A stretch of DNA of 64,000 bases from assembly GCF_900086985.1 (NCBI RefSeq), contig NZ_LT593974.1, forward strand, positions 1,178,001 through 1,242,000. Direction: 5' to 3'. A program made the translations under genes and the position numbers. Of this stretch, positions 1-64,000 are shown one piece after another; positions within the stretch are counted from its first letter, which is position 1, and the number at the start of each line of letters is the position of its first letter. Under the pieces are notes generated by a model. It saw nothing but the letters and a program-made list of their open reading frames with translations, ran no database searches and had not been told where the DNA came from. This stretch comes from Halomonas sp. HL-93. GTDB lineage: Bacteria; Pseudomonadota; Gammaproteobacteria; Pseudomonadales; Halomonadaceae.

Positions 1-2127
<2,127 letters not shown>

Positions 2128-2234
2128 GATGCCTCCGGTAGTAATGATCCGGAAGGCAGGCGGGCGAGATCGAGGAAATGGCGCGGAAGGTGGCGTGCGA
2201 TCGTAAGAGAGAGCTAGCCATGGCCATCGCTTGA

Positions 2235-2371
2235 TCCCTACGCCGGTACCCGTGCTGCTCGTTATGTTAAGCAGCACATTAGCCGGATCAGGTTCAGCGG
2301 GACCAGCGCTCGGCAGCAAAAAATGCTCGCCCTGCGCCATCTCAGCCGGATATCACCGGCACCCCGTCAAG
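2235..2371 (-). promoter_or_regulatory. TPP (THI-box) riboswitch upstream of tenA-thiC
   Basis: Read on the minus strand this has the THI-box landmarks in order: GGGGTGCCGG, the conserved CTGAGA, a variable P3 arm, CTGAACCTGATCCGGCTAATG, a long P5-side hairpin (GTGCTGCTTAA / TTAAGCAGCAC-like arms) and GGCGTAGGGA closing the helix. It sits about 107 nt upstream of the tenA start codon. Thiamine pyrophosphate binding is expected to shut down tenA-thiC expression. No strong intrinsic terminator was seen between aptamer and tenA, so control may be at translation, which is an inference. Confidence 0.95.
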
Positions 2372-2602
2372 CTGTTCGTTGGTGGAGTGTAGGAGGCGGG
2401 TGGGGGAGATGCAAGGGGAGGGAGATGGAGAATCGTTCGGGATACGAATTTTAGGTATACTGCCAAAATTGGCTTTGCTAACAGAAGAATCAATGGGGTA
2501 GAGTCGAATTAGGTGGCTGCAAAATCTTAATCAAGGCACCGTCGCGTTCATTAAGGTTTTGCTGCGGGGCGTAGAATCACTGTTAGCTGTACAAGGATGA
2601 CG

Positions 2603-3433
2603 ATGAGCACATCTACTAAATTAGATAATCCCGAGATTGCGGGGGAAATAAATACAAATTCAATGCGAGTTTTATATATCGAAATGTACTTCGATAATGC
2701 AAAACTCTCTTCCGGTACAGCATTCTTTATCAACTCTAAAAAAGGCCCTGTTTTCATAACCAACAGGCACAACATAACTGGGAGACACCAAGAAACAGGA
2801 GAGCCTCTTAATAAAAATCTTGGCATTCCCAATAATATTCGATTTCAGATAATTGGCTCTCATGAACCTGTTTGGTATGCATTTGATTTGTATGCTGACA
2901 ATGAAATGGAGTGCCCTGTATGGGTAGAGCATCCGGAATTTGGAGCTTCAGTTGATGTGGTTGCAGTACCTATATCCGAAATAAGTAATGCCATTCATCA
3001 CTTCGTTGAAACTAAAGAAGATTGGCATAAGTGGCGCATAGCGGATCAAGTTCATGTATTGGGTTTTCCATTTGGTATGAATGAAAATTTTGCCATTTGG
3101 TCAACTGGTTACATTGCCTCAGAACCAGATACAAATTATAAAAAACTCCCTAGTTTCCTAATTGACTGCCGGGCTCGGCCTGGGCAATCTGGATCTTTGG
3201 TCATCGCCAGATTTAAAGTAGGCGATATAGTTGATCACAAAGGAAAGCAGTATCAGGCAAAAAAAGAAATGGTACATTTTTTAGGAATATATAGTGGTAG
3301 AATCAATTCTGAGTCTGATTTAGGTATCGTCTGGAAAATGGAAATATTGAGAGACTTTCTTGCTGAAATTGAATCGAGAGATGATCTTATTCAAATTAAT
3401 TGCGCATATAATCGGCTTCGTAATGAGTCTTGA
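2603..3433 (+). CDS. Trypsin-like serine peptidase domain protein
   Basis: About 276 residues with the three landmarks of a chymotrypsin-fold peptidase in order: a His in FITNRHNITGR near residue 50 after SSGTAFFI, an Asp in ASVDVVAVPI near 115, and the nucleophile Ser in RARPGQSGSLVI near 190. No signal peptide or membrane segment is evident, so it is probably cytosolic. AAGG at 2593-2596 is abutted by one ATG (2597) but is six bases from a second ATG at 2603, which is therefore preferred. The gene is much more AT-rich than its neighbours and lacks a family partner, both suggesting acquisition. An IS sits five bases after its stop codon. The substrate is unknown. Confidence 0.72.
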   Translation: MSTSTKLDNPEIAGEINTNSMRVLYIEMYFDNAKLSSGTAFFINSKKGPVFITNRHNITGRHQETGEPLNKNLGIPNNIRFQIIGSHEPVWYAFDLYADNEMECPVWVEHPEFGASVDVVAVPISEISNAIHHFVETKEDWHKWRIADQVHVLGFPFGMNENFAIWSTGYIASEPDTNYKKLPSFLIDCRARPGQSGSLVIARFKVGDIVDHKGKQYQAKKEMVHFLGIYSGRINSESDLGIVWKMEILRDFLAEIESRDDLIQINCAYNRLRNES

Positions 3434-3505
3434 GCAAGCGACATCACCCCCTGATTGAGTAGCGCTACACTTTAGAGTCCGATCCTATGGGTAAGGAGAT
3501 TGGAC

Positions 3506-3769
3506 ATGAAGAAGCGTTTCAGCGAAGAACAGATCATTGGTTTCCTGGGCGAAGCCGAAGCGGGGCTGCCCATCAAAGAGCTATGCCGTCGGCACGGTTT
3601 CTCAGAAGCCAGTTACTATCTATGGCGGAGCAAGTTTGGCGGCATGAGCGTCCCCGATGCCAAGCGACTCAAAGAACTCGAAGCCGAAAATGGACGCTTG
3701 AAAAAGCTGCTCGCAGAGTCGCTACTGGAAATGGAGGTCACTCGCGAGGCGCTGAGAAAAAAGTGGTGA
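3506..3769 (+). CDS. IS3-family OrfA (HTH and leucine-zipper protein)
   Basis: An 87-residue DNA-binding subunit, [20 protein letters not shown] onward. It has a helix-turn-helix in the first half ([18 protein letters not shown]) and a coiled-coil heptad segment ([18 protein letters not shown]) that mediates dimerisation with the fusion transposase. AAGGAG at 3493-3498 supports the ATG at 3506 rather than an upstream TTG. It ends in TGA at 3767-3769, immediately after the slippery sequence. Confidence 0.92.
3757..3763 (+). promoter_or_regulatory. Programmed -1 ribosomal frameshift site A AAA AAG
   Basis: The heptamer AAAAAAG lies exactly in the zero-frame phasing X XXY YYZ (codons AGA AAA AAG) seven bases before the OrfA stop. 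Slipping back by one base puts ribosomes into the OrfB frame (continuing [10 protein letters not shown]), giving the OrfAB transposase. This is the classic IS3-family arrangement. Confidence 0.9.
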
Positions 3770-4626
3770 GCGCCCCGGCACGCCGAGACGTGGTGCGCTT
3801 TATGGTGTCACGTGGCCTGAGTGAGCGCAGAGCGCTCCGTGTCATTCGTATGAGTGCCAGTGCATTGCGCTACCAGCCGGCCCCTGACCGCAATGAGACA
3901 TTGCGTGAACGCATTGTTGCCTTGGCACACCGGCATCGCCGCTATGGCGCTGGCATGATCTACCTGAAGCTGCGTCAGGCCGGAGAACCGGTCAATCACA
4001 AGCGTGTTGAGCGTCTGTATGCGGAAGCTCGCTTGCAGGTGAAGCGTCGCAAGCGCAAGAAGGTTCCCATGTCTGAGCGAAAGCCACTTGGTCGCCCTGG
4101 GGCTGCCAATCAGGTCTGGTCAATGGATTTTGTGTTTGACCGGACGGCAGACGGACGAGTGATAAAGAGCCTCACGGTTGTCGATGACGCCACCCATGAA
4201 GCCGTGGCGATCGTGCCTGAACGTGCCATTAGCGGACTGTTTTTAACACGTATTCTGGATCACCTGGCCCTACAACGTGGCCTACCGAGCGCCATTCGTA
4301 CGGATAATGGAAAGGAGTTCTGTGGGCGCGCCATGCTGTCATGGGCGCATCTACGTGGCGTTGCCCTGTTTTTAATCGAACCTGGAAAACCCAACCAAAA
4401 CGCCTACATCGAATCGTTCAATGGGCGCTTTCGAGATGAATGCCTAAATGAGCATTGGTTCACCAGCCTTCAACACGCCCAGGCTGTCATCGAGGCATGG
4501 CGGCGGGAGTACAACGAAGAAAGACCGAAGAAGAGTCTTGGAGGGCTGACACCGTCAGCCTATGCCGAGCAACTGGTGGTAAAACACGATAAAGTTATTT
4601 CTGACTCTAAACCCGGGTGCTACTGA
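3763..4626 (+). CDS. IS3-family OrfB, DDE transposase catalytic part (made as OrfAB)
   Basis: The rve-type integrase domain follows an N-terminal HTH_21-like segment ([17 protein letters not shown]). The catalytic triad is visible as Asp in [10 protein letters not shown], Asp in IRTDNGKEF and Glu in [18 protein letters not shown]. The open frame extends upstream to 3487, but the product is expected from the -1 frameshift at 3757-3763, giving a fusion of roughly 373 residues. It ends 16 bp before the right IS end. The frame is intact. Confidence 0.92.
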
Positions 4627-4649
4627 AGATGGGGTGACGTCGCAAGCTC

Positions 4650-4735
4650 CACAGCTATCAAAGGGCTCAAGCCAACCAGTTTTCCGCTCCGCTCCAAGCC
4701 GGCGGCTGAGCCCAGGCGTCCGGTAGATTGGTAGA
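4650..4735 (+). repeat. Imperfect palindrome, possible degenerate attC-like site
   Basis: GGGCTCAAGCC near 4664 pairs with GGCGGCTGAGCCC near 4700, and the right side continues CAGGCGTCCGGTAGATTGG. This resembles the 3' end of many attC sites (GGCGTTAGATTGG) with a short interruption. It separates the protease gene (before the IS inserted) from the next open reading frame, which is where an attC would sit between two cassettes. The core site is not canonical, so this stays tentative. Confidence 0.3.
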
Positions 4736-4740
4736 CAAAT

Positions 4741-5670
4741 ATGACGGTTATCGAAATATTTGGTGTAGTAAGCGGGGGAGCATCCATTATTGGCCTCGTA
4801 TACGCGCTCTATTACGCCAAGCAGAATCGAAGACAGAAGATACTGGCCTATCACCGCTCAGGGTCAATTCCTCTCGCTAGCGTAAAGACTCCGGAGAAAG
4901 GGTATGACATTTATGTCGTCTTTAAACCCACAGATCAACCTGAGCAGCGTTTAAAGGGCGTCCACGTTAGTTTCGTTCGTTTTGCAAACTTTGGAACGGA
5001 ACCGATTCGTCGAAACGATATTGCTTCCGCAAATCCTCTGCAGATCGCGGTGGACAATGTCCGAATACTGGATATCAGTTTGACCGCTGTCAGTAGGGAG
5101 GTCTGCCAAGTCGAACTTAAGCAAGACCCGGATGACGGTAGCAAGACGCTCATTGATTTCGATTTTCTTGACTACGAGGATGGCGCACTTCTAAAAATAT
5201 TGACGGAAGATCGACCTAAGTCGGTCAGACTTGAAGGAGACATTATTGGGATGCCAAGGGGTATTAAAACGACTAAAGAGCTGGGCAATAAGCCCTTCCT
5301 TGGTAGGCTCGGCGTTGGGCTTTCTATTCTACTTTTTCTGTCTTCATTCGCCGGTTCTGCATGGCTCTTTCATTGGGCCGTCGGCTCATGGTCGCAGGCA
5401 TGGGTTCTAATATTGCCCATTGTTGCTCTCATTCTTCCTGGCGCTATCATCGGCATGGTGGCCTCTACCGTTTGGCCTGATGCTACCCCGAAGTTCTCCG
5501 ACAGTTTGCAAACACCTTCGTGGTTCGGTAGGTCTATACATATGCGCCACATTGAATACCTAGATCATGAGCACTTGGTCTTCTATGGTGGCCAAATTGA
5601 TGATTATAGTGAAACAAAACCGAACAATAGCGTGCAGCCGACGCCAAAGACCGGCGCGGCTGACGCTTGA
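4741..5670 (+). CDS. Hypothetical membrane protein with large cytosolic domain
   Basis: 309 residues, no family recognised. A membrane segment lies at residues 5-26, followed by a soluble domain of about 165 residues with the pattern ...GYDIYVVFKPTDQ...LKGVHVSFVRFANFGTEPI. Two more hydrophobic segments (about residues 190-210 and 222-245) and an acidic C-terminal tail follow. The last 15 residues (NNSVQPTPKTGAADA) are translated from the attC-like palindrome, a tail seen in other cassette-borne proteins. No convincing ribosome binding site precedes the ATG at 4741. Together with the flanking palindromes this points to a mobile gene cassette; the function is unknown. Confidence 0.7.
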   Translation: MTVIEIFGVVSGGASIIGLVYALYYAKQNRRQKILAYHRSGSIPLASVKTPEKGYDIYVVFKPTDQPEQRLKGVHVSFVRFANFGTEPIRRNDIASANPLQIAVDNVRILDISLTAVSREVCQVELKQDPDDGSKTLIDFDFLDYEDGALLKILTEDRPKSVRLEGDIIGMPRGIKTTKELGNKPFLGRLGVGLSILLFLSSFAGSAWLFHWAVGSWSQAWVLILPIVALILPGAIIGMVASTVWPDATPKFSDSLQTPSWFGRSIHMRHIEYLDHEHLVFYGGQIDDYSETKPNNSVQPTPKTGAADA

Positions 5671-5678
5671 CGTTGAGC
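5619..5678 (+). repeat. attC-like recombination site (integron cassette 3' end)
   Basis: A 60-bp imperfect inverted repeat bounded by ACCGAAC (5619-5625) and GTTGAGC (5672-5678), the latter matching the core site GTTRRRY. The left arm AGCGTGCAGCCGACGCC pairs with the right arm GGCGCGGCTGACGCT except for two extra bases on the left arm. That mimics the extrahelical bases of real attC sites. The stop codon of the preceding gene lies inside it, as in many cassettes. The left core deviates from RYYYAAC by one base, and no integrase gene is present in the window. Confidence 0.6.
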
Positions 5679-5745
5679 CTGTAGAAAAACCCCGCTGACG
5701 GCTATGTTTTGGCAGGATCGAGAAAACAGACGAGGAGTGGTCAGC

Positions 5746-5811
5746 ATGCCGCGCTTCAAGGCTTATAACTGCGATCAGAACGCCATGGTGGTGATCAACT
5801 TACCTGATTGA
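5746..5811 (+). pseudogene. Transposase N-terminal stub (IS1182-like)
   Basis: A 21-residue open frame starting MPRFKAYNCDQNAMVVIN, then a stop. From memory this matches the conserved first residues of IS1182-type transposases, whose normal length is above 400 residues. GAGGAG lies just upstream. The stub starts about 70 bp after the attC-like core site, and that leader probably belongs to the same broken element. No other part of the element is recognisable up to the lipoprotein gene at 6065. Confidence 0.5.
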
Positions 5812-6064
5812 ACACCCTCCTCACCAGGGATGGAACAATGCGACCACTTCATCCTCAACTGTCATCGATACCGGCGTGACGATGGAAAATCCGGCTTGTA
5901 CCAGCAAGAGGCCTTTCAGAAGCATGAACGCTGCCACGCGCTTCCCGCTACAGAGCATGCGTTTCGGGATAGAGTCTCAGTGGCCTTTACAGGCTTTCAA
6001 GGAGCGATTATTCATGGTTGTACGCGTTACTCTAAAGTAGGTGTTTATTTTTCCAGGAGGCACC

Positions 6065-6649
6065 ATGCTCTTTCCCAAACGCGGTGCAAATCTCGCTGTC
6101 ACTCTGTTAGCAAGTTTGCTGGCCATCACCTTGATCACCGGCTGCTCGAACCCGTCCTCGGGCACAGAGGAAGAGGCGGCGCAATCGTCGTCGACCTCGC
6201 CGTCAGCCGAGGCGCCCAATGATTCCGACAAACAGGAAAGTGCCGTTCCCTCGGGGCAGACCCAGGGCGGTGATGGTTCCGAGATTACGCTGAACGCTCT
6301 TACGGAGGAGGACATGAGCGAGGCCAACCTTCCCGGCGAGCTGGGTTGCCAGTTCACCACGGATAATGGAGAAGTGTTGCTGATTGCCATGGGCAATGTG
6401 GGGTCGTCCGATGCGGCGCAAGGGGTGGTCAAGGTTGCCGGTTATGTGGAGCGCGTGTCGGCACCGGGTGGCTTTAATGGCATAACGGAGTCTCCAACCT
6501 TCAGTGGCAAGGGCAAGACCGTCCACATTGAGGTCACCGGTGAGCCCACCGAAGGCGGGGAGTCGCCGCCAAGGCCGGCGACGTTGACGTATGACCGGGC
6601 CGACGGCGCTCAGCGTGACTGGAAGGGCGAATGGCGTTGCGGGCCTTAA
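6065..6649 (+). CDS. Predicted lipoprotein of unknown function
   Basis: 194 residues. The N-terminus has a positively charged stretch, a hydrophobic core (LAVTLLASLLAITLI) and the lipobox ITGC near residue 26, so it should be lipidated and membrane-anchored. A low-complexity Ser/Glu/Asp-rich linker to about residue 75 precedes a globular domain (LPGELGCQFTTDNGEVLLIA onward) with two further Cys. An AGGAGG at 6055-6060 selects this ATG over the in-frame one at 6041. No family was recognised. The acidic linker is in keeping with a halophile. Confidence 0.8.
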   Translation: MLFPKRGANLAVTLLASLLAITLITGCSNPSSGTEEEAAQSSSTSPSAEAPNDSDKQESAVPSGQTQGGDGSEITLNALTEEDMSEANLPGELGCQFTTDNGEVLLIAMGNVGSSDAAQGVVKVAGYVERVSAPGGFNGITESPTFSGKGKTVHIEVTGEPTEGGESPPRPATLTYDRADGAQRDWKGEWRCGP

Positions 6650-6678
6650 GGCGCTGGGTGTCAAAGCGGCATACACCA

Positions 6679-6762
6679 ATGTCAATCAGCGCTATAGCCG
6701 TGGAGTGCCTCTGCGGGGAACTGGCGTTCAAGGTAGAGGGCAAGCTGCCTAATCGGTATTAA
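6679..6762 (+). pseudogene. N-terminal stump of a GFA-family protein
   Basis: A 27-residue frame reading ...VECLCGELAFKVEGKLPNRY then stop. The pattern CxCGxxxFxVxGxxP is the beginning of GFA (glutathione-dependent formaldehyde-activating-like) zinc proteins, which continue with a CHC and CRK motif for about 100 more residues. Compare the intact family member at 36747-37217. Everything past residue 27 is missing, so it cannot fold. Confidence 0.45.
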
Positions 6763-6846
6763 TACCGCTGTTCGCTATGCCTTCAGTCGACTTTTCTGCC
6801 TGGATGGTAGAGTCGTTGGATCGTGAAGTGGCTCAATTCCATTGAT

Positions 6847-7668
6847 TTAATTCCCGTTCGCGATATTAACCGATTGTTCGATCTCCATTTTGAGGCGATT
6901 TACCTTGTCGGTGGCCCACTCCTGTGCATCGTCACCAAAGACGAAACGGGCGGGTGGCTCGTTCGACATGCCGAGGGAGACGATTCGTTCTGCGAGCATG
7001 GCCGGGTCACCAGGCTGATTATGGTTGGCGGCGGCGATAAACGAGCGAAACTGCTGGGTCGCTTCTGCATAATCGGGAACGTCGATATCACCGTGCTCGG
7101 CTGACTTGTCGTCAAGGAAATCCGTACGCAGCATTCCCGGCTCAACCACCATCGATTTAATATTGAGGGGTGCCAGCTCCTGTGCAAATCCCTCGATCCA
7201 GCCCTCAATGGCAAATTTTGACGATGCGTAGACGGATCCTCCCGGGTTTGCGAGCAGCCCGTTAACGGAGGAGATGGTAACGATGAGGCCTGACTGGCGC
7301 GCACGCATGTGTGGCACTACAGCTCGGGTTACGTTCATCGTGCCGAAAACATTCACCTCGAACTGGCGCCGTACTTGTGCGCTGCTGATCGTCTCAAACC
7401 AGCCGAGCTGTGCTTGGCCTGCGTTGTTGACCAACACGTCGATCGTGCCAAGCCTATTCACTGCCTCCTGTGCCACGGCGACGGCCGCATCTTCGTCCGT
7501 AATATCGAGTGCCAGCGCGTGTAGTCTGCTGTTGGGTCCAAGTGTTTCCGTAATGTCGTTGGCAGACCGAGCCGTGGCGACGACGGTTTCACCAGCAGCA
7601 AGCGCCGCCCGGGCGATCTCCATACCCAATCCACGGCTTGCGCCGGTGACGAGCCAGTTTCTAGCCAT
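6847..7668 (-). CDS. SDR family NAD(P)-dependent oxidoreductase
   Basis: A 273-residue classical short-chain dehydrogenase. It has the dinucleotide-binding TGASRGLG at residues 8-15, NNAG in DVLVNNAGQ near 86, and the catalytic Ser (TISSVNG) and YASSK further on. The late PGMLRTDF segment is also typical. AAGGAG lies seven bases before the ATG at 7668; upstream in-frame ATGs at 7689 and 7710 have no such site. It is divergent from a LysR gene with 98 bp between them, so it is probably its target. Substrate unknown. Confidence 0.9.
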   Translation of the reverse strand: MARNWLVTGASRGLGMEIARAALAAGETVVATARSANDITETLGPNSRLHALALDITDEDAAVAVAQEAVNRLGTIDVLVNNAGQAQLGWFETISSAQVRRQFEVNVFGTMNVTRAVVPHMRARQSGLIVTISSVNGLLANPGGSVYASSKFAIEGWIEGFAQELAPLNIKSMVVEPGMLRTDFLDDKSAEHGDIDVPDYAEATQQFRSFIAAANHNQPGDPAMLAERIVSLGMSNEPPARFVFGDDAQEWATDKVNRLKMEIEQSVNIANGN

Positions 7669-7708
7669 AAGTTGCTCCTTATCTGTCATGTTGTTACATA
7701 GTATGCTC

Positions 7709-7739
7709 ACTAATAAATCCTGATAACCTGCTTATTAGT
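7709..7739. promoter_or_regulatory. Candidate LysR operator between SDR and lysR genes
   Basis: A perfect 8-bp inverted repeat ACTAATAA / TTATTAGT separated by 15 bp in the 98-bp divergent intergenic region. Position and form suit a LysR-type recognition site controlling both promoters. Inferred from sequence only. Confidence 0.5.
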
Positions 7740-7766
7740 TATAGGGTCTATAAGGAGAGCTAACGA

Positions 7767-8666
7767 ATGCGCCCAAGCCTGCTCGGCGATCTGGAAGTTT
7801 TCCGCGTCATCGCTGCTGAAGGCAGTTTTACGCGCGCCGCTAAGCGGCTGGGCGTCACTCAGTCGGCGCTCAGCCAAACGCTCAAGCGGTTGGAGGAAGA
7901 CATTGGGATCAGGCTTCTGGCGCGCACGACGCGCAGCGTTTCCCCTACGCATGCCGGCGCCCGTCTGCTGACAAAACTTTCGCCGGCGCTTGATGAACTG
8001 ACCAACGAAATCAAGTTGCTCGCCAGCCAGCGCGATGAACCGGTCGGTACTGTCAGGGTGAGTGCCGGAAAACACGCCGCCGACACGATTCTCTGGCCAG
8101 CGCTGAGTTCTTTAATCCGACAGCATCCAGGTATTGAAATCGAAGTCTCCGTCGAAAACGACTTCGTGGATCTCATCGCGGGTAGGTTTGACGCTGGCAT
8201 CCGACTGGGCGAAAGGCTTGAGAGCGATATGGTGGCACTGCCAATTGGCCCTCGGATGCGGGTCGCTGTTGTCGCCGCGCCTTCTTATCTCTCGCAACAC
8301 GGCGAACCTAAACAACCTTCAGAACTGTCCCAGCATGCCTGCATCAGTTTCAGAAATCGCAGCGGGGAGTTATCGCCTTGGGATTTCGAAAAGGATGGGC
8401 GCAGCCTCACCGTTAAGCCTGGTCGAGGCCCCATTTTCAACGACAGCGATTTGATGGTTGCCGCAGCAACCGAGGGGTACGGCGTTGCTTACATCCTTGA
8501 GGACATAGTGAGCAGGCAAATAGCGTCCGGTGCGCTGGTACGTGTGCTGGAAGAGTGGTGTGAGCCGTTCGCTGGTTACTACCTCTACTATCCGAGTCGC
8601 CGACAGCAAACGTCCGCCTTTACACACTTCAAGAATGCACTGCGGGACGTGGTCTCGTTGAGTTAA
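7767..8666 (+). CDS. LysR family transcriptional regulator
   Basis: 299 residues. A winged HTH occupies the first 60 (SFTRAAKRLGVTQSALSQTLKRLEEDIGIRLL), followed by the substrate-binding domain (VSVENDFVDLIAGRFDAGIRLG). GGAG precedes the ATG. Divergent from the SDR gene, with which it shares a 98-bp control region containing an inverted repeat. It probably responds to a substrate of that enzyme; the effector is unknown. Confidence 0.93.
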   Translation: MRPSLLGDLEVFRVIAAEGSFTRAAKRLGVTQSALSQTLKRLEEDIGIRLLARTTRSVSPTHAGARLLTKLSPALDELTNEIKLLASQRDEPVGTVRVSAGKHAADTILWPALSSLIRQHPGIEIEVSVENDFVDLIAGRFDAGIRLGERLESDMVALPIGPRMRVAVVAAPSYLSQHGEPKQPSELSQHACISFRNRSGELSPWDFEKDGRSLTVKPGRGPIFNDSDLMVAAATEGYGVAYILEDIVSRQIASGALVRVLEEWCEPFAGYYLYYPSRRQQTSAFTHFKNALRDVVSLS

Positions 8667-8709
8667 TGGGGTAAGGTTATCGCGGGATAATAAGCCACAG
8701 GATGTGCCT

Positions 8710-9477
8710 ATGACTATGATTGACACCATCAGATTTCCGCGACTCAAGCTCGGCTTGCTCCTGTTCCTTGCAGGTATGCTCGGTGTGGTTGCCCTCACCG
8801 TCACGGTGCTTCCCCAGGTGTTGGGCGACGCGTCACTCCCTTTACCCTCGTGGTTCGTTTTGATGGCGAGCATCGCGCAGAGCGGGCTACTTGTCGCGCT
8901 TGCCGTGTGGTTGGGCGTGTTGCTTGCACCGAAGGTTGGCCTCAGTGCGCCCGCGTTTGAGGCAGCGGTAACCCGTCAGTCGGTAGCCGTAGCACTCCGA
9001 CCCCAACTCTTACCCGGGCTTCTTGGTGGGTTGCTGGGAGGACTTGGGCTCTTTGCGATTGGCGGCTACGCCCCTGCGGAGCTTGCTGACGTGGAGCAGC
9101 CGTTCACCGTGCCACTCGTCGCCCGGGTTCTCTATGGCGGTATCACGGAGGAGCTGCTTTTACGGTGGGGGCTAATGACGGTGCTGGTTTGGATGGCGTG
9201 GCGACTCCTGCAACGTCGAAAAGGTACGCCACAGATCGTCTACATGTGGTTCGCCATTGTCGTAAGCGCACTCTTATTTGGCGCAGGTCACCTGCCAGCT
9301 GCTGCAGCGCAGGTAGGGGCGTTGACGGCTGACCTGGTAGCGTTCGTCGTCGGCGCGAACGCTGTCTTTGGGGTACTGTTCGGCTCCCTGTTCTGGCGAT
9401 ACGGCTTGGAGGCAGCGATTATCGCTCACGCGTTTGCGCATGTGGTGAGCCATGTCGTTAGCATTGTAGTGGCATAA
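8710..9477 (+). CDS. CPBP family intramembrane metalloprotease-like protein
   Basis: 255 residues, six or more hydrophobic segments. The Abi/CAAX-prenyl-protease-like motifs are present: EELLLRW (EExxxR) near residue 150, FGAGH (FxxxH) near 195 and HAFAH near 245, which together form the metal site. Inner membrane. The frame can start with GTG at 8704, but AGGA at 8699-8702 is better spaced for the ATG at 8710. It follows lysR by 43 bp on the same strand. Family members process proteins or bacteriocin-type substrates; the substrate here is unknown. Confidence 0.85.
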   Translation: MTMIDTIRFPRLKLGLLLFLAGMLGVVALTVTVLPQVLGDASLPLPSWFVLMASIAQSGLLVALAVWLGVLLAPKVGLSAPAFEAAVTRQSVAVALRPQLLPGLLGGLLGGLGLFAIGGYAPAELADVEQPFTVPLVARVLYGGITEELLLRWGLMTVLVWMAWRLLQRRKGTPQIVYMWFAIVVSALLFGAGHLPAAAAQVGALTADLVAFVVGANAVFGVLFGSLFWRYGLEAAIIAHAFAHVVSHVVSIVVA

Positions 9478-9809
9478 CAATGCAGGGGGCGCCAGAAAGC
9501 ATCACACCTTTCGTTTTCACAAAAGCTGCACCGCTAGCCGGCACCGCTGATCGCCGACGTTAAAGACGAACCGTTTTCCGCTCTGAGTCGATGACCGAAG
9601 CGCCTCTAGATTCCAGGTAGAGGCGCTTTTTCCAACAAAAACTTACCTGCCGTAACCGAATCTTCCTTGTTTTCGAACAGTGTTCTGCCTATGTTTGATA
9701 CGTGTCAATCAAACGACTGTCACATTGCGTGAGTCAAGGCAGGACCGCCTTTCAATACCATGACGATTCATAGAATCGTTCTTAGCAAGTCGTCACAAGG
9801 AGAATACAC
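9478..9809. other. Intergenic region with terminator and leader of the OMP gene
   Basis: No gene seen. It contains the intrinsic terminator at 9600-9631, then an AT-richer stretch with the promoter of the outer membrane protein gene (TTGATACGTGTC and CATAGAATCG-like elements near 9697 and 9770). The last 20 bases hold AAGGAG before a GTG start. Confidence 0.5.
9600..9631 (+). terminator. Rho-independent terminator
   Basis: A perfect 9-bp stem GCGCCTCTA / TAGAGGCGC with a 9-base loop, followed directly by TTTTT. It lies 120 bp after the CPBP gene and before the OMP promoter. Confidence 0.85.
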
Positions 9810-10415
9810 GTGAAACTCAGAACCCTACTTACCGCCTCGTTTGCCTCTACCGCTCTGCTCGCCGCGGCACCGTCGGCCTTCGCCGCACCCAATGCTGATG
9901 GGCTCTATTTGGGCATCGGTACCGGTTTTAGCTCGCTGGAGAACGACAACGACGATGTCGACGATTTCATTTCCGATGGCGCTGAAGACTTTGATGTGGA
10001 TGATGACGAAGACAACGTCTTTAAAGGTTTCGTCGGCTACGAATTCAATCCTTACTTCGCTACCGAAATCTTCTATGCCGATCTGGGTCGTACCCGCCTA
10101 GAGGGTAATAGTGGCGCCAATACCGATTTGGAATCCAACGCCTACGGGGCGAATCTGGTCGGTCAATTGCCCATCACTTCCTGGTTTACCGCCTTCGCCA
10201 AGGCCGGTGTGGCCAAGTGGGAAACCGACGTCGACGGTAATCTTGGCGGTGCTAGCGTTGATCTTGAAGATCAGGACGGCACCGATCCGGTCTACGGTGT
10301 CGGCGCGCAGTTCAACTTCGATCCCTTCCTGGTCCGTGCCGAATACGAGCGTTACGACTTCGACAGCGACTACAAGATCGATACCTTTACCGCGTCGGCC
10401 GGTTTGCGCTTCTAA
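9810..10415 (+). CDS. Outer membrane beta-barrel protein (OmpA/OmpW-like fold)
   Basis: 201 residues starting with GTG, with AAGGAG eight bases upstream. The signal peptide MKLRTLLTASFASTALLAAA is followed by a likely cleavage after SAFA. The mature part alternates amphipathic strands (GLYLGIGTGFS, VFKGFVGYEF, YFATEIFYADLG, FTAFAKAGVAKWE, PVYGVGAQFNF, FLVRAEYERYDF) and ends in a terminal Phe as BAM substrates do, which suggests an 8-strand barrel. The first loop is an extremely acidic Asp-rich stretch, typical of halophile surface proteins. Function unknown. Confidence 0.85.
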   Translation: MKLRTLLTASFASTALLAAAPSAFAAPNADGLYLGIGTGFSSLENDNDDVDDFISDGAEDFDVDDDEDNVFKGFVGYEFNPYFATEIFYADLGRTRLEGNSGANTDLESNAYGANLVGQLPITSWFTAFAKAGVAKWETDVDGNLGGASVDLEDQDGTDPVYGVGAQFNFDPFLVRAEYERYDFDSDYKIDTFTASAGLRF

Positions 10416-10418
10416 CCG

Positions 10419-10724
10419 TCAATTTGTTTTGCCATGTGCGATATCAGCGCCGGGGCTAGCCCCGGCGCTGTCGTTTTCAAGAAGTTGGTTTTCCAGACCA
10501 CCACCTTGCTCCAGCTCGGCAACGGACTCTAACAAACGGCGGGCGTTCTTAGGTGTACCCAGGAGATAGGCTGTCTCTTGCAGCGCCTCATAGTCTTCGA
10601 GAGAGATCATTACCACAGACGGCGCTTTGTTGCGGGTGATGATCATGGGTGAATGGTCTTCACAGACCTGCTCCATGGTTTTTGCTAAATTGGTTCTAGC
10701 GGCCGTGTAGCTGATGGCATCCAT
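10419..10724 (-). CDS. yefM: Orphan YefM/Phd-type antitoxin with run-on C-terminus
   Basis: 101 residues, MDAISYTAARTNLAKTMEQV onward, with MIITRNKAPSVVMISLEDYEAL, all typical of the Phd/YefM DNA-binding antitoxin. Family members are about 83 residues and are followed at once by a YoeB toxin gene. Here similarity ends near LEQGGGLENQLLE, and the last ~20 residues are translated from the terminator of the convergent OMP gene. No toxin follows: the stop is 4 bp from the OMP stop. It is probably a remnant of a type II toxin-antitoxin pair after deletion of the toxin. Confidence 0.85.
   Translation of the reverse strand: MDAISYTAARTNLAKTMEQVCEDHSPMIITRNKAPSVVMISLEDYEALQETAYLLGTPKNARRLLESVAELEQGGGLENQLLENDSAGASPGADIAHGKTN
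10445..10470. terminator. Perfect palindrome terminating the OMP gene
   Basis: An 11-bp stem CAGCGCCGGGG / CCCCGGCGCTG with loop CTAG, followed by TCGTTTT on the plus strand. It lies within the 3' end of the yefM frame, which supports the view that the yefM tail is not native coding sequence. Confidence 0.75.
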
Positions 10725-10869
10725 AATGTCGTTCCTGCGCGGGATGTTTAATGTACAGAATGTCGAACGTTACGAGGTTTGACAATCGACTGCGCAGCGT
10801 TCGGTTTACCATCGCTTCGCGGCGCCAGAATTGCCACAAAGTCCTATGCTATGTGTCCAGGGAGCGCCT

Positions 10870-11208
10870 ATGAACCTTCTATTCATCTGCAGCGAAAATA
10901 GGCTACGCAGCCCAACCGAGGAAAATGTCTTTTCAGCCTATCCCGGTATCCAGGCAATCGGCGCTGGGACAGGGGCACATGCGCAAACGCCTGTTTCCCG
11001 GGACTTGATTGAGTGGGCCAATATCATTCTGGTGATGGAAAAGCACCACCAGGATGAAGTCGCCAGTACGTACAAGGACGTGTTGAAGGGAAAGCCGCTG
11101 GTCTGTCTGGATATCCCCGATCACTACGAATTCATGCAGCCCGAACTCATCAAATTGCTCAAGGAAAGGGTGCCAGAGTATGTGCGGTTAGCGACAGTCG
11201 AAAAATAG
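10870..11208 (+). CDS. Small protein tyrosine phosphatase-like protein
   Basis: 112 residues. The N-terminus MNLLFICSENRLRSPTEE contains the C-x5-R phosphatase loop (Cys 7 to Arg 13), right after a short beta strand as in low-molecular-weight phosphatases. The later stretch NIILVMEKHHQDEV and CLDIPDHYEFM fit a compact predicted tyrosine phosphatase group (COG4551-like). GGGAG lies six bases before the ATG; the frame opens at 10831 with a TTG. No kinase partner lies nearby, so its substrate is unknown. Confidence 0.75.
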   Translation: MNLLFICSENRLRSPTEENVFSAYPGIQAIGAGTGAHAQTPVSRDLIEWANIILVMEKHHQDEVASTYKDVLKGKPLVCLDIPDHYEFMQPELIKLLKERVPEYVRLATVEK

Positions 11209-11266
11209 CTAGGTTAGCCACCGCCAAGAAGCGATGCAGCTGAGCTGGGGCGTTAAGCCAACAAAT

Positions 11267-11460
11267 ATGATAACTGCTTCAAAAAGGCTGACATTAAGGC
11301 ACCATAAGCCCGAGGATATCGCTTCAATCTTTGAAAGCTATACTGGTGACCTCAAATCAGCAAGATATCTTGCGAGGCTGCCACACTTCGGTATCGAGCA
11401 AACCGAACGGATGCTTCAGATGCTTTCAACCCCGGAAATTACTGTGATCGGCGGCAACAA
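11267..11460 (+). pseudogene. Truncated GNAT acetyltransferase
   Basis: The frame starts MITASKRLTLRHHKPEDIAS and resembles the first 60 residues of RimJ/RimL-type N-acetyltransferases (RLTLR, then a Glu-Asp helix). The acetyl-CoA binding Q/RxxGxG/A region is missing. After about 11450 the open frame merely runs antisense through the 3' end of the MDR gene, up to 11590. It is a 5' remnant. The bases just before it, GGCGTTAAGCC, resemble an attC core, but no full site was found. Confidence 0.5.
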
Positions 11461-11461
11461 T

Positions 11462-12481
11462 TTACTCTTTAACGACAAGCACGACCTTGCCTTGAACGCC
11501 GCCTTGCATAGCTCGCTGATGCGCAGCCGGTGCTTCTGCCAACGAATAGGTACTGTCGATCACGATCCGAATGGTACGGTTGTCGAGTAAGCGACTGGCC
11601 TGCGCCAGCAGCATTCCGTTTGAGTGCACCTGTAGTGAGGAAACCGTAATTCCTAGCCTGTGGGCTTCATCCCTGGCAGAAAAGCCCAAGGGGTTGACCA
11701 GAAAGAGCGAGCCGCCTGGTTTAATAATGCTGAGGAAGCGTCCCATGTTCGAACCACCCACAGCGTCAAGCACCAGATCCACGTCATGTGCGACCGTTTC
11801 GGCGGCTGCCTTGGTGTAATCAATGAAGTCGTCAGCACCCAGCTCACGAAGAAGCCCTTCATGCTTACCTGAAGCAACCGCGATCACGCGTGCCCCTTTC
11901 CATTTGGCGATTTGAACCGCTAGATGCCCCACGCCACCGCCAGCTCCATTGATCAAGACGGCCTTGCCTTCGAGCGGGACAGGCACATGCTGGAATGCCT
12001 GGAATGGGTTTAGTCGGTTGTGGCCAGGATCCACCAGAAACTGCCAGACAGTAAGCAGTGACATCGGGGCACCTGCTGCCTCGACATGAGAAATGCCCTT
12101 TGGCTTCAACGCCAGGTGGCTTTCAGGAACGCTGACATATTCGGCATAGGCGCCGCTGCCCGTCATCAGGTCTTCGGGAAAACGCACCATTGCAAAGACG
12201 TGGTCACCTACGCTGACTTTGGAAACCCCGTCGCCGACGGCAGCAACGACTCCTGACACATCAGTGCCCAATATCAACGGGAAATGTGGGCTAGGCTGCC
12301 ATTCTGGAGGTAGCGCCCGATAGCCGTCGCGCAGGTAAAGGTCTGGTGGGTTAAGACTTGCCGCACGAACCTGGATAAGCACTTCACCGGTTTGTACTGC
12401 GGGTCGGGGCGTATCTTCGTAAAGCAAGACCTCTGGGTCACCGAAACTATGCAGCTGCACTGCTTTCATCATGTCGTTCAT
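11462..12481 (-). CDS. MDR family NAD(P)H-dependent quinone oxidoreductase / alcohol dehydrogenase
   Basis: About 339 residues from MNDMMKAVQLHSFGDPEV. The GroES-like domain (SLNPPDLYLRDG, LGTDVSGVVAAVGDGV, VGDHVFAM) precedes the Rossmann fold (LINGAGGGVGHLAVQIAKW). The structural and catalytic zinc cysteines of alcohol dehydrogenases are missing, so a quinone-reductase-like activity is more likely. An in-frame ATG at 12496 is possible, but GTGAG supports 12481. Divergent from a LysR gene 74-90 bp away, its likely regulator. Confidence 0.88.
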   Translation of the reverse strand: MNDMMKAVQLHSFGDPEVLLYEDTPRPAVQTGEVLIQVRAASLNPPDLYLRDGYRALPPEWQPSPHFPLILGTDVSGVVAAVGDGVSKVSVGDHVFAMVRFPEDLMTGSGAYAEYVSVPESHLALKPKGISHVEAAGAPMSLLTVWQFLVDPGHNRLNPFQAFQHVPVPLEGKAVLINGAGGGVGHLAVQIAKWKGARVIAVASGKHEGLLRELGADDFIDYTKAAAETVAHDVDLVLDAVGGSNMGRFLSIIKPGGSLFLVNPLGFSARDEAHRLGITVSSLQVHSNGMLLAQASRLLDNRTIRIVIDSTYSLAEAPAAHQRAMQGGVQGKVVLVVKE

Positions 12482-12570
12482 CACAATCTCACTCATGAAT
12501 GGTTACATGGCAAATAGTAAGAAAGTTCCTTGCCGTTGATAATGGTGCGTAGATTCGTTTTAATTGTTCC

Positions 12571-13473
12571 ATGAAAGAACAAATTGGATTAGAACGCCTC
12601 ACGGGCCTTATCGCATTTGCACGCGCCGGTTCATTAGGCAGCTACACCGCTGCGGCGCGCTCGTTGTCTGTTTCGCCCTCTGCGATAAGCAAAAGCATTC
12701 AGCGGTTGGAGCGTCACTTCGGCGTCTCTCTTTTCACTCGCACGACACGATCTCTGTCTTTCACGGCCGAGGGCCGCGACTTGCATGGACGTGTGCTAGA
12801 GCTGCTGCGCCAAGCAGAAGAGATAGAGCAGGTGGTCAAGTCTGCTCGTACCGAGCCCGCAGGCACGTTACGAATTGCGACATCACTTCCACTGGGACTG
12901 CATCTGATTGCTCCTGCTATTACGGATTTTCGAACACGCTACCCGAAGGTAGCGATCGACCTGCGGCTGAGCGACCACATCGTCGGTATGGTTGAAGAGG
13001 GCATTGATCTTGCAGTACGGATCGGTGAACTTGCGGATTCGTCACTTTTGTCCAGGCGACTCTCACCTTACAGGCTCTCTTGCTACGCTTCGCCAGACTA
13101 CTTGGCTAGGTATGGTGCTCCCGAGCATCCTGATGAGCTGGTGGGGCACGAAACGATCAATTTGCGTTACCAAAGTACGGGACAAATGTTTCGCTGGCCG
13201 TTCCGGATCGGCGAGAGGGAGGTTGAGATAGTGCCATCTTCCCCTGTCATCGTTGACTCAAGCGAAGCCGTCATCGCCGCTATGACCGCAGGAGCAGGCA
13301 TCGGAATGGCTGCAAGTTTCATGGCTGCCCCGCGGGTTAGACGAAGTGAACTTATACCCATCCTGCCTGACTTCGGCGTAGAGCGTCATAATATAGTTGC
13401 GTTATGGCCGCAGAGTCGGCGCACCAACCCTGCTGTACGCGCCTTTATTGATATGTTGATCGAACGACTTTGA
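12571..13473 (+). CDS. LysR family transcriptional regulator
   Basis: 300 residues. The HTH is at 15-65 ([31 protein letters not shown]), followed by an effector domain of the CrgA/DmlR-like type ([21 protein letters not shown]). No clear Shine-Dalgarno precedes the ATG. It shares a short control region with the MDR gene and probably regulates it. Confidence 0.92.
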
Positions 13474-13572
13474 ATACCTAACACTTGATACACACAAAAC
13501 TCTGTAATCAGCGAACAGCAGTTTTACATCGTTCAGCATAATTGACATACATGCAGCTCCGCAGTGCTTGTG

Positions 13573-13698
13573 TTAAGTAGGATTTGGCAGTGCTTCCGGC
13601 AGCGTTTCAGTGCTTCGCAACAGTCCAGCATCGCGCTCAATAAGGGCGCGCCAATCTTGCTGGCAGGAGGTGATGAGATCATTAAAGCGGTAGCCCAT
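13573..13698 (-). pseudogene. tenA stump (second copy, 41 residues)
   Basis: Starts MGYRFNDLITSCQQDWRALI with the same GGAGGCATC leader as tenA at 2127. It keeps alignment for about 22 residues, then loses it through small indels and stops at 13573. More than 180 residues are missing, including the catalytic region. The next gene downstream is on the opposite strand, so nothing is left for its riboswitch to control. Confidence 0.85.
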
Positions 13699-13963
13699 GA
13701 TGCCTCCGGTGGTAATGATCCGGAAGGCAGGCGAATAAGATCGAGGAAATGGCGCGGAAGCTGGCGTGAAATGAAGCCGTGTCCATCGCTTGATCCCTAC
13801 GCTGGTACCCGCGCTGCGAACTTGAGTAAGCAGCAGCGCATTAGCCGGATCAGGTTCAGCGGGACCAGCGCTCGGCAGCAAACAATACTACGTCCTGCGC
13901 CATTTCAGCCTGATTTCGCCGGCACCCCGTCAAGCTGTTCGTTGGTGGAGTGTAGGAGGCGAG
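13588..13963. repeat. Direct repeat copy 2: tenA 5' end, leader and TPP riboswitch
   Basis: Same orientation as the copy at about 2022-2400 and similar over the riboswitch, leader and first tenA codons, plus about 30 bp of upstream flank (GTTGGTGGAGTGTAGGAGGCG). Both copies are followed upstream by AT-rich DNA that contains AATCAATGGGGTAGA (about 2490 and 14028), so the similarity extends in patches beyond the riboswitch. Confidence 0.8.
13794..13934 (-). promoter_or_regulatory. Second TPP riboswitch, orphan and probably decayed
   Basis: It has the same order of THI-box elements as at 2235-2371: GGGGTGCCGG, CTGAACCTGATCCGGCTAATG and GTAGGGATCAAGCG. But the nearly invariant CTGAGA reads CTGAAA here, a change at a base that stacks on the pyrimidine ring of TPP in known structures. 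The leader leads only into the tenA stump. It is most likely a non-functional relic. Confidence 0.85.
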
Positions 13964-14139
13964 TGGAGGAGCGCGTAAGCATGTGAATTTCGAATATGAT
14001 GTCAAACTTAGCTTTTCCTTTATTAAAATCAATGGGGTAGAATCAAGGTTGGTGAACGGATAAACTCAATAAATGCTTTTTTTACGTTTATTGGAATTAT
14101 GTAAATCACTCGTAAGTGTTTGGGTGAACTGGAGTATGT

Positions 14140-14775
14140 ATGAAATTAATCAACATTGACGAAGACGCACCTGACATATTCTATATATTTGTCAATCAGT
14201 TTAACCCTATTACTCATCACAATTTTAATCTCACTAAGACATTTTCCTCAGGTGCTGTAGCTTCATGTTCGGATCCAGAATTCATGAAAAAATACATAGC
14301 AGGCAAGGTGCGATACCTTCCCTATGAGCCTTGTCATAGTGACGCTCTAGCGGTATCTCCTTACTTCATGACGGCAATCAATGACTACCGTATAGAATAT
14401 GATGCCGAAGTGTTTCGAGAGAAGTATTACCCGCTATATCCGTCGAGGTTGTCCGCTCTATATGCTTTTGGTGATATGGAAACGTGTAAGCTTGTATCAG
14501 CAAAATATGGGTGGCCACTAAATTCTGTTCAGAAATTTATAATTAAAGATTGGCCCCTAACAAGAATTGTAAAAGTAAATATGGAGCATGTTACATTGGC
14601 AAGGCATGCCTATAAAGTTTCTATGCTCAAAGATACTAATCGGCTATGGGGCGGATATTGGTCAGGATTTGACAATATTATATTGGAGTTGCCAGCCGCG
14701 GGATTTGAGCGCAGGGAATATGATTCAGGTGTAATATGGGAATATTTAATAGAAGGGATTGTTGAATGCGCCTAG
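14140..14775 (+). CDS. Hypothetical protein, AT-rich accessory gene
   Basis: 211 residues, soluble, no family confidently recognised. The central stretch FREKYYPLYPSRLSALYAFGDMETC resembles, by eye, small uncharacterised proteins (DUF2441-like) in which a Tyr-Pro-Ser-Arg-Leu motif is conserved; I cannot confirm this. No signal peptide or membrane segment. It is AT-rich and lies between the tenA-riboswitch repeat and a receiver-domain protein on the same strand, with 94 bp between them. Probably horizontally acquired. Confidence 0.65.
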   Translation: MKLINIDEDAPDIFYIFVNQFNPITHHNFNLTKTFSSGAVASCSDPEFMKKYIAGKVRYLPYEPCHSDALAVSPYFMTAINDYRIEYDAEVFREKYYPLYPSRLSALYAFGDMETCKLVSAKYGWPLNSVQKFIIKDWPLTRIVKVNMEHVTLARHAYKVSMLKDTNRLWGGYWSGFDNIILELPAAGFERREYDSGVIWEYLIEGIVECA

Positions 14776-14869
14776 TGGAATTGTTGAACATAGCCATGCT
14801 ATGCGTTCAAGCATTTTGTTGCTTCGCTCGGTGCATTTTGTCCGTGCTAAGCGCCATAAGGAGTAACTA

Positions 14870-15643
14870 TTGAGTATCAAGGAATTCTCAGAATCTGCGA
14901 AGGGATTTACCAAAAGTCCCTTAGGGATTATTGCTCTATTTATTGTGCTTGTGTATGGCTTTGCTTCTTTGGTGGTTAGCTTTGGCCAAAATGTATCAGA
15001 TCACATAACGCCTCTAATTTATTTTATGGTTTTTTTCCCCATCTTGGTTTTTTTGGGATTTCTTTGGCTTGTCGCCAATCATCATAATAAATTATACGGG
15101 CCATCGGATTTCAAAAATGAAGAGAACTTTTTGAAGTCACAACTTTCATCTGCCATTTCATTGGCTGCTGCAATATCAAAGCAACCTGGTGGTAGCGAAG
15201 TGCTCAATAAAGATCAACTGAATGAAATTGTTGACATTTTTTTGAAAATGAAGAGAAGGCCTTCATCTGATAAATGGAAAAATAGAGTTTTGTGGGTTGA
15301 TGATTGTCCGGAGAATAATATTTATGAGCGCCAAGCTTTTGAAGATCAAGGCTTACACATAGAGCTTGCTATTTCTACCGAAGAAGCCTTGCAAATATTA
15401 GAACATGAAAAATTCGCAATTATTATCTCAGATATGGGTAGAAAGGAAGGATCGGAAGAAGGCTATGTGCTACTCCATGAGCTAAGAAAATCTGGTAATA
15501 GAACGCCTTTTGTGATTTATGCGGGTTCTAATCTTTATGAGCATAAAAAGTTGGCTCGTGAACGAGGCGCTATCGGTAGCACTAACAGGCCGCAAGAACT
15601 GTTCCAACTAGTAATGCGAACAGTGCAAAATGGCTCTGAATAA
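14870..15643 (+). CDS. Membrane-anchored receiver-like (REC fold) protein
   Basis: 257 residues with TTG start and AAGGAG seven bases upstream. Two membrane segments (about 18-40 and 50-70) and a helical linker precede a C-terminal receiver-like domain from about residue 140. The acidic pair is in VLWVDDCPENN, the phospho-acceptor-position Asp in IIISDMGRKEG, a Ser in VIYAGSN, and a terminal GSTNRPQEL where the usual invariant Lys before Pro is Arg. There is no output domain and no histidine kinase nearby. AT-rich; probably acquired together with the previous gene. The function is not known; a signalling or defence-type role is only a guess. Confidence 0.72.
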   Translation: MSIKEFSESAKGFTKSPLGIIALFIVLVYGFASLVVSFGQNVSDHITPLIYFMVFFPILVFLGFLWLVANHHNKLYGPSDFKNEENFLKSQLSSAISLAAAISKQPGGSEVLNKDQLNEIVDIFLKMKRRPSSDKWKNRVLWVDDCPENNIYERQAFEDQGLHIELAISTEEALQILEHEKFAIIISDMGRKEGSEEGYVLLHELRKSGNRTPFVIYAGSNLYEHKKLARERGAIGSTNRPQELFQLVMRTVQNGSE

Positions 15644-15947
15644 GGTCATTAAAATTTCCTTATAGTCACCAGATGTTCACAAGCTCACGCTTTTTGATCC
15701 TGCCTCCAAAACTAACGTCATGCATTTGATGAGATATCCAGCTAACCTTGGATAAAGTAGACATAACGTTAACTTATGCGATCCACCCATAGGCGCGAAA
15801 AACATCATGGTTGTGTTAGCTCATCGCGGTGCTTGGCCGTTCAAGTGTCGCCTTAATATTGAACAGACCCGTTAACCCCTGAATTCAAACATTAAGCGCG
15901 GTACGCAGTGCCTTTGCCTCCGCGTCAAAAGCAACAGTGCTATGACT
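15644..15947. other. Intergenic region without a recognised gene
   Basis: Separates the AT-rich pair from the reductase operon. The minus strand at 15889-15943 reads a short frame ending ...FDAEAKALRTALNV, possibly the 3' remnant of a lost gene. No terminator or repeat was recognised. Confidence 0.4.
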
Positions 15948-16619
15948 TTATCGTTTGGATTCAAAACTTTTCCAGGCCAGCCCAATCAGAGCAATCGCCA
16001 ACACAGAGAACAGCACAGCGGCGCCCGACGAACCCAGCACCTGCAACGTCAGGCCTGAAACGACCAGCCAGAGCGCAGGAATGATGGCGGCGATCCATAG
16101 GGCGAAACCCCGCAACATGATAAGCACCAGGCCCAGCGTAGTCACCGCCGTGGGGTCGGCGTGTATGCCGAACACTTCCGCCTGAAGCCAGGCACCACCA
16201 CTCAGCGGAGCTACCAGCGGCATGATGATCAGGCCGAAGAGGGTGACGGCGATGCCGATAATAACCGGTGGGTGTGTTGCGCGTGTTGCGTTATCCATTC
16301 CCCATCCCGTTAGCGCCATCACTACCAGCAGCAAGGCCTGGGCGATGAAAGCGTAACCAACATAGCCCCCGGCCCAGTTAAGTTCTGCATAGCGCTGAAT
16401 GAAAAACGCCACGGCCACAAAGGCCCATAGCGGGGCGGGTAGTAGGCAGGCTATTCGCGTGCGGTGTCTCAGCGCCAGCACCAGGGTGGCGGCGCCCAGG
16501 GCGAGGGTCAGTAATTGCAGCGGCCAGAAGGTTTCGCCCATGCGTTCCAACAGGCGAAAGTACACCTCCGCCGTGAAGGGAATAAAGTCCTGTACCTGGT
16601 AGCTTGCCCACGCGTTCAT
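15948..16619 (-). CDS. DUF6064-like multi-pass membrane protein
   Basis: 223 residues with six or seven hydrophobic segments. It opens FIPFTAEVYFRLLERMGETF WPLQLLTLAL, the pattern of the DUF6064 family as I remember it. It overlaps the stop of the upstream aldo/keto reductase in an ATGA arrangement, so it is translationally coupled. Last gene of a four-gene minus-strand operon. Function unknown. Confidence 0.75.
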   Translation of the reverse strand: MNAWASYQVQDFIPFTAEVYFRLLERMGETFWPLQLLTLALGAATLVLALRHRTRIACLLPAPLWAFVAVAFFIQRYAELNWAGGYVGYAFIAQALLLVVMALTGWGMDNATRATHPPVIIGIAVTLFGLIIMPLVAPLSGGAWLQAEVFGIHADPTAVTTLGLVLIMLRGFALWIAAIIPALWLVVSGLTLQVLGSSGAAVLFSVLAIALIGLAWKSFESKR

Positions 16620-17563
16620 AGCGACTCGATATAGTCAGCCATCCGCTGCCGTGCATCGGCCGAGGGCATGGGGGAGTGGCCGGCGCGCATGTTCTCGCGC
16701 ATATGTTCGACCTGGGTGGTGGCGGGTATCGCGCAGGTGATCGCCGGATGGCTGACGATGAATTTCAGCAGGAAGTCCGCCCAGGTTGTGCAGCCGCATT
16801 CCTCGTTGGCCCATTCGGGCAATTCAGCGTTACGCTGCTTGAGATGCTTGATCAGGCTGCCGCCATCGTAAGGCCGGTTGGCGATCACGCCGATGCCGCG
16901 TTCTTCCGCCAGGGGCAGTAGTCGGTTTTCGGCCTCGCGGTGGGTGATGTTGTAGGTGAGCTGAACGAAGTCGATATCCTCTGACGACATGATTTGCTCC
17001 ACCTCGTCGTGGCGGCGCCCGTGGGAGGTGGTGATACCGACATGGCGAACCGTGCCTTCAGCTTTCATTTCCTGCAGCGCGGCCAGGTGATCGCGCCAGT
17101 CGGTCAGGTTGTGCACCTGCACCAGGTCGAAGTGATCCAACGTCCAGCGGTCTTTCAACTCCGCCACCTGCTCCCGGGCGGAACCACCGGCGGGGCTCCA
17201 GACCTTTTCGGCGGCAAACAGGCGCTCAGGTGTGCCGAGTTTTTGCAAGGCATAGCCCATCACGTCCGGTGCCGAGCCGTACATGGGCGAGGAGTCGATC
17301 AGGCCGCCGCCATGTTCGAAAAAGGCCTTCACCACCTCGGTGCGCGCATCGAGCAGCGTCTCGTCACTGCCAACGTTGAACGTGCGCCAGGTGCCCATGC
17401 CAATCACGGGCAGCTTTTTGTCACTCCCCGCAAGGGTCTTCCGGTGCATCCCGTCGGTGTTGGCCAGCAGCGGCATGCTTGGCAACATCATGGCGGCCAG
17501 CGTGGCCCCCATGAGCTTGAGGTTTTCTCGGCGCGTGAGGCGATGCTTGATGCGATGGTTCAT
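16616..17563 (-). CDS. Aldo/keto reductase with Tat-like signal peptide
   Basis: 315 residues. The N-terminus has RLTRRENLKLMGATLAAMML, a twin-arginine followed by a hydrophobic stretch, suggesting export of a folded, possibly cofactor-loaded enzyme to the periplasm. The AKR barrel follows (LPVIGMGTWRTF, then LIDSSPMYGSA with the catalytic Tyr). The start ATG overlaps the previous stop (ATGA), and AAGGAG is nine bases upstream. Its C-terminus overlaps the DUF6064 gene the same way. The operon pairs it with two membrane proteins. Confidence 0.88.
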   Translation of the reverse strand: MNHRIKHRLTRRENLKLMGATLAAMMLPSMPLLANTDGMHRKTLAGSDKKLPVIGMGTWRTFNVGSDETLLDARTEVVKAFFEHGGGLIDSSPMYGSAPDVMGYALQKLGTPERLFAAEKVWSPAGGSAREQVAELKDRWTLDHFDLVQVHNLTDWRDHLAALQEMKAEGTVRHVGITTSHGRRHDEVEQIMSSEDIDFVQLTYNITHREAENRLLPLAEERGIGVIANRPYDGGSLIKHLKQRNAELPEWANEECGCTTWADFLLKFIVSHPAITCAIPATTQVEHMRENMRAGHSPMPSADARQRMADYIESL

Positions 17564-17970
17564 AGCGGTCGCTCCTTCCATTTTTTGGGGATCGGCACCG
17601 TGGCCGCCAACACCAGCACAAAGCAGGTCAGTACAAACACCTTATTCACAAACCAGTTGGTGCGCCAGATCGACCACTCGGGGTCATTGAGGAAGCGCAC
17701 AAACAGGGTGCCGATGATGAGGATTTCAATAACGGACATACCCACCGCCAAGGCGCGCGTGTAGCGGGGCTGTTTGAGCAGCGCCCAGCCTAGCCAGACG
17801 TGCGCCAGCGGCCATAGATCCCAATAGATATACCGCGACCAGGGCTCGCCGTATGCCAGCGCGTAGCCAATGGGGAACAGGTATTTGATGAACAATGTCC
17901 ACGCCGCAAGAATAAATAGCAGGTGGGCGAGAAAGCGGATCCAGGCATTGGGTGGTGCGGGCTGTGGCAT
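17560..17970 (-). CDS. Hypothetical inner membrane protein
   Basis: 136 residues with four hydrophobic segments (FLAHLLFILAAWTLFIKYLF; WPLAHVWLGWALL; ALAVGMSVIEILIIGTLFV; VFVLTCFVLVLAATV). The frame opens upstream to 18075, but that part is antisense-like to the next reductase gene, so the ATG at 17970 is preferred. It overlaps the following reductase by ATGA. No family recognised. Confidence 0.7.
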   Translation of the reverse strand: MPQPAPPNAWIRFLAHLLFILAAWTLFIKYLFPIGYALAYGEPWSRYIYWDLWPLAHVWLGWALLKQPRYTRALAVGMSVIEILIIGTLFVRFLNDPEWSIWRTNWFVNKVFVLTCFVLVLAATVPIPKKWKERPL

Positions 17971-18007
17971 GGCATCGCTCCAGTGCAGGGCCGTTGATGG
18001 CCTGGCC

Positions 18008-18829
18008 TTACACCATCTGCAAGGACTGCTTGCGCGTTGGCGGAGGAAAGGCGGCGTCGATCTGAGCCAGGTCATCGTCGTCGAGTCTGACGTTATCTGC
18101 CTTGGCGTTCTGTTTGAGGTGATTCAGGTTAACGGCTTTGGGAATAGCGATCACCTCGGGATGGCGCAGTGACCAGGCGAGGGCGACTTGCGCGGGGGTG
18201 GCGCTGTGCTTGTCGGCGATGCGTTGCAGGGTGGCGTCATGCAGTAGCGCGCCGCCTTGCCCGATCGGGCAATAGGCCATGAGCGGCATGTTGTGCTGTG
18301 CTTGCCAGGGCAGTAGGTCGACTTCAATGCCTCGTGCGTCGGGGTTATAGAGCACCTGATTGGTGGCGCAAGCGGGCGCGTCGAGCTCTGCCAAGTCGTC
18401 AGTGTCGAAGTTGGACACGCCCCAGCGCAGAATCTTGCCCTGCTCGCGCAGCCGCTCAAAGGCGTCCACGGTTTCGCTCAGCGGGTACTGGCCGCGCCAG
18501 TGAAGCAGGTACAGATCGATAGTGTCAGTGCCCAATCGGTGCAGGCTGCGCTCGCAGGCAGCTTGAACACCCTGGGTGCTGGCGTTGTGCGGGTAGACCT
18601 TGCTGACCAGATACACCTCATCGCGCCGATCACGGATAGCTTCTCCAACGATTTCTTCTGCGCCGCCTTCCGCATACATCTCTGCGGTATCGATTAGCGT
18701 CATGCCCAGATCGAGACCTTCACGCAGCGCCCTGACCTCAGCCTGCCGCTGCCCAGCATTCTCGCCCATATGCCAGGTGCCCTGGCCTATTCGGGGTACG
18801 CTGACTCCACCTAGCTCAATCGTCTGCAT
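18008..18829 (-). CDS. Aldo/keto reductase, cytosolic
   Basis: A 273-residue TIM-barrel reductase. The tetrad is visible: Asp and Tyr in LIDTAEMYAEGGAEE, Lys in LVSKVYPHN and His in YLLHWRG. The NADP-binding end PEVIAIPKAV is also present. No signal peptide, unlike the other reductase of this operon. It is the first gene of the set, 37 bp before the membrane protein gene. Physiological substrate unknown. Confidence 0.9.
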   Translation of the reverse strand: MQTIELGGVSVPRIGQGTWHMGENAGQRQAEVRALREGLDLGMTLIDTAEMYAEGGAEEIVGEAIRDRRDEVYLVSKVYPHNASTQGVQAACERSLHRLGTDTIDLYLLHWRGQYPLSETVDAFERLREQGKILRWGVSNFDTDDLAELDAPACATNQVLYNPDARGIEVDLLPWQAQHNMPLMAYCPIGQGGALLHDATLQRIADKHSATPAQVALAWSLRHPEVIAIPKAVNLNHLKQNAKADNVRLDDDDLAQIDAAFPPPTRKQSLQMV

Positions 18830-19085
18830 ATCTCTATCGCCTGATGTGATACTGCGCTGGCTGCCTGCCGCCATCGCGGTTCATAGATCTACACCAGCAT
18901 CATACGTATACCGGCTCGTCCTACGATATCAGGCCCCCTATCAATCCAAACAGCGTACCTCCGATATCGGCATGTCGCCAGATCCGCACGGTCTAGAGGC
19001 TTAACCACGTAGCTGCCGGTTGCCGTTAATCGGTAATCCGGCATTGATAATGAGGCGCTCAGCGCAGAGTGCGTATCAAGACCGG

Positions 19086-19559
19086 CTACTCTTCAAACAC
19101 CAGCGCGTCCGGGTTGGCGCCCAGCTCTTTCAGAGCTGCCATGATGCTCTCGTTGAACGGGTCCGGGCCGCACACGTAGAAGGCCTGGCTCATGTCCTTG
19201 ATATGCGAAGTCAGAAAGGCCTTGTCGATCACACCATCGGTAAAGATGTGGTCGCCGGACGGCTTTTCGTCGGTGATGACGTTGATGCACTGATCTCCCA
19301 GCATCGTCTCGAATTCTTCCTTGAGGATGATGTCCCGTTCGGTCTTGTTGGAGAAGACCAACTGGTTATTGCCGATCTCGCCCTCGTGGTCCGGATAGAT
19401 TTTAATGACAAATTCCAGCCACGGGTCCGAAACAAGCGAAGAAAAGATGAACGGCCGTTTCTCGCTTGCCCAGGCGTGAAGGTGTATTCCTCAGGCTTGG
19501 CAAGTCGTATCTGTGTGGGTGAGACTGCGGATTTCCTGGATTTCGAGTGTATGGTCCAT
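19086..19559 (-). pseudogene. Broken ferredoxin-NADP reductase-type flavoprotein gene
   Basis: Pieces of one FNR-like oxidoreductase appear in different frames in the right order. ATG at 19559 gives MDHTLEIQEIRSLTH; a shifted frame gives RLAKPEEYTFTPGQA; another gives EKRPFIFSSLVSDPWLEFVI and KIYPDHEGEI. The last 91 residues (VFSNKTERDIIL ... FYVCGPDPFNESIM) form the NAD-binding end. At least two frameshifts and internal deletions (including the FAD-binding RxYS region and the nucleotide-binding GGxGITP) make it inactive. Confidence 0.7.
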
Positions 19560-19855
19560 ACTTCGCCTTATGCCTCTCATCGATGGGTTGCAATGATGGA
19601 CAAAGTAGATTCCGCCCATGTGGGATTCTTTGGAGCTTGGTCAGCGCATGTCGCATCGTTTAAAGTTGCCGGGAATATCGGACTTAATAGTTCCTAATCC
19701 ATTGAAATTAAAAGTTTTGTGGTGCGTTTATATCGATTGGTGTCGGGGCAATGGGAAACAATGCATAATCGCTGTTAACACTTACAAGGCTCGTGGGTGC
19801 TCCAGTGCAACGGAAGGCAATATGGAAAATATCTCCAATAAAAAAGAGGTCTGTT
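19560..19855. other. Intergenic region without a recognised gene
   Basis: Lies between the broken flavoprotein gene and a small secreted protein gene. Nothing beyond a probable promoter for the latter was recognised. Confidence 0.35.
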
Positions 19856-19978
19856 ATGAAAAAGCTAGTTGCTTTCCTGTTCGCTTCAATGATGATTGTC
19901 AGTGTAGCCCATGGCCACTCTGGCGGAACTGATAAAAACGGTTGTCACGCCGGTTCTGAGCCTTATCACTGTCATTGA
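19856..19978 (+). CDS. Small secreted YHYH-domain protein
   Basis: 40 residues. MKKLVAFLFASMMIVSVAHG is a signal peptide, leaving a mature peptide of about 20 residues, HSGGTDKNGCHAGSEPYHCH. The signature HSGGTDxxGCH...YHCH defines YHYH proteins, likely metal-binding through His and Cys. GAGGT lies six bases before the ATG. Short but typical of the family. Confidence 0.8.
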   Translation: MKKLVAFLFASMMIVSVAHGHSGGTDKNGCHAGSEPYHCH

Positions 19979-20058
19979 CCAGTAGGTAGCTGCACTGCGG
20001 GCGCGGCGTCAGTACTGTTCGGAAAAACGTCAAATGGACAACGAGGCTTACAAAAGGA

Positions 20059-21195
20059 CTACACCGTTTTCCAGCTCACCAGAGCACCCATCGCAACGAA
20101 GACAGCGGAAAGAGCGGACACTGACGTGAAGCCCGATCCGGCATAGATGGGGCTCATGATCAACGGTCCGGCAAAAACGGCCGAGTACGTCACTGCGCTA
20201 TTCATGCCCATTACCGCTCCGCGCGCTTCTGCCGCGTACCGACTTAACAAAACGATCAGTGCGTTCAGCCCCATTTGGTTTAAGGCTCCCCAAACGACGG
20301 CCGCCGCGACAGCCGTCGGCCGAGTCTCAAGCGCAAGACTCCAGCAGGCATAACTTATTGTAATGCCTGACAGCACCAGCATCATATAGTGTCGCGTGAT
20401 ATTCGGTGTGACGATGCCCAGCCCGATTCCGGCCAAGCCGAATCCCATCCCGTAGGCCAACACAAATGTTCCGGTACCTTGCGTAGAAAGACGGAAGGCC
20501 TGCCGCACACCTTCACCAAAAAAAGCAAAGCTGCCGTAAAAGGCCGTCATATAGGCAAACATCACGACAAGCAGCTTCGCCACGCCCGGCAGTCGCATTG
20601 CCTGCCAAGCTGATGTTCGTAACGCAACGCCAGGGTGTACGCCACGCAGGGTAAACATCAACCCGATGGCGGTTAAAACTGAAAGCCCAGCTAGAAGGGC
20701 ATAGACCATTCGCCAGCCGGCCCGTTCAGCAACGATGGCCGCTAGGGGCACCGCCAACACGAGAGAAAGCGCCCAACCTGTCAGCACAATCCCAAGTCTT
20801 GAGGCTTCAGCTCCCTTTGGGGCTGTTGCTGCCGCTGTCGCATACGCTCCGGGCAGAAGCACCCCGATGGCCACTCCAGCGACCCCTTGGGACAAACAGA
20901 GCCAGAGCCAGTTCTGGCTTGTGCCGCTTGACGCTTGTGCTAGCGCCAGAATTAACGCGGCACCACCCAAAACTCGCCCGGCCGGCAAGTGGTCGATCAA
21001 CCGCGCAAGCGTCAACGCCGACACTGCCGTTGCTGCGCCGAAAGCGGATATCGACCAGGTGATACGAAAGGGTTCCGTAGCCAGCCCTTCCGCCACTTCT
21101 GAAAGAAGAGGACTGAGGACAAAGGCATTTGACCCGACCAAAAGTACCGCAGCGAGCAATGCGATCACCTGAAGATGCCGAATATAAACAGGCAT
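20059..21195 (-). CDS. MFS transporter (DHA1-like drug/metabolite exporter)
   Basis: 378 residues, twelve hydrophobic segments. It has the loop 2-3 segment LARLIDHLPAGRVLGG, corresponding to the MFS A-motif, and EASRLGIVLTGWALS on the other half. An in-frame ATG at 21219 is also possible; neither start has a good Shine-Dalgarno. Divergent from an Lrp-type regulator, a pairing typical of amino-acid-like export. Substrate unknown. Confidence 0.87.
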   Translation of the reverse strand: MPVYIRHLQVIALLAAVLLVGSNAFVLSPLLSEVAEGLATEPFRITWSISAFGAATAVSALTLARLIDHLPAGRVLGGAALILALAQASSGTSQNWLWLCLSQGVAGVAIGVLLPGAYATAAATAPKGAEASRLGIVLTGWALSLVLAVPLAAIVAERAGWRMVYALLAGLSVLTAIGLMFTLRGVHPGVALRTSAWQAMRLPGVAKLLVVMFAYMTAFYGSFAFFGEGVRQAFRLSTQGTGTFVLAYGMGFGLAGIGLGIVTPNITRHYMMLVLSGITISYACWSLALETRPTAVAAAVVWGALNQMGLNALIVLLSRYAAEARGAVMGMNSAVTYSAVFAGPLIMSPIYAGSGFTSVSALSAVFVAMGALVSWKTV

Positions 21196-21273
21196 AATGT
21201 CTGATTTGCAGCATGTCATACGACACTATGCTAGCGTGTAGTAAGGTTCAGGCAATTGAAAACGGGGTTTTCA

Positions 21274-21801
21274 ATGATGAAATCGAATGCCATTCGGAAA
21301 GATTCCTCACACCCGTCCGGACTCGACCGGACGGACCGAATGCTGTTAAGGCTGCTTGCCGAGCGCGCGGACCGATCTTATGTCGAACTGTCCGAATTGG
21401 TTCATCTATCGCCTCCCGCTGTGCACGAGCGTGTGAAGCGTCTACGCCGTGACGGCGTCATTCAGGGTACCGTCGCGAAACTTGATGGTGAAAAAATTGG
21501 TTGCCCACTTCTCGCTTTCGTTCACGTGCTGACGGAGGGCTGGGGCATGACGGAGCCCATCCTTAGCCTGCGGCAATTGGCCGACGTGGAAGAAATCCAC
21601 ACGGCGACGGGTGATACATGTCTCATCCTTAAGTTGCGCTGCTCCGGCCCCGCCAACCTTGAAAAACTTCTGTCACGCATTCAGAAGGTTAAAGGAGTGC
21701 AATCAACCCATAGCTATGTGGTGTTAGGCACCTATCTCGAACGCGGACCGATACCAGAGGTGCCCGCGTCAATTAATCACTCAGGATCAGACAACCCCTA
21801 G
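21274..21801 (+). CDS. Lrp/AsnC family transcriptional regulator
   Basis: About 175 residues. The N-terminal HTH (LDRTDRMLLRLLAERADRSY ... LSPPAVHERVKRL) is followed by the ligand-binding RAM-like domain (VEEIHTATGDTCLILKLR). The frame opens with TTG at 21256, but ATG at 21274 is more natural; no strong Shine-Dalgarno is seen. Likely controls the divergent MFS gene across a 78-bp spacer. Confidence 0.9.
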   Translation: MMKSNAIRKDSSHPSGLDRTDRMLLRLLAERADRSYVELSELVHLSPPAVHERVKRLRRDGVIQGTVAKLDGEKIGCPLLAFVHVLTEGWGMTEPILSLRQLADVEEIHTATGDTCLILKLRCSGPANLEKLLSRIQKVKGVQSTHSYVVLGTYLERGPIPEVPASINHSGSDNP

Positions 21802-21865
21802 ACCTCAGCAACTTAACCAGCAGCGGTTGTATCGAACACGCCTACACTGGCACCCCTGGTGCTTC

Positions 21866-22090
21866 TCAGCGATGGCGTCGCAGATGTCTTAGGATCGCCC
21901 GGATAAACTGCTGCTGAGCCTGACGCTGATCCCGCCGTACCTGCTCAATATCGATGCCCCCCATCCCATCTTGGTATCTCAATGGGATGGTTCCCTGGTC
22001 GTCGACGCTATTATTTTTAACGTCTACATTATTCCGGTGAGTTAATAGACCACCGGCGTTAAAGGACTGCACTTCTTTTGATTTCATCAT
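21866..22090 (-). CDS. Small hypothetical protein
   Basis: 74 residues, MMKSKEVQSFNAGGLLTHRN onward, with a highly basic and Gln-rich C-terminus (VRRDQRQAQQQFIRAILRHL). No family recognised. AGAGG lies just before the double ATG. It is divergent from a LysR gene, so it may be a real regulated gene, but coding evidence is modest. Confidence 0.45.
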   Translation of the reverse strand: MMKSKEVQSFNAGGLLTHRNNVDVKNNSVDDQGTIPLRYQDGMGGIDIEQVRRDQRQAQQQFIRAILRHLRRHR

Positions 22091-22208
22091 GCCTCTGACC
22101 TCCATAACGCCGCCCTTGGTAGCAGGACGTTTTGGTTATCTTGTTGCGTTAGGGAGATGCTAGTATTGTTCTAATACGCAAGCTATTCCATAAATATGAG
22201 CGTGGACT

Positions 22209-23168
22209 TTGCAAAAACGAACAGTAAGAAAGGGCAAGCAGCCTTCGATCACCACACAAAAAACACGCAGTTATCTGGCGTGGAATGACTTCGAGATCAT
22301 CCTTGCCATCGCGACTGAAGGCTCGCTTTCTGGCGCCTCACGCGTTTTGGGGGTCAGTCATGCCACTGTTTTCCGGCGGCTGGGTGAAGTTGAGCAGCGC
22401 TTGGGCGTTACTCTCTTTGAGAGGAGCCGTACCGGCTACCGGCCCACGCTGGCAGGGGAAGAGCTTGCCGATACGGCTAGGATTATGGATGAGGCCGCAC
22501 TGGCCGCGGAGCGTAAAGTCGCTGGTCGCGACTTGGAGCCCAGTGGGGAAATCTATACCACTACAACGGACTCTTTGTTGATGGGGCTGCTGGCGCCTCT
22601 GTTCACGCAATTTCAGGATAAATACCCGGCCATTGTTCTGGATGTTGCCGTCTCTAACCAGTTGTTCAACCTGACTCGCAGGGAGGCGGACGTTGCTATT
22701 CGCCCCTCCAACCTTCCGCCGGATAACCTGATTGGTCGGCGCCTGGCAACGATAGGCCAGGCTGTCTACGGACATCGAAGCCTTGGTCTAACGCCGGGAG
22801 CCTCCATTGACACCCTTGCCAGCCAGCCGTGGATTGGTGCCGGGCCACGACTGCAGGATTCAGCGCTAGACCAGTGGATGACCAAGCATGAACTGAAGGC
22901 GGCCTGCGTCTACCGTGTTGATACCTTGGTCAGCATACTCAGCGCTATTCGCTCTCGCATGGGGTTAGCCGTTCTACCGTGTTATTTGGCGGACAACGAT
23001 CCAGAAATTATCCAGCTCAGCGATCCTATCCCCGAACTTGAATACGGCCTATGGTTTCTGATGCATCCAGATCTTAGAGGCGTGGTGAAGATTCACGCCC
23101 TGAAGGACTTCTTGATGGAAGCTGTTCAAATGCAGAAACAGCGTCTGGCCGGGCCACTATTGCGCTAG
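22209..23168 (+). CDS. LysR family transcriptional regulator
   Basis: 319 residues. The HTH is at about 30-85 (GSLSGASRVLGVSHATVFRRLGEVEQRLGVTLF), then the effector-binding domain. The only plausible start is a TTG at 22209, with no good Shine-Dalgarno, so the first 20 residues (basic, KGKQ) are uncertain. Upstream of VOC genes on the same strand; target unclear. Confidence 0.88.
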   Translation: MQKRTVRKGKQPSITTQKTRSYLAWNDFEIILAIATEGSLSGASRVLGVSHATVFRRLGEVEQRLGVTLFERSRTGYRPTLAGEELADTARIMDEAALAAERKVAGRDLEPSGEIYTTTTDSLLMGLLAPLFTQFQDKYPAIVLDVAVSNQLFNLTRREADVAIRPSNLPPDNLIGRRLATIGQAVYGHRSLGLTPGASIDTLASQPWIGAGPRLQDSALDQWMTKHELKAACVYRVDTLVSILSAIRSRMGLAVLPCYLADNDPEIIQLSDPIPELEYGLWFLMHPDLRGVVKIHALKDFLMEAVQMQKQRLAGPLLR

Positions 23169-23625
23169 CCAGCTATTTCAAACTATGCAGGGAGTGCATT
23201 GCGGTTACTGGTCCTTCGGTAAGTACGTATTTCGATATTCGGTTCATACTGATGTTGTCATTATTTTACCTGTTTGGGATGGGTCTTGAAGGTGAACGAT
23301 AGCAATGTAGCCAGCCGCTGTTGCCGGATAATTTTTTATCGCTTTGTTGCTCCAAAATTACCGCAAAGCTGATCGTTAACTGGGGAAGTGACCATGAATC
23401 AGAACCTTGCCGATGAACTGGTTATGATCACTCGGCCCCTTGTCTTCATTTCGCTGCGTTAGGACCACGGGTGCGCGCTACATAAGACGCGACATGGTGA
23501 TATGACTCGCAAAATTTGCTACTCCAGTCAGGGTTGTTGAGACACTAGAGGGTAACGACTGGCATTGCAGTGGATATCCTGACGGGCATTGGTTTCAGGC
23601 ATCAAGTAGATCGTTGAGGTTATGT
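23169..23625. other. Intergenic region without a recognised gene
   Basis: 457 bp between lysR and the first VOC gene. The only open frame with an ATG is about 22 codons (23394-23462, MNQNLADELVMITRPLVFIS) and is not recognised. GAGGTTATGT at the right end is the ribosome binding site of the VOC gene. Confidence 0.4.
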
Positions 23626-24030
23626 ATGCAGTTCATCGTAAACATTGATGTGGAAGAGCTTGGGAAAGCCATCTCCTTCTACGAGAGTGGGCTTGGTTTG
23701 CAGCTTAGTCGGCGACTATTTGGCGATACGGTTGCAGAAATGGTCGGAGGACCTGCGCCCATTTATCTGATCGAGCAGCCTGAAGCGAGCGCTGCTGCCC
23801 CCGGTACTTCCCACCAGCGTGACTATAAGCGCCATTGGACACCAGTACATCTGGATTTCATTGTTGAAGATATAGACGTGGCAGTAAAACAGGCAGTGTC
23901 GGCGGGCGCTTCCCAGGAAGGGGAAATCAAGACTTACGCTTGGGGCAGGCTTGCAACAATGAGCGATCCTTTTGGAAATGGGTTCTGTCTACTAGCGTTT
24001 GCTGAAGGAGGTTACGGCCATGCGGAGTAA
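23626..24030 (+). CDS. VOC superfamily (glyoxalase/bleomycin resistance-like) protein
   Basis: 134 residues with the paired beta-alpha-beta-beta-beta modules: VEELGKAISFYESGLGL ... and WTPVHLDFIVEDIDVAVKQA, ending MSDPFGNGFCLLAF. Such proteins bind a divalent metal and act on electrophilic metabolites or sequester antibiotics. GAGG is eight bases before the ATG at 23626; the frame opens at a TTG 12 bases earlier. Followed by a second VOC gene. Confidence 0.87.
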   Translation: MQFIVNIDVEELGKAISFYESGLGLQLSRRLFGDTVAEMVGGPAPIYLIEQPEASAAAPGTSHQRDYKRHWTPVHLDFIVEDIDVAVKQAVSAGASQEGEIKTYAWGRLATMSDPFGNGFCLLAFAEGGYGHAE

Positions 24031-24101
24031 TGCCCAATAAATGGCTGCAGCAGGTGATGAACGCAATATCGTCGTGACTTATATCGAGAGGATATTTTCT
24101 C

Positions 24102-24491
24102 ATGATTGCTTATACGATGGTGGGCACGAGAGACCTGGAAAAAGCCCTTAAATTTTACGACCCACTTTTTGCAGAAATGAACTTGGAATTATGCTGGCAA
24201 GATGAATCATCTGTTTCATACGGTAAAGTGGAGGATATGAGTTTTCCCCGATTCTTTGTTGGGTATCCTTTTGATGGGAAGACGTCGAGCGTTGGCAACG
24301 GTTCGATGACTGCCTTCCAGTTTCATGACCCCGGAGTTGTTGACAGACTATATGAAATTGCCATGAATCACGGTGGCAACTCGGAAGGAGCGCCTGGCTA
24401 CAGGCCTCAGTATGCTGAAGGTTTTTATGCAGCCTACGTGCGTGACCCGGAGGGTAACAAGTTGGCATTTGTTGTGTACCCGCAAGAGTAG
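24102..24491 (+). CDS. VOC superfamily protein
   Basis: 129 residues, MIAYTMVGTRDLEKALKFYD onward, ending YVRDPEGNKLAFVVYP, the standard glyoxalase-fold opening and closing. GAGAGGA upstream. It lies 71 bp after the previous VOC gene; the two are diverged from each other. Substrate unknown. Confidence 0.87.
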   Translation: MIAYTMVGTRDLEKALKFYDPLFAEMNLELCWQDESSVSYGKVEDMSFPRFFVGYPFDGKTSSVGNGSMTAFQFHDPGVVDRLYEIAMNHGGNSEGAPGYRPQYAEGFYAAYVRDPEGNKLAFVVYPQE

Positions 24492-24812
24492 CAAAGTAAA
24501 TAACTAAGCCATTAAGTCGCCCTCTGTGGACGCTGTCCGCTCGTTCCTCGAGCCGTTTATGACGGCCATTGAGAATAAGAAAATACATCGAAGCTTGTCG
24601 ATTTCGCTCACTCTCGAACGACTAGGTAATAGTTCGGTCATTCGATCGCAGCCCGTTTTGGGTGGGCTCAATGATTTCGTGGATGAACAACATTGATGAT
24701 TAGCTGCCTACAATCGTCGCTTGGCAGCATAAGGGTCTTCACTACTTTGGTGAAGTTTGTCAGTGCTGGTGCGATGAGAAGGCGCACATGGAATACATAG
24801 GAGAGCCTGGTA
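24492..24812. other. Intergenic region without a recognised gene
   Basis: 321 bp, no frame with family resemblance. A small hairpin AGCCC/GGGCT lies near 24652-24671. Probably holds the promoter of the DUF899 gene. Confidence 0.35.
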
Positions 24813-25502
24813 ATGACCACAACTAAACAGCCGTTGCCGAGTGTCGTATCTTCAGAAGAGTGGAAAGTGGCGCTGGATCAGCTGCTTATAAAAGAGAAAG
24901 CGCTAACTCGCGCTCGTGACGCGCTAAATGCAGAGCGTAGGCGGTTACCGATGGTTAAGGTAGCTAAGCACTATGCGTTTCAGGGCGATAACGGCACAGT
25001 GTCTTTGCTTGACCTGTTTGAAGGGCGTCGTCAACTCATTGTCTATCATTTCATGTTTGCCCCTGAATGGAGCGCGGGCTGTGACGGATGCTCCTGGGTT
25101 GCCGATGCCATGACACATCCGGCCCATCTGCATGCCCGCGATACCACGCTGGTGATGGTGTCACGCGCCCCATTGGAAAAGCTCAAGCAGTACAGGTCGC
25201 GGATGGGATGGACGTATCCCATTCCATGGTATTCGTCTTACGAAAGCGATTTTAACTATGATGTTGGCGTAACCACCGATGATGGCGAGAGGCACGGTGC
25301 CAGTGTGTTTCTGCGTGACGGTGATGCCATATATCGCAGTTATTTTACAGGGGCACGTGGCGTCGAATATCTCGGCAGCCTCTGGACCTATTTAGACTTA
25401 ACCCCGTTTGGGCGTCAGGAGACCTGGGAAGACTCTCCGGAAGGCTGGCCGCAGACTGAACCGTATGGTTGGACTCGTCGTCACGACGAATACGACCTCT
25501 GA
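24813..25502 (+). CDS. DUF899 family thioredoxin-fold protein
   Basis: 229 residues. The family-typical layout has an N-terminal helical region (EEWKVALDQLLIKEKALTRA), then RRRLPMVKV, then a redox-fold core with LIVYHFMFAPEWSAGCDGCS carrying a CxxC, and a WTYPIPWYSSYESDFNYDVG segment. Members are often found beside glyoxalase-type genes, as here. The biochemical role is not established. Confidence 0.85.
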   Translation: MTTTKQPLPSVVSSEEWKVALDQLLIKEKALTRARDALNAERRRLPMVKVAKHYAFQGDNGTVSLLDLFEGRRQLIVYHFMFAPEWSAGCDGCSWVADAMTHPAHLHARDTTLVMVSRAPLEKLKQYRSRMGWTYPIPWYSSYESDFNYDVGVTTDDGERHGASVFLRDGDAIYRSYFTGARGVEYLGSLWTYLDLTPFGRQETWEDSPEGWPQTEPYGWTRRHDEYDL

Positions 25503-25548
25503 AATCCATACGCAGAACTTGAGGGCTTTAAAAGCCAAGGAGAGGCCA

Positions 25549-25971
25549 ATGGATAACGCAGTGTATTGGTACGCCGTCGCGTCGGTGCTGCTTTTTCTAA
25601 AGATGTTTGCCATTTCGGTGTATCAAGGATTTCATCGCATCACCAAGATGACCTTCAAGATCCCCGAAGATGCCGCTTTTGTGGGCAGGGAAGCCGCTAA
25701 GGAGGAATTGCCCCAGGTACAAAGGGCAGCGCGTGCCTGGTCAAACGATGTTGAAAATATCCCCATCTTTCTGGCGCTTGGCGTTGCTTACGTGTGGGTG
25801 GGTGCTGCGCCAGGCTTGGCGGTCTGGCTCTTTTTGACGTTTACCGGCGCCCGTTACGTGCACACCTTGTGCCTGTTGGCAGGGCTTCAGCCATGGCGGA
25901 CGATGGCATATTTCGTCGGCGTGGGGTGCATGTTTGTGATGTGTGGCCTGATTATGGCGGCGCTTCATTAA
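25549..25971 (+). CDS. MAPEG family membrane protein
   Basis: 140 residues with four membrane segments and the MAPEG-type motif WSNDVENIPIFLALG (RxxxNxxE/N-P region), plus FTGARYVHTLCLLAG. Members of the membrane-associated eicosanoid/glutathione group can conjugate glutathione to lipophilic electrophiles. AAGGAG before the ATG at 25549; the frame upstream to 25408 overlaps the DUF899 gene and is rejected. Part of a small detoxification-type gene run. Confidence 0.85.
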   Translation: MDNAVYWYAVASVLLFLKMFAISVYQGFHRITKMTFKIPEDAAFVGREAAKEELPQVQRAARAWSNDVENIPIFLALGVAYVWVGAAPGLAVWLFLTFTGARYVHTLCLLAGLQPWRTMAYFVGVGCMFVMCGLIMAALH

Positions 25972-26065
25972 CTAGGCGCTCGAGGGTGGCCGATAACCGA
26001 CTAGTGGTTTCGCTTTTACTGCGTAGTTAATTGGGTGTTTTAATTAAAATTAAAAGGCTTAGTGC

Positions 26066-26428
26066 ATGAGTTCGAAAAAGTTTAATTCAGTTGAAGATTA
26101 CCTGAGTTCATTGGACTCAAAGCAGGGAAATACTCTCAGAGATGTCATTGACGTTATCCTCAAGAATTTTCCTGACTTGGATTGCAAACTATCGTGGAAT
26201 GTCCCTCAGATTTGTAGAGGCAGTGATTACGTATTCGGCGTTTCGGCGTTGAAAGATCATCTTGCGCTTGCCCCTTGGAGTGCCAGAGTGATGGAGGACT
26301 TTAAGACCAGGCTTGAAAACGAAGGATACGTTGTTAAGAAAAATTTATTTCAAATACCTAACAACTGGGAAATTGACGAAAAGTTATTAACTGGCCTTGT
26401 AACAGCTAGGCTTGCTGAGCTGGATTAA
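26066..26428 (+). CDS. DUF1801-family (YdhG-like) protein
   Basis: 120 residues, SVEDYLSSLDSKQGNTLRDV with a later CKLSWNVPQICRG and LALAPWS, the layout of DUF1801 proteins related to the iron-chaperone-like Fra fold. It is AT-richer than its neighbours. Its stop overlaps the stop of the convergent antiporter gene by 4 bp. Role unknown. Confidence 0.75.
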   Translation: MSSKKFNSVEDYLSSLDSKQGNTLRDVIDVILKNFPDLDCKLSWNVPQICRGSDYVFGVSALKDHLALAPWSARVMEDFKTRLENEGYVVKKNLFQIPNNWEIDEKLLTGLVTARLAELD

Positions 26429-27669
26429 TAGAGCTTCTGCTCTATTGGCAACTGATCCCCATAACGACGGCCGTAGTACTTCGCGATGGGTGCGGCAGTC
26501 ATGCCATGCACTACCAGTGAGGCGGCCACCAGCAGGCTGGCAACTACCCAGATCGTATCATTGCCGGTCTCGTGGTAGACCAGCATGGCGTAGAAAACCG
26601 CCGCCACACCAATGGGCCCGAACCAGCCAGCCAAGAGCGCTACCGGCAGGTCACGCCAAAGCCGGATGGCAGGGCGTAACAACAGTATCACCGGCAGGCG
26701 GCGTAGCACCAACACCGCCAGGCTGAGCCCCAACCCGGCCCACCCAAGGTTCAGCCAGTCCGACCAGGGGATCATAAGCCCCACTAGCATGAAGACCGGC
26801 AGGGTGAGGAACAGGTTTACCGCCTCCTGAATTTCGCTTTCCTCACTACGGTCCTTGCCGTCCACCCGCTGATCGAAGGCAATGCCGGTGGCAAACACCG
26901 CCAGAATACTGTCCGTGCCGAGGAGCTTGGCGGCGCCTAAGGCCAGCAACGTCAGCGCCAGAGTAGTCACCAGAAAAGAAGGCTGGTCGATCAGGTCGCG
27001 AGCTTCCGCCGTGCGCAGGGCCGTGCCAGCCAGGTAGCCCAGCAGGGCGCCAATCGCCACCGCCCCAAGCACTTGCCAGCCTAGAACATGGACAAACCAT
27101 TCATTTAGCGCGGTATCAGAACTTTTGATCAGCAGAATCGGCAACATGACGAGCGGCAGGGCCAGACCGTCATTAAGGGCAGCCTCCGCTGACAGGGTAT
27201 GGCGGAAACGGTCAGGCAGGTTGTCGGTGGCCACCCCGCCAGTCACGATTGAACTGGAGACTACCGGGTCAGTGGGGCAAACAGAGGCTCCCAGCATGAG
27301 CGCAGTCATTAGCGCCACATCGAGAAACCCTAGTGCCAGCCCGCTACTTATCAGCCACATCAGGGGCATTCCGAGCGCCAGAATCACCGTCAAGGGTCGG
27401 CCCTGGTCGAACACGAACCGTGGCGGCATACGCAGGGCGATACTCATCAGGCTGACCCCCAGGCTCACTCGAGCGACTTCCTCCAAGATTTTCATCTCAT
27501 GGCCCCAGCCGGCAGGGTCCAGCCAGCCCAATACGGGGCCTGCCAACACTCCCAGCAGGAATGCTAGCAAGGGCAGCGACAGAATGCTTCGGTTCAGCAG
27601 GCGGGAAACCATCCCAATAAATAGTACTGTGGCGCCAACGAGCGCTAGGGAGATGTTGAATTCACTCAC
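26425..27669 (-). CDS. Cation:proton antiporter (CPA1, NhaP-like)
   Basis: About 414 residues, twelve or so membrane segments. The conserved core has LMLGASVCPTDPVVSSSIV with the Asp-Pro of the ion site, and LSAEAALNDGLALPLV with the second acidic/Asn-Asp motif. It would exchange Na+ or K+ for H+, important in a salt-loving cell. GTG at 27669 has AGAGG six bases upstream; the longer frame begins at a TTG 13 codons earlier. Confidence 0.9.
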   Translation of the reverse strand: MSEFNISLALVGATVLFIGMVSRLLNRSILSLPLLAFLLGVLAGPVLGWLDPAGWGHEMKILEEVARVSLGVSLMSIALRMPPRFVFDQGRPLTVILALGMPLMWLISSGLALGFLDVALMTALMLGASVCPTDPVVSSSIVTGGVATDNLPDRFRHTLSAEAALNDGLALPLVMLPILLIKSSDTALNEWFVHVLGWQVLGAVAIGALLGYLAGTALRTAEARDLIDQPSFLVTTLALTLLALGAAKLLGTDSILAVFATGIAFDQRVDGKDRSEESEIQEAVNLFLTLPVFMLVGLMIPWSDWLNLGWAGLGLSLAVLVLRRLPVILLLRPAIRLWRDLPVALLAGWFGPIGVAAVFYAMLVYHETGNDTIWVVASLLVAASLVVHGMTAAPIAKYYGRRYGDQLPIEQKLY

Positions 27670-27794
27670 GCTACGCCTCTTTTCGGATTGGGGCTCAGGA
27701 AAGTCCAATAGAGCTTTGTTAGTTTGGCTTCCATGTGCTGGACTTCAAGGGCTGTCATCGAAGTTATTCGGCTGAAGCTCTATGGCATTAGCGT

Positions 27795-28070
27795 TTGTTT
27801 GGCGTCGGGGATCCTTATCCGTGGTGGCTAGTCGAGCTTTATAATCGCTTTGGAAAAGCCGACTGGCTCGACGATGCGTTCAGCGCGGGGGACATTTTGA
27901 TGGTGCAGGTTCTGCGCAGACTGAATGGGCTGGGTTTGCGCAATGAGTATCCGAATCTCCCTGCCTATGCCGCCCGCGGCTATCTACCGAAGCAGTTGAC
28001 AAGGCGTGAAGCTAGCGCCGAACGTCATTTCGAGAAGAACGCGCCGGGCGTCCATCACCCAGCTGCTTAG
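27795..28070 (+). pseudogene. C-terminal fragment of a glutathione S-transferase
   Basis: A 91-residue frame whose segment AFSAGDILMVQVLRRLNGLG followed by NEYPNLPAYAARG is the last helical part of GST proteins (compare GST signatures with AD/GD, VLRxL, PNLxAYxxR). The thioredoxin-fold N-terminal domain with the glutathione site is absent and only a TTG is available as start. It is a remnant, overlapping the end of the AraC gene by 4 bp. Confidence 0.6.
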
Positions 28071-29026
28071 GCAGGCACCGATGTTGCCTGCGTGCCCCGC
28101 AACTGGCTAACGTCAGCCCGTGGCGGCGCGCCAAACATGCGGCTATATTCGCGGCTGAAGTGGGAGGGGCTTTCGTAACCCACCCGGTAGCTGGCGGTGG
28201 CCGCCTCAAGCCCCTCGGCGAGCATTAACCGCCGGGCTTCGTGCAGGCGTAGCTTCTTCTGGTACTGCAGGGGCGACATCCGGGTGACCTGGCGGAAGCT
28301 GTGATAAAGCGTCGACTCGCTCATATTGGCGCTCGCCGCCAGCTCACGGATCTTGAGCGGCTGCGCATAATGCTCTTTGAGGGCGTAGATGACCTGCGCG
28401 ATCCGATTGGCCTGGGAGTCCGAGGCGGCAAAGCGGCGCATATGCGGCCCCATTTCGCCCATCAGCGCCCGGTAGATCAGCTCCCGCCGGGCCAGGGGCG
28501 AAAGCACCGGTATATCTTCCGGGGCGTCGAGCAGGCTTAACAAGCGGTGAAGCGCACCCTGCATACGGGCATCCATGGGCGCAGATTTCAGGCCGCAGTC
28601 CATCTCGGAGCAGATGGCGTCATGGCCAGCAGACGGTGCCTTGTCGCCCAGTTCCAGTATCAGCCCGGCTACCTCCTGAGGATCGACCCTGACCTTTACT
28701 GCCAGGAAGGGCTGCTCCGGGGTGGCATGATCGATCCGTCCGACGACCGGCAGGTGAACGGCGCTCGCCATATAGCTCGGACCGCTGTAAACGATCTCCT
28801 TGTCTCCCAGCAATACCGTCTTGCTGCCCTGAATGACAAAACACAGGCAGGGTTCGTAAACCGCGCAGTGAAAACTGGTGGGGGCATCAACGCGCACCAG
28901 TTGAACTTCGGCAATCGCGGTGTCCTGAATATCTTCCAGGGGCGACCAGCGGCGAACGACCTGCCCCAACTGCTGGGGCAGGCTGTCACTGAAATGGGTA
29001 ATCTGCTCAGGTGCGATAACGGTCAA
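28067..29026 (-). CDS. AraC family transcriptional regulator (AraC_N type)
   Basis: 319 residues. The N-terminal AraC_N effector domain (YEPCLCFVIQGSKTVLLGDK) precedes two HTH modules at the C-terminus (LKIRELAASANMSESTLYHSFRQ and ASYRVGYESPSHFSREYSRMFG). It is divergent from the RND efflux operon, with a 450-bp spacer containing two direct repeats that may be its binding sites. Effector unknown. Confidence 0.93.
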   Translation of the reverse strand: MTVIAPEQITHFSDSLPQQLGQVVRRWSPLEDIQDTAIAEVQLVRVDAPTSFHCAVYEPCLCFVIQGSKTVLLGDKEIVYSGPSYMASAVHLPVVGRIDHATPEQPFLAVKVRVDPQEVAGLILELGDKAPSAGHDAICSEMDCGLKSAPMDARMQGALHRLLSLLDAPEDIPVLSPLARRELIYRALMGEMGPHMRRFAASDSQANRIAQVIYALKEHYAQPLKIRELAASANMSESTLYHSFRQVTRMSPLQYQKKLRLHEARRLMLAEGLEAATASYRVGYESPSHFSREYSRMFGAPPRADVSQLRGTQATSVPA

Positions 29027-29097
29027 TGGCTCTCCTCCCTAACCGTTCCCAGTATATGCCTTCGCCCCACTAATCGAAGGTATTTTCAGTGTGTTTT

Positions 29098-29129
29098 GCA
29101 GAATCAGGCAAGCACCCCGCAGAAACCGA
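29098..29129. promoter_or_regulatory. Direct repeat 1, candidate AraC-type binding site
   Basis: CAGAATCAGGCAAGCACCCC then GCAGAAACCG. It matches the second repeat at 29229-29260 at all but about four positions; the centres are 131 bp apart. Confidence 0.45.
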
Positions 29130-29228
29130 CAACCCACGCGGTATGTCATCAGATCGTCATAACGCTCATGGGCGGAAACAGGCCGATGTGCTGACGCCCC
29201 GCCGCGTATCGCTTTTCAAATGTCGTGA

Positions 29229-29260
29229 CAGAATCAGGCAATCATCCCGCAGGAACCCGC
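29229..29260. promoter_or_regulatory. Direct repeat 2, candidate AraC-type binding site
   Basis: CAGAATCAGGCAATCATCCC then GCAGGAACCC, same orientation as the repeat at 29098-29129. Direct repeats of this kind are the usual recognition pattern of AraC-type proteins. Confidence 0.45.
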
Positions 29261-29477
29261 TACCTTGAACACGCTCGCCTCGCCTATGGTGAGTAACGTC
29301 GGATAGAGAGTAACCAACTGCTCGTCCATGCCAGCTCCTTCGTCCCTCCCGATGACAATAAATGACTGTCGATTCTGACAGCGGTTAAACGACTAGTAAA
29401 TCGTCAACCGCCCGCGCGGTGCGACATCCATAACGAACGCTGCTACCGGGGTTCGGTAGCCACTGGAGCAATTCATC

Positions 29478-30665
29478 ATGGGAAGTTTGTATCAAAGCGT
29501 CCGCCTGGCAAGCCGCCGGGCGGTGATCCCGTTTCTGCTGCTGATGGCCTTGCTGACGGGGTGCGAGGCCCAGAGCGAAGAGGCGGCAGCGCCTGCAGCG
29601 CCGCCACCGCCGGAAGTCGACGTGGCGGAAATCGTCGCCCAGCCGGTGGTGTTGAGCGAGTCATTCACCGGCCGGGTGGAAGCCGCCGAAACGGTCGAGC
29701 TAAGAGCCCGGGTGAGCGGCTATATCCAGGAAGTGGCATTTGAAGAGGGCGAACTGGTCGAGCAAGGGGATCTGCTGTTCCAGATCGACCAGCGGCCCTA
29801 CCAGGCGCGGGTTGGCGCCGCCCAGGCGGATCTTGCCCAGGCCAGAAGCCAACTCGCCCAGGCCGGAAGTGAAGCCGAGCGGGCCCGCGTGCTGCTGGGC
29901 CGCCAGGCCATTTCTCAAGAGGTGCATGACCAGCGTCAAGCGGCGCTGAACAATGCCCGCGCCATGGTGGATGCCGCTCAGGCCGCCCTGGATACCGCCG
30001 AGCTTGATCTTGAGTATACCCGTATTACCGCGCCCGTCAGCGGCCGCGCCGGCCGGGCCATGGTGACCCTTGGCAATCTGGCCAGTGCCGACCAGAGCCT
30101 GCTGACCACACTGGTGAGCATCGATCCGATACACGTCTACTTCGAGGCTGACGAACAGGCTGCCTTTGCCAGCCAGACACTCCTCACCGGTGACGCGTCG
30201 AACAGCCTGAATATCGAGCTGGGCGGCGACCCGCAGCGCCAGTACAAAGGCACCCTGGACTTTATCGACAACCGCTTGAACCCCAACACCGGCACCCTGC
30301 AGTTCCGGGCGGTGCTGGACAACCCGGACGGCCGCATTCGGCCCGGGGAGTTTGCGCGGGTCGAAATGCCGGTCGCGCGGTTGGAGCAAGCGCTGTTGGT
30401 GGATGGCAAGGCGGTGCTGACCGACCAGGATCGCCGCTACGTCTATGTGGTGGATGAGAACAACCTGGCCCAGCGGCGCCCGGTCGCCACAGGGCGCCAG
30501 GTGGATGAACGTACGGTCATCAGCGAAGGGCTCTCTGCTGGTGATCGGGTGATCGTCAACGGGGTGCAAAAAGTCTTTATGCCGGGCATGGAAGTGAGCC
30601 CTCAAACGGTGCCCGCCGCCCCGGCGGCTGACGCTCAACCCGCCATTGCTGCCAGGGAGGACTAA
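29478..30665 (+). CDS. RND efflux periplasmic adaptor (AcrA/MexE-like)
   Basis: 395 residues. Lipoprotein signal with lipobox LLTGC near residue 28, so anchored in the inner membrane facing the periplasm. Order of domains: short proline-rich linker, barrel-sandwich half (SGYIQEVAFEEGELVEQGDL), long alpha-helical hairpin (about residues 105-175), second half (SGRAGRAMVTLGNLAS), beta-barrel and membrane-proximal domain. It lies 6 bp before the pump gene. Confidence 0.95.
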   Translation: MGSLYQSVRLASRRAVIPFLLLMALLTGCEAQSEEAAAPAAPPPPEVDVAEIVAQPVVLSESFTGRVEAAETVELRARVSGYIQEVAFEEGELVEQGDLLFQIDQRPYQARVGAAQADLAQARSQLAQAGSEAERARVLLGRQAISQEVHDQRQAALNNARAMVDAAQAALDTAELDLEYTRITAPVSGRAGRAMVTLGNLASADQSLLTTLVSIDPIHVYFEADEQAAFASQTLLTGDASNSLNIELGGDPQRQYKGTLDFIDNRLNPNTGTLQFRAVLDNPDGRIRPGEFARVEMPVARLEQALLVDGKAVLTDQDRRYVYVVDENNLAQRRPVATGRQVDERTVISEGLSAGDRVIVNGVQKVFMPGMEVSPQTVPAAPAADAQPAIAARED

Positions 30666-30671
30666 ACCACC

Positions 30672-33600
30672 ATGAATTTCTCGCGTTTCTTCGTGGACCG
30701 ACCGATATTTGCGGCGGTGCTGTCGATTATTATTCTGGCGGTGGGGCTGATCTCGATTCCCAACCTGCCGATCAGCGAGTACCCGGATGTCGTGCCGCCC
30801 TCCGTGGTGGTGCGCACGGTTTACCCCGGCGCCAACCCGAAGGAGATCGCCGAAACGGTCGCCACGCCCCTGGAAGAAGCCATCAATGGCGTCGAGGACA
30901 TGATGTACCTCAAGTCGGTCGCGGGCTCTGATGGGGTGCTGCAAATGACCGTCACCTTCCGCCCGGGTACCGATGCCGAGGAGGCCGCCGTTCGGGTGCA
31001 GAACCGCGTTAGCCAGGCGGAAGCTCGGCTTCCGGAATCCGTGCGTCGGCAAGGCGTCACCACCCAGAAGCAGTCGCCAACGTTTCTGATGGTCGTTCAC
31101 CTGACCTCGCCCAGCGGCGAATACGATACCCTCTACCTGCGCAACTATGTGCGGCTGAATGTTCGCGACCGTCTGGCACGCCTTGAGGGGGTAGGGGATG
31201 CGCAAATCTTCGGTGGAGGGGACTACGCCATGCGGGCATGGCTCGATCCCGAACGAATCGCCGCCCGTGGCCTGACGGCCGGCGATGTGGTCGGCGCCAT
31301 GCGCGAACAGAACGTCCAGGTCTCCGCCGGGCAGTTGGGGGCCGAACCCATTGAAGACAGTGACTTTCTCACCCTGATCAACGCCCGAGGGCGGCTGGAA
31401 ACGGTGGAGGAGTTTGGCGACATCGTGCTGAAGCGCGGTGAGGGCGGCGAGATCCTCAGGCTTGCGGATGTGGCCCGGCTGGAAATGGGCGCCGGGGACT
31501 ATACGCTGCGCTCGCAGTTGGACAGCAACAACGCGGTGGGTGTGGGGATCTTCCAGGCACCGGGGGCCAATGCGCTGGAGATTCGCGAGCAGGTCGTCGC
31601 CACCATGGACGAGCTGTCCGAACAGTTTCCGGACGGCGTGGAGTATGAAGCGGTCTACGACACCACCATCTTCGTCAATGACTCGATAAAGTCGGTGATC
31701 GCCACCCTGCTGGAAGCCGTGCTGCTGGTGGTGCTGGTCGTCACGCTGTTCCTGCAGACCTGGCGTGCCTCCATTATCCCACTGCTGGCGGTGCCGGTAT
31801 CGGTGATCGGCACGTTCGCGGCGCTCTACTTGCTGGGCTACTCCATTAACACGCTGACCCTGTTTGGGTTGGTGCTGGCCATCGGTATCGTGGTGGACGA
31901 CGCCATCGTGGTGGTGGAAAACGTGGAGCGGAATATCGAGGAGGGCCTAAAGCCCCAGGCCGCCGCCCATCAGGCCATGAGAGAAGTCTCCGGGCCTATC
32001 ATCGCGGTGGGGCTGGTGCTGTGTGCGGTGTTTATCCCCATGGCCTTTCTCTCGGGGGTGACCGGTCAATTCTATAGCCAGTTTGCAGTGACGATTGCCA
32101 TCTCCACGGTGATCTCCACCATCAACTCGCTGACCCTGTCGCCCGCGCTGGCCGCGATGCTGCTCAAGCCCCATGACGCGCCCAAGGATCGACTCACCCG
32201 CGTGATCGATACGCTGTTTGGCTGGATTTTCCGGCCCTTCAACCGCTTCTTTAACGCCAGCTCCAACAAGTACCAGGGCGGCGTGGCCCGCTCCCTGAAG
32301 CATCGTGGCGCGGTGTTTGTGGTCTACGCGCTGTTGTTGCTGGGCACTGGCGTGATGTTCAAGGCGGTGCCGCCCGGGTTTATCCCGGTTCAGGACAAGC
32401 TGTATCTGATTGCTGGCGTCATCCTTCCGGAAGGGGCTTCGCTGGAGCGAACCGATGAGATGCTTCAGGACGTCGTGGACATCGCCATGGAGACCGAGGG
32501 CGTGGAGCACGCCATCGCCTTTCCCGGCCTGAACGCGCTGCAGTTCACCAACACCTCCAACACCGGGGTAGCCTTTCTAACCCTCAGTGCCTTTGGTGAG
32601 CGCAGCCTCAGCGCTGCGGAAATAAACGCCCGCATCAACCAGGGCATTGGCGGCCTGAAAGAAGGCTTTGCGTTTTCCTTTATGCCGCCGCCGATTCTGG
32701 GACTGGGCAACGGGTCTGGCTTCCAGCTGTTTATCGAGGATCGCGGTAACCTTGGCTATGGGGCATTGCAGCAGGCGGTGAACCAGCTCCAGGGCGCGAT
32801 TGCGCAAACGCCGGGGATGGGCTTTCCGATCAGCAGCTATCAATCCAACGTCCCGCAGTTGGATGCCGAAGTGGATCGTCTGAGGGCCAAGGCCCAGGGT
32901 GTGCCTCTGACAGAGCTGTTCGACACCCTGCAGACCTATCTGGGTTCGACCTATGTGAATGACTTCAACCGCTTTGGCCGCACCTGGCAGGTGATCGCCC
33001 AGGCGGACGCTCCTTATCGGGCCAGCGTGGAAGACATCGCCCGGCTGCGCACCCGTAACGACCAGGGCGAAATGGTGCCCATCGGCACCATGGTGGATAT
33101 CCGTCAAACCTTCGGCCCCGACCCGGTATTGCGCTACAACGGCTACCCGGCGGCGGACCTGGCCGGTGAGTTCGACCCCCGCGTGCTCTCTTCCGCCCAG
33201 GCGATGGACACTATCAACGGCCTGGCGGAAGAGCTGCTGCCCCCAGGCATGGCGCTGGAGTGGACTGATCTAAGCTACCAGCAGTCCACCCAGGGTAACG
33301 CGGCGCTGGTGGTCTTCCCGCTGTCGATCCTGCTGGTATTCCTGGTGCTGGCGGCCCTCTACGAGAGCTGGACGCTACCGCTGGCGGTGATTCTGATCGT
33401 GCCCATGTCGATGCTCGCGGCGCTGATTGGCGTCTGGTTTGGCGGGGGCGATAACAACATCTTCGTGCAGGTGGGGCTGGTGGTGCTAATTGGCCTGGCA
33501 TGTAAGAACGCCATCCTGATCGTGGAGTTCGCCCGCGAGCTGGAACTGCAGGGCAAGGGCACGGTGGAAGCCGCCCTGGAAGCCTGTCGGTTGCGGCTGC

Positions 33601-33860
33601 GGCCGATCATCATGACCTCGATCGCCTTCACGGCGGCGGTGTTGCCGTCGGTAGTGGCCACCGGCGCAGGCGCCGAGGTACGGGCGGCGCTGGGTACGGC
33701 GGTGTTTGCCGGCATGATTGGGGTGACGCTGTTCGGGCTATTCCTGACCCCGGTATTCTATGTGGCGCTGCGCAAGCTCTCCGGTTCTCGGCCGCTTGTT
33801 AGCCATCACAGCGCTACCTCGGACACCACACCTTACCCCGCCAGCCACCCCCAAAGTTGA
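30672..33860 (+). CDS. RND multidrug efflux transporter (MexF/AcrB-like)
   Basis: 1062 residues, the normal size for HAE1-type pumps. N-terminus MNFSRFFVDRPIFAAVLSII; the TM4 proton-relay pair is in IVVDDAIVVVENVER, and a second TM block (PLSILLVFLVLAALYESWTL) marks the duplicated half. Functions as a trimer exporting hydrophobic compounds by proton motive force. No outer-membrane channel gene follows, so it must borrow one encoded elsewhere. Its last 28 bp overlap the end of the convergent sbtA-like gene. Confidence 0.96.
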   Translation: MNFSRFFVDRPIFAAVLSIIILAVGLISIPNLPISEYPDVVPPSVVVRTVYPGANPKEIAETVATPLEEAINGVEDMMYLKSVAGSDGVLQMTVTFRPGTDAEEAAVRVQNRVSQAEARLPESVRRQGVTTQKQSPTFLMVVHLTSPSGEYDTLYLRNYVRLNVRDRLARLEGVGDAQIFGGGDYAMRAWLDPERIAARGLTAGDVVGAMREQNVQVSAGQLGAEPIEDSDFLTLINARGRLETVEEFGDIVLKRGEGGEILRLADVARLEMGAGDYTLRSQLDSNNAVGVGIFQAPGANALEIREQVVATMDELSEQFPDGVEYEAVYDTTIFVNDSIKSVIATLLEAVLLVVLVVTLFLQTWRASIIPLLAVPVSVIGTFAALYLLGYSINTLTLFGLVLAIGIVVDDAIVVVENVERNIEEGLKPQAAAHQAMREVSGPIIAVGLVLCAVFIPMAFLSGVTGQFYSQFAVTIAISTVISTINSLTLSPALAAMLLKPHDAPKDRLTRVIDTLFGWIFRPFNRFFNASSNKYQGGVARSLKHRGAVFVVYALLLLGTGVMFKAVPPGFIPVQDKLYLIAGVILPEGASLERTDEMLQDVVDIAMETEGVEHAIAFPGLNALQFTNTSNTGVAFLTLSAFGERSLSAAEINARINQGIGGLKEGFAFSFMPPPILGLGNGSGFQLFIEDRGNLGYGALQQAVNQLQGAIAQTPGMGFPISSYQSNVPQLDAEVDRLRAKAQGVPLTELFDTLQTYLGSTYVNDFNRFGRTWQVIAQADAPYRASVEDIARLRTRNDQGEMVPIGTMVDIRQTFGPDPVLRYNGYPAADLAGEFDPRVLSSAQAMDTINGLAEELLPPGMALEWTDLSYQQSTQGNAALVVFPLSILLVFLVLAALYESWTLPLAVILIVPMSMLAALIGVWFGGGDNNIFVQVGLVVLIGLACKNAILIVEFARELELQGKGTVEAALEACRLRLRPIIMTSIAFTAAVLPSVVATGAGAEVRAALGTAVFAGMIGVTLFGLFLTPVFYVALRKLSGSRPLVSHHSATSDTTPYPASHPQS

Positions 33861-34792
33861 TGATAGAGCGGTATGCCAATCAACACATTGAACGGAAAGG
33901 TGAGACCCAGTGAGGCCAACATGGCAAGACCAATGTTGGCCTCTGGAATAGCGGCTCGCACGGCGACAGGCGCGGCAATGTAAGAGGCACTGGCGGTAAG
34001 GCTGGCGAGTATCACCGCGGAGCCAGCGGGCAGCCCAAGCCAGAACGCCATCATCAGGCCAAAGCTGGAAAGTACGATAGGTGCTGTCAGTGCGAAAATG
34101 ATCAGGCGGCTGTGCCCCCAGCGCAGGCTGCGCAGCGTTTCTGCGGCGACCAGGCCCATCTCCAGCAGGAACAGCGCCAGGATGCCCTGGAAGGCGTTGG
34201 TATAAAGGCTGGTCACCGATTCACCGGCATTCGGGCCATAGAGCCAGCCGATCAAAACGCCGCCCACTAGCAGAATCACGCCACGATTGGTCAGGGTCTC
34301 GTGCCAGAGCCCTGACGTTTTATTCAGCTCTGCTGCTGTGGCACTGCGGTTACCGCGGCTGAAGCGCCGGTAGAGCAATAGCCCGAGCATGATGGCGGGT
34401 AGTTCAAGCAGTACCAGGTAAAGCGTGACTTGCCCGCCGGTCACCAGATCATGCGCTTCGGTGTACGCCAAGGCAACGGCAAAGGTCCCGGCGCTCACCG
34501 AGCCGTAGTGGGCGGCCAGGCTGGCGCTGTCGGCAAGCGACAGCCGCACCAGGTAGCGAACCACCGGAAACACCACCAGCGGAATGATGATGCCCAAGAG
34601 CGTGACACCGGCCAATTCGATCAGCAGTGAGGTGCTTAAGCTGCCGTGCAGCGCCATGCCGCCTTTAAGGCCAATGGTCAGCATCAACAGCAGACTTAGA
34701 ATGTCGTAAGCGGCTTTGGGAATGCTGAGGTCGGAGCGCACCACGCCGGCGACAACACCTAATACAAAGAACATGACCACAATATCAGGCAC
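33833..34792 (-). CDS. SbtA-like sodium-dependent bicarbonate transporter family (DUF897)
   Basis: 319 residues, ten or so hydrophobic segments in two repeats (LMLTIGLKGGMALHGS; FLLEMGLVAAETL), ending in TASASYIAAPVAVRAAIPEA, as in SbtA. The frame opens at 34852, but a GTG at 34792 has AAGGAG seven bases upstream. The divergent LysR is of the CbbR/CmpR kind, which supports an inorganic-carbon or anion transport role; the actual substrate is not shown by sequence. Confidence 0.85.
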   Translation of the reverse strand: MPDIVVMFFVLGVVAGVVRSDLSIPKAAYDILSLLLMLTIGLKGGMALHGSLSTSLLIELAGVTLLGIIIPLVVFPVVRYLVRLSLADSASLAAHYGSVSAGTFAVALAYTEAHDLVTGGQVTLYLVLLELPAIMLGLLLYRRFSRGNRSATAAELNKTSGLWHETLTNRGVILLVGGVLIGWLYGPNAGESVTSLYTNAFQGILALFLLEMGLVAAETLRSLRWGHSRLIIFALTAPIVLSSFGLMMAFWLGLPAGSAVILASLTASASYIAAPVAVRAAIPEANIGLAMLASLGLTFPFNVLIGIPLYHQLWGWLAG

Positions 34793-34867
34793 GGCAACTC
34801 TCCTTGAGGGGGGGCAGCCACTGTAGCGATGTCTAGTAATTGATGAAAACAAATAAACTTTATATAG

Positions 34868-34887
34868 TTATAGATAATTATCTATAA
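34868..34887. promoter_or_regulatory. Perfect 20-bp palindrome, candidate LysR operator
   Basis: TTATAGATAATTATCTATAA is its own reverse complement. It lies 7 bp before the lysR start codon in the 102-bp divergent region and contains TTA and TAA half-sites as preferred by CbbR/CmpR-type regulators. It overlaps the expected ribosome binding area, suggesting autorepression. Confidence 0.65.
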
Positions 34888-34894
34888 TCTCAGC

Positions 34895-35863
34895 ATGAAG
34901 ATACGCCAACTAACTTTTCGATTGCTTCAGGTTTATACCGACGTAGTGCGCACGGGTTCGATTACGGCCACCGCCAATCGGCTTCATCTGACCCAGCCGA
35001 CGGTATCTCAGCAGCTCAAACGTCTGCGGGAAATTGTTGGTGAACCCATTGTTCGCCAGGAAGAAGGGCGCGTGGTGCCCACGGAGGTTGGCCAGGCGCT
35101 TTACCAGCTAAGTCAGGACTTACTCAGCCGTGCCGATGTGTTTAGCCAGTATCTGGATGAATACAACCGTGGCAGCCGTGGCCACTTCAGCATTGGCTTG
35201 GTCAACACCGCGCAGTACGTGCTACCCCGCCTTTTAGGGCCGTTTAGTCAGGCTAACCCGCAAGTAGATGCCACGGTAGAGATCGGTAATCGTCAGCAGA
35301 TGCTCAATCGCTTTGAGCGCCATGAGGATGATATCTATGTGTTTAGTCATCCGCCTTCGGATGACGATGTGCTGGCCGCCCCATTTCTGAGCAACCCGTT
35401 GGTAGTGGTGGGGCCGGAGACATCCCGCTGGGCCGATGTGAAAGGCCTCACCATGGAGGCCTTGAAAGACGAGCGTTTTCTGCTGCGCGAGCCGGGTTCC
35501 GCGACCCGGCATACCTTTGATGCCTGGCTTTACAGTGCGGGCATTGAGCTGCGTTCCACTCAGCAGATTGCCAGCAACGAGGCGATTCGCCTTGCAGTGG
35601 CCTCAGGCATGGGCCTGGCGGTGTTGTCCCGCCACGTGGTAGCGGATTCCCCCAAAGGCGTTCAAGAGCTGTCCTTGCCGGGCTTTCCACTAAAAAGTCG
35701 CTGGCACTTTGTGGTACGTCGCCAGCGCCGCCTACCGCCAGCTGCCTATCGTTTTTTAAGCTTCGTACAAGGCTCGCTGGCCCAGGCATTTGACGAACCT
35801 GAAGGCGAGATGGCTGTGGCTGAACTGCTTGGTGCCATAGCCTCGAGTGGCCAGCGAGGTTAG
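34895..35863 (+). CDS. LysR family regulator (CbbR/CmpR-like)
   Basis: 322 residues. HTH at residues 10-65 (GSITATANRLHLTQPTVSQQLKRLREIVGEP), effector domain with LLREPGSATRHTFDAWL, a pattern characteristic of CbbR/CysB-type members. Divergent from the sbtA-like gene with a palindromic operator between them. Its stop overlaps that of the convergent phosphoribosyltransferase by 4 bp. Confidence 0.92.
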   Translation: MKIRQLTFRLLQVYTDVVRTGSITATANRLHLTQPTVSQQLKRLREIVGEPIVRQEEGRVVPTEVGQALYQLSQDLLSRADVFSQYLDEYNRGSRGHFSIGLVNTAQYVLPRLLGPFSQANPQVDATVEIGNRQQMLNRFERHEDDIYVFSHPPSDDDVLAAPFLSNPLVVVGPETSRWADVKGLTMEALKDERFLLREPGSATRHTFDAWLYSAGIELRSTQQIASNEAIRLAVASGMGLAVLSRHVVADSPKGVQELSLPGFPLKSRWHFVVRRQRRLPPAAYRFLSFVQGSLAQAFDEPEGEMAVAELLGAIASSGQRG

Positions 35864-36522
35864 TTGCTCAACAAATCACGCGCTGCCTGCAATAACGCAA
35901 TGACTTCGTCATCGCTGGTTTGGGTGAAGTCGTGATAGTGCATACCCACGGCGTTAAAAGGCTCAGGCGTCGCTAGGCAAATCAAGTCGTCTACCTCAGT
36001 TGCCAGTTCATCCACTGCAGCCTGAGGGGCGACAGGTACTGCCAGGGTCACCGTGGAGACTCCCGCCAGGCGTAGTCCTCTAACGGCTGCTTTGGCGGTC
36101 CCGCCTGTGGCGATACCGTCGTCCACTAGTAATACATGGCGGCCGCTGACGTTTATCGGCGGGCGCTTGCCGATGTAGGCTTGGCGACGGCGGGCAATCT
36201 CCTCTAGCTGGCGCTGAGTCTCGGCTTCAAGGTAATCTTCGGATGGTTGAAATAGTTCAACCGCTCGCGGTGTCAGTACCACCTGCGGTGGATCCCCATC
36301 TACAACCGCGCCTAATCCAAACTCGGGTTGTCCAGGCGCGCCTATCTTGCGCACTACCACCACATCAAGTGGGCATGGGAGATTGATCGCCACCTCGTAG
36401 GCCACCGGCACACCACCGCGCGGTAGGGAAAGTACAACGTCATAGTGTTTGCCGGATAGTGCGTTGGCAAGCTGGCGTCCTGCCTCGCGTCGATTATCGA
36501 ATAGCTCACGGTGTTTGGACAT
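35860..36522 (-). CDS. Phosphoribosyltransferase family protein
   Basis: 220 residues. The PRPP-binding loop is VLLVDDGIATGGTAKAA near residue 130. The upstream DVVLSLPRGGVPVAYEVA and VVVRKIGAPGQPEFGLGAV match a group of stand-alone PRTases of uncertain substrate. No regulator or nucleotide pathway gene adjoins it. Confidence 0.9.
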   Translation of the reverse strand: MSKHRELFDNRREAGRQLANALSGKHYDVVLSLPRGGVPVAYEVAINLPCPLDVVVVRKIGAPGQPEFGLGAVVDGDPPQVVLTPRAVELFQPSEDYLEAETQRQLEEIARRRQAYIGKRPPINVSGRHVLLVDDGIATGGTAKAAVRGLRLAGVSTVTLAVPVAPQAAVDELATEVDDLICLATPEPFNAVGMHYHDFTQTSDDEVIALLQAARDLLSN

Positions 36523-36746
36523 AAGCAGCTCCTAACAAACGACTACGTGCTTGGTCCTCCCTTGGGCGTTTTCAGTCCTAAAGTTATTGCTGACGTTTCG
36601 TTAACGTGGGGGTGGACAACGAGCGTCACCCAAGTCAACTATAGATAAACGCTAGTCTGACTATAGTAAGTAAGTACCGGCTTATCCAAGCCCATGCGAT
36701 TTGTTAGTTAATCGTCGTTAATAACAGTCGCAAAGGAGGCGTTACG

Positions 36747-37217
36747 ATGCTGCTAGAAGGGTCATGCCATTGCCAGGCCGTCACGTTCAGCGTGAAATCA
36801 TCCCACCCTTTCCCTTTCAATCGCTGTTACTGCTCGGTATGCCGCAAAACAGCGGGCGGTGGTGGCTACGCGATCAATCTCAGCGGGGATATTAATACGC
36901 TCAGGATTAGCGGTAAGGAGCACATTGCTATCTACCAAGCCGTCATAGATGGGGAGCAAAGCACAGGGGAGAGGCATTTTTGCCAGCGGTGCGCCAGTGC
37001 CCTCTGGGTTTACGATCCCGAATGGCCTGAGCTTGTTCACCCTTTCGCCTCGGCGATTGATACACCATTACCCTCACCGCCAAAGCTTACCCATATGATG
37101 CTGGGCAGCAAGGCGGAATGGGTTGAGGTGAACGCGCAGATCCAGGACAAGTGCTTCTATGCTTACCCTGACGAAAGCCTAGCCGAATGGCATCAACGCC
37201 TGGGCTTGGAGCGATAA
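36747..37217 (+). CDS. GFA family (CENP-V/GFA) zinc-binding protein
   Basis: 156 residues. Zinc ligands are in SCHCQAVTF near residue 7, CYCSVCRKTAGG near 27 and FCQRCASALWVYDP near 76. AAAGGAGG seven bases before the ATG. The family was named for glutathione-dependent formaldehyde activation, but most members, including this, have no proven activity. A truncated relative lies at 6679. Confidence 0.9.
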   Translation: MLLEGSCHCQAVTFSVKSSHPFPFNRCYCSVCRKTAGGGGYAINLSGDINTLRISGKEHIAIYQAVIDGEQSTGERHFCQRCASALWVYDPEWPELVHPFASAIDTPLPSPPKLTHMMLGSKAEWVEVNAQIQDKCFYAYPDESLAEWHQRLGLER

Positions 37218-37229
37218 CGCCAGTAGGCG

Positions 37230-37955
37230 CTATTTAGCGTGCGATTGACGGTACAACCACCACACATCGACCCCAAACGAGTAGATTAAAGACAGCAGCG
37301 CGCTTAACGCGAGCAGCCCTGCAACGAAGGGCGAAGTTAACGGCGTTAAGGCCAGCAGCAGCGCGGCTACCTGCCACACACACACGGCTTTGCGGCGGAT
37401 GCTTACAAAAAGCGGTTGTGAGAGCCATGTGAATTGCCAGCCTGCAGCCACAAACAGGTACCGCATACCGCCAATTAGCAGCACCCACTCGCCTAACGAG
37501 TCAAGCCACAGCCCTACGCAGAGCAGCATGATCAGCAGGGCGTCCAGTTCCATATCAAAGCGCGCGCCGAATAATGAGTAGCTGTGCGTGCGACGCGCAA
37601 CCCAACCATCAATGCCATCCAGAAGGAGGGCAAGCACGGCAATGGCCAGCCAGGACCATATCGAAGTGGCAAAGGCTTGGGAAGCGAGAGCGCCCGCCAC
37701 CAGTGCGACCAGCACCGCTCGGGCCAACGTTATCCGATTTGCCCAGCCAAGCGACCCATAGGGCCAGTAAGTAATCACCAATCCACTGATTAGCCCATAA
37801 CACAAAACGGCGATGACCCAATTGTACGGCCCAGAAATCAGTGAAGGTAATAGCCAGCCCGAAAGCCCCAGCGCAATACCGCCCAGAACTACTTCCATGG
37901 CTGTCTGACAGCGTTTGGCTGCTGAGATGGGTGGCGTGTTTGTGAAGGAATGCAT
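37230..37955 (-). CDS. CDP-alcohol phosphatidyltransferase family protein
   Basis: 241 residues with about six membrane segments. The full signature is present near residue 115: DGIDGWVARR, then eight residues, GARFDMELD, giving the four metal-binding Asp. It should transfer a phosphatidyl-type group from a CDP-activated donor to an alcohol in the inner membrane; which alcohol cannot be told. AGGAG supports the ATG at 37955 against longer frames up to 38024. It sits next to the pterin-type cluster in divergent orientation. Confidence 0.88.
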   Translation of the reverse strand: MHSFTNTPPISAAKRCQTAMEVVLGGIALGLSGWLLPSLISGPYNWVIAVLCYGLISGLVITYWPYGSLGWANRITLARAVLVALVAGALASQAFATSIWSWLAIAVLALLLDGIDGWVARRTHSYSLFGARFDMELDALLIMLLCVGLWLDSLGEWVLLIGGMRYLFVAAGWQFTWLSQPLFVSIRRKAVCVWQVAALLLALTPLTSPFVAGLLALSALLSLIYSFGVDVWWLYRQSHAK

Positions 37956-38200
37956 GGCTTCTCCTGCCATTACGATCATCGCACTAATAAAATAATTCGA
38001 TGCAAATATTTTTATATGTACCATTCTTGTAGAAGAAGGTAGGGTTGTCTAGTGGTGCCATGTCGAATATCCGTTTGTTTAACGCTACGCTAAAAAGGTC
38101 AGCCCAGTGAACACAATTCGAAGCCAGTCCGGTCTATCTGGCCCCGCTTTGCACAACGGCAGACTCCAGGAAAAGCGAGTGGCACAAGGAAGGGGTGCTG

Positions 38201-39196
38201 ATGAGTGAAATCAACAATGCCACTGCATTTTGGGTGACTTACCCAGGCTGCGGTGAGCTGAGACAAGAAGCGTTGCCCGCTGCGGGCGAGGACGATGTTC
38301 TTGTACGTACGCTTTACAGCGGGATAAGCCGTGGCACCGAGTCACTGGTGTTTCATGCTCGCGTGCCGGAAAGCGAGTTCACCCGCATGCGGGCTCCCTT
38401 CCAGTCGGGCGACTTTCCTACGCCGGTCAAATACGGGTACGCCAATGTCGGCTATGTAACGCATGGGCCCCAGCATTTGATAGATCGGCGGGTGTTTTGT
38501 TTGTTTCCCCACCAAGACCAGTTCGTGGTGCCTGCTTCTGCCGTGACACGGCTTCCCGATGATGTGCCGCCTGAGCGCGCCGTACTGGCCGCCAATATGG
38601 AAACCGCGATTAATGGCGTTTGGGATGCAGAACCGGTACTAGGCGAGCGTATCAGCGTAATTGGTGCCGGTGTGGTTGGCGCGCTGGTGGCCTATTTATG
38701 CGCCCAGATACCAGGCGTCGAGGTGCAACTGGTAGATATTAATCCCTGCCGCGAAGCACTGGCGAAGCAACTGAACGTATCTTTTTGTCTGCCTGATGAG
38801 GCCAGTGCTGAACAGGACTGCGTCATTCACGCCAGCGGCCATCCAGATGGCCTGCGCCAAGCACTTAGCTTAGTAGGTAACGAAGGACGCATTATTGAAA
38901 TGAGTTGGTTTGGCGAAGCCGAACTGGCGCTGCCGCTAGGCGGTGCTTTCCATTCCCAGCGACTTACTCTGCGCGCCAGCCAGGTGGGCCAACTGCCGCC
39001 TAAATTACGCCCGCGGTGGGATTACTCAAGGCGGCTGCGCTTAGCGCTGAATCTGCTGGTGGACGACCGCCTGGATGTGCTGATCAGCGGTGAAAGTGAC
39101 TTTGCCAGCATGCCCGACCTGGCCCTACGGTTGTTTTCAGCCGGCAGCACTGAGCTGTGCCACCGGCTGCGTTATCCCCCCGTAACGTCAACATGA
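38201..39196 (+). CDS. MDR-type dehydrogenase of the pterin/pyrimidine-glycoside-like cluster
   Basis: 331 residues. An MDR-like N-terminus (LYSGISRGTESLVFHARVPE) is followed by a Rossmann motif VIGAGVVGALVAYLCAQIPG and VQLVDINPCREAL. The usual catalytic zinc ligands are not obvious. It matches a group, as I recall, found beside PTPS-like proteins in marine proteobacteria. AAGGAAGGGG before the ATG at 38201. Its stop overlaps an ATG (ATGA) just before the PTPS gene, so the two are coupled. First gene of a four-gene plus-strand operon; presumably oxidises or reduces a biosynthetic intermediate. Confidence 0.85.
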   Translation: MSEINNATAFWVTYPGCGELRQEALPAAGEDDVLVRTLYSGISRGTESLVFHARVPESEFTRMRAPFQSGDFPTPVKYGYANVGYVTHGPQHLIDRRVFCLFPHQDQFVVPASAVTRLPDDVPPERAVLAANMETAINGVWDAEPVLGERISVIGAGVVGALVAYLCAQIPGVEVQLVDINPCREALAKQLNVSFCLPDEASAEQDCVIHASGHPDGLRQALSLVGNEGRIIEMSWFGEAELALPLGGAFHSQRLTLRASQVGQLPPKLRPRWDYSRRLRLALNLLVDDRLDVLISGESDFASMPDLALRLFSAGSTELCHRLRYPPVTST

Positions 39197-39207
39197 CAGG
39201 AGTGTCT

Positions 39208-39606
39208 ATGTACCGCTTATGTGTTCGTGATCACTTTATGATTGCCCACAGCTTCAAGGGCGAGGTCTTTGGCCCTGCCCAACGTACCCACGGCGCGACG
39301 TACGTGGTGGATGTGATCTTCCAGCGTCCCGAGTTGGACGACGATGGCTTGGTCATCGATATTGGCTTGGCGAGCGAGACTGTAAAAGCGGTGCTGGCGG
39401 GCTACAACTACCAGAACTTGGACGAAGTGAGCGAGCTTCAGGGTAAGAACACCACCACCGAGTTCATGGCCAAGGTGATTTTCGACCAGCTCGCCGCGGC
39501 GATTAACGCCGGTGAGATGGGCACGACGGCCCGTGGGTTGACCCGTCTGGAAGTCAAGCTGCATGAATCGCATGTGGCCTGGGCAAGCTACGAAGGCGCG
39601 CTATGA
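39208..39606 (+). CDS. PTPS/QueD-fold protein with replaced active-site residues
   Basis: 132 residues, the length of 6-pyruvoyl-tetrahydropterin/6-carboxytetrahydropterin synthases. Of the three zinc His, the first (MIAHSF) and the second (THGATY) are kept, but the third is Ala. The catalytic Cys position is GPAQ, and the Asp-His pair is replaced in AGYNYQNLDE. The C-terminal Glu (HESHVAWASYEG) is retained. It is therefore a homologue with changed chemistry or a binding role. CAGGAG is five bases before the ATG at 39208. Its stop overlaps the start of the glycosyltransferase gene (ATGA). Confidence 0.88.
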   Translation: MYRLCVRDHFMIAHSFKGEVFGPAQRTHGATYVVDVIFQRPELDDDGLVIDIGLASETVKAVLAGYNYQNLDEVSELQGKNTTTEFMAKVIFDQLAAAINAGEMGTTARGLTRLEVKLHESHVAWASYEGAL

Positions 39607-41549
39607 ATCAGCGTTTCAGCTTGATTGTGGCCGGCGACCCTGACCAGCGTACCGGCGGCTACCTTTACGATGCCCATATCGTCGAGGCGCTGCGGGCTCA
39701 GCATTGGGCAATTGAGGTGATCGGCCTGGAAGGCACGTTCCCCGATGCCGACGAAAGCGCGGCCCGGGCACTTGAGCAAACGTTGGCAAACCAGCCTGAT
39801 GGCGCCGCCGTGGTCATTGATGGATTGGCCATGGGAGCACTGCCCGACGTGGTAGCCCGCCACACCGAGCGCCTGGCCATCACTGCGCTGGTGCATCACC
39901 CGCTGGGCGATGAGTTGGGACTGAATACGGCTGACCAGCAGAGGCTACACCGCAACGAACTGCACGCGCTTGCTGCTGTACCGCGCATTATTGTGACCAG
40001 CCACTTTACCGCCCGCCGCTTGTCGGCGCTTGCCGATGACTACGCCATACCGCTAAGAGCCAACATCAGCGTCGTCGAACCCGGCGTTGAGCAGGCGCCG
40101 GTTAGCCCAGCCTGTGAAGCGGGTGAATCGTTGCGGCTGTTGTGTGTGGCCACCTTAACGCCTCGCAAAGGGCAGGATGTGTTGATTGAAGCGCTGGCGG
40201 GCCTTGACGCGAGCGGATGGCGCTGCGATTGCTACGGTGGCGCGCGGGATGCCGAGTTCACCCTGCGGCTGCAGTATTTGGTCGAGTTTCACGATCTTGA
40301 AGCGAATGTCACCCTGCATGGTGAATGCGACAGCGACACCCTCGAAGCGGCCTATCAGCGCGCCCATGCGCTGGTGCTACCTTCCTGGTACGAGGGTTAC
40401 GGGATGGTGGTGACCGAAGCGCTGGCCCATGGCCTGCCGGTGATCACTACCACCGGCGGCGCGCTGCGCGATACCTTGCCTGCCGGTGCTGGCTTGAGTG
40501 TGGAGCCAGGCGACGTAGAGGCCCTGCAACACGCCATTGAGCAGTTCTGCAATGATGCACCGTTGCGCGCATCGCTGCGTCAAGGGGCCATTGAAGCCCG
40601 CCAAGCGCTTAATGACTGGCAGGATGCTGCCACGGCGTTTGCCGGTGCACTGACGTCAGCGCCTGTATCTATGGCCTCGGGTAGCGAGTTTGCAGCCTCG
40701 TGGCTGGCGTTGCGTGAACCCGTGGATCGTGCCGCGCGTTCCCAGCGTTTGGCCATGCTGGCCGGAGAGTGGCTAGCTGCTTGCCCCGGTCCTTATCGGC
40801 TGGTGGATCTTGGCTGTGGCCGGGGCAGTAATGTTCACTACCTGGCCCCCCGTCTACCTGGCCCGCAAACCTGGACCTTGATCGACCACGACGCGACATT
40901 GCTCAGCGAAGCCCGGGCGAGATTGATGACCCTGCGCGACGCAGACGGGCAGTCGATTGTCGCCGAAACCCAGGCGGCATCTTTCGCCCACCTCGATACG
41001 CAAGCGTTGAACGGTGCCCATCTGATCACTGCATCGGCGTTGCTCGATTTGGTATCTGAACGCTGGATCGACGCGTTGGTTGCCCACTGCGCGAGGCACC
41101 GCCAGGGACTCCTCATGGCGCTTAGCGTTAGCGGTGAATGGTGGTTTACCGATCGCCATCAGCGGCCTATTGCCGACGACGAAGACCGGTGGGTGCTTGA
41201 GTTATTTTGCGCTCACCAACAGCGCGACAAAGGCCTCGGTGAGGCACAGGGCGGCCACGCCCATGCAACACTGGCCGCTGCCTTTGAGGGCGTCAATTAC
41301 CGCATTGAAGAAGCCAATACGCCATGGCAGCTATCCGTGGAAGATGCTGCTCATCGGCCACTGATGGCGTCATTGATTGACGGTTGGGCGACGGCAGCTA
41401 GCGAGCACGCGCCTGAGGCCGCTGTACGCATTGCCAACTGGGCCGTGCAGCGCTGTCATGCTGTCGCCAGCGGTGAACTGGGTATTTGGGTCGGCCACCG
41501 TGACCTGCTGGCTTTGCCCATGGAAGTTCAACCCCAGGGGCAGGGGTAA
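39603..41549 (+). CDS. Fusion: family 4 glycosyltransferase and SAM methyltransferase
   Basis: 648 residues in two parts. Residues 1-360 form a GT-B retaining glycosyltransferase: N-terminal domain, linker LRLLCVATLTPRKGQDVLIE, and the donor-binding EGYGMVVTE (E-x7-E) near 265. Residues 370-640 form a class I methyltransferase with the SAM loop VDLGCGRGSN near 403 and an acidic residue at LIDHD. No signal peptide. Glycosylation and methylation of one product in one polypeptide is suggested. Coupled upstream and, 4 bp apart, downstream. Confidence 0.88.
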   Translation: MNQRFSLIVAGDPDQRTGGYLYDAHIVEALRAQHWAIEVIGLEGTFPDADESAARALEQTLANQPDGAAVVIDGLAMGALPDVVARHTERLAITALVHHPLGDELGLNTADQQRLHRNELHALAAVPRIIVTSHFTARRLSALADDYAIPLRANISVVEPGVEQAPVSPACEAGESLRLLCVATLTPRKGQDVLIEALAGLDASGWRCDCYGGARDAEFTLRLQYLVEFHDLEANVTLHGECDSDTLEAAYQRAHALVLPSWYEGYGMVVTEALAHGLPVITTTGGALRDTLPAGAGLSVEPGDVEALQHAIEQFCNDAPLRASLRQGAIEARQALNDWQDAATAFAGALTSAPVSMASGSEFAASWLALREPVDRAARSQRLAMLAGEWLAACPGPYRLVDLGCGRGSNVHYLAPRLPGPQTWTLIDHDATLLSEARARLMTLRDADGQSIVAETQAASFAHLDTQALNGAHLITASALLDLVSERWIDALVAHCARHRQGLLMALSVSGEWWFTDRHQRPIADDEDRWVLELFCAHQQRDKGLGEAQGGHAHATLAAAFEGVNYRIEEANTPWQLSVEDAAHRPLMASLIDGWATAASEHAPEAAVRIANWAVQRCHAVASGELGIWVGHRDLLALPMEVQPQGQG

Positions 41550-41553
41550 CGCC

Positions 41554-43410
41554 ATGGCGAATGCACAATGGTGGCGCTCCCCGTGGTTACGCCGCGTGGC
41601 CGTCAGCAGTTTGTTGCTGGGGGCGGTTGCGATGTGGGTCGAACCCCAGGCGATTTTTGCGCAGGTTCAGCAGTTGTCGCCAAGCTGGGTGCTGTTGGCG
41701 CTGTTGATTAGCGTGGGTCAGGTAGCTCTCAGCGCCTGGCGATGGCAACTGACGGCCAAATTAATACAGGTACCGATGCGCTTTGGTTACGCGCTGCGCG
41801 AATATTACCTCGCCTTGCTGGTTAATCAACTGTTGCCGGGGGGCGTATTGGGTGATGTGGGCCGTGCCCATCGGCATGCCGCCCAGTCAGCTTCCCGAGG
41901 GCGTGCATGGCGCGCAGTGATTATCGAACGTATCTCGGGGCAGTTGGCTTTAGCCTTGCTGACGTTGGTGGCGCTTGCGCTGTCGCCGCTGTGGCACGCG
42001 GCGTTGGGCTGGTCTGCATGGTTATCCATCGGCCTGGTGGCGCTGCTGGCAACAGGGCTTATAGCGGTCGCTTTGAGTCTGGCGTTTCTTAAGGGGGCGG
42101 TAACGTTACCCGGCTGGTGTCTGGACGTTGGAAGCGATATCCAGCGTGGACTATTAACGCCTGGCGTTTGGCCTATCCAACTGCTGTCCTCGCTGACGAT
42201 TGTGGTCAGCTATGGGGTGGTGATGGTGTGTGCGGCGCGGGCAATTGGCGTTGAACTGCCAGTGCTGAGCCTGCTGGCACTGGCACCCGTGGTGCTGCTC
42301 GCTATGCTAGTGCCTGTTTCGGTTGCTGGCTGGGGCGTACGTGAAGGTGCGGCCGCGGGCGTGTGGGCCTGGGTGGGCTTGCCTGCTGCGCAGGGCGTAG
42401 CGGTATCGCTGGCCTACGGGGTGATCGTGCTGCTTGCCAGTTTGCCGGGCCTTTGGGTGGCCATTGGCCACCGTCAGTCTGCGCTACCTCCCGAAAGCGG
42501 CCGGGCGAAGCAGAACGTCGAAAAGGGTGTCTTCTCCGCAGCGGAAAGTTCGCAGGGCAGGGCGCAGCGCACTGTCCAGCGTTTCGATCGGGGTCATTTG
42601 CAAGCCGGGGCGGCCCGAGCCGATCAGCAGCGGGGCGACCAACAAATGCAGCCGGTCCACTACTCCCGCCTCGATAAACTGCGAGACCGTGATGCCACCG
42701 CCTTCGACCAGAATCCGGCGCAATTGGTGCGTGTCGAGCAGCTCAAGCACATCGCGGGGCACAAATTGGCCGCGGCGATCCAGCGGCAGCACACAACGCT
42801 CCACCGCATCGGGCGGGACAGGAAGGCAAGCGTCAGGTCCCACCACATGAAGCGTGGGCGCAAGGTCGCTTTGGAACAGTTGCCGACCCATCGGCACACG
42901 GCCACGCGGGTCCAGCACCACGCGCGTGGGGTGGGCACCGCTAACGTGACGCACGGTCAATTGCGGATTATCGGCGTCGGCGGTGCCGGCGCCGATAATC
43001 ACCGCATCTGCCAGTGCCCGCAACCGGTGCAGATGCACCAGGCTAGCCCGACCATTGATGTAGTGGGAGTGGCCACTTTGGGTGGCGATCCGCCCATCCA
43101 GGCTTTGTCCCAGCTGTGCCACCACCCACGACGCTGTTGTCGCCAGGGGAGCCAGGCAGCTCACCAGTTCGTTGGCTTCATCGGATATCGTCTGCCCGTC
43201 ATCCAGAGGGTACCCCGCCAGCAGTTGCTGCCAGATAGTGTCTGGGATGATGCAAGCGTGGGGGCTCACTCGATTCGTACGTTCCATGGAGTCGGGCATG
43301 ACGCCTCCGTGTGGGATCAACCGTTGCATCATGCGTTGCACGGTGGCCCAGCGCAAGCGCCATCCGCCCATCGCGCCAGTCAGTCAGGAGACTTCTATGT
43401 ATCACATTGA
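41554..43410 (+). CDS. Flippase-like membrane protein (LPG synthase TM / UPF0104 type); C-terminal half of frame doubtful
   Basis: The homologous part is about residues 1-315 (to near 42500): several membrane segments, LLVNQLLPGGVLGDVGRAHR, and GWGVREGAAAGVW, as in the AglD/LPG-synthase membrane family proposed to flip lipid-linked substrates. Beyond that the frame stays open for another 300 codons, to 43410, with low-complexity Gln/His/Arg-rich sequence. That part is exactly antisense to the RibD-type reductase gene and is unlikely to be real protein. The natural stop may have been lost. Start ATG 4 bp after the fusion gene. Confidence 0.65.
   Translation: MANAQWWRSPWLRRVAVSSLLLGAVAMWVEPQAIFAQVQQLSPSWVLLALLISVGQVALSAWRWQLTAKLIQVPMRFGYALREYYLALLVNQLLPGGVLGDVGRAHRHAAQSASRGRAWRAVIIERISGQLALALLTLVALALSPLWHAALGWSAWLSIGLVALLATGLIAVALSLAFLKGAVTLPGWCLDVGSDIQRGLLTPGVWPIQLLSSLTIVVSYGVVMVCAARAIGVELPVLSLLALAPVVLLAMLVPVSVAGWGVREGAAAGVWAWVGLPAAQGVAVSLAYGVIVLLASLPGLWVAIGHRQSALPPESGRAKQNVEKGVFSAAESSQGRAQRTVQRFDRGHLQAGAARADQQRGDQQMQPVHYSRLDKLRDRDATAFDQNPAQLVRVEQLKHIAGHKLAAAIQRQHTTLHRIGRDRKASVRSHHMKRGRKVALEQLPTHRHTATRVQHHARGVGTANVTHGQLRIIGVGGAGADNHRICQCPQPVQMHQASPTIDVVGVATLGGDPPIQALSQLCHHPRRCCRQGSQAAHQFVGFIGYRLPVIQRVPRQQLLPDSVWDDASVGAHSIRTFHGVGHDASVWDQPLHHALHGGPAQAPSAHRASQSGDFYVSH
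42484..43299 (-). CDS. RibD C-terminal-type (pyrimidine) reductase, no deaminase domain
   Basis: 271 residues. After an N-terminal region of about 50 residues of unknown role comes the reductase fold: VVAQLGQSLDGRIATQSGHS, INGRASLVHLHRLRALADAV, GAGTADADNPQLTVR, and RILVEGGGITVSQFIEAGVV. The zinc-binding HAE/PCxxC deaminase motif of RibD is absent, so it resembles archaeal/fungal diaminopyrimidine reductases. GGAGG before the ATG at 43299; divergent from the RibA-type gene with 97 bp between. It lies entirely antisense to the open 3' half of the flippase frame. Confidence 0.88.
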   Translation of the reverse strand: MPDSMERTNRVSPHACIIPDTIWQQLLAGYPLDDGQTISDEANELVSCLAPLATTASWVVAQLGQSLDGRIATQSGHSHYINGRASLVHLHRLRALADAVIIGAGTADADNPQLTVRHVSGAHPTRVVLDPRGRVPMGRQLFQSDLAPTLHVVGPDACLPVPPDAVERCVLPLDRRGQFVPRDVLELLDTHQLRRILVEGGGITVSQFIEAGVVDRLHLLVAPLLIGSGRPGLQMTPIETLDSALRPALRTFRCGEDTLFDVLLRPAAFGR

Positions 43411-44497
43411 ACGCGCCATTTTTGATATTAGACGAGGACTTCCCGTGGTGGTTAAAGCGGGTGAACAGCAACTGCTGGTTCAGGCGTTGGAGGGCGGTGA
43501 GTCAATTAACGAATTGGCACATTTGTCCGGTTCTCGTCCATCGCTAGTGTTAACGCGACATCGTTTAGAGGCCATAGGCGTATCTATCACCGCGGACGCC
43601 GCGCATCTACCCTTGGCTACCCATATCGACGAGCAGGCCCTACACGCGCTTGCGGTGGGACAGCTAAGTGAGGATGAAGCACCTGCCTGGTTGAGCGGCC
43701 TGCAGCCAGCCGGCATGGGTGAGCGGGGCGCGGTCGCATTGATGCGCCGGGCTCTGCTAATCCCTGCCGCGTTGATAGCCGTTGTCAGTGATAAGGCAGC
43801 AGCAGGCATCGCCCACCGGCTGGCAAAAGGCGAATTGCTCGCGGTAGACGCCCATGATGCTGAAACCTGCCTTGCCGGTGCACCGGGCATGCTAAAGCGC
43901 GTCAGCGAGGCCACTATTCCATTAGAAAACGCTGCTGAGAGCCGGTTTGTGTTATTTCGTGAGCCAGACGGGCTGCGTGAGCACGTCGCGGTGGTGATTG
44001 GACGTCCTGAGGAAAACACCGAGGCCGTGCCGTTACGTATGCACTCTGCGTGTTTAACCGGCGACCTGTTTGGCAGCCTGCGCTGCGACTGTGGCGAGCA
44101 GCTGCGCAATGCCGTTGCCGATATTGAGGCGATGGGGGGTGGCGTGCTGTTGTATCTGGCCCAGGAGGGGCGGGGGATTGGACTGGCTAACAAGCTTCGT
44201 GCATACACGTTGCAAGATGGCGGCTTGGATACGGTCGACGCCGATCAGGTACTGGGGTTTGGCGATGATGAGCGTGACTATGCCGTCGCGGTCGACATGC
44301 TGCGTGCCCTGGGTATTTCCCGCGTGCAGTTATTGACCAATAATCCATTGAAGATGCAGGCGCTCAGCGAGGGTGGGATTGAGGTAGTCGCTCGCCAGGC
44401 GCTGTATGGCCGTTTGACCGACCAGAACCATCGTTATCTCAATGCCAAAGCCACCCGGGCCGGGCACTTTTTGGAAGATGTATTAAGTAGTAAGTAG
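43397..44497 (+). CDS. GTP cyclohydrolase II (RibA-type) with degenerate RibB-like N-terminus
   Basis: 366 residues. The C-terminal half is a full GTP cyclohydrolase II: RMHSACLTGD, zinc Cys in CLTGDLFGSLRCDCG (C-x10-C-x-C), LYLAQEGRGIGLANKLRAYT and LLTNNPLKMQAL. The N-terminal 160 residues align loosely with DHBP synthase (RAIFDIRRGLPVVVKAGEQQ ... LVLTRHRLEAIGV), but the acidic metal-binding DDEDREN motif is gone, so that half should be inactive. CAGGAG before the ATG at 43397. Makes the diaminopyrimidine precursor from GTP for the neighbouring enzymes. Confidence 0.92.
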   Translation: MYHIERAIFDIRRGLPVVVKAGEQQLLVQALEGGESINELAHLSGSRPSLVLTRHRLEAIGVSITADAAHLPLATHIDEQALHALAVGQLSEDEAPAWLSGLQPAGMGERGAVALMRRALLIPAALIAVVSDKAAAGIAHRLAKGELLAVDAHDAETCLAGAPGMLKRVSEATIPLENAAESRFVLFREPDGLREHVAVVIGRPEENTEAVPLRMHSACLTGDLFGSLRCDCGEQLRNAVADIEAMGGGVLLYLAQEGRGIGLANKLRAYTLQDGGLDTVDADQVLGFGDDERDYAVAVDMLRALGISRVQLLTNNPLKMQALSEGGIEVVARQALYGRLTDQNHRYLNAKATRAGHFLEDVLSSK

Positions 44498-44500
44498 AAA

Positions 44501-44546
44501 GAAGGAAGAAGGAAGAAGGAAGAAGGAAGAAGGAAGAAGGAAGAAG
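44501..44546 (+). repeat. Heptanucleotide tandem repeat (GAAGGAA)n
   Basis: Six full copies of GAAGGAA plus GAAG in the 64-bp gap between the convergent RibA-type and creatininase-type genes. Slipped-strand copy-number change is likely, but no start codon or promoter spans it, so an effect on expression is uncertain. Confidence 0.95.
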
Positions 44547-44561
44547 CCTAAGTTGTCAGCG

Positions 44562-45338
44562 CTAAGCCTTTTTAAGTGGCGGCAGGCTGGCGGTTTCGGT
44601 CACCACTCTGGCCAACTGGCGGGCGTAATGGTCAACCAAACGCGCGCCTAGTTCGGCGGTTGCCTGGCGTGCATCACCCGCGACGCCTTGCGCGCTTAGA
44701 TCTTCCGCTAGCCAGGCGAAGGCGGCGGCACCCTCGGGGGCTACCAACCCTTCGCCTTGATAAGCCACAGGCGAGGGGGCTTGGTAGCCGTCTAGTTGAA
44801 CCAGCGTTGGCGCTAAGTGCAGCATCATGGCGGTTTCAAGCGCGCCGCCGTGCAAGCCGTTACGAAGTTCATCCGCGTCAATCGCATCGTCAAGCGGCGG
44901 CAAGCGGGTGTAAGTCGCTTTTACCACGCGCATGCCATGGCGGCGGCGCAGCGTCAGTGCAGCTAAGTCCATCACGGCTTTGTTACCGCCGTGGCTGTTA
45001 ATTAACACCAGACGATGAATTCCTGTGCGGGCTAGGCTATCGCCGTAGGCCTCCAGAGTGGCGATGGCCAGCGGCGCGGGCAGGCTAAGCGTACCCGGGA
45101 AGCTTGCGTGCTCATCGCTGGCGCCCACGGCGATCGGCGGTAGGCAGAGTGCGTCAACACAAGGTGCTAGCTGTTCCAGCATGGCGCTTTGTAGGCCTTC
45201 ACCGATGGTCAGATCTGTTGCCAAAGGAAGGTGGGTGCCGTGTTGTTCAATGGCGCCAAGCACCAACACCGCCACCGGGTCACGTTGGGCGAACTCGGCT
45301 AACTGCGATGCGGTGAGCATTTGCCAGTGGTGAATCAT
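44562..45338 (-). CDS. Creatininase-family amidohydrolase (ArfB/MftE-like superfamily)
   Basis: 258 residues with all superfamily metal motifs: GAIEQHGTHLPLATD (Glu, His, Asp ligands) near residue 30, GASDEHASFPGT, INSHGGNKAV near 115 and LHGGALETAMML. Related enzymes open or trim C-N bonds of cyclic ureas and formylaminopyrimidines; archaeal ArfB deformylates a GTP-derived pyrimidine. Adjacent to RibA- and RibD-type genes this suggests action on a pyrimidine intermediate, which is inference. It lies 12 bp after the FkbM gene as the last member of the opgGH transcript. Confidence 0.85.
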   Translation of the reverse strand: MIHHWQMLTASQLAEFAQRDPVAVLVLGAIEQHGTHLPLATDLTIGEGLQSAMLEQLAPCVDALCLPPIAVGASDEHASFPGTLSLPAPLAIATLEAYGDSLARTGIHRLVLINSHGGNKAVMDLAALTLRRRHGMRVVKATYTRLPPLDDAIDADELRNGLHGGALETAMMLHLAPTLVQLDGYQAPSPVAYQGEGLVAPEGAAAFAWLAEDLSAQGVAGDARQATAELGARLVDHYARQLARVVTETASLPPLKKA

Positions 45339-45350
45339 TGGTTAACGTGC

Positions 45351-46133
45351 CTATTGGGTAGTTAAGAGGTGCGGATGGTCGTCGCGGCAGGCGTAAAGAT
45401 CGCCGGAAGGCAAAGCCTCGGCTCCGTCACTTAGCCACTGGATGATAGCCTGCGGTGTCTGCCACTCAGCCCAGCGGAAATGGCGTTGCTCTCCGGCCAC
45501 CACATTGTAGCGATAATCGCCGAGGCGGCTTAACCGGTTAACGCAGGCGTGGGTTACCTCCAAGGCGCCTGCGACAAACTCCACCGAAAGTGCTGCCACC
45601 GGGCAGCTTAGCCCGGCCAGCACCTCGGCTTCAAAGCCTTCTACATCAATCTTGATAAAGCTGGGTTCGCCGTAGTCGCTGATTAGCTGATCCAAAGTAG
45701 TGACGGGCACGCGAAGCCGTTGTTCCCAGCGTACTTGGCTAAAGCCTGCGTTGCGTTGACCAATCTGCTCGCGCCAGTCAGTCGCCAGTGTCGAAAGCGT
45801 GGGGTTGCTTTGGCTAATGGCAATTTCAGCAAACCCCGCGGTGGGTCCTGCGGCCAGCGGTAGTAACGTGACATTTGACGTTTTTATCATGCGTTTGAAC
45901 CACTTGGCGAGTGCCGGCTGTGGTTCAAGGGCGACGACCCGGGCTCCCAATGCATTGAACGCAGCGCTTCGGTCACCCAGGTGGGCCCCGATATCAAATG
46001 CGGGTTTGTTGCTAACAATGAAGGGTTGGTACAGCCGCTTCAACCCTCGCTGGCGCCCAGGTCGCCAGTAGATAAATAGCGATCGGGCAAGTCCGCCCGC
46101 ATGCCGCAGCTGTTGCGGACACCAACGCTGCAT
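45351..46133 (-). CDS. FkbM family methyltransferase
   Basis: 260 residues. SAM-binding start FDIGAHLGDRSAAFNALGAR, then VVALEPQPALAKWF, LPLAAG, and the FkbM end motif IKIDVEGFEAEVLAGL near residue 165. Such enzymes O-methylate sugars and polyketides. Its ATG overlaps the opgH stop (TAATG), so it is coupled to opgH and may modify periplasmic glucans, or the product of the neighbouring cluster. Confidence 0.88.
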   Translation of the reverse strand: MQRWCPQQLRHAGGLARSLFIYWRPGRQRGLKRLYQPFIVSNKPAFDIGAHLGDRSAAFNALGARVVALEPQPALAKWFKRMIKTSNVTLLPLAAGPTAGFAEIAISQSNPTLSTLATDWREQIGQRNAGFSQVRWEQRLRVPVTTLDQLISDYGEPSFIKIDVEGFEAEVLAGLSCPVAALSVEFVAGALEVTHACVNRLSRLGDYRYNVVAGEQRHFRWAEWQTPQAIIQWLSDGAEALPSGDLYACRDDHPHLLTTQ

Positions 46134-48121
46134 TAATGAGGCTCCTTGAAGGTGGCCGAAGGGTTGGTGGCTGCTTGGCGATCAAATTGTTTGAACGACT
46201 GGCAGGGCATCTCACCTCTGTGCTCAGCAGGCGTGGGCACCAATGGGAAAGGATGCTGGGTTGTTGGGTCTAGCGGGTAAGGGTGGCTATTTTCCACCAG
46301 GGTTTCAAACGCCTCTAATAACGGTGGTTTTAACGTACTGCTGGGCGTTTTAAGTAGCCCCAGGCGATAGCGAACAACGCCCCCCCAGGTGCCGCTACTT
46401 GTGTATTTTACCAACGGGGCGGCACCCACTAACCCAAGCCAAGCGGGAGTTAGCCAGCCAAAAGCCGTTGGTGAAAAGACTACCATAATCCCCGCCCAGA
46501 GTAGCCCGCTCAGCGTCATCCAGCCGGTGTGCTGCCAGGTTTCCCGCCAGCTAAGCGAGCGCTCACCGCGTGGTTGGGTTTGCCACTCGATGGAGCGCCC
46601 CAGCAATACGTTGATGATGAAAAGACTGTGCCAAGCCATCATCAGCGGGGCGATTAAAGCAGCAAATACCATTTCAAGGCAGGTGCTCACGATCAAGCAC
46701 AACCGGCCCCCAAAGGCGTGAGGCGCTTGCCATAAAGCCAGCCCCAGCCCGAGTAATTTAGGGGCCAGTAGCATGCCAAGAGTGATCGACAACAGCCCGA
46801 GCGACAGTGGCTGAGGTAGGGGATGGCCGGACACTTCACCCAATACATGATAGGTCACCAGCACACTGGTGCAGATCAGCAAGCCTAGCCACACCAGCGA
46901 TGATAAGTAGGCGAAGGCGCCGTAAAAAAAGTGCAGCCGGCTAAGTGGGTGTAAGCCTGCTCCGCCCAACAGGCGCAAGTGCTGAAGGTTGCCTTGGAGC
47001 CAGCGGCGGTCGCGTTTGGCAAAATCGAGTAAATTACTCGGCATGGCTTCGAAGCTGTTGTGCGATGCGCTGACGTAGGGGTTATGACGCGAGACAGCGG
47101 TGGTCACCGTGGTGTCCAGCAACACCTGCCAGCCGCCGCGCTTAAGCAGTGCAGCCTCAACAAAATCATGGCTGAGCAGTTCACCGCCCATCGGTGGCTT
47201 GCCAGGTAGTGTTGGCAAGCCGGCGTGGTCCATAAAAGCGCGGGTGCGGATGATGGCATTATGCCCCCAGTAGTTGGCGGCATCGCCCTGCCAGAAACTT
47301 TGGCCAGCCGCCAGCATGGGGCTATATAGCGCTGAGGCAAACTGGGTAAAACGGCCAAATAGCGTCTTTTGGCCTACCGGGATCGGCACAGTTTGGATCA
47401 TCCCAATACTTGGTTGGCGCTGCATGCGCTGGACCATTCGTAGCAGCGTGGCACCGCTCATCAAGCTGTCGGCGTCCAGCACGACCATAAAATCGTAACG
47501 CCGCCCCCAACGGCGGCAGAATTCCGCGATATTGCCCGCTTTTCGGCCGTTGTTGTTGGGACGCCGCCGGTAATGGATAGCGAGCTCGCCAGCAAAGCGA
47601 CGTTGCAAAGCCGCTACGTGGGCTTCTTCCAGCTTCGCATGGTCAGTGTCCTGGGTATCGCTGAGAATAAAGACGTCAAAATGCTCGCTCAGCGGATTAG
47701 CCGCTTCCTGCTCGTCGTGATCATCAAGCGCATGTGCTAAAAGCGAGCGGCAGGTGGCTTCCAGCCCTGCAAAGGTGGGAATCGGCGGTTCGGCGTAAAT
47801 CGGCATAACAAGCGCTGTGCGGCTGACCAGCAAGCGTGCATTGGGTATTTCTCGGCTGAGTCGGCGCAGGCTAAGGGGGTCGAGATTCAGTGCGCATACA
47901 ACAAAGCCGCAGAGCGCCCCCCAAAATGCCAGCGCGATCCAGGTAAAAGTGAGCGCAAACAGCATGAGCATGGCGATCTGCCAACCCATGGCCAGGCTCA
48001 ACGTTACCCGATACATGGCAATGCACCCCGCCACGCTTGAGACCAGTACCGCGATGGCTAAGAGCGCTCGACGTGTTTTCAGCCAGGGAATCGAGGGTAT
48101 CAGGGCGCTTGTATCAGTCAT
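46133..48121 (-). CDS. opgH: Glucans biosynthesis glucosyltransferase OpgH
   Basis: 662 residues. Membrane GT2 enzyme that polymerises UDP-glucose into osmoregulated periplasmic glucan and exports it. Visible: N-terminal membrane segments, SDTQDTD and VVLDADSLMSG for nucleotide-sugar binding, LLSHDFVEAALLKRGG, and the (Q/R)xxRW motif in RDRRWLQGNLQH near residue 370, then five or six C-terminal membrane segments. Starts inside the end of opgG (ATGACTGA overlap). Confidence 0.95.
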   Translation of the reverse strand: MTDTSALIPSIPWLKTRRALLAIAVLVSSVAGCIAMYRVTLSLAMGWQIAMLMLFALTFTWIALAFWGALCGFVVCALNLDPLSLRRLSREIPNARLLVSRTALVMPIYAEPPIPTFAGLEATCRSLLAHALDDHDEQEAANPLSEHFDVFILSDTQDTDHAKLEEAHVAALQRRFAGELAIHYRRRPNNNGRKAGNIAEFCRRWGRRYDFMVVLDADSLMSGATLLRMVQRMQRQPSIGMIQTVPIPVGQKTLFGRFTQFASALYSPMLAAGQSFWQGDAANYWGHNAIIRTRAFMDHAGLPTLPGKPPMGGELLSHDFVEAALLKRGGWQVLLDTTVTTAVSRHNPYVSASHNSFEAMPSNLLDFAKRDRRWLQGNLQHLRLLGGAGLHPLSRLHFFYGAFAYLSSLVWLGLLICTSVLVTYHVLGEVSGHPLPQPLSLGLLSITLGMLLAPKLLGLGLALWQAPHAFGGRLCLIVSTCLEMVFAALIAPLMMAWHSLFIINVLLGRSIEWQTQPRGERSLSWRETWQHTGWMTLSGLLWAGIMVVFSPTAFGWLTPAWLGLVGAAPLVKYTSSGTWGGVVRYRLGLLKTPSSTLKPPLLEAFETLVENSHPYPLDPTTQHPFPLVPTPAEHRGEMPCQSFKQFDRQAATNPSATFKEPH

Positions 48122-49649
48122 CGGGATACCACACGTAATTCCAGGTTTCGCTAACGGGGGCGCCCTCCAGGGTCAGCCGTAGGCGAATATCGCTGGGTTG
48201 GTCGTCGGCGGGTAGCCGGAAGCTAGCGCGCCAGCCATTGTTTGGCAGCGGGGTGACCTGGGGCTGTTTTATCTCCCCTTGTTGGGTGCTGATGTCGAGC
48301 TCGACGGGACTCTCGGCGGCAATATCGTCAAGCTCGCCGCCCTGGAAATCGACAATAAATTGACGCTCGCCCTCGCGAGACGGTTCTGCTTGACCCGGCA
48401 CCTCCGCGCGTCCGTGGCGGGTGCGTACCACGCGGCCCAGCGTATGGCTTTCCGGTTGTGTATTGAGCGTATGGGTTTGGTAGTGCAAGCGACGTGATTC
48501 ACCAGCCTCCAACGGGGCGTCGGCGACCCAGTATGCGACAATATTGTCGTGGGTCTCGTCAGGCGCGGGAATCTCCACCAGTTCAACGTGGCCTTGGCCC
48601 CAGTCTTCAAGTGGCTTTACCCATTGGCTGGGGCGACGGTGATACTGCGCTTCGGTGTCCAGGTAACGGTTGAAATCGCGTTCGCGCTGCATCAGCCCAA
48701 ACCCCTTGGGGTTATCGTCAGTAAAGGACGAAATACGCACGCTTTCGGGGTTATTTAGCGGCCGCCAAATCCACTCGCCGGTTCCCGTTTGTATCAGCAG
48801 CCCATCAGAGTCGTGAACTTGAGGGCGGAAGTCATCGGGACGTTCGCGACTGGCTTCGCCGAAGGTGAACATGCTGGTAAGGGGCGCGAGGCCCAATTTG
48901 CCGACATCTTCGCGGGCGAATAACTCTGCTTCGACCTCTACCTGAGTATTATCGCCGGGCTTAATCACAAAGCGATAAGCGCCGCTCAGCGACGGGCTAT
49001 CCATCAGCGCGAGTAATTCTAATTGCTCGGCGTCAGCCTCGGGTTTGTATAGCCAAAATTCACGGAAAGCAGGAAACTCTTCTCCGTCAGCTGAAGCGGT
49101 ATCGATAGCTAATCCCCGGGTCGATAAGCCGTATGCCTGATCGCGTCCTACCAGCCGGAAATAGCTTGCGCCGAGAAACACCGCAAATTCGTCGGCGTAG
49201 TCGTCGCTGTTAAGTGGGTAGTGCAGACGGAACCCAGCATGACCACTGCCTGTTAGGTCATCGTCAAGCAATGCACGGGCATCGTCATCGTAGGAAAAGT
49301 CATCTGTCGAGAAGCGTAACGGCGACACCTCGTCGTTCTCAATCACGTTGAGTCGAACCGGCGCCTGGAACAAAAAACCGCTGTGAAATAATTGCAGATT
49401 GAAAGGGCTCTCGTCACGCCAGTATGCGTGCGATGGATCAAAGCGAATCTGTCGGTAGGTATCGTAGTCGATCTCGCGGAGCGCAGCAGGCAAATCTTCT
49501 TCAGGCGGCTGATAGGGGGTATCGGCCAACTCTCGTGCCTTGTCTAACACGGTTTGGTAATGAGTGTGTTGATCCGCCATCGCTGGCAGCGTGGTCAGCG
49601 CGCTAGTAATAATGACGAGCAACGTTCCTTTCGCTATTTGTTGCATCAC
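48114..49649 (-). CDS. opgG: Glucans biosynthesis protein OpgG (periplasmic)
   Basis: 511 residues. Signal peptide (about MQQIAKGTLLVIITSALTTL, cut after AMA), then the MdoG domain from YDTYRQIRFDPSHAYW through LFHSGFLFQAPVRLNV and RGLAIDTAS, ending in an Ig-like part. It branches or remodels the periplasmic glucan made by OpgH. The frame starts at a GTG at 49649 with an ATG directly after. First gene of the opgG-opgH-fkbM-creatininase transcript. Confidence 0.95.
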   Translation of the reverse strand: MMQQIAKGTLLVIITSALTTLPAMADQHTHYQTVLDKARELADTPYQPPEEDLPAALREIDYDTYRQIRFDPSHAYWRDESPFNLQLFHSGFLFQAPVRLNVIENDEVSPLRFSTDDFSYDDDARALLDDDLTGSGHAGFRLHYPLNSDDYADEFAVFLGASYFRLVGRDQAYGLSTRGLAIDTASADGEEFPAFREFWLYKPEADAEQLELLALMDSPSLSGAYRFVIKPGDNTQVEVEAELFAREDVGKLGLAPLTSMFTFGEASRERPDDFRPQVHDSDGLLIQTGTGEWIWRPLNNPESVRISSFTDDNPKGFGLMQRERDFNRYLDTEAQYHRRPSQWVKPLEDWGQGHVELVEIPAPDETHDNIVAYWVADAPLEAGESRRLHYQTHTLNTQPESHTLGRVVRTRHGRAEVPGQAEPSREGERQFIVDFQGGELDDIAAESPVELDISTQQGEIKQPQVTPLPNNGWRASFRLPADDQPSDIRLRLTLEGAPVSETWNYVWYPDD

Positions 49650-49827
49650 AATGATGTCCTTTCAGTTGCTGGTCTAATCGCTATCTTCTACCACTTCGTG
49701 CAATTTTTAAACAATAGTTATACATTTGGCTAGTAAAGTACATGCTGAGTGTATTTACCAGCACCGCCGTTCTCGTGCGACGATATGGCACTCCTTCACT
49801 CTGTTGGCAACGGATGGCAAGCCTGCA

Positions 49828-51426
49828 ATGCGTCGATTATGGATAGGGGCGTTAGCGCTCAATATAGGCTTGGTGGCGCCGCTGTGGTGGCGCTACGGCG
49901 ACATCCAGGCAAATGTGATCGCCTGGGAGGCCTGGTGGGTCATGCCGATGATGCTGCTGGTGCCCAGAGGGCGCTTCAGCCTTGGGCTGGGCGTTGCACT
50001 GGCAAGTTGGCTCATCCTGGCCACGTTGATCAACCTCGGAGACGCTGCTACTTACACCGCCTTTGGTCGACCGCTAAATCTCTATCTCGATACGCCGCTG
50101 CTGGGCTCCGTTTATGACTTGCTTGTTGGTAATGTAGGCCAAGTTTGGGCGATTTGCGCAATGTTAGTGGCGGTTATGCTGCTAGCGGGGCTTGCGGTCG
50201 GTGTGATCAAGTTGCTGCGCCCGAGAGCGGGTTACCCGCTAACCCTGGGAACGAAGCGAGTAGCGCTTGCAATGCTGGTGTGCGCGAGCCTAGGCATAGG
50301 ACTTGAGCTTGGCGGTAAGCGTGTCATCGTGCACGCGAGCCTACCGGCGGTGAAGGCCACTCACGACCAGGCGCAACAATTATGGGCCACCCATCAGGCG
50401 AAACAAGCATTCACACGCACGCTTGCAGCATCTCCCATTGAGCAGCGTTCGCTAAGCGGCTTGGCGGGGCGCCGGGTGCTGATGACGTTTATCGAATCCT
50501 ACGGTGTATCGGCGTTGGCAGATGATCGTTATCGCCCGGCGGTGGCCCCGACGCTTGACGAGATTGAGCAACGCCTAGCAGGACGCGATATTGCAGTGGT
50601 ATCTGGGCTGCTCAAATCGCCGATTCGTGGCGGACAATCCTGGCTTGCCCATGCCACTGCGTTAAGTGGTTATACCATCGACAATCAGCTGTGGTACCAA
50701 CTGATGCTGGACAGCGAGGCAACCACGCTAGTGGACGATTTTAGTGCCACTGGGCAGCGCACCCTGGCGGTGATGCCCGCCATCACCCAAGCGTGGCCGG
50801 AAGGCGCGGCCTATGGATTTGACGAGCTAGTAGTGGAGAAAGACATCGACTACGCCGGGCCCATGTTGAACTGGGTGACCATGCCCGACCAGTTCACTCT
50901 GGACTATACTCAGCGCGAACTGCTGGATGAATCGCCGGTCTTTGCTCAACTGGCGCTGATCTCAAGCCATGCGCCTTGGACGCCGATTTTGCCGGTATTG
51001 GACGATTGGTCGACCATTGGCGACGGGGCGATTTTCGCCCCATGGGAGGAGGCAGGCGACCCGCCGGAAGTGTTATGGCAGGACATCGAGCGTATCCGCG
51101 AGCACTACGCCTGGTCGATCGACTACTCGATTAAAACGGTGGGACGCTGGGCTGAACGTGTAGCGGATGATAATACGTTGCTCATAGTACTTGGCGACCA
51201 TCAGCCGGCCCCAATGATTACTGGCGACGATGCTAGCGGCGCGGTACCGGTGCACATCATCAGCGGCGACCCCGATTTGCTCGCCCCGTTTCAAGCCAGA
51301 GGATTTGTTTCGGGCATGTGGCCCGCGTCTGAAAGCGAAGCGCCCGCCGCCGAGTTAAGCCAACTGCGGCGCTGGCTCCACGCTGATTTTGCCTCTGACA
51401 CTAACAACTCAAGGACGGCGCCATGA
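49828..51426 (+). CDS. Sulfatase-fold membrane transferase (OpgB/LTA synthase-like)
   Basis: 532 residues. Four or five N-terminal membrane segments (to about residue 150), then a periplasmic alkaline-phosphatase-superfamily domain beginning RVLMTFIESYGVSALADDRY with the nucleophile region, a central SGLLKSPIRGGQSWLAHATA, and the metal motif VLGDHQPAPMI. Related enzymes transfer phosphoglycerol to periplasmic glucans, fitting its divergent position to opgGH; phosphoethanolamine transfer is an alternative. The ATG at 49828 is preferred; the frame is open from 49726. Overlaps manC by ATGA. Confidence 0.8.
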   Translation: MRRLWIGALALNIGLVAPLWWRYGDIQANVIAWEAWWVMPMMLLVPRGRFSLGLGVALASWLILATLINLGDAATYTAFGRPLNLYLDTPLLGSVYDLLVGNVGQVWAICAMLVAVMLLAGLAVGVIKLLRPRAGYPLTLGTKRVALAMLVCASLGIGLELGGKRVIVHASLPAVKATHDQAQQLWATHQAKQAFTRTLAASPIEQRSLSGLAGRRVLMTFIESYGVSALADDRYRPAVAPTLDEIEQRLAGRDIAVVSGLLKSPIRGGQSWLAHATALSGYTIDNQLWYQLMLDSEATTLVDDFSATGQRTLAVMPAITQAWPEGAAYGFDELVVEKDIDYAGPMLNWVTMPDQFTLDYTQRELLDESPVFAQLALISSHAPWTPILPVLDDWSTIGDGAIFAPWEEAGDPPEVLWQDIERIREHYAWSIDYSIKTVGRWAERVADDNTLLIVLGDHQPAPMITGDDASGAVPVHIISGDPDLLAPFQARGFVSGMWPASESEAPAAELSQLRRWLHADFASDTNNSRTAP

Positions 51427-52832
51427 TCCAGCCGGTGATTCTTAGCGGTGGCAGCGGAACCCGCTTATGGCCGCTTTCGCGGGAGCAAATGCCCAAGCAG
51501 TTTTTGCGCTTAACCTCTCCCCAAAGCCTATTGCAGCAAACCTTGGCGCGGCTGGATGGGATCAATGCATTGCCAGCGATGGTCATTGGCCATCATCGCC
51601 ACCGCTTTCTTATGGCCGAGCAGCTACGTGAAATAGATGCGGCCGCACGCCTTATACTTGAACCCGAAGGGCGTAATACTGCGCCGGCGATTGCCTGTGC
51701 CGCGCTGCTGGCGTGCCAGTCCGGTGATGATCCATTATTGTTGGTGCTCCCCGCGGACCATGTGATTGGCGATGTGGCGGCGTTTCAGCACAGTGTCGAC
51801 AAAGCGGTGCCGTTGGCTGAGCAGGGGTATCTGGTGACGTTTGGCGTTGTGCCGACACACCCGGAAACGGGCTACGGCTACATTGCTAGTGGTGAACCGC
51901 TAGGCGGTGGCTATCACCTGAAGGCGTTTATCGAGAAACCCGATGCCGAACGTGCCGCCCAACTGGTTAAAAACGGCGACACGCTGTGGAATAGCGGTAT
52001 GTTTTTGCTGCGTGCTTCCACCTATTTAGCCGAGTTGCAGCGGCTTCAGCCGGCCATGGGCGACGCCTGCGCAAGGGCGGTCAGTGGCGCGCATCGCGAC
52101 CTTGATTTCCTGCGCCTGGGGGAAGACGCATTTTGTCAGTGCCCGGCGGATTCGATTGACTATGCAGTGATGGAGCACTGCCAGCACGCCGCTGTAGTGC
52201 CGCTTGCGGCTCAGTGGAGCGATATTGGTAGCTTTGATGCGCTGCGCGCAGCGGCTACGCCGGATGCTAACGGCAATGTAAGTCACGGCGATGTGTGGCT
52301 GACCGAGACCCAGGATTCACTGGTGATGGCCGAAAGTCGCTTGGTGGCCACGCTGGGGATCAAGGATCTGGTGGTGGTGGAAACCGCGGATAGCGTGTTA
52401 GTAGCCCACCGCGATCAGGCGCAACAGGTCAAACACCTGGTGGCCAGCCTTGGCCAGGCAGGGCGGCGCGAAGTGGATGAAGCGCCGAGGGTGCATCGGC
52501 CGTGGGGAAGCTTTCAAGCGATGGACGCAGGGGCGCGCTATCAGGTCAAGCGCATTACCGTTAAGCCCGGCGGTCGGCTTTCGCTGCAGCGCCACCACCA
52601 CCGGGCCGAGCATTGGGTGGTGGTTAGCGGGACTGCGCGAGTCACGGTGGAGGAGCGCTGCTATCTGGTCAGTGAAAACCAGTCGACGTACATTCCCATT
52701 GGCGCACTGCACCGGCTGGAAAACCCCGGCAAGATCCCCCTTGAGCTGATTGAAGTCCAGTCGGGCACTTACCTGGGCGAAGACGATATCGAACGCTTTG
52801 ATGATGCCTATGAGCGCAACAGTGATGAGTAA
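51423..52832 (+). CDS. manC: Mannose-1-phosphate guanylyltransferase / mannose-6-phosphate isomerase (type II)
   Basis: 469 residues, the usual bifunctional length. N-terminal nucleotidyltransferase with LSGGSGTRLWPLSREQMPKQ at residue 8 and FIEKPD near 163. C-terminal cupin-type isomerase with RPWGSFQAMDAGARYQVKRI, QRHHHRAEHW and IPIGALHRLENPG. Supplies GDP-mannose for envelope polysaccharide, or possibly for the GT4 enzyme in the neighbouring cluster. Coupled to the sulfatase-fold gene upstream. Confidence 0.95.
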   Translation: MIQPVILSGGSGTRLWPLSREQMPKQFLRLTSPQSLLQQTLARLDGINALPAMVIGHHRHRFLMAEQLREIDAAARLILEPEGRNTAPAIACAALLACQSGDDPLLLVLPADHVIGDVAAFQHSVDKAVPLAEQGYLVTFGVVPTHPETGYGYIASGEPLGGGYHLKAFIEKPDAERAAQLVKNGDTLWNSGMFLLRASTYLAELQRLQPAMGDACARAVSGAHRDLDFLRLGEDAFCQCPADSIDYAVMEHCQHAAVVPLAAQWSDIGSFDALRAAATPDANGNVSHGDVWLTETQDSLVMAESRLVATLGIKDLVVVETADSVLVAHRDQAQQVKHLVASLGQAGRREVDEAPRVHRPWGSFQAMDAGARYQVKRITVKPGGRLSLQRHHHRAEHWVVVSGTARVTVEERCYLVSENQSTYIPIGALHRLENPGKIPLELIEVQSGTYLGEDDIERFDDAYERNSDE

Positions 52833-52844
52833 CGTTGAGCCGAG

Positions 52845-53789
52845 TTAGTAAAGCCGGTAGTCGCGGAAGTTGGGCCGTTTTTGCTGTTCTTCGGGGGTTT
52901 TGCCGTAGCGTTTGTATTCCCACTGATACTGCGCCGGGGAAAGCGCGATGGCGTCTTCCACACTGGCATTGACCCCGGTGGCAGACTGGACATCATCCTC
53001 GTTATAGACCCGCTCGTCGGCGTCAAGGAAATGGATTTCAAACCCTTTGCCGGGCACCCGCAAAGCGACCCCGGTTACCACGCGCGCTTGGGTGCGGGCC
53101 ACCAGTTTGGGCAATAGCGTTGCGGTATAGGCGTCACGGCCAAAAAACGGCGCGAACACGCCGCTACCCCAGCTGGGATCCTGGTCGGGCAGGATGCCGA
53201 TGGCTTCGCTACGTTTGAGCGCCTTGAGAAGCGCGGCAACGCCGCGAGGGTTGGTGGGCACCAGCGCGGCGCCCATTCGCTCACGGCCATGGCGGATAAT
53301 GGGGTCAAGCGCGGCCATTTTAGGCGGCTCGTACATGGCGGTGAACGGGAAATGGCTCGACAGCCAGAAGTTAAGTACTTCCCAATTGCCAAAGTGCGGC
53401 GCCAGCACAATCACGCCGCGTCCTTCGGCCCTGGCATTGTCGAGCTTGTCGCGCCCATGCACCGCTAGAATGCCGCTCTCTACGCGATCGGGTTCGGCCA
53501 TCCACGCATGGCCAAGCTCCAGCATGGTGGCGGCGGAGTGGCGCAGGCTATGATGGGCCAGCGTCTTGCGCTCGTCGGCGGTGAGCGTGGGGTAGGCGAC
53601 GGTCAGGTTGGCGTTGGTGACGTGGCGCTCGCGACGGCTCAGCCGATAGACCTGCGGCCCCAGCCATTTGGCGCAACGCCATAGCCTACTCAGTGGCCAG
53701 TCGGCAAGCAATCGCCACAGCCGAGCAATGGCCGAGGCCTGCGGAAAACGCTGCTTGATGCGCTTTAAAAGTGACTGACGTTTCGGCAT
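52845..53789 (-). CDS. Lipid A biosynthesis acyltransferase (LpxL/HtrB family)
   Basis: 314 residues. Motif LAPHFGNWEVLNFWLS near residue 125 contains the H-x4-E catalytic pair, followed by YEPPKMAALDPIIRHGRERM and GILPDQDPSWGSGVFAPFFG. Adds a secondary acyl chain to Kdo-lipid A at the inner membrane. LpxL cannot be told from LpxM or a paralogue by sequence reading alone. It ends 12 bp from the convergent manC. Confidence 0.92.
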   Translation of the reverse strand: MPKRQSLLKRIKQRFPQASAIARLWRLLADWPLSRLWRCAKWLGPQVYRLSRRERHVTNANLTVAYPTLTADERKTLAHHSLRHSAATMLELGHAWMAEPDRVESGILAVHGRDKLDNARAEGRGVIVLAPHFGNWEVLNFWLSSHFPFTAMYEPPKMAALDPIIRHGRERMGAALVPTNPRGVAALLKALKRSEAIGILPDQDPSWGSGVFAPFFGRDAYTATLLPKLVARTQARVVTGVALRVPGKGFEIHFLDADERVYNEDDVQSATGVNASVEDAIALSPAQYQWEYKRYGKTPEEQQKRPNFRDYRLY

Positions 53790-53792
53790 AAC

Positions 53793-54191
53793 TTAAATCA
53801 GCCAGCTATTCACATTGGAGGGGGCACGTTTCTCGTGCAAACACTTAAACCCTTTAACACAGCGGACAATCAACCACACCGCCAGAGCCAACAGCAAAGG
53901 AAAGCCGATCAGCACGAGCGTTAGCATAAAGGCTATGCATGCGTAGAGTAGGCCAATCCAAAAGGTACGCACTTGGTAACGGTAGTGCTCATCAAGCCAG
54001 ACAGGCCCTTTGCCGCGAAACACATAGGCCATCACCACACCGACGACGGCGGTAAAACCGACCACAAAACTCGCCAGGTAAAGGGCGTAAATCACCAGTG
54101 CCATGGTGGTGTCGGGCGGCGTTTGAGTCTCTTGGGGGTTGTCAGAGATCATCTCACCTTCAATTGGGCGCTCATCTGGGTTGTGGTTCAT
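53793..54191 (-). CDS. DUF4870-like small membrane protein
   Basis: 132 residues. Polar N-terminus of about 28 residues, then three hydrophobic segments (ALVIYALYLASFVVGFTAVV; FWIGLLYACIAFMLTLVLIG; LLLALAVWLIVRCV) with WLDEHYRYQVRTFW between. The layout resembles the DUF4870/YidH-type family. It lies 3 bp before the LpxL-like gene on the same strand. Role unknown. Confidence 0.75.
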   Translation of the reverse strand: MNHNPDERPIEGEMISDNPQETQTPPDTTMALVIYALYLASFVVGFTAVVGVVMAYVFRGKGPVWLDEHYRYQVRTFWIGLLYACIAFMLTLVLIGFPLLLALAVWLIVRCVKGFKCLHEKRAPSNVNSWLI

Positions 54192-54290
54192 ATTCGTTCC
54201 TTTCGCAAAGTCTTAGCCACTGGCGCGACCATGACGCATTAACGCGCGCTATCATAGCGTGCGTGGCTCGTCTGCGCATTAACTCGGCGC

Positions 54291-54671
54291 CTAGCGTGCA
54301 GGGCGGCAAATCTCGAGCAGGTTGCCGTCCGGGTCGCGTAAGTAAATCGACTCAATCGGTCCGTTAGCTCCCTGGCGCGCGACCGGGCCTAGCTCAATCT
54401 CAATGGCCAGGGCGTCTAGGTGCTGTTGGAATTCATCCAGCGGTAGCTGACAGCGCAGGCAGAGGTCTAAACTGCCCGGCGTGGGCGTTGCGGAAATCGG
54501 CGCGATATCGGTATCGGTTTGATGTAGACGCAATGCAGTATCGCCGAGCAATAAATCTACCCGCTGAGCGTCTCGGTAGCGCACATCCAGTCCTAGAACA
54601 CGTGAGTAAAAATCCACCGCGCGACCCATGTCGGTCACGGTCACAACGAGATGGTCCAGACCTGAGAGCAT
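54291..54671 (-). CDS. VOC family protein (glyoxalase-like)
   Basis: 126 residues, SGLDHLVVTVTDMGRAVDFY to YLRDPDGNLLEICRP, the textbook single-domain VOC outline with the metal ligands His 6 and Glu near the end. Similar to YwbC/VirD-type dioxygenase-like proteins. A hairpin (ACGCGCGCTA/TAGCGTGCGT) lies between its stop and the next gene. Confidence 0.88.
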   Translation of the reverse strand: MLSGLDHLVVTVTDMGRAVDFYSRVLGLDVRYRDAQRVDLLLGDTALRLHQTDTDIAPISATPTPGSLDLCLRCQLPLDEFQQHLDALAIEIELGPVARQGANGPIESIYLRDPDGNLLEICRPAR

Positions 54672-54714
54672 GCCACTTTCCTTAATCCAAAACAGTGAGC
54701 CAAAGAATACGACG

Positions 54715-55371
54715 ATGCGACGTTGTCCGCTATGCGATGCGGGGAGTGTCGTGCTGTATCACAGCGATCGTCGTCGAGACTATTACCAGTGTGCCACGTG
54801 TGCGTTGGTCTTTGTGCCGCCGGAGCAGCATTTGAGCGCCGCTGACGAAAAGGCGGAGTACGATAAGCACCAAAACTCGCCGTATGATACGGGATATCGA
54901 CGCTTTTTAGCGCGTTTATTTACCCCGCTGAGGGCTAAGTTGGCGGCCAATGCACACGGGCTTGATTTCGGGTCAGGCCCTGGACCCACGCTCTCGGTGA
55001 TGTTCGAAGAGCAGGGCTACCCGATGTCAATTTATGACCCCTTTTACGCGCCAGACCAGGCAGCGTTGACCCAGGCATACGATTTTATCACCGCGACGGA
55101 GGTGGTGGAGCATTTGGCCCAGCCCGGCCAGGTGCTGGCTCAATTGGCAGCGCTACTTACCCCTGGCGGCTACCTTGGGCTGATGACCAAGCGAGTCACA
55201 TCGGCCGAGTCATTTGCGCGCTGGCATTATATTGCAGACCCGACCCACGTGAGTTTTTTCAGCGAAGCAACGTTTCGTTGGTGGGCCGCCCAGCAACATT
55301 TTAAAGTGGAATTTCCTGAGGCCGATGTGGTTATTCTACATAAACCGCTAACAACAGTGGCAGGGTCGTGA
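54715..55371 (+). CDS. Class I SAM-dependent methyltransferase with zinc-finger-like N-terminus
   Basis: 218 residues. Starts MRRCPLCDAGSVVLYHSDRR and YYQCATCALVFV, four Cys (CxxC ... CxxC) forming a likely zinc ribbon. The methyltransferase domain follows with HGLDFGSGPGPTLSVMFEEQ and ATEVVEHLAQPGQVLAQL. This two-part form is common among uncharacterised methyltransferases. No clear Shine-Dalgarno. Acceptor unknown. Confidence 0.87.
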   Translation: MRRCPLCDAGSVVLYHSDRRRDYYQCATCALVFVPPEQHLSAADEKAEYDKHQNSPYDTGYRRFLARLFTPLRAKLAANAHGLDFGSGPGPTLSVMFEEQGYPMSIYDPFYAPDQAALTQAYDFITATEVVEHLAQPGQVLAQLAALLTPGGYLGLMTKRVTSAESFARWHYIADPTHVSFFSEATFRWWAAQQHFKVEFPEADVVILHKPLTTVAGS

Positions 55372-55510
55372 AAAAAGCATTGACTTTGTTCCCTTGGGGG
55401 CAATAATTGCGCGCCGTTCCTCTTGCCTGACTGGATGCGCCAGGCGAGATGACCGCTGTTTTGAACTTGGTTGGCAACGTTATTACTCCAGTCGGTAAGG
55501 TGAGGTTTGC

Positions 55511-56884
55511 ATGTCGCGGCAACTGCTAGCCATGGCGCTCGCGCCCTTGTTAGGGCTTTTTATTCTCGGAATCGGTAACGGCTTTCTGGCCACCTTGATC
55601 ACCATTCGCCTGGACGCGGCGGGTGAATCGGCCACGGTGATCGGTATCGTCTCTTCCGCCTATTTTATTGGTCTGGCGCTAGGCGCCATGGTCAACGACC
55701 GCTTGTTACTGCGCATTGGCCATATTCGCGCCTACGGTAGCTTTGCCTCCTTAGTGGCAGTGACAGTGTTGCTGCAAGGTCTGTTTTTCGATCCCTGGGC
55801 ATGGTTTGTGCTGCGCTTAATTGGCGGCTGGGCCACGGTGGGCGTGTACTTGGTCATTGAAAGCTGGCTGCTCACCTCCGGCGACCAGAAAGTGCGTGGT
55901 CGCCTGCTCGCGCTGTACATGATTTCGCTGTATGCCGCCGGGGTGTTGGGTCAATTATTGCTGGGGGTAACCGACGCCATGGGCGCCACCGCGCCATTTA
56001 TGGTGATTGGCCTCTTGGCGTCGCTTTCGGTACTGCCCATGGCGATGATTCCCCGTGTATCGCCGCTTATCGAACACGCCGAACCGCTTCCTCCGCTTCG
56101 TCTGATTACCATGACGCCCACCGGTGTGATGGGCAGTCTGGGTTCCGGCATGGTGGTCGCAGCGGCGTATACCTTGCTGCCGCTTTATCTTCAGCGAATT
56201 GGTTTGAGCGTCAGTCAGGTCGGCCAAATGATGGCGGTGGTGATACTGGGCGCCATGCTGCTCCAGTATCCCATTGGTCGCTGGTCGGATCGCCACGACC
56301 GTCAGATGGTGTTGATCGCAATCAGCGCTTTCTGCGTTTTAATTTCAGCGGCCATGCTGTGGCTGCCGCTTTCCACGCCGCTGCTGGTGGTGCTGTTGTT
56401 CCTGTTGGGTGGTGGGGTGTTTGCGCTATACCCAGTGGCCGTCAGCCATGCAGCCGACCGCGCACCGGCCGGTGCCCTGGTGCGTATGAGCCAGGGATTG
56501 CTGCTGATCAATTCGATCGGTGCGACGATCAGCCCGCTGATGATTTCACCGGTGATGACCGCCATGGGCGATGCAGGTCTATTCTGGGCCTTTGGCTCGC
56601 TGAGTTTATTCTTTTTGCTGTTTTTCGCCTGGCGTCGTCGTGTGCGCCCCGCACCGGTACCGGTGGCACCGTTCACCGCTACAACGCCGATGAGTTCTGC
56701 AGGTGCCGAGCTGGTGGTTACTGAAGAACTGATGCAAGGGGCGCTTGAGCACGAGCATTTAGAGGATTTATCTGACCTGGTGCCCGATGTGGATGTGGCG
56801 GAGCCCATCGCTGGACCGCCGCCCGAAGACGAAAATCATATCGTTTACTACTCAGATGTAGAGCAGGCAAGCGGGCGACATTAA
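55511..56884 (+). CDS. MFS transporter (YcaD-like)
   Basis: 457 residues, twelve membrane segments: MALAPLLGLFILGIGNGFLA, GAMVNDRLLLRIGHIRAYGS (A-motif region) and IGRWSDRHDRQMVL on the second half. An unusually long acidic cytosolic tail of about 75 residues follows the last membrane segment. The YcaD group has no established substrate. GTAAGGTGAGG upstream of the ATG. Confidence 0.9.
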   Translation: MSRQLLAMALAPLLGLFILGIGNGFLATLITIRLDAAGESATVIGIVSSAYFIGLALGAMVNDRLLLRIGHIRAYGSFASLVAVTVLLQGLFFDPWAWFVLRLIGGWATVGVYLVIESWLLTSGDQKVRGRLLALYMISLYAAGVLGQLLLGVTDAMGATAPFMVIGLLASLSVLPMAMIPRVSPLIEHAEPLPPLRLITMTPTGVMGSLGSGMVVAAAYTLLPLYLQRIGLSVSQVGQMMAVVILGAMLLQYPIGRWSDRHDRQMVLIAISAFCVLISAAMLWLPLSTPLLVVLLFLLGGGVFALYPVAVSHAADRAPAGALVRMSQGLLLINSIGATISPLMISPVMTAMGDAGLFWAFGSLSLFFLLFFAWRRRVRPAPVPVAPFTATTPMSSAGAELVVTEELMQGALEHEHLEDLSDLVPDVDVAEPIAGPPPEDENHIVYYSDVEQASGRH

Positions 56885-56999
56885 GGCGTTAACCGCGTTT
56901 GGGTGAGACCTTGGGCTAATGGTGTGTAGTGGTGAGGATTACTACTATCTCCTTCAGGCTTTCAAACAATTGTTTAAATTTTCAGCCCGAGGTCTTGTT

Positions 57000-58787
57000 A
57001 TGAATTACTACGCCGCGCCGGTACGCGATCTGCGCTTTGTGCTTGAAGAGCTGCTAGCGCATCGTTCGCTGAACCTGCCGGGCTTTGAAGAAGCCACCCC
57101 CGATTTGGTCGAGGCAGTGCTTGAAGAAGCTGCCAAGCTGGCCGGTGATGTCTGGGGCCCGCTGAATGATGTCGGCGATAAGCAAGGCGCGACGCGTCAT
57201 GCCGATGGCAACGTGACAACGCCAGATGGCTTCGCGGCGGCTTACCAGGCGTATGTGGAAGGTGGCTGGAACGGCATTGGCGTTTCAGAGGCGCTAGGCG
57301 GGCAAAACCTACCTGAAGTAGTGGCCAGTGCCGTTCAGGAAATGCTCCATGGCGCCAATATGGCGCTGGGTCTCTGCCCTATGCTGACCGCGGGCGCCAT
57401 TGAAGCCCTGGCCCATCATGGCAGCGACAACCAAAAAGCGAGCTATCTACCCAAGCTGGTGGAAGGCACCTGGACCGGCACTATGAACCTGACCGAGCCC
57501 CAGGCCGGCTCGGACCTATCGAAAGTCCGCACCAAAGCGGTGCCGGAAGGTGACCATTACCTTATCAGCGGCCAGAAGATCTACATTACCTGGGGCGAGC
57601 ACGACGCCGCTGAGAATATCATTCACCTTGTGCTGGCCCGCAAGCCCGACGCGGCGGAAGGCAATAAAGGCATTTCGCTGTTCCTGGTACCTAAGTTCCT
57701 GGTCAATGAGGACGGCTCGCTTGGCGAGCGCAACGACGTCACCTGCGCTTCCATCGAGCATAAGTTGGGCATTCACGGTTCACCCACCTGTACCCTAAGC
57801 TTTGGCGAAAACGGCGGCGCGATTGGCTATCTGGTCGGCGAAGAAGGCCGTGGTCTCAACCATATGTTCACCATGATGAACGAAGCGCGCCACAAAGTGG
57901 GTATTCAGGGCATCGGCGTGGCCGAACGGGCCTGTCAGCATGCGATTGCCTACGCGTTAGAGCGCACCCAGGGCCGCTCCCCCAAAGCACGGGGCGGTAA
58001 AGATTGTGCTATCAGTGACCATCTTGACGTGCGCCGCATGCTGCTCTCCATGCGCGCGCGAACCGATGCGCTACGTGCGCTGGCGCTGTATTGCGCCGCC
58101 GAGCTGGACACTGCCCGCCATGCTGAGAGTCATGAGGCGCGCAATGCCGCCCAGGCCCGCGCGGACATACTGATCCCCGTCATCAAAAGCTTCTCCACCG
58201 ACCAGGCGGTGGATATCGCCTCCATGGGCATTCAGGTCCACGGTGGTATGGGCTATGTAGAGGAAACCGGGGCGGCCCAGCTGCTGCGCGACGCGCGTAT
58301 TGCCCCCATTTACGAAGGCACCAACGGTATTCAGGCGCTTGATCTGGCGGGGCGTAAGCTACAGCGTGACAACGGCGAAGCACTGACCGCGCTGTTGAAT
58401 GATATCTCAGTGACCGTCGAACAGCTTAAGGCAAAACCGGACTTGGCACTATTGGGCAGCGGCTTAGCTGCGGGGCTTGAAGATTTAAAGGCCGCTCAAG
58501 CCATTGTGCTTGCGCAGGGGAAAGACCCGGATAGCGGCGCTGATGCCGTTCAAGCGTATGCGACCCCTTTCCTGAATCTGGCGGGGCATGTGCTCTGCGC
58601 ATGGCAGATGGGCCAGGCAGCGTTGAGCGCAACAGCCGCCATTGATAATGGCAGCGACGACCCCTTCTATACTACCAAGATGCGCAGCGCTGAATTTGCC
58701 ATCACCCAGTGGCTGCCGGTCGGCCGCGCCCAGCGGGCGGTGATTGAGGCGGGCATACAGTGTTTAAGCGACTATGAGGTTCACTAA
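57000..58787 (+). CDS. Acyl-CoA dehydrogenase (long, with C-terminal extension)
   Basis: 595 residues, longer than classical 380-residue enzymes and like the group with an extra C-terminal domain. N-terminal helical region from MNYYAAPVRDLRFVLEELLA, middle beta domain MNLTEPQAGSDLSKVRTKAV, then QVHGGMGYVEETGAAQLLRD and IAPIYEGTNGIQALDLAGRK. FAD-dependent first step of beta-oxidation. First gene of a fatty-acid catabolic block. The frame opens upstream at 56919, but that part is not conserved in type. Confidence 0.93.
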   Translation: MNYYAAPVRDLRFVLEELLAHRSLNLPGFEEATPDLVEAVLEEAAKLAGDVWGPLNDVGDKQGATRHADGNVTTPDGFAAAYQAYVEGGWNGIGVSEALGGQNLPEVVASAVQEMLHGANMALGLCPMLTAGAIEALAHHGSDNQKASYLPKLVEGTWTGTMNLTEPQAGSDLSKVRTKAVPEGDHYLISGQKIYITWGEHDAAENIIHLVLARKPDAAEGNKGISLFLVPKFLVNEDGSLGERNDVTCASIEHKLGIHGSPTCTLSFGENGGAIGYLVGEEGRGLNHMFTMMNEARHKVGIQGIGVAERACQHAIAYALERTQGRSPKARGGKDCAISDHLDVRRMLLSMRARTDALRALALYCAAELDTARHAESHEARNAAQARADILIPVIKSFSTDQAVDIASMGIQVHGGMGYVEETGAAQLLRDARIAPIYEGTNGIQALDLAGRKLQRDNGEALTALLNDISVTVEQLKAKPDLALLGSGLAAGLEDLKAAQAIVLAQGKDPDSGADAVQAYATPFLNLAGHVLCAWQMGQAALSATAAIDNGSDDPFYTTKMRSAEFAITQWLPVGRAQRAVIEAGIQCLSDYEVH

Positions 58788-58804
58788 CGTTAATTTGCAG
58801 CTTC

Positions 58805-58838
58805 GCACCGCCGCCCTTTGAGGCGGCGGTGCTGTTTC
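58805..58838 (+). terminator. Intrinsic terminator after the acyl-CoA dehydrogenase gene
   Basis: Perfect 11-bp stem GCACCGCCGCC / GGCGGCGGTGC with loop CTTTGA, followed by TGTTTC. The U-run is short, so it may attenuate rather than fully stop transcription. Confidence 0.7.
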
Positions 58839-58910
58839 TAGACAATCAAAACAAGTATTTAAAACGAACGCTTTCAATAACAATGTTCTCAACACCACCA
58901 GGAGCCGACC

Positions 58911-60539
58911 ATGCCATCGATTTTTGAGCAAGGCTTGCCCAAAACCGTTGCTAACCACGTGCCGCTTTCACCGCTGACCTTTATCGAGCGCTCGGCGTCG
59001 ATTTACCCTGATTACCCTGCGGTAGTCCACGGTAGTACACGCCGTACCTGGAGCGAGACCTGGGTACGCTGCCGCCAGCTTGCTTCCGCCCTTCAGCAGC
59101 GGGGCATCCAACCGGGCCAAACGGTCGCGGCCATGCTGCCCAATGTCCCCGCCATGTTTGAAGTCCATTTTGGGGTGCCGCTCGCGGGCTGCGTGCTCAA
59201 TACCCTGAATATCCGCCTGGATGCAGAGGCTATCAGCTACATGCTGGCGCATGGCGAGGCTCAGGCCGTACTGGTCGATCCCGAGTTTGCCGACGTCATC
59301 CAGCAGGCCGTGGCGAAGCTTGAACATAAGCCGCTGATCATTGACGTCGCCGATGCGGAGTTTTTGGGAGAAACCCAACACATAGGCGATGTCGAGTACG
59401 AAGCGCTGCTTAAAGAGGGCGATGCCGATTTCGCCTATCAACTGCCTGCGGATGAATGGGATGCCATCTCGCTTAATTACACCTCGGGCACCACTGGCAA
59501 ACCCAAAGGCGTGGTTTACCACCACCGTGGTGCCTACCTGAACGCCGTGAGCAATATCATGGAGTGGGCGATGCCCCACCATCCGATCTACCTGTGGACG
59601 CTGCCGATGTTCCACTGCAACGGCTGGTGCTTTCCATGGACGATTGCCGCCAACGCCGGGGTAAATATTTGCCTGCGTAAAGTCGATCCCAAAAAGATTA
59701 TGCAGCTGATCGTCGCCGAGAAAGTTAGCCATTTCAGCGGGGCACCAATTATTCTCAATGGTCTGGTGAACCTGCCTGCGGAAGATAAGCATCAGTTCGA
59801 CCATCCGGTGAAAGTGACCACCGCTGGTGCTGCGCCACCTGCGTCAGTCATTGCCGGGGTCGAAAACCTCGGTATCGAAGTGACTCATGTGTACGGCCTG
59901 ACCGAAGTGTATGGCCCCGTTACCGTGTGCGCTTGGCGCGAAGCCTGGGATGAGTTGCCACTGGAGGCGCGGGCCAAGATTAAAGCCCGCCAGGGTGTGC
60001 GCTATCACATGCTCGAAGCGCTGTGCGTGGCCGACCCGTTGACCCTGGAGCCGGTACCCAAAGATGGCCAAACTATCGGCGAGATACTGATGCGCGGCAA
60101 CAACGTCATGAAGGGCTATTTGAAGAACGCCGAGGCGACCGAGCAGGCACTGGAAGGCGGCTGGTACCACACCGGCGACTTGGCCGTGTGGCACCCGGAT
60201 GGCTACATCGAGATCAAGGACCGTTCCAAGGACATCATTATCTCCGGCGGTGAAAATATCTCGACGATTGAAGTGGAAGACGCCATTTACGGCCACCCCG
60301 CCGTTGAGGAAGCGGCTGTTGTCGCTAAACCCGATGAAAAGTGGGGCGAAACGCCCTGCGCCTTTGTGAAGCTCAAAGTCGGCTACGGCGAAGTCACCGA
60401 AGCCGATATTATCGCCCACTGCCGCGAGCACTTGGCGGGCTACAAGGTGCCTAAAACGGTGGTATTCAGCGAGCTACCCAAGACCTCAACGGGCAAGATT
60501 CAGAAATTCGTATTGCGCGAAGAAGCCAAACAGCATTGA
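58911..60539 (+). CDS. AMP-binding acyl-CoA synthetase
   Basis: 542 residues. ATP/AMP signature LNYTSGTTGKPKGVVYHHRG near residue 185, then VYGLTEVYGPVT, YHTGDLAVWHPDGYIEIKDR and the C-terminal Lys motif PKTSTGKIQKF. Activates a fatty or related carboxylic acid to its CoA ester, feeding the adjacent dehydrogenases. AGGAG eight bases before the ATG. Confidence 0.94.
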   Translation: MPSIFEQGLPKTVANHVPLSPLTFIERSASIYPDYPAVVHGSTRRTWSETWVRCRQLASALQQRGIQPGQTVAAMLPNVPAMFEVHFGVPLAGCVLNTLNIRLDAEAISYMLAHGEAQAVLVDPEFADVIQQAVAKLEHKPLIIDVADAEFLGETQHIGDVEYEALLKEGDADFAYQLPADEWDAISLNYTSGTTGKPKGVVYHHRGAYLNAVSNIMEWAMPHHPIYLWTLPMFHCNGWCFPWTIAANAGVNICLRKVDPKKIMQLIVAEKVSHFSGAPIILNGLVNLPAEDKHQFDHPVKVTTAGAAPPASVIAGVENLGIEVTHVYGLTEVYGPVTVCAWREAWDELPLEARAKIKARQGVRYHMLEALCVADPLTLEPVPKDGQTIGEILMRGNNVMKGYLKNAEATEQALEGGWYHTGDLAVWHPDGYIEIKDRSKDIIISGGENISTIEVEDAIYGHPAVEEAAVVAKPDEKWGETPCAFVKLKVGYGEVTEADIIAHCREHLAGYKVPKTVVFSELPKTSTGKIQKFVLREEAKQH

Positions 60540-60578
60540 TAACCGCCGAGTACTGGTAATCGATAGAGGAGACTATGC

Positions 60579-61427
60579 ATGAATGATCAACAGATTGGCG
60601 TGGTAGGCGCCGGCACCATGGGGCAGGGGATTGCCCAGGTGGCGACTGCCAGTGGTTTTCAGGTGCACCTTTACGATGTGGCTGAGGAACAGCTTAGTCG
60701 TGCTGAGACGGGCATCGAGAAAGGCCTGGGCAAGCTGGTTGCCAAACAAAAACTCAGTGAGACAGATAAAGACGCCGCGCTGGCGCGTCTTTCAACCACC
60801 ACTTCCTTGGATGCCTTAAGCGACTGCACGGTGATTATCGAGGCGGCCCCAGAGCAGACTGCGCTCAAAGAGAAATTGTTTCGTGATCTCAGCCACCTGA
60901 GTAACGATGCGATTTTGGCCTCTAATACATCATCGTTATCGCTGACCCGCCTAGCCGCGGTGTGTGAGCGACCAGAGCGCGTAGTGGGCATGCACTTCTT
61001 TAACCCGGTGCCGGTGCTCAAGCTGGTGGAAGTCATTCGCGCCGAGCAGACCTCGGATGCCACCGTCGAACGTATTGAACAGCTCGCCAAGGCGTTGGGT
61101 AAAACCGCTGTGCCGGTGGGTGACGCGCCGGGGTTTGCGGTGAACCGCCTGCTGGTGCCGATGATCAACGAAGCAGCGTTTATCGTCCAAGAAGGCACCG
61201 CCACGCCAGAAGCGGTTGACGATGCCATGAAGCTTGGCGCGGCTCATCCCATGGGGCCACTGGCGCTAGCGGATTTGATTGGCCTGGATGTCTGTCTGGC
61301 GATTATGGACGTGCTCCAGGAAGGATTTGGCGACCCCAAATACCGGCCCTGCCCGCTGCTTAAGCGGATGGTCAACGCCGGTTACCTTGGCCGTAAAAGC
61401 GGGCGTGGTTTCTACGTTTATGAATAA
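60579..61427 (+). CDS. 3-hydroxyacyl-CoA (3-hydroxybutyryl-CoA) dehydrogenase
   Basis: 282 residues. NAD-binding [20 protein letters not shown] at residue 8, then [32 protein letters not shown] with the catalytic His, and a helical C-terminal domain with [19 protein letters not shown]. Single-domain HbdA/PaaH-like form. Lies 39 bp after the ligase on the same strand. Confidence 0.94.
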
Positions 61428-61537
61428 ATAGTCGTGATATAAAGAAGTCATTGCCACCCAACCAAGCGTTCGCTAGGGTTGGGCGGTATCCCCTTCACGG
61501 TAAAACAACGTTTTGACACAACAACAAGGAGCCCGCC

Positions 61538-62311
61538 ATGAGCGAAGCAGTGATTGAAAAAGTCGATAACGATGGAGTGGTGCGACTGACCATCAATCGC
61601 CCCAGCGCCCTGAATGCGCTGAACAGCGATGTACTCACCGCCCTTGAAGCCCACCTGGTGGAGCTTGAAGCCCATCCCCACCTGCGCGCCGTGTTGATCA
61701 CCGGCGCTGGTGGGAAATCCTTCGTCGCCGGTGCGGATATCACCGAAATGCGCGACAAGACCCCTGAAGAAGCGCGCGCCTTTGCCAGCCAGGCGCTGCG
61801 CACCATTAAACGCCTAGAGACGTTGCCCGTGCCGGTGGTCGCGCTGGTGAACGGGTTTTGCCTTGGCGGCGGCTGCGAACTGGCGCTGGCCTGCGACTGG
61901 GCGGTAGCCAGCGATAACGCCGTTTTTGGGCAGCCGGAAGTGCTGCTGGGCGTGATCCCCGGCTTTGGCGGCACCCAGCGCCTGCCGCGCCGGGTCGGCC
62001 CTGCGATGGCGATCGACCTGGTAACTACCGGGCGCAAGATTGATGCCCAGGAAGCGCTGCGCATCGGTCTGGTCAACCGGGTAATGCCGCAGGCGGAGCT
62101 GGAAAACTACGTCGAGGAGCTCACCAAGCAGCTCAAAGGCAACGGCCCGCAGGCAGTGCGCGGCGCCAAACAAGCGGTTCACGATGGCATGGACCAGGAT
62201 CTGGACAGCGCCCTGGCGCTGGAAACCAGCCTGTTCGCCTTCTGCTTTGCCGGCGACGAGCAGAAAGAGGGCATGGCGGCCTTTGTCGAAAAGCGTAAAC
62301 CGAACTTCTAA
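61538..62311 (+). CDS. Enoyl-CoA hydratase/isomerase family protein
   Basis: 257 residues, crotonase fold. ITGAGGKSFVAGADITEMRD near residue 60, LVNGFCLGGGCELALACDWA near 105 and EVLLGVIPGFGGTQRLPRRV near 135 with the two catalytic Glu. Hydrates enoyl-CoA in beta-oxidation. AAGGAG seven bases before the ATG. A weak hairpin (CCCAACC/GGTTGGG) lies between it and the previous gene. Confidence 0.95.
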   Translation: MSEAVIEKVDNDGVVRLTINRPSALNALNSDVLTALEAHLVELEAHPHLRAVLITGAGGKSFVAGADITEMRDKTPEEARAFASQALRTIKRLETLPVPVVALVNGFCLGGGCELALACDWAVASDNAVFGQPEVLLGVIPGFGGTQRLPRRVGPAMAIDLVTTGRKIDAQEALRIGLVNRVMPQAELENYVEELTKQLKGNGPQAVRGAKQAVHDGMDQDLDSALALETSLFAFCFAGDEQKEGMAAFVEKRKPNF

Positions 62312-62340
62312 AAGTTGCTCGTTGCAATTTTGCTTATTTA

Positions 62341-62372
62341 GGGGGTGGCGCTTGCGTCACCCCCGTTTTATT
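62341..62372 (+). terminator. Rho-independent terminator of the fatty-acid block
   Basis: GGGGGTGGCG / CGTCACCCCC stem (one G-U pair) with loop CTTG, followed by GTTTTATT. It lies 30 bp after the enoyl-CoA hydratase gene. Confidence 0.85.
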
Positions 62373-62408
62373 CTCAGGTTTACTATCTTTGACGTTTAGG
62401 AAGTTGCC

Positions 62409-63026
62409 ATGCAATGGGCCGCCTTTATCCTCGCTGCGCTTGGTTTTGCCTATCTCCCAGGGCCGGCGATGCTGTACACCGCAGCACAAACCCTGGGGCG
62501 CGGTCGAAGGGCAGGCTGGCTGGCGGTCATGGGTGTGCATATGGGCTGTTACGTCCACGTTATTGCCGCCGCGCTTGGCCTGGCGCTGTTATTTGTGGCG
62601 ATTCCACCTGCCTATATCGCCATGAAAGTCATCGGCGGACTTTACCTGCTCTGGATGGGACTGCGGCTATGGCAGCAGGGCATTCGAGCCCACGGCGATG
62701 ACGTGCCGCTTGCCTCGACGAAACGCGTGCTGCGCGATAGCTTCCTGGTGGAGGTGCTCAACCCCAAGACCGCACTCTTTTTTGTCGCGTTCCTGCCTCA
62801 ATTCGTACAGCCCGATAGCGCTATGCCAGTGGCCTGGCAGCTGCTCTGGCTCGGTATCGCCACCAATGTGCTGTTCTCTTCTGCGGATGTCGTGGTGGTG
62901 CTATTGGCCAGCCCGTTGCGTGAGTGGTTACAAAAATCTCACGGTTCTTCGCGCCTGATTCAGCGCACAGGTGGTGGCGTATTGATGGGGTTAGGCGGTA
63001 ATACGCTGGCCCAGGCAACACGTTAG
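62409..63026 (+). CDS. LysE/RhtB family exporter
   Basis: 205 residues, six membrane segments: FAYLPGPAMLYTAAQTLGRG with the family PGP motif near residue 17, GGLYLLWMGLRLWQQG, and FLVEVLNPKTALFFVAFLPQ near 120. Exports amino acids or homoserine lactone-type compounds. Substrate not deducible. Followed by a GST gene 50 bp on. Confidence 0.93.
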   Translation: MQWAAFILAALGFAYLPGPAMLYTAAQTLGRGRRAGWLAVMGVHMGCYVHVIAAALGLALLFVAIPPAYIAMKVIGGLYLLWMGLRLWQQGIRAHGDDVPLASTKRVLRDSFLVEVLNPKTALFFVAFLPQFVQPDSAMPVAWQLLWLGIATNVLFSSADVVVVLLASPLREWLQKSHGSSRLIQRTGGGVLMGLGGNTLAQATR

Positions 63027-63076
63027 TGGTTGTCACTCCCTCGCTAAATTCAATCTCAAGTAAGGAGCGCTGCAAG

Positions 63077-63775
63077 ATGGATTTATACATTGCCAACAAG
63101 AATTACTCGTCCTGGTCGCTGCGCCCCTGGGTTCTGATGAAAACGTTGGAGATTCCGTTTAACGAACACCTGATGCCATTTGAAGGCGGCTTCGGTGCCA
63201 GTCATCAAGCCTTTAGGGAGTTTTCGCCGTCGGGGCTGGTGCCTTGTTTGGTTGAGCAGACGGCCGATGGCGAGCTTGCGGTATGGGACTCCTTGGCGAT
63301 TGTCGAGTATCTGGCCGAGCAGTATCCCAACACCTGGCCGAGTGACAAGGCCGCGCGAGCCTGGGCGCGCTCGGCCAGCGCCGAAATGCACAGCGGTTTT
63401 GCGGCGCTACGCGATGAATGTTCCATGAACTGCGGCGTGCGCGTTGAGTTAAATGCCCTGTCTGACACGCTCAGTGCCGATTTAGCCCGCCTCGATGCCC
63501 TGTGGCAGCAGGGGCTCGAGCGCTTCGGCGGACCGTTTTTGGCAGGTAACCGCTTTACCGCAGTCGATGCGTTTTATGCCCCCGTGGCCTTTCGTGTGCA
63601 GACGTTCAACCTGCCGCTGAGTGATCGCGCCAGCGCCTATGTCGAACACCTGCTGGCGCTGCCGGCCATGCAGGCGTGGTATCAAGCCGCGCTTGAGGAA
63701 ACGTGGCGCGAACCGATGCACGAGGCCGAAACGCTAAAAAGCGGCACCCTGAAAGCCGATTATCGGCGGTCGTGA
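63077..63775 (+). CDS. Glutathione S-transferase family protein
   Basis: 232 residues. Thioredoxin-fold N-terminus LYIANKNYSSWSLRPWVLMK with the Ser-x-x-Ser/Arg region, FSPSGLVPCLVE and VWDSLAIVEYLAEQYP (the Asp/Glu-Ser glutathione-binding loop), then an all-helical C-terminus. AAGGAG before the ATG at 63077; the longer frame from 63026 includes the upstream gap. Confidence 0.92.
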   Translation: MDLYIANKNYSSWSLRPWVLMKTLEIPFNEHLMPFEGGFGASHQAFREFSPSGLVPCLVEQTADGELAVWDSLAIVEYLAEQYPNTWPSDKAARAWARSASAEMHSGFAALRDECSMNCGVRVELNALSDTLSADLARLDALWQQGLERFGGPFLAGNRFTAVDAFYAPVAFRVQTFNLPLSDRASAYVEHLLALPAMQAWYQAALEETWREPMHEAETLKSGTLKADYRRS

Positions 63776-63830
63776 ACCAGTACGCGCCCGCATCAGGTAC
63801 ACTGGCGAAAATTTTCGTTTGGACACTGCA

Positions 63831-64000
63831 ATGGCTCTTAGCGCAACGCCTTACAAAGTCGATATCAACCTGACTGACCTGGATCGGGGGGTGTACGAAA
63901 CGCTGCGCTTTACCGTGGCCCGTCACCCGTCAGAAACCGAAGAGCGTATGACCGCACGCCTGCTTGCTTATGTGCTTTGGTATAGCGAGTCGCTCGCCTT
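63831..64000 (+). CDS. yaeQ: YaeQ family protein (partial, runs off the right edge)
   Basis: 56 residues visible: MALSATPYKVDINLTDLDRG, then YETLRFTVARHPSETEERM and LLAYVLWYSE, the conserved beginning of YaeQ proteins (about 180 residues, PD-(D/E)xK-like fold of uncertain function). The frame is open to the window end. Confidence 0.9.
   Translation, partial: MALSATPYKVDINLTDLDRGVYETLRFTVARHPSETEERMTARLLAYVLWYSESLA

Follow-up and report, generated by a model that had tools for sequence, protein, structure and literature searches.

A gene cluster of Halomonas sp. HL-93 that may divert GTP from the riboflavin route to a sugar-bearing product handed to the envelope

Several described systems share parts with the locus analyzed here, which lies in a window of 64,000 nucleotides (the whole stretch of DNA under analysis) from Halomonas sp. 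HL-93. In archaea, ArfB and ArfC act consecutively. The archaeal ArfA-ArfB-ArfC series, with which riboflavin/F420 synthesis begins, and BrbF of Sinorhizobium, a creatininase-family protein and proven formamidase on a formylated pyrimidine, share with the locus a scheme in which GTP is opened, a creatininase-family enzyme removes the formyl group and reduction precedes deamination; the authors of the BrbF study did not find the enzyme supplying the formylated compound (PMC9478397, accessible sections). The window cluster differs from the Arf series in that a GTP cyclohydrolase II homolog, not GTP cyclohydrolase III, would open GTP, in that tailoring genes replace the flavin genes, and in that its creatininase and reductase score under the ArfB and ArfC models. 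A second precedent is toxoflavin/pseudoiodinine synthesis, in which, according to the accessible part of PMC9911603, a riboflavin-type GTP cyclohydrolase II and RibD likewise stand beside methyltransferases and serve a non-flavin product, and for which the pseudoiodinine cluster lists WD-repeat and sulphatase-modifying-factor type genes. In contrast, the window cluster has no deaminase and does contain a PTPS fold, an MDR enzyme, a GT4 and envelope genes.

The third system is the SCO6650-SCO6655 region of Streptomyces coelicolor, where the likeness lies in an ortholog of the PTPS-fold protein (PDB 3d7j). SCO6655 is reported (Spoonamore, 2006) to be a GTP cyclohydrolase of this species, and methionine at its switch position reportedly causes the formyl group to be kept, so that the reaction stops at the formylated pyrimidine; SCO6650 is reportedly (Spoonamore, 2008) a PTPS fold with neither PTPS activity nor zinc. 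In the Streptomyces loci of our dataset, genes for the CDP-alcohol transferase, dehydrogenase, PTPS-fold protein, GT4, methyltransferase, flippase, creatininase and RibA form one run. Their RibA is of the Met type, lacks the RibB half and has no RibD nearby, whereas the window has a Tyr-type RibA with a RibB-fold half, together with RibD, fkbM and opgGH. SCO6655 is also entered in a table of PMC2853524. The initial annotation knew of no assigned product for the gene set, and our literature searches, with most subscription papers beyond reach, agreed in finding neither a paper on the set nor a product; two proteins of the homologous S. coelicolor locus have nevertheless been studied, and parts of the family are already in print through this Streptomyces work (the PDB entry of SCO6650, and SCO6655).

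Gene content and recurrence of the locus

Every gene that the initial annotation had listed between positions 38201 and 45338 was confirmed as present, although its description missed the CDP-alcohol phosphatidyltransferase, the LtaS/GacH-fold gene, opgGH, YceI and cytochrome b561. The locus extends past this stretch of 38.2-45.3 kb, with the CDP-alcohol phosphatidyltransferase, LtaS/GacH-fold and opgG/opgH/fkbM genes adjoining it (Table 1). The dehydrogenase, PTPS-fold, GT4-methyltransferase and flippase-like genes form a single plus-strand run in which neighbors lie 4-11 bases apart or overlap by 4 bases, and opgG, opgH, fkbM and the creatininase gene form a tight minus-strand run, with overlaps of 8 and 1 base followed by a 12-base gap. 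The CDP-alcohol phosphatidyltransferase gene is divergent from the dehydrogenase gene, ribD is convergent with the flippase-like gene, and ribA is divergent from ribD. The flippase-like domain stops at about position 42447, and the reading frame continues open antisense to ribD. The host genome is a single contig of 4.14 Mb, and its closest relatives by locus, among the matches listed, belong to Halomonas and Vreelandella.

Table 1. Genes of the locus, with positions in the window and supporting matches.
Feature	Position	Strand	Match or remark
CDP-alcohol phosphatidyltransferase	37230..38024	-	Pfam PF01066, 52.9 bits
MDR-type dehydrogenase, zinc-ligand motif absent	38201..39196	+	nearest NCBIfam model BchC, far under cut-off
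PTPS-fold (T-fold) protein, SCO6650 type, PTPS/QueD active-site residues lost	39208..39606	+	
GT4 glycosyltransferase-class I methyltransferase fusion	39603..41549	+	Pfam PF00534 + PF13649
LPG_synthase_TM/flippase-like protein	41554..43410	+	Pfam PF03706, 129.6 bits, residues 16-298
RibD_C reductase without deaminase domain	42484..43371	-	Pfam PF01872, 127.7 bits
GTP cyclohydrolase II, PRK08815 type, N-terminal RibB-fold half	43397..44497	+	
Creatininase-family amidohydrolase, metal motifs intact	44562..45338	-	Pfam PF02633, 217.6 bits
FkbM-family methyltransferase	45351..46133	-	Pfam PF05050, 63.3 bits
OpgH/MdoH glucosyltransferase of periplasmic glucans	46133..48121	-	NCBIfam NF003958, 671.8 bits, cut-off 419
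OpgG/MdoG periplasmic glucan protein	48114..49649	-	Pfam PF04349, 641.3 bits
LtaS/GacH-fold membrane protein (alkaline phosphatase superfamily)	49726..51426	+	member by recurrence

By scanning a dehydrogenase alignment against genome contigs, at least 585 relatives were confirmed, the best 80 loci of which were kept, chosen by closeness to the window and with some contigs short. Five loci from plasmids and that of the window itself brought the set to 86. Because of this choice, a second sample of 398 genomes was drawn evenly from the phylum, and the dehydrogenase was found in 27 of these genomes and in 19 of 212 genera; in the window's own family it occurs in 124 of 201 genomes and 13 of 24 genera. 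Dehydrogenase-bearing genomes outside that family provided 18 independent loci of 15-20 kb each.

Among the 86 loci (the best 80 of at least 585, plus six) and the 18 independent loci, respectively, the PTPS-fold gene was found in 86 and 18, RibD in 68 and 15, RibA in 54 and 7, the CDP-alcohol transferase in 77 and 4, the flippase in 56 and 4, the creatininase in 48 (two truncated, L048 and L090) and 1, FkbM in 27 and 5, the LtaS/GacH-fold gene in 25 and 2, MdoG in 23 and 2, MdoH in 21 and 10, YceI in 19 and 3, and cytochrome b561 in 2 (the profile may miss others) and 7. RibA was thus missing from the surroundings of the core in 11 of the independent loci and RibD in three. The GT4 and methyltransferase profiles matched in 86 and 86 of the 86 loci (same set) and in 17 and 13 of the 18, counts that mean only "GT4 and/or methyltransferase" since fused ORFs cross-contaminate the two profiles; in annotated relatives these are separate genes, and GT4 is absent from the annotated locus L008. 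The fused ORF of L081 was kept out of the creatininase profile. Protein distances compared by Mantel tests, uncorrected for species descent, yielded r values of 0.73 to 0.95, on which no weight is placed.

Twenty-one plasmid records had a PTPS match, and the dehydrogenase adjoins the PTPS gene in nine of the 11 inspected, while two Streptomyces plasmid matches (L005 and L009) have no cluster by annotation. The pair of dehydrogenase and PTPS-fold genes was found in Pseudomonadota, Acidobacteria, Gemmatimonadetes and Actinomycetota. In the first three of these, dehydrogenase, PTPS fold, GT4 and/or methyltransferase, and RibD occur together in differing orders and strands; in Streptomyces the same genes occur together with no RibD nearby. 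The cluster genes are co-inherited. The conserved co-occurrence on which the initial annotation had staked its case was found in the recurrence of dehydrogenase and PTPS across phyla, with RibD in most and RibA in seven of the independent loci, while the creatininase, which it included, is common only close to the host.

Front-end and tailoring enzymes

The RibA of the window matches the GTP cyclohydrolase II domain with 189.5 bits (cut-off 23.3), and the zinc cysteines and EGRG motifs are present in 53 of the 54 cluster RibAs from the set built on the best 80 of at least 585 relatives, the remaining copy being a split ORF. With positive controls run, an active RibB motif was found in the RibB-fold half of none of these 54 RibAs, and a deaminase in none of the 68 cluster RibDs, which bears out the earlier call of a dead RibB-like half and a deaminase-less RibD. 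At the switch position the window RibA has tyrosine, as have 15 out of 15 readable housekeeping copies (three more, apparently badly extracted, lacked a readable switch motif and stand outside the 15). Methionine was seen only in Streptomyces, in nine of the nine loci with RibA. Owing to its tyrosine, the window RibA was rejected as a FAPy-releasing (SCO6655-type) enzyme. All nine Met-type loci have a creatininase and none has RibD nearby, which leaves the reduction unexplained there. In the window, a Tyr-type RibA should make a formamidase needless, yet a creatininase is present; a rule under which Met-type RibA needs a creatininase and Tyr-type does not found no support, as tyrosine, creatininase and RibD occur together in 29 of 60 well-covered loci. 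In these 60 loci, which remained after 26 of the 86 with less than 8 kb on one side were dropped, creatininase accompanies RibA in 38 of 45 loci and occurs in 4 of 15 without RibA (Fisher p 7e-5, relatedness uncorrected).

In a RibA tree from one FastTree run, with at most 33 cluster copies and few housekeeping copies, the Acidobacterial cluster RibAs fall beside their own housekeeping copy (0.994) and that of Planosporangium with a Streptomyces housekeeping RibA (0.999), while those of Pseudomonadota form one clade (0.926) and those of Streptomyces another (1.0), the latter weakly tied to a Streptomyces housekeeping copy (0.65). Since the cluster RibAs are not one clade, the same activity was recruited repeatedly, at least three times and probably four.

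The family profile of the cluster RibD has its best PDB matches in 6p8c and 2azn (2,5-diamino-6-ribosylamino-pyrimidinone phosphate reductase), which act on the non-deaminated substrate; assignment as ArfC/RED by TIGR01508 was rejected (93.9 bits, cut-off 186.45). Likewise rejected as ArfB by NF033501 (cut-off 180) were the creatininases of the window (21.1 bits) and of a Streptomyces locus, L082 (38.7 bits). The NxHGGN motif is present in 46 of the 48 creatininase copies from the 86 loci (the best 80 of at least 585, plus six). Creatininase and RibD_C are fused in a single ORF in a Gemmatimonadetes MAG, which by analogy with ArfB and ArfC would tie deformylation to reduction, and the front-end gene set fits an Arf-like order of opening, deformylation and reduction.

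A profile of six PTPS-fold sequences, including that of the window, matched PDB 3d7j with an E-value of 9.1e-60 over positions 1-132 of 134, and by this match the protein is an ortholog of Streptomyces SCO6650. Throughout the same 86 loci, again the best 80 of at least 585 plus six, the third zinc histidine of PTPS is replaced by alanine in 85, the catalytic aspartate by asparagine in 79 and the catalytic histidine by tyrosine or phenylalanine in 73. These positions were set by an E. coli reference sequence, in whose alignment the first zinc histidine falls in a gap and was left unjudged. Judged by its residues, the PTPS/QueD active site has been lost, and assignment as QueD was rejected (45.3 bits, cut-off 89.25). 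The dehydrogenase, which lacks the zinc-ligand motif of MDR enzymes, was rejected as BchC by TIGR01202, the best among weak matches (54.5 bits, cut-off 291.25). It carries KYGY in all 86 loci (the best 80 of at least 585, plus six), a count partly selected for, as one search pattern ended in KYG.

A possible pathway and its alternatives

We give about an even chance to the reading that the locus is a biosynthetic cluster diverting GTP from the riboflavin route to a tailored, sugar-bearing product handed to the envelope. GTP cyclohydrolase II would open GTP, the creatininase-family formamidase would strip the formyl group where needed, and the RibD-type reductase would reduce the ribosyl chain, giving, to judge by the enzyme families, 2,5-diamino-6-ribitylamino-4(3H)-pyrimidinone 5'-phosphate, whose ring would keep its 2-amino group because the deaminase is missing. 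The T-fold protein and the zinc-less BchC-like dehydrogenase would tailor this intermediate, with a compound of pterin or pyrimidine type as the probable outcome, which the GT4 would glycosylate and the methyltransferase would methylate. The CDP-alcohol phosphatidyltransferase could then join the product to a phospholipid, the flippase-like protein could turn the lipid-linked product over, and the LtaS/GacH-fold enzyme may pass the phospho-headgroup to a periplasmic acceptor. We infer all of these reactions, as well as the ring chemistry and product class, from sequence; on this reading the locus would be a further case of riboflavin-type enzymes recruited to another product.

Regarding the envelope steps, the CDP-alcohol phosphatidyltransferase family motif is present in 77 out of 77 copies from the 86 loci (the best 80 of at least 585, plus six), and the LtaS/GacH-fold gene in all three annotated Rhizobiaceae plasmids. 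The model of the LtaS/GacH-fold protein is closest to LtaS and GacH, and its fold and metal/nucleophile residues match, making it a candidate LtaS/GacH-type transferase with putative phosphoglycerol transfer. The nucleophile of LtaS is threonine; the window protein has serine at this position and is 11-17% identical to LtaS/GacH/OpgB-type phosphoglycerol transferases. The opgG-opgH-fkbM-creatininase order is one tight run in 13 of the 21 MdoH-bearing loci of the set built on the best 80 of at least 585; in Methylosinus, Bradyrhizobium and eight of the 18 independent loci opgH lies divergent beside the dehydrogenase gene, and in Marinobacter opgG-opgH is on the other strand. Since opgGH is found in such differing layouts, the association arose in more than one arrangement. 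With the CDP-alcohol transferase and flippase each at 4, the LtaS/GacH-fold gene at 2 and the creatininase at 1 of the 18 independent loci, neither envelope linkage nor the formamidase is general, and the envelope link is likely for this host and not across loci.

More specifically, and doubtfully, a lipid-carried ribityl-pterin or diaminopyrimidine headgroup would be moved by the LtaS/GacH-fold enzyme onto osmoregulated periplasmic glucans, a decoration of a kind for which we know of no earlier description. Cytochrome b561 (7 of 18 independent loci) and YceI (3 of 18, and 19 of the 86 that comprise the best 80 of at least 585 plus six) suggest a redox or lipid-carrier role, and the glucan reading, if true, would possibly mean a redox-active decoration of the bacterial periplasm.

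The strongest rival, which we hold to be unlikely though well worth weighing, is a toxoflavin- or pseudoiodinine-like pathway to a small, soluble, secreted natural product, with the lipid and glucan genes as mere neighbors. Those pathways show a like recruitment of GTP cyclohydrolase II, RibD and methyltransferases (accessible part of PMC9911603), copies on plasmids occur, and 6 of the 18 independent loci have neither the CDP-alcohol transferase nor MdoH. However, a general survey recognized no WD-repeat or sulphatase-modifying-factor type genes among the recurrent families identified, core and lipid genes sit in a single block in the Rhizobiaceae plasmid loci, and the wide conservation at family level (124 of 201 genomes) is unlike that of a patchy antibiotic.

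A second riboflavin or flavin-secretion module is very improbable, even though RibA and RibD are present along with a creatininase formamidase and separate flavin modules have been proposed for Sinorhizobium (accessible sections of PMC9478397). Besides the missing RibB motif and deaminase, no RibH or RibE was recognized among the cluster genes examined, and riboflavin synthesis makes no use of a PTPS fold, a dehydrogenase or a GT4, all of which are conserved here. The host itself holds, elsewhere, a run of ribD (deaminase included), ribBA (RibB included) and ribH, as well as a further RibA outside the cluster, in line with the separate riboflavin pathway that the initial annotation had considered. 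Another GTP cyclohydrolase II is present in 19 of 20 searched genomes with a cluster RibA, and a second RibD_C protein is found in all 13 of those whose cluster includes RibD, so the objection that the cluster copies are the only ones fails; as the genes also co-occur, neither of the two findings named beforehand as fatal to the cluster was made. Plain riboflavin supply was rejected on the same grounds.

Public records annotate the PTPS-fold gene as 6-carboxytetrahydropterin synthase, but an ordinary queuosine, tetrahydrobiopterin or folate-type pathway is hardly credible given the lost zinc histidine, the mostly lost catalytic Asp-His and the QueD score under cut-off, and queuosine or tetrahydrobiopterin synthesis was rejected on these points and because the host has queC and queE, next to a two-domain PTPS gene, at another site in its genome. 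The cluster is thus separate from both the riboflavin and the queuosine genes. Adjacency by accident, with no single pathway, is equally hard to credit: flanking envelope genes, RibA and creatininase do differ by clade, but RibA was recruited repeatedly, and accident is contradicted for the dehydrogenase, PTPS fold, GT4/methyltransferase and RibD (these four only, not creatininase or opgGH), which stay together across phyla in varied orders and strands.

For the reading as a GTP-diverting cluster, both Halomonas and Streptomyces coelicolor are hosts amenable to laboratory culture and mutation. Two orphan Streptomyces results, the reported PTPS fold without PTPS activity and the reported formyl-keeping cyclohydrolase, would join the creatininase in one pathway. 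The family also offers a candidate enzyme class for the question left open in the accessible sections of PMC9478397, i.e. the supplier of formylated pyrimidine to a creatininase-family formamidase. Lastly, a locus shared across phyla would be a direct route to a common bacterial molecule yet to be named.

Antisense overlap of the flippase-like and ribD genes

In the window, the frame of the flippase-like gene crosses the whole of the cluster ribD gene, which encodes a deaminase-less reductase, in antisense, without a stop and with the codons in register. Such open overlaps, 774-1014 bases long, were found in 21 of the 42 convergent loci, and all 21 belong to Halomonas-type genera. The overlapping ribD genes have almost no TTA, CTA or TCA codons, and since the same holds for some that do not overlap, codon usage alone may be a sufficient cause of the open frame.

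Features of the window, with position, strand and basis
Feature	Position	Strand	Basis
Flippase-like frame over ribD	41554-43410 over 42484-43371	+ over -	stop-free, codon register
RND-type efflux adaptor and permease pair	29478-33860	+	ORFs read by eye
Mannose-1-phosphate guanylyltransferase/isomerase	51423-52832	+	TIGR01479, 667 bits

Doubtful records and plasmid loci

The cluster also occurs on a 5 kb contig labelled as a Natrialbaceae MAG (L025), which is probably misbinned bacterial DNA; its dehydrogenase is 65% identical to that of the window. In Vreelandella lionensis (L020), the cluster RibA and PTPS were each matched in two ORFs, which suggests frameshifts or sequencing errors. SCO6650-type PTPS genes were furthermore found on two Streptomyces plasmids (L005 and L009) from which the cluster is absent, where their neighbors are BTAD-domain regulators and cupin genes.

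Neighboring efflux, kinase and sugar-nucleotide genes

Upstream of the cluster lies the efflux pair, identified from ORFs read by eye, and a similar pair adjoins the cluster in Methylosinus (L006). Two Rhodobacterales plasmids (L098 and L008) carry a ribokinase-like PfkB kinase near the cluster; on L098 a GT4 gene is also present there, together with a gene of the inositol-monophosphatase family. The GalU (UDP-glucose) gene family, an assignment checked for one member (386 bits), is found close to the cluster in six loci (L055, L057, L061, L067, L073 and L086). In the window, the mannose-1-phosphate guanylyltransferase/isomerase gene shares 4 bases with the adjoining LtaS/GacH-fold membrane protein gene, and the predicted enzyme could possibly provide GDP-mannose for the cluster.
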